From Metridium senile (Eukaryota; Cnidaria; Anthozoa; Actiniaria; Metridiidae), in the NCBI GenBank assembly GCA_949775045.1, contig OX459097.1:15915710-15979709 (forward strand): 64,000 bases of DNA, in the 5' to 3' direction. Below are positions 1 to 64,000 of this stretch, in pieces; within the stretch, counting starts at the first letter, position 1; each line of letters starts with the position of its first letter. The notes beneath the pieces were generated by a model that was not told the origin of the DNA, did not search any database, and saw nothing but the letters and a program-made list of their open reading frames with translations. The translations under genes and the position numbers were made by a program.

Positions 1-282
1 CAAATACGTGACGAAAGAATAACATGTGAATAACAATGTCAACATGTAAACGAGCTAGCCAGTTCTAAGCCGAGTACGAACATTTTCTTATGCTATATTT
101 ACAGCGGCTAACTAGTACAGACTTATAAGATTTTTTATTATCTTTAAAATGAAATCAATATCAAAACTTTAACGTACATACAATACAAAGTAGGAACTTA
201 AATGATTTAAACTATATAAAATTATTAAACTAACATTTTTTACGGTATTTTAATATTACCTATCGTTTACTAAACAATTAAA

Positions 283-768
283 ATATGATCGATCAAATCA
301 TAGTTAATAGAGGGAACTATCAAATCTAGCTATATCTAAATGGAACTTGAACTAGCGAGTAAACTAGTATAGTCTGCGTCGGTGTTTGATATACACCTAA
401 TCCAAAACACGTTGTCGGGTCCGCCGCACAGTCCTCGCGCCAAGACCGTGAAGGAAACCACAGTGAATATTTTGATGAGAGTGAAAATACAAGAAAATAA
501 AAGTAGGCACAACACTATTTCGTTGAAAAAAGTACCACACTAGATTGTGAACAAGCAAATAAATTAGTTAATGATTAGATATAACCAATATCTTTCACAG
601 TCTTGGCGCGAGGACTGTGCGGCGGACCAGACAACGTTTTTTGGATTAGGTGTAGTATATCAAACACCGACGCAGCCTATACTAGTTTATACTCGCTAGT
701 TTACATTTAGATATAGCTAGATTTGATAGTTCCCTCTATCAACTTAATAATGATTTGATCGATCATAT
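283..768. repeat. Foldback element with a nested MITE-like inner repeat
   Basis: The sequence from 283 to about 450 returns as its reverse complement from about 598 to 768, giving arms of roughly 170 bp around a loop of about 150 bp. Outer tips read ATATGATCGATCAAATCA and its complement. Inside the arms lies a second terminal motif, ATACACCTAATCCAAAA (about 390 and 650), which also occurs on other small elements in this window (1.9, 8.0, 26.9, 33.0 and 53.1 kb). This suggests a MITE inside a larger palindrome. No coding capacity was seen. Confidence 0.8.
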
Positions 769-836
769 AATCGATAATCCGCATAATTTAATCGTTCTAA
801 AGTGTTTTGGTTTGATAAAGTCAGCCGGTATCTTAC

Positions 837-926
837 TTGTTTCTTTTCTTTTTCCTTTTCATTGTTGGCTGTGTTTGCGGTGTAAACAATTAACAACAAT
901 ATTACAAGTATTATAAATGATTTCAT
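837..926 (-). CDS. Candidate first coding exon with a signal peptide
   Basis: Read on the minus strand, an ATG at 926 opens a 30-codon stretch: MKSF, a hydrophobic core rich in I, L and V, then TANTA and a charged tail rich in K and E. This looks like a cleavable signal peptide followed by the start of a mature secreted or luminal protein. The frame meets a strong donor (CAA|GTAAGA) with the GT at 836-835, in phase 0. The rest of the gene would lie to the left, toward or beyond position 1, and I could not find the next exon. Position 768, the edge of a foldback, falls in the presumed intron. I do not recognise the product; a chance ORF is possible. Confidence 0.35.
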
Positions 927-1626
927 AGCAGTCGATAAAACCAGAGTTACAACAGAACGAACAAATTGAAGACCTAACTGAACACGCGTGCTAGCCTGTC
1001 ATGTATGAGCGAGTATTCTTTGTTATGGCGATTCACCAGGTTATTTCATACGACCGATTAAATGCCCAGGTAAAGTGTTTTGCAACACCGACCGAAACAA
1101 TTCACTAAACAGTCTGAACACATGCATATAGATTCATCGTTAGTCAAAAAGGCATAAAATCGGCACATTAACTGCTTAATTCTGTGAAAAGTAGTATTTT
1201 ATTCGATTTATAAATATCTACCGTTGCGATAAGTGTAGTTTACCGGAAATTAACCGTGTAATTCAACATTGCAATTTTTATTATAATTTCACAACATACT
1301 ATATCATAAGTTTTAACTTGTCTATATCAAAATTCTGATATATGAATACGTTGAAATTAGCATTTTTCTGTTCGTTTGAGGTTTCTTTGATCCAATTAGA
1401 AACCCGTAGACTCAGTAAAGACCATATTAGTCAAAGCTTCATATCAACGTGCAACAATCGATCGATAGAGTCTAGTTGGAAAGCCTGAACTGTTCTCGTT
1501 TTTGTCTTACTTATTTAATGAATATTGACAATATTTATCATATATCATAATAATTTTGTTGTCGTGTTTTTTTTGTTTGTTTTTTGTTTTAATTCTTTAG
1601 TCCTTTCAGTCCAGATTCCATTTTTA

Positions 1627-1752
1627 CTTGGGTTCATTTGCGGGCCATTTCTGGGTTCATTTGCGGGCCTGGGATCATTTGCGGGACGGTTCTGGGTTCA
1701 TTTGCGGGACTGGGATCATTTGCGGGCCTGGGTTCATTTGCGGGCCTGTACA
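1627..1752. repeat. Minisatellite, GGTTCATTTGCGGG core
   Basis: The core GGTTCATTTGCGGG or GGATCATTTGCGGG occurs seven times in tandem with 3-9-bp spacers. The plus-strand ORF across it (1525-1848) encodes only a repetitive FAG/LGS string and is probably not a gene. Confidence 0.8.
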
Positions 1753-1854
1753 GTGCCAGCCTGTCAAAAGGATGGCGTTCTTAAAAAATTAACGGGCCAA
1801 AGTCATTCAAAGTTCGAAGTTCGAATAAATCACACATTCAGTTCATAATACCAA

Positions 1855-1932
1855 CATCCTTTGCAGGCTTCAGGGCGTGGACTGTAGCTTCGGCTGCGAC
1901 AACGATTTTTGAAATAGGTGTATATCAAACAC
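1855..1932 (+). repeat. Solo arm of the element family at 26.9 kb
   Basis: About 78 bp, containing ATCCTTTGCAGGCTTCAG and ending in GAAATAGGTGTATA, match the right arm of the foldback at 26920-27222. Only one arm is present here; the other may have been lost when the neighbouring element at 1935 arrived. Confidence 0.6.
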
Positions 1933-1934
1933 CT

Positions 1935-2746
1935 GGCGTAACCAATTGATAAAAATTGATTATCAAATCGCAATTGATAAGTTTGATAATAATTGATACC
2001 AATTTAGTAATTGAAAATCAATTATTATCAGCAATTGATAACAATTGATACTCACTCGGATTTTGCCAGTTATCAATTGTTATCAATTGAGTAACGTTGT
2101 GTTATCAATTGTTATCAATTGGAATCATTGTCGGCCGTGGTTCTCTCTGGTGTTTCTCTCGGGTTTTACAAAGCATTGAGGTCAAATAAGTTATATATTG
2201 GCTTCTATTCAAACACAACTCAAGAGAACAAGAAACACGGCTGAAGACCGGGCTGTTTAGTCTCGTTCGCAGCCTTTATTAGTTTTGGGATCCCTGTGCT
2301 CCCTCCCCGAGCACATGGATCCTGAAACTAATAACGGCTGCGAAGGAGACTACGGGCTGTTATATCAACAGCTAACAATACTAAAATTGTGGTAAAAGGC
2401 TACCACGATGGTTGTTTTGATGTCAGGTTTACTGTTAAGAAGAAAAGGGGAGAAAAGGGTCCTGCACTTAGAGTAAACGGAAGTATTATAACTAGGGAGT
2501 TGTTATTACTTCTTTAAATCCTTTATTAACACTTTCCTATCGATTTCTTAATTGTCTTTTTTATCAATTTTTATCAATGGATTATCACTTTTTATCAATC
2601 ATTTATCAATTTATATCAATTGGACTCACTCGAATTTTGGCTATCAATTATTATCAATTTTTGATATCAATTGATAATCAGTTATTAAATTGATATCAAT
2701 TTTTATCAATTGATGGCAATTATCATTTTTATCAATTGGTTATGCC
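1935..2746. repeat. Foldback element with TATCAATTG-rich arms
   Basis: The tips are GGCGTAACCAATTGAT and, at the other end, ATCAATTGGTTATGCC. Both arms (about 1935-2120 and 2560-2746) are built from short degenerate copies of ATTGATAA/TTATCAAT. The centre holds its own hairpin (about 2248-2358), where GTTCGCAGCCTTTATTAG pairs with CTAATAACGGCTGCGAAG around a GGATCC-bearing loop. No gene was seen. Confidence 0.75.
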
Positions 2747-2752
2747 GGGTAA

Positions 2753-2924
2753 AACAGGTTCCCATTTAAATCTGTACTGAACAAGCAGAATTACACCAAT
2801 CACAGTATGTTATTTCTGAAGTGAACTTCTCTGATTGGTTGATCTGTGTGTTTAGCACACATCAACAAAATTTGCATAAGTACAAATTTAAATGAGAAAG
2901 TACAGATTTAAATGGGAGCCTGTT
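2753..2924. mobile_element. MITE with AACAGG termini
   Basis: The terminal inverted repeats are AACAGGTTCCCATTTAAATC at the left and GATTTAAATGGGAGCCTGTT at the right. A relative lies at about 52648-52796 and shares the internal GATTGGTTGATCT and GTGTTTAGCACACATC segments. Confidence 0.75.
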
Positions 2925-3380
2925 ATAAATATAATTATAGCAAGTCATGATACACTTGACCGGGTTATGACCGGGAGATGTGGTCCAAAATTTGGAAACT
3001 CACAGATTATCCGGAAGAGTTGAAATGTATGAACATTTCAAAAAGTATTATCCTCCTTGGCTATGGCATCTGCAGAGAACACCCTCCTTGTTCTGCATAA
3101 TTGTTCATATCATACACAGCGTCGTTCATTATTTCCTTAATATTAGAGAATAGAAGGTTTTCTCAAGTAAGCAGCTGACTGTTTGGAAGAGAACACTGCA
3201 TGGAGTCATGCTAGAAGTTTCTGACAAGAAGATATTTGCCTATTTATAATCTCCCACGAAAACAAAACCCATCCTCCCCTCCCCTCCCCTAGAAGCTTAG
3301 TTTGTGTTTGTTTATTTCATTTTGTTTGTTCCAGTCTGTTGCTAATAGTATTGTTATTGTTATGTGCAGCAAATACTTAC

Positions 3381-3486
3381 GATTCTTCCTCAACTTCTCG
3401 AGAAATGAGTTGTCGACATAGTTATCAGGATACTCTTGAACTTCATATAAAACCTTCCTCCATGGCTTTCTTTGGGCCATTTCCAT
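3381..3486 (-). pseudogene. Orphan copy of PIGC coding exon 1
   Basis: The 106-bp coding exon (ATG at 3486, donor GT just below 3381, phase 1) encodes 35 residues beginning [15 protein letters not shown] and containing PDNYVD and FLEKLRKN, as at the N terminus of PIG-C. It differs from the exon at 49546-49651 by a few substitutions, for example Q for E at residue 5. No further PIGC exon was found to its left inside the window (1-3380), so it is probably a stranded duplicate. Its donor and frame are intact, so expression as part of a gene extending beyond the left edge cannot be excluded. Confidence 0.75.
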
Positions 3487-3680
3487 TACTACACGCTCTT
3501 ATATAGACATTGTGTTTCATAACAATCAAATCATTGTGAATAAAATGCTTTGAAAACGGGATAAAATGCTTGTTTTGTGTTAACTAAACGCTGTGAACGC
3601 CATGTTTGAAAGCTTTAGAGGTGGGTTTGGCAACCAAGCCTGATGACGTAACGGGTATTCCACGAATAGAAAGAACCAAA

Positions 3681-3707
3681 ATGGCGGAAGCGAAGGAGAC
3701 TGAATAG
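3681..3707 (+). pseudogene. Degenerate start of the duplicated CARD-type gene
   Basis: The ATG at 3681 corresponds to the start codon of the CARD-HEPN gene at 49842, with the same ATGGCGGAA context. Here the frame stops after eight codons (stop at 3705-3707). The CARD-coding sequence that follows the start at 49.8 kb was not recognised here. Confidence 0.5.
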
Positions 3708-3799
3708 AGCTGATGAAGTTGGATGAGTTTTCATCTGTTCTGCTTAGAAAGAAACTGCACGTACAGAGATAAACAATACTTGCAAACTTCCTTGAAGGG

Positions 3800-4085
3800 A
3801 AAACTGGTAATGTATATACTTAATGTGGTATTTTAAGAATGCAATTGGTTCCATAATCACTGATACGATTGTTGAGATAACCAGGATGGCAGGATCGAGT
3901 GACTATAGCTAGTTATCGCTGCGAATATTAAAATCATTGATCGCAGTGAATGAGTTCAGCGATTGTAGCGATCATATCAATTATATGGAAACCAGAAAAT
4001 CTTATCAGTGGTGATCGTAGTGATTGGACTGTACCACAAAGCTTTGCTTTACTAATTTGAAAGTGTTTTTGTAACGTTGTGTATA
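3800..4085 (+). repeat. Intronic repeat shared three times in the window
   Basis: The stretch after CTGGTAATGTAT matches about 51031-51400 and 55885-56230, including GCGATCATATCAATTATATG and ACTAATTTGAAAGTG. At 55.9 kb it directly follows a splice donor of the CARD-HEPN gene, so it looks like duplicated intron sequence. Confidence 0.7.
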
Positions 4086-4198
4086 CCTCGGCGACTATAG
4101 TCAATCGAACAAAATCGAGTGTTCTGACAGATAATCGAACGCAATCGAACGCAATCATATGATTGGACTCGATTGCATTCGGTACTCAAGGGTGTTAA

Positions 4199-6084
4199 GG
4201 CCTGGGTCAGACGCCATTTTAGCCAAAATCACTAATTCTAATTTTTCAACCGTTGCTTTAAAAATGTTGTCATGTAACTTGACCAAAGGATGACTTCATC
4301 TGAACAATGGGGATATATATGGATATTTGTAAAAAAATAGTCTGGTCACGTGACCTTTTTTGCCAAATATCTCCTAAAGAACCAATGATGGACAACCAAT
4401 CTAAGCCTACGTCGAAAGCTATTTATGAAAGTCCTCTAATGACATAGTTTTAATCGTTTTAATTTGTTTCTCTATTCACCCCATTTTGCATTGAATATTT
4501 GATAAATACTAAACCTCATGTATGGTCACGTGACCACCCAAATGCCATTCAACAAGCAAAAATTGCAAAAACTCATTAAAACTAATCATTTGGTCAAGTT
4601 ACATGAGAACATTTTTAAAGCAACGGTTGAAAAATTAGAATTAGTGATTTTGGCTAGCATGTAGATATTTTGTCTGCGCATGCGTTTGTTTTGATGCTAA
4701 AATTCCTTTTCACGTCGAATGAAAGAATTTTATGCTGACATGGAACATTTAGTTTGCAATCTCATCTTGCACAACTATGTTCAACAACCGAATTACTGAG
4801 ATATCAAATGTTGACCGTCTACTAGTGCGCTGTAGTTAATTATTTCAATCGAACAAACTCCGGATGGAAAAATATCACACGTCAAAGTCTGACAAAAGTG
4901 AAAAGAAAGACCAGAACTGCGTACTTGCAAGTAGCATGTTGGACGATAATCCAATGTGCAGGTCAAAACTTTTAGTAGAAGTTATAACCAATACTCTACT
5001 TTGTGCATTGCATTATATTAGGAGATATTAGACGCCTTAGATCGTCAAGTAAACCGCCGTGTTGATGTCAATATCAGCAATATCGAGTGCGAAATCCTTA
5101 GAATTCATCATAGAATTTTTATATCTTAAACATCGTGCCCCAAAAAAACGTTTAAAGAAATTGCCATTTCCATGTTTACTTCTCGCAAAACTGAATTATT
5201 TTGGAAGAAACTTGTTGTCCCTGGATATGATTTCAAGCAATGTTTACAACATGGTTTAGGCCCGGTTTCACTGTGATAAATATGACGAACTTCAACAACC
5301 TGTATTTTATAATCTAAAAGATTTATTTAGAATGTAATTATATATTTCGATTTTATGGGAGCCATTAAGGTTTTTGCCTATAAAGCCAACTTTAATTCTT
5401 AATTCAAGAATAAAAAATAGATCGCTAAAATTTGCATGTTGTTTTGAGCGAAAATATGCATAAAACCACGTACACAAAATCGCTTTGGATCACATTGCGG
5501 GACCAAAAGTTACTACCTAAAAAGCTTAGTTTTGCAAAATATAAACATGTAAAAAGCTATTTCTGAAGTAAATTCGCTGGGGCACGATGTTTAAGATATA
5601 AAAATTCTAAGATGAATTCTAAGGATTTCGCACGCACTCGAGGTAATCAAGGCAGTTTTTTTGACGATCGAGGTTGTCTAATATCTCCCAATATGATTAA
5701 ATACAAACAGTATCGTGTTGGTAATGACTTATACTGTTATGTTTACCTAATAGATTAAATTAGCGCCCAAACTTGTATTCGAAAGTTCGAAGTTCTGGTC
5801 CTTTTATCCACTTTTGTCAGACTTTGACGTGTGATATTTTTCCATCCGGAGTTTGTTCGATTGAAATAATTAACTACAGCGCACTAGTAGACGGTCAACA
5901 TTTGATATCTCAGTAATTCGGTTGTTGAACATAGTTGTGCAAGATGAGATTGCAAACTAAATGTTCCATGTCAGCATAAAATTCTTTCATTCGACGTGAA
6001 AAGGAATTTTAGCATCAAAACAAACGCATGCGCAGACAAAATATCTACATGCTATTTTGGCTAAAATGGCGTCTGACCCAGGCC
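4199..6084. mobile_element. TTAA-flanked foldback element, about 1.9 kb
   Basis: TTAA lies at 4195-4198 and 6085-6088. The tips are GGCCTGGGTCAGACGCC and its complement. The arms pair over hundreds of bases (for example 4660-4910 with 5805-6050, and 5075-5150 with 5575-5650). The left arm carries a nested palindromic MITE (about 4230-4655) that is missing from the right arm. No transposase was seen. Flanking bases outside the TTAA (TACTCAAGGGTG and CACCCTTGAGTA) are also complementary, so the true palindrome may be longer or the target was palindromic. Confidence 0.8.
4230..4655. mobile_element. MITE nested in the left arm of the 4.2-6.1 kb foldback
   Basis: The inverted ends are AAAATCACTAATTCTAATTT and AAATTAGAATTAGTGATTTT, with about 75 bp of arm each. 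The matching place in the right arm (about 6048-6066) has no insert, so that arm serves as the empty site. Confidence 0.7.
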
Positions 6085-6204
6085 TTAACACCCTTGAGTA
6101 GTGGAACGAAATCGAATTCACAAAAGTTTTTGAGAAATTTGATTGCAATTTCGAACATTCGATTGCGTTCGATTGTAAGGAAACACCCCGAAATAAATAA
6201 ATAA

Positions 6205-6955
6205 TTAGTAATACCATGATCACCTTGGATTCTTTTGTCTTCCGAGGGGTTTACAAACCCGAATTTTCCTCATGCATACAACATGAGGGAAATTTAGAAG
6301 ACAAAGAAATCCTTTGTCTTTTACTAAATTTCCCTCTATTTAATTTATGCAAGGGAAATTTAGTAAAAGACAAAGGATTTCTTTGTCCTCTAAATTTCCC
6401 TCATGTTGTATGCATGAGGAAAATGTAGGAGACTATCCCTCAATGGTCCCTCATTAAAACAATCATCAAGACCATTCCTGGGTCGCTTCGACCCAGTTGA
6501 AAATTCTAAAAATAAAGGACCCTTTACTACACACAAGTCCACACTCTAACACTTGTGGGACTCATTAAGTAGCTATGCGCATGGGTTGACTACATGTAAG
6601 TATGTACATTGAAGTATAGTATGTCATGCGTGTTTAAGCAAAATAAACTATAATGAATGCAGGGTGGTATAATTTGGCATTGTCTCATTTAACAAAAGCA
6701 ACTATTTCTAACTGAGTATGCCGAAAATCAAAAGCTTTGTAAAAGTTAATAATTTATGCTTCTATGAAAACTAACATGTATTTCCTTATTTCCTCAGTGA
6801 TCATGGTATTACAAAGTAATACCATGGCACTCGGGAAATTAGTGATTAAATTTCCCCGAATACCTTGTGAAAGTCCACAAATTTTCCCTCGGTATTTCGG
6901 GGAAATTTAATCACTAATTTCCCTTGAGCCATGGTATTACTTGTAAGTATTTAGA
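6205..6955. repeat. Two adjacent hairpins with related GTAATACCATG tips
   Basis: At 6258-6435 a palindrome pairs CATGCATACAACATGAGGG with its complement and carries AAAGACAAAGGA-type arms. At about 6815-6950 a second palindrome pairs TAGTGATTAAATTTCCCC with its complement. GTAATACCATG(A/G) or its complement marks the outer ends of both (about 6209, 6805, 6815 and 6945), so this may be one composite element. No gene was seen here, nor in the AT-rich DNA up to 7.3 kb. Confidence 0.6.
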
Positions 6956-8025
6956 TAAAAAAAAAGATTGGAGGTAAAATTTTTGTACACATTAGTAGAT
7001 TAATATTAATTTTCCTTTATTTAGCAAGATATAACCTGATAATGTAAATTGACACTTCGATCACCTGACAAAAATAAATAAATATATAAAATATAACCAA
7101 AACTTCAATTTCTTTACTGCCAAAAAATAATATAACTTACTGTTTTGATAAATAAAGCATGTGCACTGAAATGATTTTTAAACACAGAACAGACAAATTA
7201 CTATCTTGTTTTGGTTGTTTTACAGGGGCAATTTTTTTTAAACAAAAGTAAAATAAAACAAAAAATATAAACTAAAAAGTCACTAAAAGAATACTGTTTT
7301 ATTATCATAATTTATATATATTACTGTGAATTTACGTTTATTCGTATGTTACTCAATTGCAATCAACCATTCTTCGATTGTTCAGAAATCGAATGCAATC
7401 ATCGAATTCACAATTTTTTTGGTGTTCGAGTGCTGAATGCACGATTGTATTCGATTTCCGAATCTTTCTATTGACTACACCTGGTGTGTAGCAGTAAACA
7501 GCAAGCCGTTTTACTTTTATACTGTGCACCATAGTGACTTATGGGAAGTGCTTATAAAGATAATTTAACACAGAGAAAAAATTTCTTGCAGGAGAAAGCA
7601 AAATTTGAAACCTTTATGACTGTGTAAAAACAGTAAAAAAATACTGAACTTTCTGTTTTCTGATTGATCTAGCCCTCAGCAAGCTATACTATAGGCATTT
7701 CTGACAAGTGCATCCTCGGGAACCCAGGGGTAATCTTCTGTCGCTCATTTCTCGCTTCCAGAAAAAATACCCCTGGGAACGTAGTCTGTTGAAGTTTGTT
7801 AGGCATTTCTGACAAGTGATACTGCACTGGCCACTTTTTCCGGTAATCATATCGATCTTGGCGATTATATGAAACCAGGCTTTAAAGTGCAAAAATTTAT
7901 ACTCCACCCGGATCGACCAATTTCTCTAACTGGTGTAATAACCAATCACATACCAAAATTTAGTTGATTTTTTATAATCAGCCAATGAGATAGGAAATTG
8001 ATTTTTGAATTAATATACACCTACT
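6956..8025. other. Gene-poor AT-rich stretch
   Basis: No supported gene was seen. There is a short hairpin at about 7716-7785, where ACCCAGGGGTA pairs with TACCCCTGGGA. A run of degenerate GAATGCAATCGA motifs lies near 7365-7475, resembling the DNA that flanks the foldback at 4.1 and 6.1 kb. Confidence 0.4.
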
Positions 8026-8679
8026 TGCAAGAACGTTGTCATACAAAAAAAAGAAATGTATTTAGCATTGTTTACCATCTAGCGCATAGGCATATTGGAA
8101 TTTATGTAAGTTATTGTTACTCTAGGGAGTTACGGTTCAGTTAATAGACGCTAATATATAAGGGTTGAAGTTGCATAATAAGTCATTCGCGTTCAACGGC
8201 CTTGTTGCGTCGTGCAAATTTTAAAATAAATAAATAAATGTAAGGGGGATAAGATAGATAATAGAAACTACGAAGGTGGCCTTAACAGGAAAACAAGCAG
8301 GTTATTATGTTAATCATTTTAATTGGCTATCCTGCATCACAACTCTTGTAATATCTTGAATTTTGCACCACTATATTATTTACATTCGCTTGAACTAGTA
8401 TGTTATCTAGTCGTTTAATAATATTAACCAATGTGTGAAATATAATGTTACTAGGATACAGAGTTCAATAAAGCACGCACGCGCCGTCGTGTGGACACTC
8501 TCCTAAAGTCTGTGTAGTATTAAATGATAAATGATTTATATTCGGTTGAGCGAGTGAGCGAATTAGAATATAACATTATTTTGTATTTAGTGTGTGTAGG
8601 AATAAATTAAAAGAACAAAATAAAAAGTTCAGCTCCAGTGATCATCTTTTGTACTTTTAATTTATTCCTAATCCACTAA
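8026..8679. repeat. Fragmented MITE related to the one at 33.0 kb
   Basis: TACACCTACTTGCAAGAAC at about 8026 matches the terminal repeat of the element at 33018-33213. The inner hairpin of that family (GGAATAAATTAAAAG paired with CTTTTAATTTATTCC) appears at about 8600-8671. The 500 bp between them are unrelated, so the element seems to be split. No gene was seen. Confidence 0.5.
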
Positions 8680-8876
8680 GGCCTCGTCTACACGAATCCG
8701 ATCCGGCTGAAACCGCATAGAAATATTTGCGTCCACACGAATCCGCGTATCCGGAGGATTCAAGTAACAGTATGCGGTTTTGGTGACCGGATTCAATGGA
8801 TTCGTGTGGACGATAGGCCGATTCGCATCAAAAAGTATGCGGTTTCAAAAGTATCCGGATCCGTGTAAACGGGGCC
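8680..8876. mobile_element. MITE with GGCC termini and a TAA target duplication
   Basis: The inverted ends are GGCCTCGTCTACACGAATCC and GGATCCGTGTAAACGGGGCC, flanked on both sides by TAA (8677-8679 and 8877-8879). The internal arms repeat CCGGATTC/GAATCCGG. A 3-bp TWA duplication is typical of PIF/Harbinger elements; that assignment is inference. Confidence 0.75.
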
Positions 8877-9506
8877 TAAACTTAACAAATATTCATATAC
8901 CTTATACCTCGAGGTACATGGACATGCCATATATCATCCCTCTGCTTTGTCTTGGGTTGATATATCTCATATCCACCTTGGTAACAATATATAACCTTTA
9001 CTTAACTTTGTGAAAGTCTTCCAAATTATAATGTCCGCACTAGCTGTAGAGCTTCTTTAAAACAATCTATTTTTTTCATGATGGATTATTTTACTATCAG
9101 TACAAGGAATTATGCTTTATGACTTTTCTTTTTTATTCGGATTTTAAAATCTCTCTCGTGAGTAGTTGAGGCTAATAATTTCACAATAGAAAGTAGGCAA
9201 AGCATTTTGGTCTGGGTAGCATATGTGGACATACTCAATAGCGCAAATCCCCCAAATCCCTCAGCCATTTTTTTGGTGCTGGATATTTTTGGCGCTATTT
9301 TTGGTCCTATTTTCAAATAGTATTTCACTGTGTTTCACAGATATAGTGTTTGCATTTTAAACTTGTGAAAAAAATTGAAATTAATAGTACTTTAATATTA
9401 GTACTAATCAGTTAACAGCAAACATTTTGTATAAATTACCCAGGGGGGAGGGGTGGACTTGGAGGTAAAAGTACCAGGTATTTCAACCTTTATATTTATC
9501 TGTTAA

Positions 9507-10098
9507 GGTGACTGGCTACTTTTGAACGCTTCTGAACGTTCGATTCGAGCCCACGATGTGCGCGCGCACAAAAACCGCTGAAAAAAATACAAAATTTTAT
9601 TAAGGAACCATACACGTTTTGAGCTTTAACAGGGCAAAATTTTGCGCGGGACTCTATACTTTCTTTATGCTTAGTTGAAAGAACCTAATAAAATCTACGT
9701 TATATCAAAATGTTTCAAAAAGTTGATTTTTCTAACGTACAAAAAATCGATTATCGTATTTTTTTTTTGGCCGACTTCATGCGAGTTTTGAAAGCACTGA
9801 AAGGACAAAATATGACAGATCAAGGTATTTCTTTGCCTGTTATTAAAAACCATCCATTTGTATTTTAGAATGATTCATTACCCGGCATTTGTGCTTGATA
9901 TAGTATGAAAACAACTATTTTCTTGAGTTGTGATTTCCAAATCTCGCGCGTAGGCATCCATTAAATGCTTATTATCTCGAAAACAAGCTCGGAACACCCC
10001 ATTTTTCTTTTCACATTTGTAATCATCATTAAATTTCACATTAATAAATCGTAGTTTAAAGAAAAGTTTAACATTATTTCCAAAAGTAGCCAGTCATC
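9507..10098. mobile_element. Non-autonomous TTAA-flanked element, 592 bp
   Basis: TTAA at 9503-9506 and 10099-10102 flanks inverted ends GGTGACTGGCTACTTTTG and CAAAAGTAGCCAGTCATC. The interior has no transposase. The TTAA duplication fits piggyBac- or Kolobok-type transposition. Confidence 0.8.
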
Positions 10099-10365
10099 TT
10101 AAGGCATTAAAAAAAGAAAAACCTGTTGCTTTGCACACGTTTTTCTAAGGCCCTATGTGCCACTTAGATATCGTTTAGGGGTTAAAAAGTCACCCTTTTT
10201 CAAGGACTTTCTGTATCTTTTAGGGGTGTTTCCAACAAGCATGCCCGATACTTTTGAGTTCTTCTGGATTAATGTACCACCTTTTAGTATAAATTGTTGT
10301 TCACAGTTTTAATGTAAGTAGTTTACCCATTCAAGTCAAGTCCATTTGCATTATAGCATCATATA

Positions 10366-10497
10366 CTACTAGTACCAGAATGCTTTGCCTACTTTCTTTT
10401 GTTAAATGATTAGTGTCAATTGTTCTAGTATTCTCAAGAGGGAATAAAAATATGAATAAGAAAGAAAGTTCGTAAAGCATTCTGATACTGGTAGTAC
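10366..10497. repeat. Imperfect inverted repeat
   Basis: TACTAGTACCAGAATGCTTTG pairs imperfectly with GTAAAGCATTCTGATACTGG at the other end. It is probably a decayed MITE. Confidence 0.45.
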
Positions 10498-10551
10498 AAT
10501 GACGTCATTTTGCAAATGGCCTATTGTTTGTTATTTTTTTATAGACCTCGC

Positions 10552-10761
10552 ATACTGCTTACCATTTATGCAAAGGGGAAACTGCTGACCGAGAGACTGA
10601 AAGGGGCCATGGCTTCAGCATGGTCAGCTGGGAGTGCTTATTTCTTACATCGATATAACGATGATCAAAAGATGGTGATACGAATGGCTCTTGTGGTAAC
10701 TGTTACAACAGTTTCAGCTATTCTACAGCTTGCTGAATCAATGAATGCTGAATGTGAAAAT
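10552..10761 (+). CDS. Unrecognised exon-like ORF
   Basis: An acceptor-like TTTTTTTATAG precedes an open frame that reads through RPRILLTIYAKGK, TERLKGAM and AWSAGSAYFLHRY, then a stretch rich in V, T and A. The segment looks protein-like, with amphipathic and hydrophobic helices, and may end at AAAATG|GTTTTA near 10761, although that donor is weak. I do not recognise the family. It lies between the duplicated promoter at 3.5 kb and the ROCO exons at 14.5 kb on the same strand, so it could be an upstream exon of that gene, but phase could not be linked. Confidence 0.25.
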
Positions 10762-11039
10762 GGTTTTACTCCATTGGTAGGACGAGGTAGGACTGGGTAT
10801 AAGGAAGACAGGGTTTCCCAGATCTGGTTCGAATCAAACTTTGTCGTAGATACGATATCTCGTTTTCTTGACATCTAATTGGCAATATATCCATGTCGAA
10901 GAATTCGAAGGACCTAAAAAGCTTCTACTGCTAATTTACGGCTATCCAAGCAAGAAAACAACGACGATAAACGATATTAAAAAACGTAAACATTACTCAT
11001 CTTTGATGGTTATCGGACAAAGTTGCGCATGCTCATACA

Positions 11040-11440
11040 AAACTCCCCTCTGCTATCACCTCTTACACTTGTATCACGTGCACTACTCAAGTGTGCAAGC
11101 ACATATAGACACAGTCCTACTCCATGTACAGATATACACTTTGTACACCATACACAGAATGTATACTTGTGTCATGTACACTATACACAAGTGTGTATGC
11201 ACATATAGACACAGTCCTATACCTAGAGTCCGCTACTCCCAAATATACACATTGTACACCTTACACAGGATGTATACTTGTATCACGTACACTACACAAG
11301 TGTGTATGCACATATAGACACAGTCCTATACCTAGAGTCCGCTACTCCATGTACAAATATACACATTGCACACCATACACAGGATGCACACTTGTATCAC
11401 GTACACAAAAACCTACACAAAATGAATTTAAAATATAAAT
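11040..11440. repeat. Minisatellite with ACACAAGTGTGTATGCACAT units
   Basis: A degenerate tandem array of roughly 80-130-bp units contains ACATATAGACACAGTCCTA, CCTAGAGTCCGCTACT and TACACCATACACAG. Three plus-strand frames stay open across it only because of the periodicity. Related single units lie at about 14040-14170 and 51690-51740. Confidence 0.75.
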
Positions 11441-11469
11441 AGTCACGAAACCAAAAGAGAATTTATATA

Positions 11470-11832
11470 TACCGTTTTACTCGAATAAGCGCCGCGGCGC
11501 TAATTAAATTTTTCGCTCTTCAAATGCGGCGCTTATTCGAGGAAGGCGTTTCAGTATTTAAAAATTGGACGCGTCAAAAAATGTGTGTCTATTTGTGTCT
11601 ACATGCTTCTTGAAAAGAACTACGAATATTGGGGGGAGGACTCGATGGACGAGCGGTGAAATATAATTATATTGAACTGAAGAATATAGCTTTTGATAAA
11701 AATGTATTTTTAAAGCTGTTCTAGATCAACATTGTTGCGGAGTTTTTTAGTTTAACGGATTTCCTCGAATAAGCGCCGCATCGAGACTGCGGCGCTTATT
11801 AGAGGACGGCGCCTATTCGAGTAAATACGGTA
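11470..11832. mobile_element. MITE with TACCGT...ACTCGAATAAGCGCC ends
   Basis: The inverted ends are TACCGTTTTACTCGAATAAG and TATTCGAGTAAATACGGTA. GC-rich GCGGCGCTTATT motifs are repeated inside each end. The terminal TA may be the target duplication of a Tc1/mariner-like or related element. Confidence 0.75.
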
Positions 11833-11904
11833 ATTTTGTTTGAATTACAGCCTAAAGTTAGTATTCTTTCTTTTGTAATCTGTTTTTTTTTTTTTGCACA
11901 TAGG

Positions 11905-12597
11905 TTTGTCCAACCTCACAGGACCACTTATTGTTGTAGGAATATGGGTCTTATATTATGATAGGGAGAGAATACCTTTAACAATTACAATTACAATTAT
12001 TGGTTTACTTCAAAGAATATGTGTCTCAATACCGCTTAATTTGGAGAGAGAAATATATAATGCTTCACGTCGGCAGTTGAACACAATACCACAATACCAC
12101 TTCGATACCACATTACTTCATCCCTTATTGAAAAATAACTTTTATCTTCCACCTATTGTAACATACTTGGAAGAATGGCAAGAGCTGGATCGAGTTCGAA
12201 ACGCTGAGGCATTAAAAGACTTTAAATTCAAGAGGAATACATTCAAAGTAATTCTATTCAATGGCTTTGGTAGGTCAAAATATGGAACATTATTATACCT
12301 TACAAATAATCCTCCAACCACATCTCCAAATTTTAGTCAATCCCTCATTTGGCGATATTGGACAGCAATATTTTGAGAAAATTATTTGTTCGGTATAATG
12401 AAACAACTATGCATGGGGTATATTCTCGCCTATTATGGCAGATATTTTTAAAAGTCTTGATTTCAATATTAAGCTCAACCTCTTTTCTTGCCAAATATTG
12501 CATTCTCGATTTAAATATTCTGGCATAATGGGCTCGGATGAATCCAATAAGTGTATACTTAGAATCGAGTTATTATACGGTATAACAAGCAAAGAAG
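11905..12597 (+). pseudogene. Unrecognised exon-like region, positionally equivalent to the HEPN exon
   Basis: Intron sequence on both sides resembles that around the HEPN exon of the gene at 56706-57206. Upstream both have TTCTTTCTTTTGTAAT and a T-rich CATAG acceptor; downstream both have an AAG|GTAA donor followed within about 30-40 bp by TTATATCCCCTC. The interior is different and frame-shifted: one frame stays open for about 155 codons from 11905 (LSNLTGPLIVVGIW near its start) to a stop at 12374-12376, and a second frame is open from 12435. I do not recognise the product. It may be a diverged and broken paralogous exon of the ROCO gene downstream. Confidence 0.35.
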
Positions 12598-12970
12598 GTA
12601 AATATAAAGTTAATTATTTGTTATATCCCCTCCCAGTTATATCTCCGAATCTTGTATCATTACAAGAAGCTATGGGAACCCTGTGGTTATTTAACAATTA
12701 GACACAGCCCGAATGGTCTACCAATTGGCTATTGACTCGTTAACAATAATAATAATCATAATAGGTTCTTAGAACGCATATAAAAATCTCTGCATTTACA
12801 AAATTATAAAAAAAATGAGTAAATATCAAATATAAAAAACAAATTGTGTTAAAGAAAAATATGTCTTAAAAATAATTTCAATCAGTTTTAATGTATTTAG
12901 AGTGTTTGACGTCCTAATTTCGGTAGGGATTTAGTTCCATAGCTTAGTAGAAGAAGGTTTAATTGTTCTT

Positions 12971-13937
12971 GTATAAACCAACTAGTAGGTCAAACTTTGC
13001 CACAATTTGAAAGAAAAATAGCATTTCATCGTTTTATTTTTTCGTCAAAGACAGATAATCGAAAATTAAAATACTTAGCGGCGGGCGCTTAATGACTGCA
13101 AGCAGGGTTCGTACGGGTTTTGGAAAGTTTTGGAAATTGGTAATGCATTTTTCCAGGACCTGAAAAGTTTTGGAAAATTCCTTTTTCACCTGCTGGGCTA
13201 TGGAAAAGTTATGAATTTTTTGTCGGTTGCCCAGCTCCTACCTTGCAAAGAACTGTTTTCGTTGTAATTAAAAAACGGCTGATGATTTTTTCGCCTGCCG
13301 CAATCAATGCCCGTTGGCACTTTTCGCTTGTGTGGTTTTGGAATTTTGAGTAATAGGCTTTGAAAAGGTTTTGGAAAAGTTTTGGAAATTTTCTCTGAGG
13401 ATTCTGTACGAACCCTGTGCAAGTCAAAAATCATTCAAAACATATCGAAATTCTCCACTGTTTTTGTTAATCTTCCCTCAAGACTTTTATTTTAGCGGCT
13501 GACAATAGCATCATTTTAGTGCTAAAACTACTATACATTTAATTACAACAGAGGAATAAAGAAAAGTTTTTTAAGCTTAAAATGTAAAAACGTGGCTTTT
13601 TCAAGTCTAAGCTTAGTACTAAGCTATAAGAAACAAACTAATGAATCGATGAAAACTAAAGAAAAGTTTGGTTTCAAACAACATTATGGTCTTCAGAACC
13701 GGCACTTTTCGCTACTAGTGGCCTCTGATCACTCATTATAATTCAACAACTCGCCACCAAATCCTGCAAGCTCGTTGGCTACGCTACCGGGGACTATTGG
13801 TGATACTACAATCACTCCAGCTATCTAGGTGCTTTAAATCGCGCGTTTTTCCTTTTCTTTTTTCATCGAGTTGAACTGGATGCGACCTCAGTTTTCAACT
13901 CGATATGGCAAAGTTTGACCTACTAGTTGGTTTATAC
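12971..13937. mobile_element. TIR element with a nested second element
   Basis: The ends are GTATAAACCAACTAGTAGGT and the exact complement ACCTACTAGTTGGTTTATAC. The complementarity covers about 33 bp, ending in CAAACTTTGCCA. The interior holds another element at 13103-13417 and no gene. Confidence 0.75.
13103..13417. mobile_element. Nested CAGGG...CCCTG element, 6-bp target duplication
   Basis: The ends are CAGGGTTCGTACGGG and CTGTACGAACCCTG. TGCAAG is directly repeated at 13097-13102 and 13418-13423. Subterminal copies of GTTTTGGAAA occur near both ends. The ends resemble hAT-type MITEs, but hAT elements usually leave 8 bp, so the superfamily is open. Confidence 0.75.
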
Positions 13938-14039
13938 TAAACGAATTAGACCCCTCGCCTTGGTCTACGGTCCTATTCGGCCTCTTGAGCTATTGACTCG
14001 AAGACCATTCGGGCTACCATTCTATTTCATTTGTTAAAT

Positions 14040-14230
14040 AGACATAGTCGTATACCTAGAGCCCGCTACTTCATGTACAGATATGCGCACGGAATACCAT
14101 ACAAAGGATGCACACTTGTATCCATATCATGCACACTGATCAAGTGTGCATTGCACAACATACATAGGATGAACAATGTACCATGTAAACTGCACATACA
14201 TACTCCATTTCACTTGAATGACATTTGTAA
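14040..14230. repeat. Degenerate unit of the 11 kb minisatellite
   Basis: GACATAGTCGTATACCTAGA, CCCGCTACTTCATGTACAGA and ATACAAAGGATGCACACTTG match the array at 11.0-11.4 kb. No gene was seen here. Confidence 0.6.
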
Positions 14231-14488
14231 TGTATATAGGTGGACGTACAGTGACGCATTTTGTTATGGTTTTGCCAACCAACTGTTGTTATTAGAAAAA
14301 AGAATTAAAAAAATATATTGTCTAAATAGTTGTCTTATTAGCATCACAATACCAACACTTATAAACACTCGCCTAAAGTGTACATAAATATAATACACAC
14401 CCACTTTCAGGACATACTTATAGATAGAAAAAGTCAAATTATGTGAGTAAATATAGAGTTAACACTATATATTTTATATTCACAACAG

Positions 14489-14656
14489 ACCAGAAGTCCT
14501 ATACAGCCCCGCCTGAAATTCTTGCGCGTGGCCCAAAAGCACAAAGTGCCTACAAACAAGCTTTAAAAAGTGGAAAAGTTAAGAATACTCGCTTGCCAGT
14601 TGTTTTGGTTGGTCAATCACGCTCTGGAAAAACAAGCTTGCTAAGATCTCTAAATG
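14489..14656 (+). CDS. ROCO exon: Roc P-loop
   Basis: The acceptor is CACAACAG and the donor AATG|GTAAAT; both ends are phase 1. The exon encodes PPEILARGPKAQ, a basic linker, then the Walker A/G1 motif GQSRSGKTS and LLRSLNG, which joins to GEKFNSS in the next exon. The intron just upstream (about 14385-14488) resembles the intron upstream of exon 2 of the CARD-HEPN gene (about 55765-55847), sharing CTTTCAGGACATACTTATAG. Confidence 0.85.
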
Positions 14657-14909
14657 GTAAATCATTGCCTCTATTGCAAATATATTTATTAATTAATCTT
14701 TTCATACATCATACATCGTCACTATAATTGTATCTGTAATTCGTTAGCATTTGGCGTTTTTCGGATAAGGACGCTAACTACACTCACTAAACTACATGTA
14801 CCAGTGGATGTAGAAAAAAACATTGAGGAGTTAACAAACACCGGCTGTGAAAGGACACTAAACAGACTTTACATTAATATTATCCTTATTTTCTTTATTT
14901 TTTTGCTAG

Positions 14910-16500
14910 GGGAGAAATTTAACTCGTCAGAAGACAGCACTGTGGGAGCAAAACTTCAGCGTTCTTTATCAAAGGTAGATGGTGACTGGGAGCACAACGA
15001 AAACAACGAAAATTTGCTTTACAATCATTGCACAGCTATGGAAGTTGTGAAGTATTTAAAGCAACCCGCACAAGCAAACCCATACAACGGAGATGACTTT
15101 ACCAGCTTAGATAATAATCAAAAAGAATATTCTACTCAAGATGATAAGGCCCAGAACAACGCAATTGCTCCCTTGGTAGAACAAAAAAAACTACATCTGC
15201 AAGAAGACCCTGTAATGGAAGACAATAATACAACACAAAACGTGGACGATGTTGAGAACCTAGACCTCTTCGAAAAGCAAGAACTTCTACCCGATGAAGT
15301 TTCGATGTATACAGAAAATATTTTACAAAAATTCGATGCTGAAAAGCAAATGGAAAACTACCTATTTTTCCACACAATGGATTTTGCAGGGCAGCCGGTC
15401 TATAGTGTCACTCATCCAGTGTTTCTTCCTCCAAAAGGCATCTATCTTCTTGTTCACAGTTTAAACAAGGACCTACATGCTCAGGCAACCCCCATAATAA
15501 AGACTGGAGCAGTAGAAAGTAAGATTGATTACGATCCAATGACAAATATTGACCACTTGAAATTCTGGTTGTCCCTGATTGATGCTAATTCAACACAGAA
15601 AGGAGGTTCTCCTGTTTTTGTAGTCTCAACACATGCTGATGAACCTTTTGAAGCAGAAGTAAAAAAAACTGCAAGAAAGATTCTTGCATCACTTAGAGAA
15701 AAAGGCTTTGCACCAGGGCGTCACGTCGTTCATGAAATATACACTGTCGACAACACAGTTTCAGGAAGCTCAAGCCCTGAGGATGCTGACATAAAAAAAC
15801 TTAAAACGCAAATATGTAAAAAGGTAAAGAGTCTTCCACAAATGAATGAGGATATTCCAATTCGATGGTTGCTTTTTGAGAAGAAACTGGAGCATCTTGT
15901 CCGAGTTGAGAAGAGAAAGCACATTTCATTTCCAGAAGCCGAAAGTATTGCCTTACAATGTGAAGTGGATATCTCATCAGATGAACTCGAGACATTACTG
16001 AACTATTTACATGACCTTAAAGTGATAATACATTTTCCAGAAACTGGTATGATAATCATCGACACGCAGTGGCTGCTTGACATGTTCGCTAAAGTGATAA
16101 CTGTTCAACCAAGAGAATATCATGAAGGGTATGAAGATGAATGGCGGAAACTCGAGGATCAAGGAATTATCAACGTCAAGTTTCTCGAGCACCTGTGGAA
16201 AGACTTGCTGAACGATGACACATCAGTGGAATCGTTAATTACCATCATGGAAAAGTTCTCTCTCGTTTGCAAACAACGGGATGGATCGTTTCTTGTTCCT
16301 GCAATGTTGTCCAATAGTACAATCGATGAGACGCATGAACTTATGAAAAGTGACGACTGTGCTTCCCCACTGGTCGTTCGATTTCAGAGTTCGCATCTTC
16401 CTTTGGGCTTGTTTCCAAGGCTTCTAGTTGCAGTTGACGAGATATGCAACTTGAAGTGGAAGAGTTCTACTCCACCGCACCTTTCTCGAAATTTTGCAAG
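14910..16500 (+). CDS. ROCO exon: rest of Roc GTPase and COR domain
   Basis: A 1591-bp exon (acceptor TTTGCTAG, donor GCAAG|GTATAT; phase 1 in, phase 2 out). The first 150 or so residues are an acidic low-complexity linker rich in N, D, E and Q. Then come LFFHTMDFAGQPVY (G3 DxxG plus Gln), a GIYLLVHSL strand, the FWLSLI helix and the G4-type FVVSTHADEPF. The COR part starts near IPIRWLLFEKKL and continues through a winged-helix-like region (MIIIDTQWLLDMFAKVI) and GSFLVPAML to FPRLLVAV. The long insert between G1 and G3 is large for a Roc domain but seen in ROCO relatives. The model starts at the splice acceptor; the ATG at 14804 is intronic. Confidence 0.85.
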
Positions 16501-16808
16501 GTATATATACTTTACAGGCCCCATCCACTCTATACCAAGTAAATTGATTTCTTGATGACCACGAGAATGAAATAGAGTTAAAACCGTCCACAATTCGCCG
16601 GGTTTTTTAAATTATTTGACCATGGAGATCGTTTTCAAGAATTTAAGTTCTGTTTTCGGTGACTATTTTTTAGGATAATGTGGACGGGGTCTTATTTTTT
16701 TCGCTCAATTGACATGTAATTTTTTTTGTTCTCTTTTTTGTAGGTTTTACATCCAGAGTGATGAGTTTAGCTTGGTCTTCATGGCCGATACAGCAACAAT
16801 TGCAGTAG

Positions 16809-17156
16809 TATGGTGGCCCATGGTTATCATCCATTTTTATACTATACTTTTCGAATTCTATTTCCATTTCTATTCTTATTTTAATTTCCTTTTCCATTTC
16901 CATTGTGATTTCTATTTTAATTTTGAATTCACGTTCAATTTTAGTATGAAATTGATTTCAAAAGTAAAGTCTAAAACGTTTTATTTATTATTTTTATTAT
17001 TACTAGTATTTTGGTAAATTAAAATTAAATTTGCAGTTGATTTCTCTTTTTAATTCAAAAATTATCTCGCTCGGTCGGCCCATTGGAAAAAAAAAAAAAT
17101 GAAAAGCTTCACGTGGCCCATCGTTATCATTATCAGCGTATCCCATGATCCTTTGC
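16809..17156 (+). repeat. Left terminal inverted repeat of the 4.45-kb transposon
   Basis: This pairs with 20912-21261. It contains a purine/pyrimidine-biased stretch of TTTCCATTTC-type repeats, then an AT-rich block, a poly-A run and CACGTGGCCCATCGTTATCA. Differences from the right copy are few, for example CGGTCGG against CGGCCGG, implying recent insertion or arm homogenisation. Confidence 0.9.
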
Positions 17157-17185
17157 CTGTCACATTCCAGCACGTGGTTTTAGTT

Positions 17186-18388
17186 ATGGCGGATCAATGG
17201 AAGGATGACGAAAGTTTACAACTGGATTTATCAAAGTACGTGAAAGAAAACTTGAAAAGAAAAGAAATTTTAGACTTTGTGAGGAGAGATTACCCAAGTT
17301 ATAGTTGGAGTCTTCCAACTCTCGATCGTCGTCTTCGTTTCTTTGGTATAAAATACATTGATTATGCTACCCCTCTTGAAGAAGTCTCAAATGCCATCGA
17401 AAAAGAGCTCGATGGGCCAGGACAATTACTCGGTTATAGAGCACTAAACCAGAAGTTACGTACTGAATATGATATAAAAGTTCCAAGACATTTAGTATAC
17501 AACATGATGGTGGAGATGGATCCAGAAGGTCTTGAAGCTAGAGGGCTTCAAAAGAAGAAAAAGAAGAAGAAAGTACCATTTGCATGTGAAGGTCCGCTAG
17601 CAGTAGTATCGTTGGATGGTCACGATAAACTTTGCGGTTACCAGAACTGGACTTTTCCTCTGGGTATCTACGGAGCTATCGATACATTTTCAAGGAAAAT
17701 ATTGTTTTTGTACATCTGTCATTCCAACTGAAATCCTGTTATTATCGGTAAACACTACCTTGAATACCTGTATGAAGCCCAAGTAATACCAAAATACTTG
17801 AGGATTGATAAAGGAACGGAGACTGGAAAGATGGCTACACTTCATGCTTACCTTATAAACAGCAAAGGCATCATGGACAATCCTCTTGACTCAGTGATAT
17901 ATGGTCCATCCACTTCGAACAAGATTGAGCGTTGGTGGCGCGATTTACACGAAAGACTTGAGCTCTACTTTAAAGTACAGTTAACCCAGTTATTGAGAGC
18001 AAACGATTACGATCCTTATAACGACCTCCATAGGCAGTTGTTGTCTTATGTATTCATGCCAGTGATCTAGAAAGAATGCGATACATTTGTAAATGTTTGG
18101 AACACTCATAGAATACGCGAGCAAGATAAATTATTACTACCAACAGGTGTACCCAACCATATGTTTTCTTTTCCAGACGATTATGGAGGTGAAAACATGG
18201 GGATCCCTGTAACAGTAGACGAGCTCAAAGAAGTAGCTGAACTTTCTGGTTTACTTGACATTGCAAGTCCAGATAATATATCTACACAAGTACGAAGTCA
18301 GTGTAAGAAGTTGATTGACAATCCTTCACAGCTAGAACCCCATCAAGCAAATAACGCTTATTTATTTCTTAAGCAAAATGTAAAGTAG
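17186..18388 (+). pseudogene. Integrase-core (DDE) transposase with two in-frame stops
   Basis: One frame runs from ATG 17186 to the stop at 18386-18388, about 400 codons, broken only by TGA at 17729-17731 and TAG at 18068-18070. Domains in order: an N-terminal helical, DNA-binding-like region; a Lys-rich linker; then an integrase core with catalytic candidates Asp in VVSLDGHDKL, Asp in YLRIDKGTE, and Glu in NKIERWWRDL, 40 residues after the second Asp. The C-terminal part has WNTHRIREQ and PDDYGGENMGIP, typical of the metazoan integrase-core family found in transposons. Both stops are explained by single C-to-T changes (CGA to TGA, CAG to TAG), so the enzyme is probably dead here. It is convergent with the alpha-kinase gene. 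Confidence 0.85.
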
Positions 18389-19555
18389 ATTTTTGTTCAT
18401 TGCTGGTATTACATGTAAATATCAATATAACTTGGTATTTTACGAGTCATTTGTTGCCCACGTAGCGTGCACTCGCAATGAATCGGAAATCACAGTTCAG
18501 TGATGTGAGAACATTGCAAAAGATTACTGATAATAAGCGTTATCCAAAGAAACATTTGTACTTTTGATGACATTTATAATCGAATCTTTTTATAAAATAC
18601 ATTATTGTTTATTTTATAATTTATTGAATGTAGAAAAAGGGGGAACTTATAAAATTACAAAGCCCAATGTATAAAGTGTTTTGTCTTGCCATCATTGTGA
18701 AATCTACAACAGCCAAGTTTGATATGTACCGTGAGAACACTGCTTTCTCATTGGTTGATATTTTGAGCTTCTCAGATATGAATAAATTTGCAAGCAGTGT
18801 ATTTTTTGTGCTTGGTCGCTAAAAATATAAACAATTTATTTATGGATGGCTTTGTTTCGATATTTAATCGACAATAGCGAATAACAAACGCATCTAATGT
18901 GCAGTCTTTCGAATCAGTTTTTTGAGCTTTTATGGTATAATATAAACACTGTTATTTTTAAGCATTTTAAAAAACAAAGAAACAAAAAAGAACAAGCAAA
19001 ACAACAAATAATTTCGTAAGCTGTTTATTAAACTCAACATTTAGATTTGTTTTATAAACCGTGAAATAAATATTGCCTATAAATGTGTATTAGATGTGTA
19101 CTTGATACAAGAACAAAGGAAAACAATGAATTTGGGCCCTACAAGATATAAAATGTGTATTTAATTCGATAGCTATTTCACGGGTTTATGAAAACCACTA
19201 TCTATAGGCCCTTTTAATAAGTCCCGAAGTGTTGTGTTTTCCGCGCTTGACGTCAAATTTATTCTTTTGCAATTTTGTATGATATGAAAGGAATTGAAAA
19301 TAATAAATTTGACGGCAAGCGCGGAAAACACAACACTTCGGGACTTCCTAAAAGGGTCTATAAAATTGTTCATCAGTTGTATTTTAAAGTAAAAATTTGT
19401 TAGATAGAGTGATTGCATAGTTGTGAAGTGAACAGTAATTATGTAAACTTATAAAGAACTCAAATATTTCGTGTTAATTCAGTAACGCTGAAATCAAGTA
19501 TAACGTAGTAATACATCGCTAGTTTAATTCAGGAACCAAAACGTTCATGCATTTC
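18389..19555. other. Intergenic part of the 4.45-kb transposon
   Basis: No gene was seen between the two convergent genes. The region is AT-rich and contains the hairpin at 19203-19361. Confidence 0.6.
19203..19361. repeat. Hairpin between the two transposon genes
   Basis: CCCGAAGTGTTGTGTTTTCC on the left pairs with GGAAAACACAACACTTCGGG on the right, with outer TATAGGCCCTTTTA/TAAAAGGGTCTATA. Stems are about 60 bp. It could be a nested MITE or a shared 3'-end structure for the two convergent transcripts. Confidence 0.7.
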
Positions 19556-20863
19556 TTAAATGTCTTCAAGTTCCATCATTTTAAAGAACTTATTACACTC
19601 GTGGACTTCTTTGAAGTGATTAATCCCTACGATTGAAAGGTTCCCTGCACAAAAGAAGAATTCCTCCGAGTCATCACTTTCTTCGCTCTGCTCGGGTATC
19701 TCGGTTGTAGCCAATTCAGGGTCGTAAAGATCATACTTGGCGCCCTGAATGTCCAAGATCATCAGCTTTTTCTTTGAATACAGATAACTGAAATGAGCTA
19801 GACACTGTGCTTTTGCGAAGATATCATCATATTCCTTGCTTGGAGAGTCAATACAGTTTCCATCGTTATTGACGTACTTGGAAAAATCACCAGCTACGAA
19901 CTCTTCTACTGTGACGGGACAATCTTCATACAGAGAAAAGTAAACTTTTCCATATTTAAATAAGTCACCAAACTCTACAGGGACTTTTGTTGCAAAACGC
20001 GCGGTGATATTTCTGGCGACAGCGTGCATTTGCACTTGTTTACGGGTGTGATTCTCTAGAGGCATTTGGAGTGTGTTAGTAATTGTCTCAATTGATTTCT
20101 TCGTGTACTTCTTAATTACCCATACTGTTGATTTCTTCCTGCAATTTGCTTTGAAAGCATCTCTAAAAGCGCCGCTTGCGAAAGCCGTTTTCTCCACTTC
20201 TACTTCAATACTTGGAATATCTATCCATTTGCAGCTCTCGACATTGAATATTTCTAACTTTAATATGGCGACTTGGGGTGGCTTGACAAGTTTACCCGCT
20301 TTCATCAGGTCACCAATAGAAATTGATTTGGGATAAACTGTCCTAGGCATACATACTTGCCTAGTGCTAGATTGTGCTACGGCTTTGGATGGTGAAATCG
20401 GAACGGATTTAACCCCCTTTAGTACCGGTACTTGCTTCTTTGAATGTGAGAAATCTTCCTCCTTTGGTTGAAGAAAGCGAATACAGTAAACTTTTTTTCC
20501 TTTTATTTGCTCCATTTTATTACAGGACGGCCCCCTATCTGATGCCAGAACATCACACGATCCTGTTGGGGCCTTGTAGAATCGCTCACAGGCTTCTTTT
20601 ATGGTTTCGATGGACAATTCCTCGTATTCTGCGAACGGGACAAAGTCCCTTGTGTCCAAAGGTTCGTACTTTTTTAGCCGTCCTGAAGGCGTGGAAGCCA
20701 TTCGTTGAACTAAAATATCATTCGGAACTTTGCCATGTCCTCGCTTCTCCTCGAATTCTCCTCTACCGTTCCTTTTTTGCCCGACTCTTTTTTCAAAATC
20801 ATCCCAAGACTCTTTGAGCTTTCTTTTTTTCATTTTCGTGGCAGTAAACACATAAACAGCCAA
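19556..20863 (-). CDS. Alpha-type protein kinase carried by a DNA transposon
   Basis: An uninterrupted 435-codon frame. The native start may be Met11 (MKKRKLKESWDDFEKR, codon at 20833) rather than Met1. Residues about 1-50 are basic and nuclear-signal-like. About 75-130 form a small domain with FVPFAEYEELS, CDVLASDRGPSC and VYCIRFL. The C-terminal half is an alpha-kinase fold: FASGAFRDAFKA (glycine-loop region), STVWVIKKY (candidate ATP-binding Lys), VEEFVAGDFSKYVN, LAHFSYLYS, LMILDIQGAKYDLYDPELAT (catalytic/metal-binding segment) and a closing GNLSIVGINHFKEVHECN. Alpha-kinases (MHCK, eEF2K and TRPM6/7 families) phosphorylate Ser/Thr. Its place between intact terminal repeats marks it as cargo or as part of the element's biology. 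No introns were seen. Confidence 0.88.
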   Translation of the reverse strand: MAVYVFTATKMKKRKLKESWDDFEKRVGQKRNGRGEFEEKRGHGKVPNDILVQRMASTPSGRLKKYEPLDTRDFVPFAEYEELSIETIKEACERFYKAPTGSCDVLASDRGPSCNKMEQIKGKKVYCIRFLQPKEEDFSHSKKQVPVLKGVKSVPISPSKAVAQSSTRQVCMPRTVYPKSISIGDLMKAGKLVKPPQVAILKLEIFNVESCKWIDIPSIEVEVEKTAFASGAFRDAFKANCRKKSTVWVIKKYTKKSIETITNTLQMPLENHTRKQVQMHAVARNITARFATKVPVEFGDLFKYGKVYFSLYEDCPVTVEEFVAGDFSKYVNNDGNCIDSPSKEYDDIFAKAQCLAHFSYLYSKKKLMILDIQGAKYDLYDPELATTEIPEQSEESDDSEEFFFCAGNLSIVGINHFKEVHECNKFFKMMELEDI

Positions 20864-20911
20864 GCGATCGCGACTAGTCTAACCGCACGTGGTTTCTTAT
20901 GCAACATATTC

Positions 20912-21261
20912 GCAAAGGATCATGGGATACGCTGATAATGATAACGATGGGCCACGTGAAGCTGTTCATTTTTTTTTTTTTTTCAATGGGCCGGCCGAGC
21001 GAGATAATTTTTGAATTAAAAAGAGAAATCAACTGCAAATTTAATTTTAATTTACCAAAAATACTAGTAATAATAAAAATAATAAATAAAACGTTTTAGA
21101 CTTTACTTTTGAAATCAATTTCATACTAAAATTGAACGTGAATTCAAAATTAAAATAGAAATCACAATGGAAATGGAAAAGGAAATTAAAATAAGAATAG
21201 AAATGGAAATAGAATTCGAAAAGTATAGTATAAAAATGGATGATAACCATGGGCCACCATA
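20912..21261 (-). repeat. Right terminal inverted repeat of the 4.45-kb transposon
   Basis: Reverse complement of 16809-17156. Its inner edge lies about 50 bp upstream of the alpha-kinase ATG at 20863, so the repeat may contain that gene's promoter. Confidence 0.9.
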
Positions 21262-22008
21262 CAGTAGCCTTAATCGACGACGTGAACCCAGGTCGACGTG
21301 ACGACGTTTATGTTCAACAGTGCAGGTCCATATTAGAATTCCTACTTAAGACCCTACAGAAAACGATCACATCTTTCCCTTGGATGAGAAGTCTGACTGA
21401 ATTCGACTTCTGTATGCGTTGTCCTACTTGCCGTACCTCTTGCAAAAAGCACAACAAAAACAACTGTCCCCGAGACTCCTGTGCCCACCTTGTATCAGAA
21501 AAAGAGCTTTTGGAGACTACTAAACCTCGGTGTCAAAAGAACCCGACAATGAAAATGAATTTTATACCAGAGACTTCCTACTCACACTGGTTTCCAAGAT
21601 CAAAGATTCAGGTAATTTGGTCATGACATTAATATTATAACAGTTACATCTATTTCAAAAATCAGGTCATTCAGGTTGCAGCCAAAGCTACAATCCAATG
21701 CACATCCATCCCCCCCCCCCCCCTTCCGAATTTTGCCTCTGCAACGAGCCGCATCAATTTAATCTGATTTAAATTCGTGAATGCAATACACAAGATGCAA
21801 TTTTTCGCGGGGCCATGTCGTGTCATGTCAGGGCTGTATGTTAGATAACTTTTAGTGTTAATACGTATTTTCCCTCGTAAAATAAAGTTTATTGTATTGT
21901 ATTGCGTTAACAAAGCGGCCCTGGTTCGAGTATTTGCACTGACAAACAATACTAAAATTTTTAGCGCCCTATCCGTAGTGACGAGGTTTATTTTACATTC
22001 TATACTAG

Positions 22009-22078
22009 GCGAAAGAGTTGAAGAAAGACGTCGAAAACTCGACTGAGGCTGTCTGTTCCTCTTCGAGAAAAGATGAAG
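22009..22078 (+). CDS. ROCO exon: charged linker
   Basis: A 70-bp exon after TATACTAG with donor GAAG|GTAAGT; phase 0 in, phase 1 out. It encodes AKELKKDVENSTEAVC and a Ser-rich charged tail. Both phases match the neighbouring exons, which is the main support. Confidence 0.7.
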
Positions 22079-22258
22079 GTAAGTTTGGTTTGTTACTGCC
22101 TCAGTAATCAATAATAAATCTTGATAATGTGCCTGTTTATATCCAAGGTTTGAATTATATATACCCCTGGGAACTTATATAAAGGGCGGGGTTGCTAATC
22201 GGAAATTTTGATAATTATTTAAACATGGTTATTTATAAAGCGTTGCACCCTTTTTTAG

Positions 22259-22498
22259 ACAATCCATGTACGGACATCGTGCCACTTCTCAACCTAATGC
22301 CGCCTTCAATTCCAATGGATAAAGCGACTGAAAAAGCAAAGGAAATTGCTGTTATCTTCAACCTAGACAAGAACAGTGTAGAAGATCCCCCGGATGATAT
22401 TCAAGTTAGGTGCAGAAAATTCTGTAAGGAAATGGTTGCAAGAGGGCAAAGCAATTGTGTACAGGCGTTAAGGAATGAGCTACCAAGTGGAATGACAG
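22259..22498 (+). CDS. ROCO exon: helical segment before the Death domain
   Basis: A 240-bp exon after CCCTTTTTTAG, donor GACAG|GTTGGT; phase 1 in and out. It encodes DIVPLLNLMPP, a helical region (KATEKAKEIAVIF, RCRKFCKEMV, NCVQALRNEL) and PSGMTG. The pattern looks like a small alpha-helical fold, possibly Death-fold-like; I cannot name it with confidence. Confidence 0.75.
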
Positions 22499-23049
22499 GT
22501 TGGTTAATGTTTGAATACAATACATTGAAACCTCTCTATTCTGGACAATGGTGGTTCTAAGAAAAATATCCGTTTTAGCTGTGGTTCCGGTGTATTGAGG
22601 GTTTTATTTGCAGCATTGGGAACATTAGGAACTAAGATATATGTCCGGTTAAAAGAGAATTCCGGTTTATTGAGTATATATTAGTTCCACTGTATATCGA
22701 CTCTTTCTAGCGTCGCCCCCGAATCTTTGCCGCGCTACTATAAACGCTGCATTTGAGAGCAATAAATTTCATTCATGCATTAATGCTGCGCTTACACATA
22801 AAGTTTGGTTTTTCCCTTTTTTACAAGTCATTAGCATCTTCAAGCAAGTTAAAAACAAGATGACATATGCAGCTGTCAGTATATATCAGAGCAGAGCGCG
22901 TCGTATCTTTTTAAAGAATCGTAAGGTTTGCATCCAGCAAAGCTTCCCCCCTCCTAAATACAGAACCAACAAATACACAAACAAACTAGCCGAAAATAGA
23001 TGCAGTGGTATCGAAATACCAAATAATACATACTTCATTTATTTATTAG

Positions 23050-23130
23050 GCCCACTTCAAGTTACGCATGACCTCTTAGTGAAAGATATGAAGTTCAAGA
23101 ACAAACAAGAACTTTCTGAAGCATTAACTG
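23050..23130 (+). CDS. ROCO exon: start of the Death-domain region
   Basis: An 81-bp exon after TATTTATTAG, donor AACTG|GTAAGA; phase 1 in and out. It encodes GPLQVTHDLLVKDMKFKNKQ and ends ELSEALT, leading into the Death domain. The following intron contains a MITE at 23179-23581. Confidence 0.75.
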
Positions 23131-23178
23131 GTAAGAGAAATCTAGAAGTGCAAAAATCGCACGCGGGCAATCAATACC

Positions 23179-23581
23179 ACAGGAGGCCGAATCTCATAGA
23201 TCGAGGCGATTTATAAGGCTTTATATGTAGGATTATTCTCAAATCTATAACTCGTCGAAAAATAAAGAAAATAAACTCAAATGTTCATGGATTGTTTCTT
23301 GTGTCTTGCTTGCTATCTGGTAGCGATTTCAGGCTGATTGGACGGTTTTTAGCTATGTTCTCCCCGTACTACTAAGAAGAAGGCAGGAAAGGAGACCTTG
23401 GGTCGCTCAAATTCTCAGACTAAATCGCATTCCCTTGCCTCGATACTCCGCAACACGAAAGCCAGATAGTAACCCTTCACGATTATCAAAAAATATCCCG
23501 TATTAGTTATCCCTTCAAGGAATAAATCCTACATATAAAGCCTTATAAATCGCCTCGATCTATGAGATTGGGCCTCCTGTG
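23179..23581. mobile_element. MITE in a ROCO intron
   Basis: The ends are ACAGGAGGCCGAATCTCATA and TATGAGATTGGGCCTCCTGT. About 50 bp of each arm pair, through CGAGGCGATTTATAAGGC. It lies wholly within the intron 23131-23680. Confidence 0.8.
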
Positions 23582-23680
23582 TCAATACGTTGGATGAATG
23601 ATATTAGTGTTATATTTTGTGAAATATAAATGGTGCCTTACTCAAACGACAATTTTATTTTATTTTATTTTTTTTTTCAG

Positions 23681-26524
23681 TAAAAGAAACGGAGTGGAAG
23701 ACATTTGCTCAAGAGCAAGTCGGTTTATCTACAGATAAAATTGAGTTTCTGAAAATGAGCGAAAAAAACCCTGTTCTTAAGAGACTGTCTCTGTAAGAAC
23801 CTCATGACCCCCGGAGATTGAAAAATAGAATTCTTTCAAACTTTGTGTGTAGAATGCCTTTCATATGGGTACTTTGAAAAACGGGTTCATAATGAGTCTC
23901 GTTAAATTTTCGCTTAGTTTCAGGGGGGTCAAGTTGAAGGCCAAAATTAGGCTTTTGGCCACTTCTCGTTATTGAAATTTGACTGATGTTTGAACCTCTG
24001 TATCTCTATGAACATTTCGTTTAAAACTTATTCCTTTCAGATATTAATAGATGTATATCTCGCCAATAATGGGGCTCTCTCAAAATTTTGAAAACATTTA
24101 TTTAATTAGAAAAAAAATATCTTTACGACACGCAAAAAATGAGGTTTCGAAGTTAGCTAAAATATGATCAAATATAAAAAATCACAACTCAAAAGTAGAT
24201 CATCGCACGGCTATAAAATTATTATGGTAGAAAGATGAAAGATTGGTCTTTCATGAAATACAAAAACATTTTGCGGCCAGCAGGTTTTTGGCATACTATA
24301 GGTCGACGAAAATTTCATATTTTCGAGTTTTGACATATTAAGTCAAAATACGAATGTCGACATTTCGGTATAAATTTTGCATGAAATGGTCATTATTTCA
24401 TAGTTTAACTTGACTCTGGACAGTCTAAGACTTTATTTTCACTTTAAATGCTATCTAGCATGTTTTTGAGAAGAGTTTAGCAATCTCACACGCATGCTGT
24501 TAAAGATCGATTTGTCACTCGATGATCAGTAAAAATACAACAATCCGTTCGCCCACTATACATCATGATAGACTAATTTTAGCAAGTAAAAACATCATTT
24601 TATGGTTAAGTTACTCTAGATGCATTCATTTGAATGATGTTATGTTTTTCCGAACAAAATAAACTAAAGAAAACTGACCTTTGTGTTGACTCACTGAACT
24701 GTCAGCCGTCAGCAAAAAGTGCATCGTTTCGTCAATATTCTTTGGTTTCAGTCTATAGTTTTTCTCCTATTATAGGCTTTGAACGGTGTTTTATGGTAAA
24801 AGGTCACTTTTGTAAATGTATTTAGGACCAGCTCAATAAAAAGCGACATTATTTGCTCCACGAATGTCTCGTACAGTATATATTCTAACACCAAAAGCCG
24901 CTGACCAGCAAAACAAATTGAGCTGTCAAACACACGTGCAAAATGTCGGCTTTGAACGCTGTTAGTTTTCATGCCGACGAGAATTGTGGAAATCATCTTT
25001 TGGGCTTAAATTACTAATATGTACAGATGACATAAAAAGCCATCTGCTAACCTTCCATCTTTCATGGGAAGAGTTATTCGGAATATCAGCTGAACTTGGC
25101 TGGGACAGGAAAGTTTAATGTATCGGAGGATGTTTCAAGTTGGTGGGTTTGTCCTCGACATAGACACAGTCTTGGCGAATTGTGGAAACCTAGCAAAAGG
25201 CCTTGCAATTTGCTGAACCACAGTGGTAGTTTTTTTCTGTTCTAAGGTTGGGATTTCAGCGTCAACGAAATTTCAATATCAATAATCATTGTTTAGCTGG
25301 TCAGCGGCTTTTGATGTTAAAATATAACTGACCGAGACAATCTTCGAGCAAATATTGTTGCTTTTTATTGAACTTACCCTACGTGAATGAGCAAGAATGA
25401 CTTTCTACCATAAAATACTGTTCAAAGCCTATAATAGGAGAAAAACTATAGACTGAAACCAAAGAATATTGACGAAATCATGCACGTTTTGCTGACGGCT
25501 ATCAGTTCAGTGAGTCAACACAAAGGTCAGTTTTCTTTAGTTTATTTTGTTCGGAAAAACATAACATCATCCAATTGAATGCATCTAGAGTAACTTAACC
25601 ATAAAATGATGTTTTTACTTGCTAAAATTAGTCTATCATGATGTATAGTGAGCGAACGGATTGTTGTATTTTTACTGATCATCGAGTGACAATTCGATCT
25701 TTAACAGCATGCGTGTGAGATTGCTAAACTCTTCTCAAAAACATGCTAGATAGCATTTAAAGTGAAAATAAAGTCTTAGACTGTCCAGAGTCAAGTTAAA
25801 CTATGAAATAATGACCATTTCATGCAAAATTTATATCGAAATGTCGACATTCGTATTTTGACTTAATATGTCAAAACTCGAAAATATGAAATTTTCGTCG
25901 ACCTATAGTATGCCAAAAACCTGCTGGCCGCAAAATGTTTTTGTATTTCATGAAAGACCAATCTTTCATCTTTCTACCATAATAATTTTATAGCCGTGCG
26001 ATGATCTACTTTTGAGTTGTGATTTTTTATATTTGATCATATTTTAGCTAACTTCGAAACCTCATTTTTTGCGTGTCGTAAAGATATTTTTTTTCTAATT
26101 AAATAAATGTTTTCAAAATTTTGAGAGAGCCCCATTATTGGCGAGATATACATCTATTAATATCTGAAAGGAATAAGTTTTAAACGAAATATTCATAGAG
26201 ATACAGAGGTTCAAACATCAGTCAAATTTCAATAACGAGAAGTGGCCAAAAGCCTAATTTTGGCCTTCAACTTGACCCCCCTGAAACTAAGCGAAAATTT
26301 AACGAGACTCATTATGAACCCGTTTTTCAAAGTAACCATATGAAAGGCATTCTACACACAAAGTTTGAAAGAATTCTATTTTTCAATCTCCGGGGGTCAT
26401 GAGGTTCTTACAGAGACAGTCTCTTAAGATCTTGAATGATAATTGCGGAGACTGGTCTGTGGATGAACTCTATACCGCTATTGTAGATTGTGGAGCAAAT
26501 GCTATCGCAGATCGCTATCTTTAA
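23681..26524 (+). pseudogene. ROCO Death-domain exon split by a 2.6-kb foldback
   Basis: After the acceptor TTTTTTTTCAG (phase 1) the exon reads KETEWKTFAQEQVGLS, TDKIEFLKM and NPVLK, then is cut at the TTAA at 23777-23780. After the foldback it resumes ILNDNCGDWSVDELYTAIVD and ends ADRYL at the stop 26522-26524. With one TTAA the codons GTT CTT AAG ATC TTG are in frame. The W-x2-A helix, NPVLK and the WSVDELYTAI helix fit a Death domain. With the insert in place, translation would stop within about three codons of the junction, truncating the domain. Confidence 0.85.
23781..26423. mobile_element. 2.6-kb foldback transposon with TTAA duplication
   Basis: TTAA flanks it at 23777-23780 and 26424-26427. 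The tips are GAGACTGTCTCTGTAAGAAC and its complement. The arms are about 1.13 kb each (23781-24915 and about 25295-26423), near-identical with scattered substitutions, around a spacer of about 380 bp. No transposase was seen. The GAGA... tip and TTAA duplication would fit a non-autonomous Kolobok- or piggyBac-type element. Confidence 0.9.
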
Positions 26525-26919
26525 AACCAAATAACTTTCTAGTTTTAGCATAGTTAATATTAACTATGGTTTTAGCATTTGGAAAATGTTTAAGTAGAAA
26601 TATGCAGTGTTTTGTTGCACAGAATACATGTACAGCGGTCTTTTACAAAAAATGACATCATAGTTTAACCAAAAATACAAGTAGATAACGTGTTTATAAA
26701 AAATATAGATATAAAAACGCCAAATAGCAGACACATTATTCAACAAAGGACAGAAGCCAGTCTTCTTAACTAATTGTACATTTGCATTTATCTTGATGTA
26801 CTGATTATACAGAAGATGGCCACTGGATACTGGCCGAAATATTCATTATTAGTATCAAGGGTACCGCATCGTTCGTCCCCAGACGTTTCGTCCCCTTTAC
26901 GGGCCATTCGTCCCCTTTG
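26525..26919. other. Intergenic DNA after the ROCO gene
   Basis: No gene was seen. A CGTCCCC motif recurs between 26870 and 26920 (TTCGTCCCC, TTCGTCCCCTTTACGGG, TTCGTCCCCTTTG), perhaps the remnant of a small repeat. Confidence 0.5.
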
Positions 26920-27222
26920 TTATACACCTATTTCAATAATCGTTGTCACAGCCGAAGCTACAGTCCACACTCTAAAGCCTGCAAAGGATGTCGGTTATAC
27001 ATGGACTTAATTTGTGATTTATTACACGTTTTTTAAAAGAAATAATTGTATTTATATCTACCACAACAACACTTGTTATCGTCATATAACACAAACACAT
27101 ACTTCCAAAATAGGCTATGAATAAATCAATAACAAGAGAAGAAACTACCGACATCGTTTGTAGGCTTCAGAGTGTGGACTGTGGCAATTGTTTGCGACAA
27201 CGATTTTTGAAATAGATGTATA
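26920..27222. mobile_element. MITE with TATACACCTATTTCAA ends
   Basis: The arms 26920-27000 and about 27145-27222 are inverted copies (TATACACCTATTTCAATAAT, CCTGCAAAGGATGTCGG). A solo arm of the same family is at 1855-1932, and the tips are shared in part with elements at 0.4, 33.0 and 53.1 kb. Confidence 0.75.
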
Positions 27223-28177
27223 CATTAAACACACATTAATAAACATCATAAAACAACTACAATCATGTGCAAAATACATTGGAACATTATCTGGTTTTAA
27301 CATGAAAAATATTTCAACACTTTTCCGTTTACCCCTCTCTCCCGTATCAATGTTGAGTTTTGGAAATGTGAAACGGTTGTCATTTGAAAGACCAATCAAC
27401 ATTCCTCAGGGGAAGGGGGTTTGCAAATCAAATTGATACGTTTTGTATATTTTATAAAACTCAACCGAAAACTTTCAAAAAATGCTACAATGTCCCAACA
27501 GTTTTGAACATGATTGTAGTATTGACTAATATGACAGTGTTTTAGTAGAAATTAGCAGAACTTCTTTTAAATAAGTAAAAAAACAATTTCGAAGAGTAAA
27601 AAATCGGTACTAGTTAGATTAAAAACCTGTTGCGATAATAAGCGATATTCATTTAAATATCAAGATGTCGATCCTTCTACATTTAAGTTCTCTATTCCTA
27701 TAACGTATGTCTTTTGGATCATCGGTGTTGTAATCCCAACTACATAAGTATATTTTTCATAATGGTGCCTTATTTTTATAAGGATCCATCAACATAATCT
27801 GTCGGTTTTTTTTACATCGAATAAAGTAGGTAAAGTAGGTTGGTTGGGCTATTGTTGTTAGAAACAAACCGCCTTATTATCCAAGAGAGAAAAATTGGAA
27901 AAGAAAAATACTAGCACCAAACAGTAAGACTGTCAAATCAAAATCAAATCAAATTTTATTGCTCATTAAATTAACATTAAATTTGACAATTTTACAGTAA
28001 AAAAAAATACAATAAATCAATTACCATGTATATGGAGTTCTTTTTACAATTGTATATATATAAGTTGAGCCTGAAGGCTAAATTAACTGGTAAGTTTTCT
28101 AGTTAGCCTCCAGACTGACAATGTAAAACGCATTACTAGTCTAGATTACAGGGTAAAAATATATATCTTTACTTCTG
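27223..28177. other. Gene-free AT-rich stretch
   Basis: No supported gene was seen. Short simple repeats (AAATCAAATCAAA near 27950) occur. It probably contains the 3' UTR of the minus-strand ACTR5 exon that ends at 28178. Confidence 0.4.
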
Positions 28178-28456
28178 CTAATTGCTTATTGTTGTAGGAA
28201 TGAATCGATTTAACAATAAATGTTCTTTTAAATAGTCAGCTCCCATTTCTCCATAGTTCTGTTTTGTGAGACTACCCAGTGTTAAGTTCGAGGCATTGCT
28301 CGCCCATTTGTGTGCACCAAGCCATGCATCGAGACTTGGTTTCTTAGCTTGGTAGATATTGAGTGTTGATTTAAAAGGTCTTATAGCCAGCAGTTCTTTT
28401 TCTAGACGTTGGATAAAGTTGGGGAAAATGGTGTTACAGCCAGTTGAAAAGATATT
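28178..28456 (-). CDS. ACTR5: ACTR5 (Arp5) last coding exon
   Basis: Minus-strand exon with acceptor TTTATATTTTCAG and stop at 28180-28178; phase 0 in. It encodes NIFSTGCNTIFPNFIQRLEK, then ELLAIRPFKS, SLDAWLGAHKWA and, at the end, GADYLKEHLL and IPTTISN. The order RxxKELLxxRPFxS, LDAWxGAxxWA, then xYLKEH near the C terminus is characteristic of Arp5, the actin-related subunit of the INO80 chromatin remodeller. Length and ending fit the normal C terminus. It joins in phase to the exon at 29192-29281. Confidence 0.85.
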   Translation of the reverse strand, partial: NIFSTGCNTIFPNFIQRLEKELLAIRPFKSTLNIYQAKKPSLDAWLGAHKWASNASNLTLGSLTKQNYGEMGADYLKEHLLLNRFIPTTISN

Positions 28457-29191
28457 CTGAAAATATAAACACAATTTATAAGCTGTTTATCTATAAAATA
28501 CACCCTTTCCGAGAAACTATGCCACTAGCCTGCGTGCAGCCGAACACTAAACCCAGGTTAGCTTAGATTTGTCCAACCTTACCAGGGTTTTGTGTTCAGT
28601 GCAGGCTACTTTGTCACCCTTGAAATGAAAAGTATACAAGTTAGCAGCGCAGGGGTATATGGGTAACCTAGGCCTTTTTACTAAAACACAGGGATTCCAT
28701 GCATGCCCACTTTGCCACACTTGTCAATGTTTTCTTTACTTATGTTTAATGTGGCCATATTGGTAACACAGCTATCCCAAAACAACTTATTGTTCTCCAT
28801 AAAAGAAACGCTTGCTACTCAGGCTATTTGTAAACTGATCCGTGATCCTCTGCGCTACTAGTTTGAAGACTTCTCATGGGTGACAAAGTTTCAAGAAAAA
28901 GTGATATAAAATACAACCCGGCTTTGTAAGAAAGCTAGCTTTTCAGGCATATTTCTCTGAATGTCATTCCTAAATGCATACAACAATATGTGACTGGAAG
29001 TAGAACAAACATCACAGAAAATAAATAGGATTGGTGTTCGTAACGTCAGTACCCATTTCTATTATTAGGCAATGTTTTCCTCTAGACAAACGTTAGGGCA
29101 TACAACTGTTTTCAAAAAGGTTGCACAAACCAAGAGGTCTAAAGTATATTCTACCGTGTATATGGTATAAACCATGTGTCTTGTGACATAC

Positions 29192-29281
29192 CTGTACTAA
29201 CAGTTGGCCAGGTGAATAGTGTCCTAATACAAAGTCTTTAGTGTCTGTAATACCAGCTTGTTCAAGTCCTACCATAGCTGG
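29192..29281 (-). CDS. ACTR5: ACTR5 (Arp5) penultimate coding exon
   Basis: A 90-bp exon (30 codons), phase 0 at both ends, acceptor TTGTTTTAG and donor ACAG|GTATGT. It encodes PAMVGLEQAGITDTKDFVLG and SPGQLLVQ, matching the actin-fold helix before the last beta sheet (compare IGEEQAGI in Arp5). Upstream ACTR5 exons were not found: the next 550 bp hold simple repeats, and then the PIGC gene occupies 29838-49651 on the same strand. Either PIGC is nested in a giant ACTR5 intron, the 5' exons escaped detection, or this is a 3' fragment. Confidence 0.8.
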
Positions 29282-29309
29282 CTAAAACAAGATCTCTGGG
29301 ACTCTAAAA

Positions 29310-29640
29310 AAAAGAGGTTGATGATGATGATGTCAATGGTGACAATGTCGATGATGATGATGATGATAATGATGATAAACAATCATTCATTCAATTAATC
29401 AGTCAGTCAGACAATTAATCAGTCAGTCAGACAACTAATCAGTCAGTCAGACAATCAATCAGTCAGTCAGACAATCAATCAGTCAGTCAGACAATCAATC
29501 AGTCAGACAATTAATCAGTCAGACAATTAATCAGTCAGACAATTAATCAGTCAGACAATTAATCAGTCAGTCAGACAATTAATCAATCAGTCAGACAATT
29601 ATTCAGTCAGTCAGACAATTATTCAGTCAGTCAGACAAAA
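29310..29640. repeat. (GAT)n and CAGTCAGACAAT(T/C)AAT tandem repeats
   Basis: A short GATGAT tract (about 29318-29376) is followed by a 12-20-bp-unit array of CAATTAATCAGTCAGTCAGA. The unit is the same as in the much larger array at 36.3-38.3 kb inside PIGC. Confidence 0.85.
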
Positions 29641-29837
29641 GAACAAAGCTAACAAAGAATACAATAGATTACCAGTACACAAGGGAGGAGTCCCACATCA
29701 ACTGCTAAAACAGATATTGGTAAGGAATTAAGACTTTGGTGCTCAAAAGTGGGTAACTGGTCACCCACATCACCCAATCCTCTCTTGTCCTAGGGCTTAA
29801 TATGTGTGTGTTTAGTGAAAAGAAACCTGGAAGTTGG

Positions 29838-29880
29838 TTAGTCTTGGATAATCGCTTCATCCCATGGACCATGAATGTTG
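29838..29880 (-). CDS. PIGC: PIGC last coding exon
   Basis: Acceptor ACTTCCACAG, then CAACATTCATGG, reading [13 protein letters not shown] to TAA at 29840-29838. The IHGPWDEA signature matches the C terminus of PIG-C and shows that the gene crosses the LINE at 30.0-32.8 kb. Confidence 0.88.
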
Positions 29881-32800
29881 CTGTGGAAGTAACAAAATAT
29901 CAGCCTTAAGCCATTTTACAGTGAGGATACTCGAACCGTGAACACTTGACTTTTTTCATGTTATTATTTTATCTTCTACTACCTCAAAAACTCTAAAAAT
30001 CAAGCAGTTTAGTTTAGTTTAGTTTAATAGAATTCGTCATAACAAGATATTACATAACAATATTTGTATGAACAGGTGAAAATTACAGGACGAAAATCCC
30101 AATTGACAATTTAAACCTATAAAAAAGTAAAACATCAAATAAACAAAGTTAACAAATATCGAAATAATTAATATAAACAGAAAAATATTTTAAATCTATG
30201 GTGGCCGATAGTTGTTAATTTATTTGAGTACAGAATTTGGAGTAGATTTTTGAAATTAGATAGGCTATCAACGTTCTTTAAGTTCGAGGGGAGACTGTTC
30301 CACAAAGCTATAGTTCTGGGAAAGTATGATTTACGGTAGTAATTTTGTTTGTGATGTAAAAGAGGTCTATAGTTCGAAGGGTCAAAGTTCCGAGTAGAGT
30401 ATCTTGAGGTAGACGGAATTAGTAGGTTGGAAAAACTTTTTATGTCGATGATTTCGGATTTAATCTTGTAAAACAATGTCAAGTCGATGATATCACGTCT
30501 ATGTTCTAACGGTAGTAGATTAAGAGTTTTGAGTCTTTCTGTGTAGCTTACATCGGAGGGTGGATAGTTTAATATAAATTTGGTTGCTCGACGTTGGATG
30601 TTCTCTATTAAAGCTACATGCTTAGCTGTGTGTGGCGACCACAAATTACTTGCGTATTCTAATCGGGGTCTAACCAAAGTACAATAGAGGAGCTGTTTTG
30701 TTGCAGGATCGCGTATGTGGCAGCAAACTCGCTTCACAAGTCCTAATAATTTGTTGGCGTTTGAGCACATGAGTTCAGTGTGTGATTTCCATGACAGATC
30801 TGTGGTCACAAGTACACCAAGGTCTTTTGTTTGGTTTGCAGATTCAAGAACCTGCCCAGCCAGATGGTAGGATTGCTTGTTAGTGTTCTTTTTTTTGGAC
30901 ATTTGTAAAACTTTGCATTTAGAAGTACTGAATTCCATTCCATGGTCTAGACTCCACTTATGTAAGGAATCTATGTCCGCTTGTAGACAAAGAGCAGATG
31001 TTGGGGAGTCAACAGAGTGATAGAGTTTAGAGTCGTCGGCATAAAGGGCGATTGTAGAACCGCCTTGCACATAACATGGTATATTGTTAGCATAGACCAA
31101 AAAGAGCAGGGGCCCCAGAATTGACCCCTGCGGAACGCCAGATAGTACCGGTAGCCAAGATGAAGAAGTTCCGTTCAGTACTACACGTTGCTGTCTGTTA
31201 GACAGATATGATTCAAACCACTCCAGAAGAGAGCCCGCAACTCCATATTCCCTTAGCCTTGTTATAAGATGGAGGTGTGAAACCTTATCAAAGGCTTTAG
31301 AAAGGTCTAAGTGAACAACATGTATCTCACTACCACTTGCTAGTTTATCCAAGATGTCATTGTATACTTCCAGTAGTTGTGTAACAGTTGATTTTCCTTT
31401 GAGGAAACCGTGTTGAAGATGGTATAAGGATCTTTCAAGGTGAGCAAAGCAGTGGTTGTAGACACAGCGTTCAAAGACTTTGGATACGATAGGTAGAAGT
31501 GAAATAGGTCTGTAGTTCTCTGGTAAAGTCGGGTCGTCTTTTTTAAATACTGGTGTGACATTGGCTCGTTTCCACAAATTGGGAAACGAACCAAGTGATA
31601 GTGATAGATTAAATAGCTGACACAAGGATGGAGCAATCTCATTGGCGGTGTTTTTTAATAGGGCACCAGGGATATCATCTGGACCGTTTGCTTTATTTGG
31701 GTCAAGATTCAGAAGAACTTTCTCCACTTCAGCAGCAGTTAAGCTAACAGAACATAGTTCCACGTCGACTTGAGTGGTCGAGTTGACGCTAGTAGATTGT
31801 AGAGGTGTTGCCAAGCAAAATACAGAATGAAAGAACTGGTTTAGGGTATTTGCCATTTCTTTAGTGTTAGTTATGAAAGATTGACCATTTCGTAGGAAGC
31901 TGAGGGATAGATTGACAGTTGTCTGAGACTTCACATATTGCCAGAAACGTTTGGGATTTTCAGCGATGGAATTTTTCAGTTTTTCTGCAAGATCTTTTCG
32001 TTTTTGGGATATCAGCTTTTTTGTAGCACGACGGAGATCATTAAACTTATTCTTTGCCAAGAGAGAGCCCGTTTTGATTGCCTTTTTTCTCTGCGCATCC
32101 TTCTTTTTAAGCATTGATCGGAGCTCTTTATCAATCCACGGATGATTGTTTACATTTTTAACTTTTGATTTAGGAATGTGATCGTCGACAGCAGAAAGGA
32201 ACAAATCATTCCAATTAGCAAGTGATAAGTTAATGTCGTCAGGGACAAAGCATAAGTCCCACGGGATTTTTTTACTGATGCTTTGAGTCCCGTCCAATTT
32301 GCATTTTTGAAATTGTAAACAACGCGTTTCACTTTCGGTCGTTTTGAAACTTTAAGACTTAACTCAAAGCTAATTAATTTGTGGTCTGTACATATGATAT
32401 CGTCGTACCCATGTATATGCTGGAACTTGGTTGGAATGGTAGTCAAAATTAAATCCAATATGTTTTGTTTTCTAGTTGGAAAGTCTACTAGTTGCCATAA
32501 GTAATTGTCTTTGATAAGCTTGGTAAAATAAATATATACAGCATCGTTCGATGTTGCAGTTCCTGTGTTCCAATCTATTTCTGATAAGTTGAAATCACCG
32601 ATTAGAATTATTTGATCAAACTTGGCTTTTGATACCAAGCGTAGAGTTTTCTTGAGTTGTTTAAGACAGTAGACATCGCTGTCAGGTGGCCTATAGAAAA
32701 CAATTGCCAATATTTTTCGTCTCGAGTTAGGATGGAGTTCGCAAACTAAAATTTCTGCATCCGTTTCGAGATCAGGACGACGTCGGCTTAGGATGTGATT

Positions 32801-35800
32801 TCTGACTGCCAGAAAAACAGTGAGTTCAAATACACTAAGTGTTCTTAATAAATGTTATTTCTAATCTATTTGCTCATGGGATGTGGGTTATACATAGTAA
32901 CAAAAAACTCAAAGTGTTCACGGTTCAAGTGCCCTTACTGTAAAAGAAGTCTTGTACTAGGTAAACAATTTAGTAGCGATAAAACCTCGTTTTATGTTTG
33001 CATTTCATGCCTTACTACACCTACTGGCAAGAACATTGTCATACGAAAAAAAAAACACTTTTATATTTAGCGGGTAAGGAATAAATTAAAAGTACAAAAG
33101 ATGATAAATGAAGCTGAACTCTCTCTTTTGTACTTTTAATTTATTCCTAACAGTCACTAAATACAAATGTTCTTTTTTCGTATGTCAACTTTCTTGCAAG
33201 TAGGTGTATATAAGCTGTTACTAAAATAATTTATCTTATAAGACAGTTTGATGTGTAATAATTATGGCTGGATATCTATGAGATGCTGTATTTTCAAGAG
33301 CAAATGAGTTAAATATCCAGCCATATTACACATCAAACTGTCTAATAAGTTATTTATTATCAATCCAACCATGTTCTTTTATAAAGCAAAATCTTCTTTG
33401 TATTTGAAAGACCAGTCATAGACAAGTAAAAATATTGCTGGATATTTTTACTAGATCCAGTCCTACTCCTGCGATATTTTTACAAGTGTCTATAAAGATA
33501 GTTAGATAATAAAAATATTTATATCTTATTTGTGATTTTCCTTGTAATATGGGCGGATATTTTACGAGTTGTGAAATATACTTTTGAGTTATGCCAATAA
33601 CAAGTAAAATGTCCGCCCGTATTATGGGGAAAATCACAAATAAGCTATTTATTATACAACTTTATGATAAAAATGTTTTGTTTTTTGGCTTTTTAGAGCC
33701 AAAAATTTGGTAAGACATTGTTTGGAAACATTTTGTGTGAAAACTGGCCTGCAGCCCATATTTTGTTGAGTTCAAAACCAGTTTAACAGGGACAGAACTC
33801 GATAAATACGGCCTTGTATTTTTCGAGTTCCCTTCTCCTTATAAGGTAAAATTATGTAATAGTCGTATAATAAATATATATATATTATATGCCATCTGGT
33901 ATTGAGGTTCATAATTTGATGGACTACTTGAATAATAAAAACGAATATATCACATGCTATTGAGCATTGAGGTTCATATAATTTGATGGATGCAATGCAA
34001 TGGTCGTTAACCTGTGTTTGACTTACTTTTTGAGGCTCTGAAGTTTCACAAACCATAGTGGACACACTAGAGTAACAGTCAAATGGACTAAGACTAGCAA
34101 TACAGCAAACACTACTGATATTGGGTACAGTGAAGATACTGAAACTATCAGCAATAACCAGGTTATTGGCAGGTGCATCCTACTAACCTCAGCCTGTGTA
34201 GAAAAGGATAGTACAGTATCAAAACAAAAAATATCAGCAATAACTGGGTTACTGGCAAGTGTAGCCAACTAAACTCAGCCTGTGTAGAAAACCATACACA
34301 AACCCATAGAATGATAGTACAGTGTTATAACATAACAAAAAATATCAGAATAACTGGGTTACTGGCAAGCGTAGCGAACTAACCTCAGCCTGTGTACAAA
34401 ACCATACATAAACTTTTAAAATTAGCAACACCACAGTCTCCCCTGCAGCCGTTTTTAGTATCGTCATGCAAAGCCCCTTCCCCCCACCCCCCTTATTATA
34501 TTGCTGTGGTGCAAACCCTGCAAAACTAACATTGATCTACCAACTAAGCTATGGGCTTCCTGTGGAGTGGATAGTATATTTTACCTTCAAATGACTTCTT
34601 AGTACAGGAAATAAAGCAAACAACTGCATTGCAAATATCACAGTTACAAATGCATGCCATGCTGAGGGGAGTCTGGAAGCTAGACAAACAGATGCAAAGA
34701 TAGATGCATTGAAGGACGCTGCTTTGGATACACTGAGAAGAGAGAAATTATTTCAACAGAACATTCTAAACGTTTCTTATCAAACTGCTATAATTATAAT
34801 GACACAGCATTTTAGTTGACAATTGCTAGACAGCTTACAATCATGAATGACAGCTTTAAACAAGAAATATAAGGGACAGCTTGAGGTGCAGGCAGTAAAA
34901 AAAATTATTTGATTCACTTCCAAAAAATCCTCAGATCAAGTAGTTGGGCTGCCTGTGTTCTAACTGACCATTATGGCTCTCAAACAACATAAAAAGGCAA
35001 ACATAAAAACAACTTACATGGCTCCGCTTGCCCCATAGTCATGAAAGAGAATATTCATCAAAAGCATAAAAGCCTAGGAAAGTTACAGAAGGAAAGGATA
35101 AATGAATGTATGGATGAATTAATTAATGAACATATAAATGAATAAATGTACATTGTATAAATGAATGAATTGATGAATTCATGTATTACTTATAAGTGGA
35201 ACTGTCAGATAACAACAATGTATAAACCTGGTAATGATTTTGATTCATTTATGAAAATTTCAAAACAAATTATGTCAGTTTAAAGTTAGTTTCTAGAAAT
35301 AATTTGGATCTTCTAACATAAATGAATAGGAACACATCATCACTCTAATAAAGTTTAAACAATGCACCCTGCCAACACCCCCTCCCTCCCCTCCCATACA
35401 CTAATAAATGAAAGCCCCCTTAATAAAATTACAGAGTGGACCAGCCTTTAAGTACTTTTCTACAACTTACTGTCATTGCATGAATGGTATCAGTGCTGAT
35501 AGAGTTTGTAAGATCTTTAAGGATAGGAGAAAGACCAAAGACAAACCCCAACACAAGACAAACACTCTTTAAATCATCTTTTCCTGTGTAGGGGAAAAAG
35601 AATAAAAAAAATATTAAATAAAACAATAATCAACAAATCAACTGATCTTTTTATTTGAGATAATATCATGAATTACTTTTTCTTCTTCTTTTTGATAAGA
35701 GTATGCCTGGGGTGTGGGGAGGGGGGGGGGGGGGGGGGTTAATGGATGCATGGACTCAGAGATAAAACTATTCTACAAGCTATTATACACTTATTGGATT

Positions 35801-38800
35801 CATTCGACTCCATTATGGCTGGATATTCCAGTCGAGAATTAAATACTAGTATTTATATATATTGAAATGAAGACTTAAATATAATTTCTCTATGATGAAT
35901 CCTATATAATAGGTGTTTTATTTATATATTGAACAAAATAATTTTTCAAAATATCTTCAGTAAACAATTAAAATGTTGCACTCCAATAGGTTGGTGTCCA
36001 ATATAGCAACATAATGGATTGTCATGTGACTAAAATATGGAGGTGTGATTGTAGGATTATTTGTGAGGTGTAGTAAAACTAGATGTGACCGGCCTTACTT
36101 GATCTTCCATTCATCTCTCTTGCTATGCCATGGTCAACTAATTCATACATGAAGTATCCAAGTACAGTAAGGATGCTTGATATTGTGAACAGGAGTGTTG
36201 GAGAAAGAACCTTGTCATCCATGTACACAAACAAAGCCACAAATAAACACACACTGAGGATTGAACCACAAGTGAATCAAATCATTGGATCAATTTATAC
36301 ATGAATTAATGAACAAATCAAGCAAACAGTCAGTTAATCAACCATTCAATCAATCAGTCAGACAATCAATCAATCAAACAATCAATCAGTCAGACAATCA
36401 ATCATTCAATTAATTACTCAGTTAGACAATAATTTATTCAATCAATCAGACAATGAATCAGTCAAACAATCAATCAGTCAAACAATCAATCAGTCAGACA
36501 ATCAATCATTCAATTAATTACTCAGTCAGACAATAACTTATTCAATGAATCAGTCAGACAATGAATCAGTCAAACAATGAATCAGTCAAACAATGAATCA
36601 GTCAAACAATCAATCAGTCAGACAAACAATCAGTCAGACAATCAATCAGTCAGACAATCAATCAGTCAGACAATCAATCAGTCAGACAATCAATCAGTCA
36701 GACAATCAATCAGTCAGACAATCAATCAGTCAAACAATCAATCAGTCAAACAATCAATCAGTCAAACAATCAATCAGTCAGACAATCAATCTGAGTCAGA
36801 CAATCAATCAGTCAGACAATCAATCAGTCAAACAATCAATCAGTCAAACAATTAATCAGTCAAACAATCAATCAGTCAAACAATCAATCAGTCAGTCAAT
36901 TAATCAGTCAAACAATCAATCAGTCAGACAATCAATCAGTCAAACAATCAATCAGTCAGTCAATTAATCAGTCAAACAATCAATCAGTCAGACAATCAAT
37001 CAGTCAAACAATCAATCAGTCAAACAATTAATCAGTCAAACAATCAATCAGTCAAACAATCAATCAGTCAGTCAATTAATCAGTCAAACAATCAATCAGT
37101 CAGACAATCAATCAGTCAAACAATCAATCAGTCAGTCAATTAATCAGTCAAACAATCAATCAGTCAGACAATCAATCAGTCAGACAATCAATCAGTCAAA
37201 CAATCAATCAGTCAGACAATCAATCAGACAATCAATCAGTCAGACAATCAATCAGTCAGACAATCAATCAGTCAGACAATCAATCAGTCAAACAATCAAT
37301 CAGTCAAACAATCAATCAGTCAAACAATCAATCAGTCAGACAATCAATCTGAGTCAGACAATCAATCAGTCAGACAATCAATCAGTCAAACAATCAATCA
37401 GTCAAACAATTAATCAGTCAAACAATCAATCAGTCAAACAATCAATCAGTCAGTCAATTAATCAGTCAAACAATCAATCAGTCAGACAATCAATCAGTCA
37501 AACAATCAATCAGTCAGTCAATTAATCAGTCAAACAATCAATCAGTCAGACAATCAATCAGTCAGACAATCAATCAGTCAAACAATCAATCAGTCAGACA
37601 ATCAATCATTCAATTAATTACTCAGTCAGACAATAATTTATTCAATCAATCAGTCAGACAATGAATCAGTCGATTAATCAATCAGTCAGTCAGACAATCA
37701 ATCATTCAATAAATCAGTCAGACAATCAATCATTCAATTAATCAGTCAGACAATAATTCATTCAATCAATCGGTCATGCAGTCAGACAATCAATCATTCA
37801 ATTAATCAGTCAGACAATAATTCAATCAATCAATCAGTCAGACAATCAATCAATCATTCAATTAATCAGTCAGTCAATAATTCATTCAATCAATCAGTCA
37901 GACAATCAATCAGTCAATCAGTCAGTCAATAATTCATTCAATCAATCAATCAATCAATCAGTCATGCAGTCAGACAATCAATCGATCAATCATTCAATTA
38001 ATCAGTCAGTCAATAATTTACTCAATCAATCAGTCAGACAATAATTCATTCAATCAGTCAATCCGACAATAATTCATTCAATCAATCAGTCAGTGAGGTT
38101 AATCAACCAATCAGTGATCCAGTAGTCAATAAATAAAAAGTCAGTCAGTCGGCTGGTATGAGGTCAGTCCCAGTCAATTAATTAATACATATGTCAATCA
38201 GTAAATCAATCAGTCAGTCCATCAATTCAACTCAATCAATCAGTCTGTCAGTTAGTCAATTATTTAGTTAAATCAATAGTCAATCAATAATTTGACAAAC
38301 AATCAGTCAGCCAATCAGTCAGTGATATTGTCAGTTAGTCAATCAATCAACCATCATCAATCATTGCTCAGTAAAAATGTACCATTACCTGCTAATTTGT
38401 TGTGATACAATGCAAGATTCCCATGCTACATACCAGAAGTCATATGTCCTTGTATAAACTGATAACAAAAACACATTGCATTACTAAATCAAGTGTATTC
38501 TTATAGGCAGGAGTAAAGACCCATGGTCACTTAACCAGCATGCTTTGTATTGTTTATTACATTGGATTACTAAATCAAGTGTATTCTTATAGGCAGGATT
38601 AAAGACCCATGGTTACTTAACCAGCATGCTTTGCATTGTTTATTACATTGTATTACTAAATCAAGTGTATTCTTATAGGCAGGATTACAGAACCATGGTC
38701 ACTTAACCAGCATGCTTTGTATTGTTTATTACATTGTATTACTAAATCAAGCGTATTCTTATAGGCAGGATTAAAGACCCATGGTTACTTAACCAGCATG

Positions 38801-41800
38801 CTTTGCATTGTTTATTACATTGTATTACTAAATCAAGTGTATTCTTATAGGCAGGAGTAAAGACCCATGGTCACTTAACCAGCATGCTTTGTATTGTTTA
38901 TTACATTGTATTACTAAATCAAGTGTATTCTTATAGGCAGGATTAAAGACCCATGGTTACTTAACCAGCATGCTTTGCATTGTTTATTACATTGTATTAC
39001 TAAATCAAGTGTATTCTTATAGGCAGGATTACAGACCCATGGTCACTTAACCAGCATACTTTGCATTGTTTATTACATTGTATTACTAAATCAAGTGTAT
39101 TCTTATAGGCAGGATTACAGACCCATGGTCACTTAACCAGCATACTTTGCATTGTTTATTACATTGTATTACTAAATCAAGTGTATTCTTATAGGCAGGA
39201 TTACAGACCCATGGTCACTTAACCAGCATGCTTTGCATTGTTTATTACATTCTATTACTAAATCAAGTGTATTCTTATAGGCAGGATTATACAGGGATTC
39301 TGGCATTATGCGAGGAAAAATCAAAATTATGCGGAATTTTTTCGGAAGATTATGCGGAAGAAACGATAAATTATGCGGAAAATTATGCGGGATGACGTAA
39401 TCGCTTAAAACTTAAAACAAAACTAATTACACTTACTTTAGCCCTACTATTTTGGTTCTTTTTTACACATAAATGTCATATCATTCGTTTTTTATCAATA
39501 ATTCAAACTAATAACAACACTATAACCTAAAGAACTAACGATTGACTAACGATTTCCGTTAAACGTTCCGCCATCTTGGAAAACCGCCAAACAGCATTGG
39601 GCCTGGGCCGAGATACAGGAAGCCCAATACTATAGAAGTAAAAACAAAATGGCGTCGCTTCGACGGCTGGTTCAGTGTAAGCCGTGAAAATGAACAATTT
39701 GTACTTCGTACGACTGTAACAAAATGGCAAAAAACTATTCAAGCAAGCAAGGGAGTTAATTAACATATAAATATCTATTGTTTTATCTATTTAATTTGTT
39801 TTATTGGTGCTTTTTTGGTGCTTTTATCTATTTTTTTTTTTTTTGGCAAATTATGCGGGATTATGCGGAAAGTAGTCAATTATGCGGGTCCGCACCTCCG
39901 CATAATGCCAGAATCCCTGATTATAGACCCATGGTCACTTAACCAGCATGCTTTGCATTGTTTATTACATTGTATTACTAAATCAAGCGTATTCTTATAG
40001 GCAGGATTACAGACCCATGGTCACTTAACCAGCATGCTTTGCATTGTTTATTACATTGTATTACTAAATCAAGTGTATTCTTATAGGCAGGATTACAGAC
40101 CCATGGTCACTTAAGGAGATTCCGTAGTTTTGCATTGCGCACGCTCTCACAGGAAAAAAATATGAAAAACCAAATCTGTTTTTAGTCGTTTTTTATCTGT
40201 TTTTTTCGAAATCCATATAACAAATGTTATCCAAATATGGTTTTTACCTGGTTTTTAAAAGATATCAATAAATAGCAATACAAAAAACAGTCCTGGTTTT
40301 CTGTAAATCCATGCTTAACCTGTTTTGCTTAAAAAACTTACTTGTTTTTAATAAAAACCAAAAATGGATTTAAAATATTTTTTTCCAGACATGTTTTTTT
40401 CAAAATTTCCAGATGTGGATTTTACAAATACCATGCCTGGATTGCAAAGAATCCAGTATAACAAATAACCAAGACTGGATTACCAGCTAACCAAATCTGG
40501 ATTGTTTCAAACACCATGCCTGGATTGTAAACAATCCAGTATAACAAATAACCAAGACTGGATTACCAGCTAACCAAATCTGGATTGTTTCAAACACCAT
40601 GCCTGGATTGTAAACAATCCAGTATAACAAATAACCAAGACTGGATTACCAGCTAACCAAATCTGGATTGTTTCAAACACCATGCCTGGATTGTAAAGAA
40701 TCCAGTATAACAAATAACCAAGACTGGATTACCAGGTAACCAAATCTGGATTGTTTCAAACACCAAGCCTGGATTGTAAACAATCCAGTATAACAAATAA
40801 CCAAGACTGGATTACCAGCTAACCAAATCTGGATTGTTTCAAACACCATGCCTGGATTGTAAACAATCCAGTATAACAAATAACCAAGACTGGATTACCA
40901 GCTCACCAAATCTGGATTGTTTCAAACACCATGCCTGGATTGCAAAGAATCCAGTATAACAAATAACCAAGACTGGATTACCAGCTAACCAAATCTGGAT
41001 TGTTTCAAACACCATGCCTGGATTGTAAACAATCCAGTATAACAAATAACCAAGACTGGATTACCAGCTAACCAAATCTGGATTGTTTCAAACACCATGC
41101 CTGGATTGTAAAGAATCCAGTATAACAAATAACCAAGACTGGATTACCAGCTAACCAAATCTGGATTGTTTCAAACACCATGCCTGGATTGTAAACAATC
41201 CAGTATAACAAATAACCAAGACTGGATTACCAGGTAATCAAATCTGGATTGTTTCAAACACCATGCCTGGATTGTAAACAATCCAGTATAACAAATAACC
41301 AAGACTGGATTACCAGGTAACCAAATCTGGATTGTTTCAAACACCAAGCCTGGATTGTAAACAATCCAGTATAACAAATAACCAAGACTGGATTACCAGC
41401 TAACCAAATCTGGATTGTTTCAAACACCATGCCTGGATTGTAAACAATCCAGTATAACAAATAACCAAGACTGGATTACCAGCTAACCAAATCTGGATTG
41501 TTTCAAACACCATGCCTGGATTGTAAACAATCCAGTATAACAAATAACCAAGACTGGATTACCAGCTAACCAAATCTGGATTGTTTCAAACACCATGCCT
41601 GGATTGTAAACAATCCAGTATAACAAATAACCAAGACTGGATTACCAGCTAACCAAATCTGGATTGTTTCAAACACCATGCCTGGATTGTAAAGAATCCA
41701 GTATAACAAATAACCAAGACTGGATTACCAGCTAACCAAATCTGGATTGTTTCAAACACCATGCCTGGATTGTAAACAATCCAGTATAACAAATAACCAA

Positions 41801-44800
41801 GACTGGATTACCAGGTAATCAAATCTGGATTGTTTCAAACACCATGCCTGGATTGTAAACAATCCAGTATAACAAATAACCAAGACTGGATTACCAGGTA
41901 ACCAAATCTGGATTGTTTCAAACACCAAGCCTGGATTGTAAACAATCCAGTATAACAAATAACCAAGACTGGATTACCAGCTAACCAAATCTGGATTGTT
42001 TCAAACACCATGCCTGGATTGTAAACAATCCAGTATAACAAATAACCAAGACTGGATTACCAGCTAACCAAATCTGGATTGTTTCAAACACCATGCCTGG
42101 ATTGTAAACAATCCAGTATAACAAATAACCAAGACTGGATTACCAGCTAACCAAATCTGGATTGTTTCAAACACCATGCCTGGATTGTAAACAATCCAGT
42201 ATAACAAATAACCAAGACTGGATTACCAGCTAACCAAATCTGGATTGTTTCAAACACCATGCCTGGATTGTAAACAATCCAGTATAACAAATAACCAAGA
42301 CTGGATTACCAGCTAACCAAATCTGGATTGTTTCAAACACCATGCCTGGATTGTAAACAATCCAGTATAACAAATAACCAAGACTGGATTACCAGCTAAC
42401 CAAATCCCTCTGAGGCCCCTGAAAAAACGGCATGGCGTGACGATTTTGAACCCTATAAAGGGATACCACATGAAAAAAAAATTAAAAAAGAAAAAAAATG
42501 TACGGATTCCAGTTCCTTTTATGATCCCCTGAACTGAGATAACTAGATATAGATACATTTTAGAATGTTTAAAATTAAGTTTAAAACCGTACTGAAAGGT
42601 GCAAAATCAATGATATATGCTTGTTTGTAAGTTCGTTAGGCTCGTTTGTTTTATTTGTTCGTCTGTTTGTTTGTCTATATGTCTATATGTCTGTTTGTTA
42701 GTTTGTTGTGCGTGTTTGTTTTATTTTTGATTGTTTTCCTTTTTTTTCTCTTCAGTCGGTCTGTCTGTTTGCTTCCTTTTATGTTGTTATACGAGTAAAT
42801 GATTGGGGTTCCTGTCTCAAAAATCATTAGCCAATCAAAGCGGAGATATTGAATCACGTGATTGAAATCAAATTTTGGCGCAGAGCGGCCATTTTAACCG
42901 TTTGCCTTGGGGGAATTACAAGTTACTTTTCTGTTAAAAATCATCCGTTTTTGATGTTTTAGTGTATTGAGCATTGTAGAAATACTTGGGAAATATTGCT
43001 TAATGTCCATAGCGGAAGGGAGAGTATGTTTTTGAGTTACAACAGCTGATTTACAAGACTTTCACAAGACTCGAAAATTTGTCAGCTCGAATCGACAGTT
43101 TCAAATCTTTGGTAAGTGTAATTTAGCATTACTTACATAATTATCAGAGTATTATTGTGTTATTACATTCCATTGACATTATTATGGACATCAGCAGTAT
43201 TTCAACTGTGTTTTAAAACATTGAAGCACGTACATACAGCCAAATCTTGCACGTTTGCCTTGCATATTTGAAAATTGCATTATTGCGAAAAATTACTAAC
43301 TAAAAGCACAGTAAAATAACTCAGTAATTTGCTTCTTTTATTACTTAGGTTGTACATTATTGGGTCCTTAATAAATCTACGAAAATGAATTGAACAGGAA
43401 AAGAGCATCTAAACTTGTAAACAGAGGCAATCAACGAGAGATAGATAAGTGATCTTGCATGGATTGATATATGTGCTTTTTCTTTGAAAGCACACACTTT
43501 GTAGAGGTTGTGCTAGACTGGTTATTCTATAACTAAGATAATCAATGAGTTAGACATTGAAAAAGTGATAACTTGATCGAAGAAGTTCATTAGGGGAAAA
43601 GGAGAGTCATTTTGGTAGGGAAAAGGCTTCTCAACTTTGGCGCCAAAATTTGCTTTATGATCAAAGTAATCTATAATACTACAATTATTATTTGAAATAC
43701 CTTGACTAAAGGATCTTTAAATTGAAGAAAACCTCTTAATTTGGCCATTTTGTTACTAAAAGTAGCAAATTAATGACAAAAAGAACAAAAAGAATTTTAA
43801 AATTTTGAATTTTGGTGCCAAAATTGTGATCTAAAAATCTCAAAAATTAAAAACATCTCAAAGTAAAAGTGATTTAGGGCCATATTACAAAGTGAAGTTG
43901 CCTTTTTGACCTTTGTCATAGACGCATCTGGCTTTTTTTTTGCTGTAGTATGTCACTTTGTTACAAAGCTCTTTCGCTTTTGACGTTTCTTCGTTTGAGC
44001 TTTGACATTTTATCTACAGGAGATTTGTCAGTACAATATCAAAGTCAGATTCAAAGGCATTTCTTGTGCACTATAGAGAAAGGACTGTTAACTATATACA
44101 TGTGCTTTGATCAATCAATCCATCACTTTGTGCATGCATATTTACATGAAATATAACATCCATTCTTGCTGGAAATGTAAATAACTATATAACATAAATA
44201 TATCTGAGGTTGTTGATTTATTTCAAGCAGTTTCATCTCCACAAGGCAACCTATTTAGTCTTAACTTTGATTATTTAAAACAACAATTCTAGTGCAAAAA
44301 ATACATCCGTGAAATACAAATTATTAAATAGTGTAAAATAGTGCTAATAAAACAATAGAATTTGCATAAAATTGCACTAACTAGTATTATTAATGTTTCA
44401 CAGATATACTTTTTGCACTCTATTCAGTTATTAAACCTGACTGATGGTGATTTTCAAATATTGCAAAGAATTAAGTTCCTTTCGGATATACAGTTAGCAC
44501 TCTTTTAGAACAACGCAAAAACAATAGATTCAGTCTGATTTAAAAACTGGCTAATCATTGTAATCTGTGCCAAATTAAAGTTAAGATGTAAAACAAATCA
44601 CTTTCTGGAGAGAAAACGCTGGAAACCAATCACTAAACCTTTATCCAAAAGAGAGGAAATATTTACCTGCAAGAACATCATATTTTAAAACAAAGAAATG
44701 AATTATTTTAGAAGCCACTTTTCATGGTATACATGTAAAATGCATACAAGACAGTGGTGGATTGTTTATAGTTACTAGTCCTTTCTCTATAGTGTGCAAG

Positions 44801-47800
44801 GAACACCTTTGGATCTGACCTTGACTTATTGTCGCTCTTGGCCACTGTGAACAAGAGTGGCAATAAAAAAGTCAAAATGAAAAAAGAAAAATGTTCAACA
44901 GAAAAACGTCAAAAGCAAAATTGTTCTGTGACAAGTTGCAATGGGGCAAAGTGTTTTGTGACAAAGTGACAAAATCAATTCTAACTAAAGTCAGATGTGT
45001 CAATGACAAAGGTAAAATAGACAACTTTGTAATATGCCCCTAAATCATTTTTAATTTTGGACTTCTTGATTTTTTCACTGAATTTTTAACTCCTGCTCTC
45101 AGGCAGCATACAATCAATGCTCCACATAAAACCTCAAAATCAACATTTTTATTTAAAACGTATAAGTCCAAAACTTCATACTACTTTGCCATCATTTTTG
45201 AATTATTTCAATCAGTAAATGCTTTTCTTGACACCACGGGCCATTACTCAAAAACTAAGCATTTTATCAAAACAGAAGACACAGTTTTAAAGATACATAT
45301 GTACTGGTTGACATAACTCAAAAATCATGGCAAAGCAGTTTAATAAGAACTTTTTGACTTAAATACGTTTTTTATCAACTCGCAAATGAAAGCGTTCAAT
45401 TTTGGGGTTTTCTTGTAGCACATTAGATATCATTAATCTGAGAAAAGAAAGGGCCAAACTCTTGCTGAAAAAAACAGCTGAAATATCACTGAATCAATCT
45501 CTGGTTTAAAGAGAATTTTAACCTATGATAAGTGTTAGTCTACAATTAAAATCCCTGACCCAGGATGAGTAAATCCTAGGTTAAAAAATGCATTGATCAA
45601 ATGGGAAACTAACCCTGGATTTACTCATCCTGGGTCAGGGATTTTAATCAAGTACTAATTGTAGAGTTTTAGTTATTAAACAAATACATCTATTTAGCTT
45701 TGCTATTTCATTACAGTATGGACTGTACATCACAATCTGACAGTTGAGGTATATAGCTGCAATTTTTTATTAAGAACAATGCTGTCAGTGCCTTGTACAA
45801 AGTGTTTCATGGATGTTTAACCAATGCACTCTACATAAAGGTTAAGAATAAAGTGACTTATAAATAACATGTGATGCTGAAGTAAATAAATATATAACTG
45901 TATGCTTGTTAATGAATGAAGTACAGTAAATTGTATTGGTATATTATTAAAGGGATTAAGCCACACAATCATATTTATCATGATTTCCATAGCAGAAACC
46001 AGACCTGTTCAGTGTGAAAATCCAGATTTGTTTTGTTGCATTTCCATACCAGGTTTCCAAGCAAACCAGACCTGTTTAGTGTGAAAATCCAGATTTGTTT
46101 TATTGCATTTCCATATCAGGTTTCAAAGGAAACCAGACTTGTTTAGTGTGAAAATCCAGATTTGTTTTGTTGCATTTCCATACCAGGTTTCCAAGGAAAC
46201 CAGACTTGTTTAGTGTGAAAATCCAGATTTGTTTTGTTGCATTTCCATACCAGGTTTCCAAGGAAACCAGACTTGTTTAGTGTGAAAATCCAGACTTGTT
46301 TAGTGTGAAAATCCAGATTTGTTTTGTTGCATTTCCATACCAGGTTTCCAAGGAAACCAGACTTGTTTAGTGTGAAAATCCAGATTTGTTTTGTTGCATT
46401 TCCATACCAGGATTGTCAAAAGACAGACCTGGTTGTCAATAAATCCCATGTTTATTCCAGCTTTGGTTTTGTGAAAAACCGAACCTGGTTTCAAATGAAT
46501 ATCCAGATCTGGTTTTACTGCAATTTAACCAGATCTGGATATTTTTTAAAAACCAGAGTAAATCCAGGTAAAAACCAGTTAAAAACCTGGCTGGTTTTTG
46601 ATGATTTTTTCCTGTGTCTACTGCGCACAATTTTGACCAGCGAGAGCGCGCGCTACAGCTCGCGCACCTTGCGCGCGCTATGTCGGTATTACTAAAAGAT
46701 CACAATTCGTACATTCAAAGTGCCATAGCGCCAAAACGAATACGGTGACCTATCTTTTTTATTTTATTGAATTAAAGATATCCACGTTTTCAAATACATA
46801 TCTGAGTCTGAATAAAAATCTATGTCCAGATTTCGAGATATTTCAAGAAGTGTGGTAATATTGTGCAACCCAGGTGTTCGCGAACGATACGCTCGAGTAA
46901 CTTCGAGTATTGCTTTATCGCTATTATCTTTTAACAGGTTCACTTTTCTATCCAAGTTTTGTGTGTGAATGAAGATTTGGGGTGCTAAGATGAAATAAAA
47001 CCTGATATTTCAATACTAATATCAAAAAAGAGTACCATTTAATCGCCTTTTATTCTCATTTTATACATCGAAATATTACTCCCGCATGCCGTCGAAATGA
47101 GTAACTTTGACGTGATCTAGTGCCAGAACCAACACGGTGACCCCCATTTTTTATTTTATTTTTGAAATGCCCATGTCTTAAAGTATAACTGTACAAAGTT
47201 TCAATAAAAAGTTATGTCAAAATCTATTACTACGGAATCTCCTTAACCAGCATGCTTTGCATTGTTTATTACATTGTATTTCTAAATCAAGTGTATTCTT
47301 ATAGGCAGGATTACAGACCCATGGTCACTTAACCAGCATGCTTTGCATTGTTTATTACATTGTATTACTAAATCAAGTGTATTCTTATAGGCAGGATTAC
47401 AGACCCATGGTCACTTAACCAGCATGCTTTGCATTATTTATTACATTGGATTACTAAATCAAGTGTATTCTTATAGGCAGGATTACAGACCCATGGTCAC
47501 TTAACCAGCATGCTTTGCATTGTTTATTACATTGTATTACTAAATCAAGCGTATTCTTATAGGCAGGATTACAGACCCATGGTCACTTAACCAGCATGCT
47601 TTGCATTGTTTATTACATTGGATTACTAAATCAAGTGTATTCTTATAGGCAGGATTACAGACCCATGGTCACTTAACCAGCATGCTTTGCATTGTTTATT
47701 ACATTACATTACTAAATCAAGTGTATTCTTATAGGCAGGATTACAGACCCATGGTCACTTAACCAGCATGCTTTGCATTGTTTATTACATTGTATTACTA

Positions 47801-49651
47801 AATCAAGTGTATTCTTATAGGCAGGATTACAGACCCATGGTCACTTAACCAGCATGCTTTGCATTGTTTATTACATTGTATTACTAAATCAAGTGTATTC
47901 TTATAGGCAGGATTACAGACCCATGGTCACTTAACCAGCATGCTTTGCATTGTTTATTACATTGTATTTCTAAATCAAGTGTATTCTTATAGGCAGGATT
48001 ACAGACCCATGGTCACTTAACCAGCATGCTTTGCATTGTTTATTACATTGTATTTCTAAATCAAGTGTATTCTTATAGGCAGGATTACAGAACCATGGTC
48101 ACTTAACCAGCATGCTTTGCATTGTTTATTACATTGTATTACTAAATCAAGTGTATTCTTATAGGCAGGATTACAGACCCATGGTCACTTAACCAGCATG
48201 CTTTGCATTGTTTATTACATTGTATTACTAAATCAAGTGTATTCTTATAGGCAGGATTACAGACCCATGGTCACTTAACCAGCATGCTTTGCATTGTTTA
48301 TTTTGATTTGAGTGTTATAAATTATTTGCAGTCAGTTATATTATGGGAAAACAAATAAAATAAAACGATATAGGAAGGACCATTAGATATTTGATGTGTG
48401 GGGGGTGGGGGGGGGGGGGGGGGGGGGGAATTCTGCAACCCCTCCATCAATTATCTAATAGTATGTCCCTAAAATGATTAGGTAAGAGAGAGTAATTACC
48501 CACTCCCATCATAAAAATATTAAAACATCTGAATGTGTGATTTTCATGGTCAATGAATTTGCCTTTTGACATACAGAATTATGCAAATCCCGAAAAGGGT
48601 TATCCTACTTGACTTTGTTCTCAGCAGATAACACCCTCCTCGCTAATAATTGTTCATAAAATTTGATACTCAAGGTGGGAAGAGGGGGTGCCAATCAGGA
48701 ATCAAGGGCCTTTTTCATGATTTCACAGTTCACAGTTACGTAAAGCCTTTTTACAAATCTGTAATTCAAGGGTCACAGGTGAGGATGATTTCATGGATCA
48801 AAGCTGAATTTTTTTGCTTTTTCCATATCACAGGACGAATTTAGGGTTAACCACGGATAACCTCTTCCCCGGGGGGGGGGGGGGGGGGGGGGTACTCCGC
48901 TAGGATTTGGGTAGGTGTGTTCCGCTGGGATTCTAAAATGGTTACCCTGTTTATGACAGAAAAAAACAAATTCTTATACCCTGTTGATGACAAGTGATAA
49001 AAATGGGACACTGTTTATGACAGTTTAGGACCCTGTTTATGCCGCGAAAACGAGCTTAATTTCGATCCCGAAAGACGAAAGACTGCGCTGCTCATCATAA
49101 ATTATTACCTAATTAATATACCTGATTATGACAAAAAAAAACTAAGGAAAGTGGCAAATGGGGTAAAAAGGATACCCTGTTCATGACAGAAAGCTCTAAA
49201 AACCATACCCTGTTCAGGGAGCACCCCCCCGGGCCTCTTCGATCCCCACCCTCCTTGTTCTGCATAATTGTTCATATCATACACAGCCTCATTCATCAAT
49301 TACTTAATATTAGAGAATAGAAGGTTTTCTCAAGTAAGCAGCTGACTGTTTGGAAGAGAACACTGCATGGAGTCATGATAGAAGTTTCTCACAAGAAGAT
49401 CTTTGCCTATTTATAATCTCCCACGAAAACAAAACCCCACCTTCCCCTCCCCTCCCCTCCCCTCCCCCAGAAGCTTAGTTTATACGTTGTGTGTTCCAGT
49501 CTGATGCTTATAGTATTGTTCTTGTTATGTGCAGCAAATACTTACGATTCTTCCTCAACTTCTCTAGAAATGAGTTGTCGACATAGTTATCAGGATACTC
49601 TTGAACTTCATACAAAATCTTCCTCCATGGCTTTCTTTCGGCCATTTCCAT
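29838..49651 (-). CDS. PIGC: PIGC, GPI-GlcNAc transferase subunit C (complete gene, 8 coding exons)
   Basis: Coding exons on the minus strand: 49546-49651, 38389-38458, 36099-36253, 35471-35583, 35018-35073, 34585-34732, 34027-34193 and 29838-29880. All phases match and the total is 858 bp, 285 codons plus stop; human PIG-C has 297 residues. Motifs along the protein: PDNYVD...[49 protein letters not shown] and [30 protein letters not shown]; an Ile/Val/Leu-rich membrane stretch; and C-terminal [13 protein letters not shown] is a multi-pass ER membrane protein of the complex that adds GlcNAc to phosphatidylinositol, the first step of GPI-anchor synthesis. Intron 1 (about 11.1 kb) is full of satellite DNA and intron 7 holds a LINE. 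Confidence 0.93.
30008..32830 (-). mobile_element. 5'-truncated CR1-like LINE in PIGC intron 7
   Basis: A minus-strand non-LTR retrotransposon. From 32825 down it encodes the end of an APE-type endonuclease ([37 protein letters not shown]), then after one frameshift near 32.2 kb a reverse transcriptase frame to 30168 ([58 protein letters not shown]) and a C-terminal region. The 3' end is a (TTTAG)n-type microsatellite (AGTTTAGTTTAGTTTA at 30008-30030 on plus), as in CR1/L2-group LINEs. No poly-A was seen. The 5' end is missing. Confidence 0.88.
33018..33213. mobile_element. MITE with TACACCTACTGGCAAGAA ends
   Basis: The left end TACACCTACTGGCAAGAAC and right end TTCTTGCAAGTAGGTGTA are inverted. 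The inner hairpin GGAATAAATTAAAAGTACAA/TTGTACTTTTAATTTATTCC is perfect over 20 bp. Pieces of a relative are at 8.03 and 8.6 kb. Confidence 0.8.
33237..33652. repeat. Two hairpins in PIGC intron 7
   Basis: At about 33237-33345, GACAGTTTGATGTGTAATA pairs with TATTACACATCAAACTGTC. At about 33506-33652, TTATTTGTGATTTTCC pairs with GGAAAATCACAAATAA, with inner GGCGGACATTTTAC/GTAAAATGTCCGCCC-type complementarity. Each is a small palindromic element. No gene was seen. Confidence 0.7.
34027..36253 (-). CDS. PIGC: PIGC coding exons 3-7 cluster
   Basis: Exons 36099-36253 (phase 2 to 1; [13 protein letters not shown]...[11 protein letters not shown]), 35471-35583 (1 to 0; [18 protein letters not shown]), 35018-35073 (0 to 2; [18 protein letters not shown]), 34585-34732 (2 to 0; [18 protein letters not shown]) and 34027-34193 (0 to 2; ending FVKLQSLK). 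Most of the transmembrane segments are here. All five have GT-AG boundaries and matched phases. The introns are short (about 390-890 bp) and have no recognisable genes. Confidence 0.9.
34148..34412. repeat. PIGC: Tandem triplication of the PIGC exon 7 acceptor region
   Basis: Three copies of about 75-100 bp contain AATAACTGGGTTACTGGCAAG and CTCAGCCTGTGTAGAAAA (about 34155-34200, 34240-34290 and 34345-34400). Each contains the acceptor CTACACAG|GCTGAG, or TTGTACACAG in the outermost copy, and the first 40 or so bases of the exon. Only the copy at 34193 is continuous with the full exon. Confidence 0.7.
36300..38350. repeat. 2-kb CAATCAATCAGTCA(G/A)A tandem array in PIGC intron 1-2 region
   Basis: The array is built from 4-bp words (CAAT, CAGT, CAGA, CAAA) in mainly 16-bp units. 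A segment of about 558 bp appears twice: the rare variant AATCAATCTGAGTCAGAC occurs at about 36785 and 37343 with matching neighbours. Gln/Ser/Asn-rich ORFs on plus are by-products. It lies between PIGC exons 3 and 2. Confidence 0.9.
38389..38458 (-). CDS. PIGC: PIGC coding exon 2
   Basis: A 70-bp exon, acceptor GTTATCAG and donor AGCAG|GTAATG, phase 1 in and phase 2 out. With the flanking bases it encodes [20 protein letters not shown] and IS, the first membrane-segment region. It sits between the CAATCAGT array and the 86-bp satellite. Confidence 0.88.
39292..39919. mobile_element. CAGGG...CCCTG element inserted in the satellite
   Basis: The ends are CAGGGATTCTGGCATTATGC and GCATAATGCCAGAATCCCTG. 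ATTATA is repeated at 39286-39291 and 39920-39925. GCGGAA/ATTATGCGG motifs recur near both ends. The interior (39560-39665) contains CCGCCATCTTGG and AAAATGGCGTCG, which look like a captured promoter or 5'-exon fragment. Confidence 0.85.
40430..42405. repeat. 83-bp array with a 7-monomer higher-order repeat
   Basis: Unit of 83 bp containing CCATGCCTGGATTGTAAACA, ATCCAGTATAACAAATAACC and AAGACTGGATTACCAGCTAA, about 24 copies. Variant monomers (CCAAGCCTGG; CCAGGTAATC) recur exactly 581 bp apart (7 units), for example the variants at about 41230-41350 and 41811-41931. ORFs of 68 codons on minus are repeat by-products. Confidence 0.92.
42406..43870. other. Left interior of the 7.1-kb element
   Basis: No gene was recognised. 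A CpG-containing patch at 42830-43110 (GGCGCAGAGCGGCCATTTTA and a possible donor TTTG|GTAAGTG near 43110) looks like a promoter with a short untranslated exon. It may be captured host sequence or the element's own promoter. Confidence 0.35.
43871..45046. mobile_element. Foldback nested in the 7.1-kb element
   Basis: GATTTAGGGCCATATTACAA at the left pairs with TTGTAATATGCCCCTAAATC at the right. The arms continue with TGACCTTTGTCATAGACGCA against its imperfect complement, and at about 44080 with 44785 (AGAGAAAGGACT). Arms are about 230-300 bp, diverged. No gene was seen. Confidence 0.75.
45546..45651. repeat. Hairpin
   Basis: AAAATCCCTGACCCAGGATG pairs with CATCCTGGGTCAGGGATTTT across a loop of about 45 bp. 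The DNA between it and the 46-kb array is AT-rich and gene-free. Confidence 0.75.
45995..46440. repeat. 67-bp array near the right end of the 7.1-kb element
   Basis: Unit of 67 bp containing CCAGATTTGTTTTGTTGCAT, TTCCATACCAGGTTTCCAAG and ACTTGTTTAGTGTGAAAA, about six copies. The motif CCAGATTTG is the complement of CAAATCTGG in the left array. Confidence 0.85.
48303..49235. repeat. Poly-G tracts and a GGGG-ended MITE
   Basis: Long G runs lie at about 48402-48429 and 48869-48892. From 48868 to 49233 an element has ends CCCGGGGGGG...GGTACTCC and GGGAGCACCCCCCGGG, with GTTTATGACAG/CCTGTTCATGACAG repeated inside. No gene was seen. G-run lengths in assemblies are unreliable. Confidence 0.6.
49546..49651 (-). 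CDS. PIGC: PIGC coding exon 1
   Basis: ATG at 49651; donor AATC|GTAAGT; phase 1 out. It encodes [20 protein letters not shown] and on to LEKLRKN. The ATG lies about 190 bp from the divergent ATG of the CARD-HEPN gene at 49842. Confidence 0.9.
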
Positions 49652-49841
49652 TACTACACGCTCTTATATTGACATTGTATTTCATAACTATCAAATAATT
49701 GTGAATAAAATGCTTTGAAAATGGATAAAATGCTTGTTTTTGTGTTAACTAAACGCCATTTTGAACGCCATGTTTGGAAGAGGTGGTTTGGCAACCAAGC
49801 CTGATGACGTAACGGGTATTCCCCTAATCGAAAGAACCAAA
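49652..49841. promoter_or_regulatory. Bidirectional promoter between PIGC and the CARD-HEPN gene
   Basis: Only 190 bp separate the two divergent start codons. The stretch contains TGATGACGTAACGGG (a CRE-like TGACGTAA) and both ATGs sit in GGCC/GGCGGAA contexts; the plus-side AAAATGGCGGAA resembles a YY1-type AAnATGGCG element. The 3.5-kb copy preserves the CRE-like site. Function is inferred from layout only. Confidence 0.55.
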
Positions 49842-50160
49842 ATGGCGGAAATAAAGAAGAAGATAGTCGGGCTTTTATTTTTTATTTTAACGAAGAAGAA
49901 GACGATGAAGAGAAAACATCAAAGACGTGTGCGGAAATACCGCCATAATCTCGAGATAGATCTTCAAGCAGTGCAATTACTACCATTTATGACTGACATA
50001 TTACTTCCAGAAGATGAAGAGAGCATCAAAGCAAAAAAGACTAAAACGGATCAAGCGAGAGCATTGTTGGACCTTTTACCTCGAAAAGGACCTGAAGCGT
50101 TTGACTGCTTTGTTAATAGTTTATGGAAAGCTCAGCCATATATAGCGATGGCTCTTGCAA
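49842..50160 (+). CDS. CARD-like exon 1
   Basis: Start ATGGCGGAAATAAAG; donor GCAA|GTAAAG after 50160 (phase 1). The motif ARALLDLLPRKGPEAFDCFV is typical of helices 4-5 of a CARD. The N-terminal 40 residues are Lys/Arg-rich with one hydrophobic stretch (VGLLFFIL). An in-frame upstream ATG at 49761 also exists, but homology to the 3.68-kb copy favours 49842. Confidence 0.75.
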
Positions 50161-53100
50161 GTAAAGGCAAGTAATACACATTAACTTTCACGACATACAA
50201 TTCAGAAAGTTGTGACTCACACTTTAGGGACCAGTCATCATTTCTCTACAATGGGTGAGGGGTGGGAGGGGGAGGGGAGTGGTAGGAGATTTTTTAGTGA
50301 AAGATGAAACTTTTGTCAAAAGCCCCCCCCCCCCCCTATTTGAAGAAATTGTAATAGATCTTTTAATTGGTAAATTTTTAAACTCTGTATGGCAGCCATT
50401 TTCCCCAACATCCTTGCACTGTTTGTATAGCAGTGTTTTTATTGTTGTGTTCAAATATATTTATTTATTTAATGAGCTATCAAACTACCAAACTGAGAAA
50501 CAGTTTGAAGGTTTTGGTGCCTCCTTCAAGATCCAATCAAGCAGTAAAACAGGCCATTCAGAAATATTGAAGAAACAATAAAAATGTCATGGTATTAAAT
50601 TCATAAACTGTCAGTGAACATATAAATATCTTTATACTCCATCCTATCCAACTGGTTTACAAATAACTTTCATTTCATTTGAACCACTGAACATTGCTGA
50701 ACAATTATGAATCCCACCCCCCTCCCGATCTCTGACCTAAAATTAAAAGCCCAACCTTTTGAATTGCTTATTTAAAATAGCTTTGTCCCCTATCCCCCCC
50801 TTTAGATAAATAATGAATGGTCCCAATTTTGAGTTTTTTTGTAGAGTATAGGTTACAGAAACTTGTTGTTAATTATAACAAAACATATGCATGCAGTCTT
50901 ATATTCTCTGTTATATATTATTAAGCTTTAAAATGATACATTATTTGTCTCTTATTATTGTAAAATGACGCAGTAAACAAATTTTTAACTGAGAGCATGT
51001 GAAAGAACCCCATGAGCGTGGACCGTATCCTTAATGTGGTATTTCAAGAATATGTTAAGCTTGGTTCCCAAATAATCAATACTAACAATTACTGAGTGCC
51101 AGGATAGCAGTAAAGAGTGACCAGTGACTGCAGCGGTTATATGGAACCACTCAGTGCACCAATCACAGCGGTTGCGATCAATGAGATATAAATAAATAAT
51201 TGATTGCATGCAGTGATTGAGTTCAGCAATTGTGGCGATCATATCAATTATATGGAAACCAGAAAATCTTATCAGTGGCAATTGTAGCAATAGAATCTGT
51301 CCAACAAAGTGTTGCTTTACTAATTTGAAAGTGTTTTTGTGGAGTCTTATAAAATGCATGAATAATTAATGACAATTTGACAAAAGAAATCATGTCCGTG
51401 ACCAGTTCTGTAAATCTCATACCGATTCGTCCTGATTTGCATAAGCTTCAACTTTAATTTATTCTGCCAGATTTACTTTTATCTTGACAATTTTAGTAAA
51501 GATATGCACGAATAATAATAATGCAACAACTGCAAGACAACTGCAAACACACTTTTTTCATTTAATTAAAGATTTTTCAATTCAACTCAAAACACACAAA
51601 CCTACTCAAAATGAATGTAAAATATAAATAGTTGCTGAACCAAAAGATAATTTGTTCATAATTTTGTCTGATTATGGCTGATACATGTCTTACATTGCAC
51701 ACCATACACAGGATGCACATTTGTATCACATACACTGCAGAAGCGTGAGTAATCTATTCTGAACGAAATCGGCTGGAATTAACTCAGAGGATTCTACAGG
51801 TCAACAAAAAGGCTGTAAGAGTTTTATTGAATTTTATTAAATTTTAAGGCAAAAAATCAAAGGTTGAAAAGTATCCATATATCCTTTCCAGTCCAAAGTC
51901 CAGTCCAAAGTCCAGTCTAGTGTTTGCAGGATGCCTTCAAAATCCAGCAGTTTGTTTGCAAGCATTTCCTTCGCTTCTATTGTCGTTCTAGACAATAGAT
52001 GGTTCACAAACTATTGTTTGGCCTTTTGTGCAATAGGGATTAGGTCTTCTAATTACTGGTACATGACGTCACAACCTTAACTTTGGATCGCCAAAATGTG
52101 TTTACAGCGTTTCATTGTGTGTTTTGTTTTAGGCAAAAGGTTAATACAAACTTGAAGAAACCTTTAATTTGAAATTAATTTATCATCTTTTTTTTTGCTT
52201 AGTTGCTTAGTTTGAGCTAGAGAGAATCCATACGCCAGTTGGTTAATAATTATAGTGATAACAGTCACAAGAACCATATATATGTGTATTTTGTTAAATG
52301 GCAAAGAATTTAAGAATTGTCAGTTACCTATTATTAATTATACATTCATTCATTCATTCACCCATAAAGTTTTTGTTTCTTTGTTAGTATATTTATTTAT
52401 TATTAATTCATTTGAATTAATTAATTCCTTCATTCATTTTATAGGGTGAAATATAGATGAATAAATGCATAAACGATTGTAAAAAATGTAATGTAAACGA
52501 GACAATGTAACAAAGCCACCTGGTGAATTAGAAGTAAAATTAATTGAGTTGTTAATACAGCAAATACATGTTTTGAGTTTAAATTTGCATTGAATTTATG
52601 CATTTTTGTAATTTATTTATTTATTATTGTAATTATTTTATTAATAACAGGTTCCCATTTAAATCTGTACTTTCCCATTTAAGTCTGTACTTATACAAAT
52701 TGTGTTGATGTGTGCTAAACACACAGATCAACCAATCAGAGAAGTTCACTTCAGAAATAATATACTCTGATTGGTTGATCTATGTGCTTAGCACACATCT
52801 GTTTAATGCATTTATTTATATTTCAAAGTCCGAGTCCGGGTCCAGGGTCCAGGTTTTACAACATGCCTTTCCTCTGCACTTCTCCCCTCCCCATCCCCCC
52901 AACTTCGTGTTTTTTTGCACTCGTCTTAGGTTTCGCACTCCCATATATTGGTAACACAGCTATCCCAAAACAACCCCAAACAGCTTTTTCCTGATTAGAT
53001 AAATAATTAAATACTATAAATACCGTATTCAAATGAATATCGTTTTTGGTTGTCAAAGGAGGCTTACCTAGCTATGACAGATAACGAAACCCAGACCCTG

Positions 53101-56100
53101 TGTATACACCTAATTCAAAAAAGGTTGACGGGGCGAACGGCGATTGGCGATTGGTGATTGGCGATTGCATGACCGAAAGGAGCTATTGGCAATACGAATT
53201 CCTTCTTCCGTTCAGAGACAACTTCGAGACACCCATCTACGGTCATCGTTGAACGGTATTTGGGTAATATATAATTGAATAAGAAGAAATTCGTATTATC
53301 CACAGTCTCTTTCGGGACGTGCATTCGCCGATCACCAATCGCCGATCGCCGTTCGCCCCGTCAACCTTTTTTGAATTAGGTGTATACTACGTTCCAGTCG
53401 GCTAGTTATTATCAAATTCACTAATTCCTAAAAAAATATGTTTTTCGAATATATAAAAATATCATTCATAATCATCATCATAAATAAATGTATGACTCAA
53501 ATAATAACAATAATAAATAAATATTTTTATTTTTTATTTAATATGAAGACAAGCGAGAAAAAATTACAATGTTTTGTTGTCATCGCGACAACATTCTCAA
53601 GTAAATGATGGTGAAAAAAGATAAAATATCTATAGATATTTTTTCTATTTCACCATCATTTACTTGAGAATGTTGTCGCGATGACAATGAAACGTTGTAA
53701 TTTCTTCTCGCTTGTCTTCATATTAAATTGTATAAGTTCTCCTGATTAAATAAATAAATAAATTACAAAAATGCATAAATCCAATGTAAGTTTAAATTCA
53801 AAACTTATTTTTTTTTTCAATTTTACTTCTTATTCACCCTGACTTTGTTATATTGTCTCGTTTACATTACATTTTTTACGATCGTTTATTCGTTTATATA
53901 TCACCCTATAAAATGAATGAAGGAATAAATTATTTCAAATGAATTAATAAATAAATAACTATACAAACAAACAAACAAAAACTTTATGGGTGAATGAATG
54001 AATAAATGAATGAATGAATATGTAATTAATAGGTAACTGACGATTCTTTAATTCTTTTTAATTCTATATACACTATAGTCCTTGGTTCTTGTGACTATTA
54101 TTACTGTTATTAATCAACTGGTGTATGAATTCTCTTTAACTCAAACGAAGCAACTAAGCGAAACAAAGATGATAAATTAATTTCAAATTAAAGGTTTCTT
54201 CAAATCTGTATTCATCTTTTGCCTAAAACAAAACACACAGTGAAACGCTGTAAACACATTTTGGCGATCCAAAGTTAAGGTTGTGCCGTCGTGTACCGGT
54301 AAATTAGAAGACCTAATCCCTATTGCACAAAAGGCTAAACAATAGTTCGTGACCATCTATTGTCTAGAACGACAATGAAAGAGAAAGGATACTGGTACAC
54401 GACGGCAAAGCCAAAGTTTATCATGAGCTCAAGCGGTTATTTTCATGCATGAGTTCTTATCATGAGTTCCATAATAATGGGACAGCCCCAGGTGGTACCT
54501 GGGACAGCCCTTTAAATCAGTGTCTATTAGTCGTGTTTATATAACTGATAACCTGTATGATGCAATTCTTCTCCGTATAGTAGAGGTAACACAGATATAC
54601 TGTAATTGAACATTGTTTGATATGGGGAGGGGGACAGGTGACGACTTGTCATTTTATTTATAGAATGTCTTGCCGACATGCATGCCGTGTGACCTCTACG
54701 GCAAAATATAAAACAGGGTTTTCCTATTTAGCGACTTTGGTACTAATAGTACCAGATACTAATTAGCATACGTGTTTACCGTTATTAGAATTTCTAGTAG
54801 TTGCATGACTTTGTGTTCAAAATATTACATTTTCTTAGTAAGAATAAAAAAAGAACAATATTGCAGAAATAATGACAAATTAACATTGGTACTATCATCT
54901 GGCATTATTAGTGCCAAATCTTCCTTTGTGCCGGTAAATCGGAAAACCCTAACAAGACCCAAATTATCAGCAAATTAAGAAATCAGTATAAAAAAACGTT
55001 TTATTTATTGTTGCTTACATATTAAGAGGTCATCCAAGTAAACGGAAAACGGCAGAAATAGTCACAATTCCATTAACGATTGATCAAAAATGCTAGATAC
55101 CATCTTTATTTTGCTTAATTAGTTTGAGCTAGAGAGATTAATCCATACGCCAAGAACCAAGAACTATAGTGTATTTAGTTAAATGGCAAAGAATTTAAGA
55201 ATCGTCAGTTACCTATTAATTATACATTCATTCATTTATTCACCCATAAAGTTTTTGTTTGTTTGTTAGTATATTTATTTATTAATTCATTCATTTCAAT
55301 TAATTAATTCCTTCATTTATTTTAAAGAGTGATATATAGACGAATAAATGAATAAACGATTGTAAAAAATGTAATGTAAACGAGACAATGTAACTAAGCC
55401 AGGGTGAATTAGAAGTAAAATTAATTGAGTTGTTAATACAGCAAATACATGTTTTGAATTTAAATTTACATTGAATTCATGCATTTTTGCAATTTATTTA
55501 TTTATTATTGTAATTATTTTATTAATACATTTATTTATATTTCAAAGTCGGGGTCCGTGTCCGGGTCCTGGTTTTACAACATGCATTTCCTCTGCTCTTC
55601 TCCCCTCCCCCTCCCCCTCCCCCACCCTCTTTTTTTTGCACTCGTCTTAGGTTCCGGGCATCCGTATGTTGGTAACACAGCTATCCCAAAACAACCCCAA
55701 ACATTTTTTTTCCCGTTCCCAATGCCCCCAAAAGAAACGCTTGCTACGCATGCTATTTACATATACACCCCTACTTTCAGGACATACTTATAGATATAAA
55801 GGGTCATTCAGTCTCATTAAATTAACACTATTTTATTTTCACAACAGATCTGGAGCCCAAAACAGTACGTCCTGGAAAGCCAGCTGGTAATGTATTTACT
55901 CAATGTGTCATTTTAAGAATATTTTAAGCCTGGTTTCAAATAACCAATACAATTGCTGAGATTGCCAGGATAGCTGTAAAGAGTGACCAGTGACTGCAGC
56001 GGTTATATGGAACCACTCAGTGCACCAATCACAGCAGTTGCGATCAATGAGATAGAAATAAATCATTGATTGCATGCAGTGATTGAGTTCAGCGATCGTG

Positions 56101-57450
56101 GCGATCATATCAATTATATGGAAAATCAGAAAATCCTATCAGTGGCAATTGTAGCGATTGAATCTGTCCAACAAGTTTTGTCTTACTAATTTGAAAGTGT
56201 TTTTGTGGTGTCTTATACAACTCATGAATAATTAATGAGAATTTGACAAAAGAAATCATGTCCGTGACGAGTACTGTAAATCTCATACAGATTCATCCTT
56301 ATTTGTATAAGTTTCAACTTTAATTTTTTCTGCCAGATTTACTTTTATCTCAAGTTGACAATTTTAATAAGATATAAAAGAAATAACTTTGTTGTTTCAT
56401 AGTATGTAAATAGTTTTTGTGCACGGACCATGCCCATTCTAAACTGCAAACATTTTGATAATAGAACAACAAAAGATAACTACGAAATCATAAACTAAAT
56501 GGAACTTACTTTAATTTATACTTTATATGAGCAAAGACCGCTTAGAATTTTTCAATTCGACAAAAATCTACACAAAATGAATTCAAAATATAGATATTCG
56601 CCGAACCAAAAGACAGTTTAATATATAATTTATTTTGTCTGAATTACGTACAGCCCAAAGTTAGTTATTATTCTTTCTTTTGTAATTTGTATTTTTTGCT
56701 CATAGATTTGACCAAATTTACAAGCCTCGATAGATTACTTATTGGTGTAGTAAGGTGTACCTTACACAATGTTTTTGATGGAATCCACCCGCCATCTAGA
56801 CTTAATGTAGTAATTGGTTCTAAACCTGTACGTAGTAAACTTAAGAGCCTAAAGTCCAAAAGAATACTTAGTCTACAGCAGTGGAACACACTTTATCCTG
56901 GACAACAAGAGAGTGTTAAATCAGCCAACTTCGATATCCCACTACTCTTTCTCCTATTGAGACATATCTGTTCTCTTACACCGCCTGCGACAGGCTGGGA
57001 TAAACAGCCACCACCATTAGACCGGACTATGCAGGCAGATATAGTTCGAATCAAGAATTGGCGTAATGAACCTATCCATATACCAGACATCTTTGAAATG
57101 CACTGGAATCAGATCAGTGAAGTACTAACAAGACTTGGAGGATCAAAATATGAAGCAGAAATCAGGCAGATTAGAACTGCTAAGGAACGAGGAGTGTATG
57201 TAAAAGGTAAGGAAGATAGAAATAAAGGTTATTATTTATTATATCCCCTCTCAACTTAGCCTCCTCCGCAGGCATCTCTTATATCTCTTTTCATTGGGCT
57301 TCCTGTGCTTTTTTTTATTTACTCTTCTCCTTATTTACCCGTCCCCAGTTCTTCCATGCATAATATTTCAACACAGGAATAGTGCAGGAACTCGGTAAAA
57401 ATCAACCAAATCTCAGCACAAGACAATCAAGGCAAGAGACAAGAGACCAA
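49842..57450 (+). CDS. CARD-HEPN (DZIP3-type) immune-type gene
   Basis: Exons 49842-50160, 55848-55886, 56706-57206 and probably 57377-57450 join in phase 1. Exon 1 encodes a basic N terminus, then a CARD-like half-domain (LLPFMTDILLPEDEE, TDQARALLDLLPRKGPEAFD, CFVNSLWKAQPY). Exon 2 is a 13-codon linker. Exon 3 encodes a HEPN domain of the type found in DZIP3-like proteins: ILSLQQWNTLYP, FDIPLLFLLLRHIC, PPATGWDKQPPP, ADIVRIKNWRNEPIHIPD with an R-x4-H (RNEPIH) motif, and ISEVLTRLGG. CARDs mediate homotypic assembly in death and immune signalling; HEPN domains are often RNases or RNA-binding. A LINE begins right after exon 4, so the 3' end is uncertain. An alternative GC donor at 50167 also gives phase 1. 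Confidence 0.8.
50161..51030. other. Intron DNA without recognised features
   Basis: No gene was seen. There is a G-rich patch at about 50253-50285 and a C tract at about 50322-50337. Confidence 0.5.
51031..51505 (+). repeat. Intronic repeat, copy in intron 1 of the CARD-HEPN gene
   Basis: Collinear with 55893-56370 (for example CAGTGACTGCAGCGGTTATA, CAGTGATTGAGTTCAGC, GAAATCATGTCCGTGACCAG) and, in part, with 3800-4085. Confidence 0.85.
52648..52796. mobile_element. AACAGG MITE relative, with paralogous empty site
   Basis: AACAGGTTCCCATTTAAATC matches the left end of the MITE at 2753. The right end is shortened to GTGCTTAGCACACATCTGTT. The duplicate region at about 55525 reads TTTTATTAATACATTTATTT without the insert, giving an empty site. 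Confidence 0.75.
53102..53387. mobile_element. MITE with GTATACACCTAATTCAAAA ends
   Basis: About 75-bp inverted ends: GTATACACCTAATTCAAAAA then GGTTGACGGGGCGAACGG and short GGCGATTGGTGATT repeats; the right arm mirrors this. There is no coding capacity. Its terminal 15 bp resemble those of the MITEs at 0.4, 26.9 and 33.0 kb. Confidence 0.88.
53534..53727. mobile_element. Hairpin MITE
   Basis: ATGAAGACAAGCGAGAA(A)A pairs with TTCTCGCTTGTCTTCAT, and ATTCTCAAGTAAATGATGG pairs with CCATCATTTACTTGAGAAT. Stem of about 85 bp. Confidence 0.8.
55110..55700 (+). repeat. Direct duplicate of 52190-52955
   Basis: Collinear with the 52.2-kb arm and beyond it: TTTGAGCTAGAGAGA, ATTCACCCATAAAGTTTTTG, TTTCAAAGTCGGGGTCCG, CTGGTTTTACAACATGC, GGTAACACAGCTATCCCAAA. 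It lacks the 52648 MITE. Confidence 0.8.
55848..55886 (+). CDS. CARD-HEPN exon 2 (linker)
   Basis: A 39-bp exon, acceptor TTCACAACAG and donor AGCTG|GTAATG, phase 1 both ends: LEPKTVRPGKPA plus split codons. Its upstream intron resembles that of the ROCO exon at 14489. Confidence 0.65.
55893..56370 (+). repeat. Intronic repeat, copy in intron 2 of the CARD-HEPN gene
   Basis: Second copy of 51031-51505. The two copies flanking exon 2 suggest a tandem duplication event inside this gene. Confidence 0.8.
56706..57206 (+). CDS. HEPN (DZIP3-type) exon 3
   Basis: A 501-bp exon, acceptor TTTTGCTCATAG and donor TAAAAG|GTAAGG, phase 1 both ends. It starts LTKFTSLDRLLIGVVRC. The conserved block SANFDIPLLFLLLRHICSLT, the GWDKQPPPLDRTMQAD segment and the RNEPIH motif define the HEPN family. 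Confidence 0.88.
57377..57450 (+). CDS. Possible exon 4 of the CARD-HEPN gene
   Basis: After TTCAACACAG, phase 1 in: IVQELGKNQPNLSTRQSRQE and TRDQ, then a donor-like CAA|GTAAGG. Hydrophilic and not recognised. The LINE begins within a few bases, so the apparent donor could belong to the LINE. Confidence 0.45.
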
Positions 57451-59547
57451 GTAAGGTGGCGAGTATGGGCCGATTTCTGCTCCAGGTGCCCTGGTCTAAC
57501 TTATTATTCACCCAGCAGTCAAGCGAAGAGAAACTCAAAATCCTCATGGAAATCATCAACCTCGGATTGGACTTCATCATGCCTGAACGGTCGGTGAAAG
57601 ACCATGAAACTGATCGCCCTTGGATAACTGCTCAACTAAAGAGTCTTATCTCTCGCCGCCAAAAGGCCCTCGCCTCTTATAATGATTCTCTCTCTCTACA
57701 AGATCCTACGAAATAAAGTGAACCGGGAACGTAAGCGATGTCGCAAAGCTTACTACGAAACTAAAGTTAAGAACTTGGGCGACACTAAGCCTCGTGATTG
57801 GTGACGGGAAGTATAACAGCTTTGCGGTACGGCCAACGAACTGGGCGTGATCTATCATCTATACTCCACGCTGACCTAGCTTGTGATGATTCTGTTTTGG
57901 CGGGAAAGATCAACGATGCGTTCGTTAGCGTGATGAAAGACTATATGCCTCTACCAGTGCCTACTTTCCTAGATATGACGATCAACCAATATCCGTCAAC
58001 GAGTATTCAGTTGCTATAAAACTTCGAGCTGTGAGTACTTCCAGAGCAGGTGGCCCTGACAATCTTCCCAATTGGGTGCTGAAGGAATTTGCTGACATTT
58101 TGGCTACACCAGTCGCTGACATCCTTAACTCTTCTTTTGCTGAATGTAAAGTTCCTCAAGTCTGGGAGCTTGCCGACGTCCCACCACTTCCCAAGGCTAC
58201 TACAGTACGCGACTTTAACAAGGACCTGAGACCAATCTCACTCACGTCCTCGCTGTCTATAGCTAAGATTGCTGAATCCTTTGTCATTGAAAAGTCCTTA
58301 AAACCTACTATGTTATCATCTATCGATCCCAACCAGTATGGCTTCATTCCTGGCTCGTTCACGACCCTCGCACTTATCTCCATGCTCAACCATTGGCTCA
58401 GCACCACCGACAGAACTGGATGGTCTGTAAGAACTGCCTTAGTCGATTTCCGCAAGGCCTTTGACCTGGTTGACCACCAGACGCTAGTGGCCAAGCTCTC
58501 TAGTCTTGGCGTAAAACCTGCTACCTTGAATTGGATTATTGACTTTTTGAGAGACAGACAGCAAAGGGTAAAGCTTGGTGGACTTAGCTACTCTGACTGG
58601 CAAAGTGTTCCAGCTGGGGTTCCTCAGGGGACCCGTCTTGGTCCTTGGCTATTTTTGGCCATGATCAATGATCTGGAGACACCCAATGCCTCTACACTTA
58701 TGTGGAAGTTTGCCGATGATACTACTGTTTCCGAAGCAATCCCGCCATCTAGCCACAGCATACTGCAACAAGCCATTAACCACATCAGTAGTTGGTCCAA
58801 CGAGAATTTACTTCAAATTAATCCAACCAATAATAAGGAGATCTTCACTACCTTCAAGAGAAACGCCGTCAATCACATGCCCATGGAGATTGACGGGATA
58901 CAATTCGACCAAGTTTCATCTGTGAAAGTGCTCGGTCTGACGATCCAAAACAATCTGAAATGGAATAATAACATCCAAGGCTGCAAAGCGTTTATACCTT
59001 CTACGACAGCCCAAGCGTGCTGGGATAAACTCTTCTGACCTAGTGCAGTTTTACTGTGCTGTGATAAGATCAGTACTAGAATATGCGTGCCAGGTATTCC
59101 ATCGCAGCCTCCCTGACTACCTATCTACCCAGATTGAGGCAATACAGAGGCGCGCAATGAGAACGATTTACCCAGAGCTCAACTACTCAGAGGCACTTCA
59201 GGCAGCTGAATTAACAACACTGTCTGCCAGGCGTGATATATTGTCCAACGACTTATTCGAGATGATAGCCAATGATTCAGACCACAAGCTGGCTTCACTT
59301 CTCCCGCCGAAGGCCTCCAACAACAGAAAACTACGGAGGATGAGACAATTTGACATTCCCCATTGTAGGACGAATCGATTTAAAAATTCTTTTATACTCA
59401 GTCACTCAATGGAACATTTTAGTAGCCCATAATTTTCAAAATTTATTGTAAATAGTATATTCAATACTAGATGCAATATAGGTGCAATATATTTATCGAA
59501 TTTTTATAAATTATAGTTATTATAGTTAGTGTATATATATATATATA

Positions 59548-61168
<1,621 letters not shown>

Positions 61169-61243
61169 ATTGTATTTCACCACGTAATTCAGCTTTTGGC
61201 TGCTAGTTGCAGTTATTTAAATAAACGATCTATCTATCTATCA

Positions 61244-62187
61244 GAGGCAGATCAGTTCGTGCTACTGCGCAACAGCAGTAACGAACACCTTAGTAATTAT
61301 GAATAATATTCTATTACGTGGCCTTATTGCGTCATGCCAGTTCAGCTCGAATTGCTCTGCCAGAAAGTATTGTCCAGGAAAACAAAAATCACAGTTAAGT
61401 TTCTTTTTGGATACACTATCCATACGACAGTGTATCTAAATAGTTTGCTACTAGCAACATAGTGAAAACTTAGTTTTTCCATCTTCTATTTTCTTTCTTA
61501 AACATTCGTTAATTAGGTTAGCCTCGTTTTGATTATATAGGGTCGAAGAATCTTATTGGTTTATTCCAATTACGTAATGTCACGTGAGAGAATGCTAATG
61601 AGTATTATTTAAACGCCTGCACGCCAGTTTTCTTCTTCTTCTTCTTTTACTACTTCTAGTGTAGACAGCTAGTTGGCTGACAGGACTGATTGAAGCTCAG
61701 CTTAGGTTAAGAATCTAACTAGTCCATGAGCTGGAACAAGATCACGGTACCATTAAAGGGCACCAAGTTTTGTCTACTGTTTTGAATAGTTAGAAGCCCT
61801 TAGATAATGAATCGGGATGATAGACTTTTCAAAACTGTAGCTTAATTGAGATATAGGGGAAATTGTTTTCACTTTTTTTACACAGGAACCCCAAACAAGT
61901 GCTTTTCACGGTATTTCACGAAAATAAATTAATAAGTAAATTAATATCTCTAAAAAGCATTGAAATGATTCAGAAAACAAAGAAAAAAGAATATTTATCA
62001 GAAAAAAGTTATATTCTGCTCACAAAATATCAAAATTGAGAGGTTATCAAGAACTCGTCACCAGGCCTCTCTCGCGAAAGGAACGCCTGGCAATTTTCGT
62101 TTCGTACGTTATTTTGAATTTATATTTACTTACAGAGAGCAAAGATGTGTTTTTCCCCTCTAGTTTTCTTAGTTTATAGATAAGTAA
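61244..62187. other. Upstream region of the right-edge gene
   Basis: No gene was seen. A pyrimidine run (TTCTTCTTCTTCTTTT near 61630) and TCTAGTTTTCTTAG (62160) precede the start codon at 62188. This may be the promoter and 5' UTR. Confidence 0.4.
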
Positions 62188-64000
62188 ATGGATGAAGAGT
62201 ATATATATGGAGATTTCATCCCAAAAAAACGAAAACTTAAGTCAAATATTTGCATTATTTGTGGTGCATCGAGTGAACTGAGTGAATTATCGTCTCCAAA
62301 AGATGCTGACTCGTGGCGGACGCTACTGAAGGCTGCTGAGATCAAAGGGTTTAGCCCGATAACTGGTATTTTTGTAAATGAAAATGAAGTCCCAGAACTA
62401 TTTTACCATCGTCAGTGCAGAAGCACTTTCACGTTAAAAAAATCAATCAATGCATTACTTAACAAAGAGCAAGAACTAAATGAAATCACTGGTAGTGACC
62501 AAAGTCGAAAATCACAGAGAGATGCTGCAGGTATTTATCTAGAAAATAAACAATGCTTTCTAATCTGGTTGTCTAAGACATGATGATTATTCAATAAAGC
62601 CGTAAATTTTATATAACATGCAAATGAGTATTGAAAATAGCACAACCGTATTTGTCAATATATATTATGCATTCGATACATCATATGTTGAATTAGTTTT
62701 CTGTTTCATAAAAAAATATAATGAATCAAACATATAATGAATCAATATAAATAAAGATTATAAAACCTATTTTTGAAAACGTATCCTTACATTAGGTGCA
62801 TCATCCAGAGTCTATAGTGCTGTTTGTATATTTTGTGAAAAGACGAGCAAGTACCTCAAGAGTTCCCAATCCCGTGAACCACTTATGATGTCACTTGAAA
62901 TGCGATCTGATGAAAGAATCCGTATGGCAGCCACTGAAAAGATGGACAGTAGAGTTCTATCCTTAGCAAGTCGTGATTTGGTAGCAGCGGAAGCACATTA
63001 TCACAAATCGTGTTATCGTGACTATACCAGAATTTTAGATAAGCCAAATGACGTTGGAATTATTGATGAAACAGCAACAGATCCAGAAATGATAAAGTAT
63101 CAAGCGGCAGTCAGCAAATCCTATGAAGAACTGTTTTATTACATAAGAAATGATGTTTTCTCATCTCCACGTATTGTAGCAATGACAGAATTGACAGAAA
63201 AGCTCTCAGATCTCATCCATTCAAAAGGGATTGAGTCAATAAAGCCACATACAAAGAAACATATCAGACGACAAATCGAAAATGAGTTTCCAAGCAGTGT
63301 CCACTTTCTTAACATAGGAGGAAGATTGTTGTTGTGGCCAGATAGTTTGAAGATATACGATCTGGTGAAAGAAAATTTCAGACTGTCACAAGAGGTGCGT
63401 TCATATTCTACATCCAAGCAAGATCCAAATCATCTTATCAAACAAGCAGCTTCGTATTTGCGCAGCCAAATCAAGACATCTTGCACAAGTCAAGAATGGC
63501 CTGTTGATCCAAGCAGCATAAATGACGAGTATACTAAAGTTCCAACACCACTACAAGACTTCTTCGAAATGTTGTTGTCAGGAGATACCAATTGCAAAGA
63601 TTTATCGGGCCGTGTCAAGAGACTTGCCAACTCGTATGCATGCGATTGTATATATGGTGTCAGCGTTGGAAAACACAAGACAGCCAAACACATTCTATTG
63701 CCCTGGGCTGTGAAATCGCTAACAGGTAATGTGGAGCTCATTAAGATTCTCAATAGATTCGGCCATGGGATATCTTACTCCCAAATGGAAGAGCTCGATA
63801 CCGAACTGTGTTTGAAAAAACTTGACGAAGAAGAGGAGAAAGGAGTTGCACTACCAACAAACATCGTACCTGGAATGCCAACTGTACTGGCCTATGATAA
63901 CATCGACAGAAACGAGGAGACACTAACTGGGCAGGGAACTTCACATCGCATCAATGGAATAGCGATTCAAGAAAAGGTAATAAACGTGATAATCATAATA
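62188..64000 (+). CDS. Transposon-like two-zinc-module protein, 5' part (runs off the edge)
   Basis: Exon 1 is 62188-62530 (donor CTGCAG|GTATTT, phase 1). Exon 2 starts at 62796 after CTTACATTAG and stays open to the window end, with a possible donor AAAAG|GTAATA after 63976. Exon 1 has NICIICGASSELSE...LFYHRQCRSTF; exon 2 has AVCIFCEKTSKYL...AHYHKSCYRDYTR: two C-x2-C/H-x2-C modules, probably zinc-binding. Further on come LLPWAVKSLTGNVELIKILN, GHGISYSQMEELDTELC and LAYDNIDRNEETLTGQGTSH. That last block is typical of a large family of uncharacterised multicopy metazoan proteins that I take to be transposon-derived. Function is unknown; no stop or frameshift was seen. Confidence 0.7.

Follow-up and report, generated by a model that had tools for sequence, protein, structure and literature searches.

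A single DNA unit of 4453 bp (positions 16809 to 21261) lies within the window, which is the whole 64-kb stretch of Metridium senile DNA that was analyzed. This unit is a transposon that encodes both a DDE transposase and an alpha-kinase, and residues of the encoded proteins are conserved at the level of the family. To our knowledge, a conserved signaling enzyme is rarely carried by a cut-and-paste transposon. We consider it probable that the unit represents a lineage of IS3EU cut-and-paste transposons whose gene set consists of a DDE transposase and an accessory alpha-kinase of its own, where the kinase would regulate transposition or silencing, and that the copy in the window is defective. 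The features of the element and its borders are as follows.

16803-16808, no strand: target-site duplication (TSD), left copy CAGTAG, perfect 6 bp
16809-17156, plus strand: left terminal inverted repeat (TIR), 348 bp, starting with TATGG
17109-17130, plus strand: inner terminal-motif repeat GTGGCCCATSGTTATCAT in the left TIR, 3 mismatches to the terminal pattern
17186-18388, plus strand: IS3EU-type DDE transposase gene, 400 codons, two in-frame stops
19203-19362, no strand: foldback between both genes, 66-bp arms at 19203-19268 and 19297-19362
19556-20833, minus strand: alpha-kinase gene, 425 aa, open frame, residue 417 is Phe
20459-20719, minus strand: unclassified N-terminal domain, kinase residues 39-125, the most conserved part in the kinase alignment A1
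20912-21261, minus strand: right TIR, 350 bp, CCATA at its end
20938-20959, minus strand: inner terminal-motif repeat in the right TIR, 3 mismatches to the terminal pattern
21262-21267, no strand: TSD, right copy CAGTAG, perfect 6 bp

Borders, genes, and insertion site

The initial annotation had proposed a unit of about 4.45 kb at this location, and its borders proved exact: the element from 16809 to 21261 sits inside the CAGTAG copies that begin at 16803 and 21262. The inverted repeats of 348 to 350 bp that it described are likewise present, with 348 and 350 nt, 345 identical bases among the 348 aligned, and two additional 1-nt indels. A search with a 22-base terminus pattern, in which up to 3 mismatches were allowed, returned 4 matches in the 64-kb window, namely both ends (exact) and the two inner sites, where 0.00 matches are expected by chance (100 shuffles). 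The inner repeat of the left TIR is a candidate for an additional site at which the transposase binds the left end.

When the element and one TSD copy are removed, the flanks join into a frame that stays open for 162 codons (43 from the left and 119 from the right), and the other two frames across this empty site reach only 1 and 23 codons. Together, the TSD, the TIRs, and the empty site demonstrate that the element is mobile. The joined frame extends leftward past what reads as a likely splice acceptor. Upstream, a gene at 14804-16555 encodes a COR-A domain, with a Roc match that falls below the Pfam cut-off, and no Pfam family is matched by the right flank on its own. The element thus probably interrupts a host exon beside this Roco/COR gene, and the exon perhaps belongs to the Roco/COR-type gene itself.

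The element is of the IS3EU type, the superfamily with which the initial annotation had proposed a comparison, as all four features tested fit. These are a 6-bp TSD (CAGTAG), ends of the form TAYGG..CCRTA (TA..TA; here TATGG...CCATA), TIRs longer than 30 bp (348/350 bp), and an integrase-like DDE transposase. The last of these had been recognized on the plus strand as a gene with two stops, and this description holds. Its integrase core matches PF24764 with an E-value of 1.3e-22 (Pfam; stops read as X), its acidic triad is D144/D208/E248, and its in-frame stops are a TGA at 17729 and a TAG at 18068. Fold comparison, which effectively covered transposase residues 63-361 and kinase residues 184-425 only, found an integrase fold in the transposase, and a transposase profile compared with PDB sequences gave no match at an E-value of 0.1.

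The two genes are convergent, with the transposase on the plus strand and the kinase on the minus strand, and are separated by a hairpin, just as initially described. The arms of this foldback (19203-19362) are 92% complementary, and the segment 19196-19370 has a fold energy of -100.7 kcal/mol, a value for the native sequence alone with no shuffle control. The structure could be a nested MITE or a convergent 3' end structure, and we leave the choice undecided. Between the genes (18388-19556), the sole listed open reading frame of at least 60 aa is one of 81 aa over the foldback region. No TET/JBP gene occurs between transposase and kinase, and no room for one is seen in 18388-19556. Rfam returned nothing at gathering score over 16700-21400. 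Likewise, two profiles (E-value 0.1) detected no further kinase or transposase fragments within the 64-kb window.

The alpha-kinase and its relatives

The alpha-kinase domain is recognized both by profile (PF02816, E-value 2.2e-26, Pfam) and by fold. The window protein carries K241, E310, D361, Q363, and D371, which we take to be the catalytic Lys, Glu, Asp, Gln, and Asp, roles transferred from TRPM7 by alignment. By the same transfer, residue 417 presumably occupies the position of a zinc-ligand cysteine of TRPM7. This residue is Phe in the window copy, which leaves its zinc site (two His and two Cys) incomplete. Thus, the description of a complete alpha-kinase on the minus strand is correct for the frame, which is open for 425 aa, and fails for the conserved zinc site.

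Homologs of the kinase numbered 193 by protein search and 232 by profile, and those of the transposase numbered 450 by protein search. From the best 120 of the 193, 65 near-full-length kinases were aligned (A1), and 64 transposases were aligned from the best 120 of the 450 (A2). Residue 417 is Cys in all 57 A1 relatives with a residue at this position and a gap in the other 8 of 65. Of the 57 relatives that span all nine catalytic and zinc sites, 54 retain every one, the exceptions being P0044, P0054, and P0068. Among the 92 columns that are at least 90% conserved, the window kinase departs at 3 (the 65 relatives have a median of 2 and a maximum of 12). This count is ordinary, so residue 417 carries the whole case for damage to the kinase. 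The relative P0001 is 98% identical to the window kinase, with 9 differences in 425 residues, and retains the Cys at 417, which means that intact copies exist.

Because the transposase has two stops and the kinase has lost one zinc-ligand cysteine, the window copy is probably defective in both genes. It had been suggested initially that the uninterrupted kinase frame might reflect selection. This reading is not supported: with the loss of a zinc ligand that is Cys in 57 of 57 relatives and Phe here, the uninterrupted frame in the window is weak evidence for selection. Constraint can be seen only when the family is compared as a whole, at the level of protein sequence.

Among the best 120 of each list, the named relatives are from cnidarians (Paramuricea, Actinostola, Stylophora, Oculina, Clytia, Dendronephthya, and Exaiptasia) and tunicates (Ciona and Phallusia). 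The named kinase rows in the best 120 of 193 and of 232 include no fungal names. Searches of viral contigs and of prokaryote genome contigs detected no kinase relatives. For the transposase, an alignment search likewise gave no relatives among viral contigs, and its one weak match lay on a MAG contig (L001), where a profile built from A1 matched no kinase and three of the other open reading frames matched no Pfam family above the cut-off.

Nine exact contig sizes in nucleotides are common to the kinase and transposase lists. They include those of contigs of 2842 and 5435 nt, in which the two genes must lie close together, and that of one from Ciona of 12.3 Mb, which says little on gene distance. 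These nine are drawn from 133 kinase contigs, and shifted sizes give a mean of 0.9 matches and never more than 3. For kinase contigs of at least 3 kb, 8 of 87 matched, and shifted sizes give an average of 0.05 and at most 1. Seven kinase and five transposase rows without a size were left out of the comparison, and the transposase rows P0233 and P0240 also stand outside it, neither being equal in size to any kinase contig. Across ten pairs, that of the window among them, kinase identity correlates with transposase identity (r 0.54, p 0.006), and restriction to the seven pairs on shorter contigs lowers r to 0.45 (p 0.0497). Proximity of the genes elsewhere is thus inferred from equal contig sizes, and only the contigs of 2842 and 5435 nt force closeness. 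The pairing of kinase and transposase looks like a feature of the family.

Residues 39-125 of the kinase protein form a confidently predicted domain. Its mean identity in A1 is 0.63, and 30 of its 87 columns are at least 90% conserved. The corresponding values for the kinase domain are 0.46 and 53 of 237. For the transposase core, they are 0.61 and 53 of 140, calculated in A2, which is a different set of relatives from A1. Searched by itself, the window N-terminal domain gave no Pfam match, and its comparison with PDB sequences gave only a chance-level match (Ataxin-1, E-value 1.3). Stray Pfam matches to WYL_2 and PIG-S occurred in one member each among the 66 full-length A1 members. The strongest hint of a role for this protein in transposition is that its noncatalytic N-terminal domain shows roughly the same conservation as the transposase core, when kinase domains reach only 0.46.

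Proposed role of the kinase

We regard the kinase most likely as a core gene of the element that regulates transposition. Each gene begins at most 80 bp from the inner end of its near-identical 350-bp TIR, and it is therefore probable that the same TIR promoter sequence would drive both. The transposase may bind the motif copies located at the outer and inner ends of each TIR, and it would then excise the element and insert it through 6-bp staggered strand transfer, which is recorded directly in the TSD alone. Through its N-terminal domain, the kinase protein might dock on a partner that is itself conserved, with the transposase or the transpososome as the most likely candidate, and the kinase domain could phosphorylate this docked partner, or a bound host factor, such that transposition or silencing is regulated. 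A broader proposal, which we put forward tentatively and with less than even confidence, is that an alpha-kinase equipped with a docking domain has long been a core subunit of the transposition system of IS3EU elements in animals and fungi, where it controls the transposase by phosphorylation. Many cnidarian and rust genes labeled "alpha-kinase," "TRPM6-like," or "MHCK-like" would then be transposon genes.

Other explanations start from the host. Alpha-kinases belong to the usual gene complement of eukaryotes (TRPM, MHCK, eEF2K, ALPK), and passive capture of host genes by transposons has been argued for TET genes (PMC12730594, in the portion available), so the kinase might be passenger cargo that was captured once, has no role in transposition, and perhaps brings an occasional benefit to host or element. 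That the kinase of the window copy is itself probably damaged is in keeping with this idea. We judge it unlikely, however, as the catalytic and zinc residues persist in nearly all relatives that cover them, the N-terminal domain is highly conserved, kinase and transposase relatives occupy common contigs (one of them from Ciona), and the opposite orientation of the two genes recurs in fungi (PMC12730594, same portion). More drastically, a host alpha-kinase gene could have had transposon repeats assembled around it, and some relatives do carry host-type names from NCBI (TRPM6-like, MHCK-like). Such a fixed or misassembled host gene, named in the initial annotation as one of the cases that would overturn its reading, was rejected and is exceedingly improbable because the flanks form one open frame of 162 codons without the element. 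Furthermore, the TSD is perfect, the TIRs directly bound both genes, and the 193 kinase relatives include some on contigs in common with transposases.

A further alternative keeps the kinase as a functional part of the element and directs it at the host, where it would phosphorylate a silencing or repair factor and thereby serve as a counterpart of the fungal TET enzyme proposed to undo methylation. In TET-bearing fungal IS3EU elements, a TET/JBP gene is located between those for transposase and kinase, and the TET protein has been proposed as an anti-silencing enzyme (PMC12730594, in the passages available), which lends this idea some appeal. Conservation of the N-terminal domain across divergent elements would fit a partner encoded by the element at least equally well, and we hold self-defense of this kind to be rather doubtful. 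We retain the reading in which the kinase is a core gene that regulates transposition.

If the kinase is indeed a core part of IS3EU elements in both animals and fungi, these elements would offer a testable transposon with built-in phosphorylation control. Accounts of rust genomes could also be affected. The alpha-kinase family has been called "highly expanded in the rusts" (PMC4469406), PF02816 is among the families enriched in wheat rusts with a ratio of 2.34 (Table 3 of PMC5295586), and a list of 46 genes under diversifying selection includes one rust gene whose product has an alpha-kinase domain (PMC4150398), each as given in the available part of its source. If the reading is true, the first two of these expansions (PMC4469406, PMC5295586) may partly consist of mobile-element genes counted as host genes.

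Comparison with known systems

The initial annotation left it uncertain whether the pairing of transposase and alpha-kinase had been described before. The pairing in IS3EU elements is already in print for fungi and is not new, because the available portion of Kojima 2025 (PMC12730594) states that the two genes are oppositely oriented in fungal elements. In the papers examined, insofar as their texts were available, no statement of the pairing other than this one was found. Among the matches listed, within the open-licence literature (Repbase Reports lie outside it), there is no report of the pairing in animals and no paper with the term alpha-kinase for cnidarians.

In fold and sequence, the window kinase domain resembles those of TRPM7, MHCK A, eEF2K, and ALPK1. 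Unlike these proteins, the window kinase is transposon-borne, and its N-terminal domain is one with no Pfam or PDB sequence match. Fungal Entons and Intons encode five to six conserved proteins and have En/Spm and IS3EU as ancestors (PMC3520738, a 2012 meeting report available in part). We take the Intons to be the IS3EU-derived group, and their kinship with the window element would run through IS3EU, although the window element has two genes and an animal host. IS3EU/GingerRoot elements are described with an integrase-like DDE transposase, TA..TA termini, and usually a 6-bp TSD (PMC10045372, in part), all of which the window element shares. The window element also carries a kinase, whereas the word "kinase" has 0 occurrences in the main text of PMC10045372.

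The closest parallel is provided by the TET-bearing IS3EU families of rusts and Tuber indicum, for which the following rests on the available portion of PMC12730594. In all of these families, the TET gene sits between the transposase and alpha-kinase genes, whereas the foldback alone separates the two genes here. Their hosts are fungi, whereas the host here is an animal, and the fungal pair is described only as having opposite orientation, whereas the window genes are convergent. Rust IS3EU families have 6-bp TSDs, TAYGG..CCRTA ends, and TIRs of more than 30 bp, and the window element has the same TSD size and ends of the same type. Like the TET-bearing fungal elements, it unites a DDE transposase and an alpha-kinase in opposite orientations within one element.

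The insertion site and an internal foldback

14804-16555: Roco-type gene with a COR-A domain (Pfam domain match)
21268-21626: likely downstream exon, part right of the transposon (open frame over the empty site)
19203-19362: foldback with 66-bp arms, between the transposase and kinase genes

When the flanks were rejoined in silico, the frame across the empty site ran for 162 codons without a stop. Judged from sequence, insertion of the transposon likely split an exon downstream of the Roco-type gene. The arms of the foldback are nearly perfectly paired (ends TATAGGCCCTTTT..AAAAGGGTCTATA), and this structure could be a nested MITE.

Reverse transcriptase ORFs and tandem arrays in the window

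30168-32297, minus strand: reverse transcriptase ORF (RVT_1 match)
58031-59038, plus strand: reverse transcriptase ORF (RVT_1 match)
36347-38042: tandem array, 16-bp unit
38473-39289, 39919-40114 and 47242-48302: tandem array, 86-bp unit
40409-42406: tandem array, 83-bp unit, 24 copies

Both reverse transcriptase ORFs appear to be of non-LTR type. The large tandem arrays lie within 36306-48302.

Relatives of the kinase and the transposase

20459-20719, minus strand: unclassified domain, kinase-protein residues 39-125

In an alignment of relatives, residues 39-125 are more conserved than the kinase domain of the same protein. Among the matches listed, the kinase homologues P0007, P0019, P0044, P0051 and P0255 carry host-type gene names at NCBI; such labels include TRPM6-like and myosin heavy chain kinase-like. 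A broken IS3EU-like transposase (30% identity) lies at 716-1726 of VBAU01000213.1 (L001), deposited as a Bacteroidetes MAG contig, which may be a eukaryotic contaminant in that MAG.
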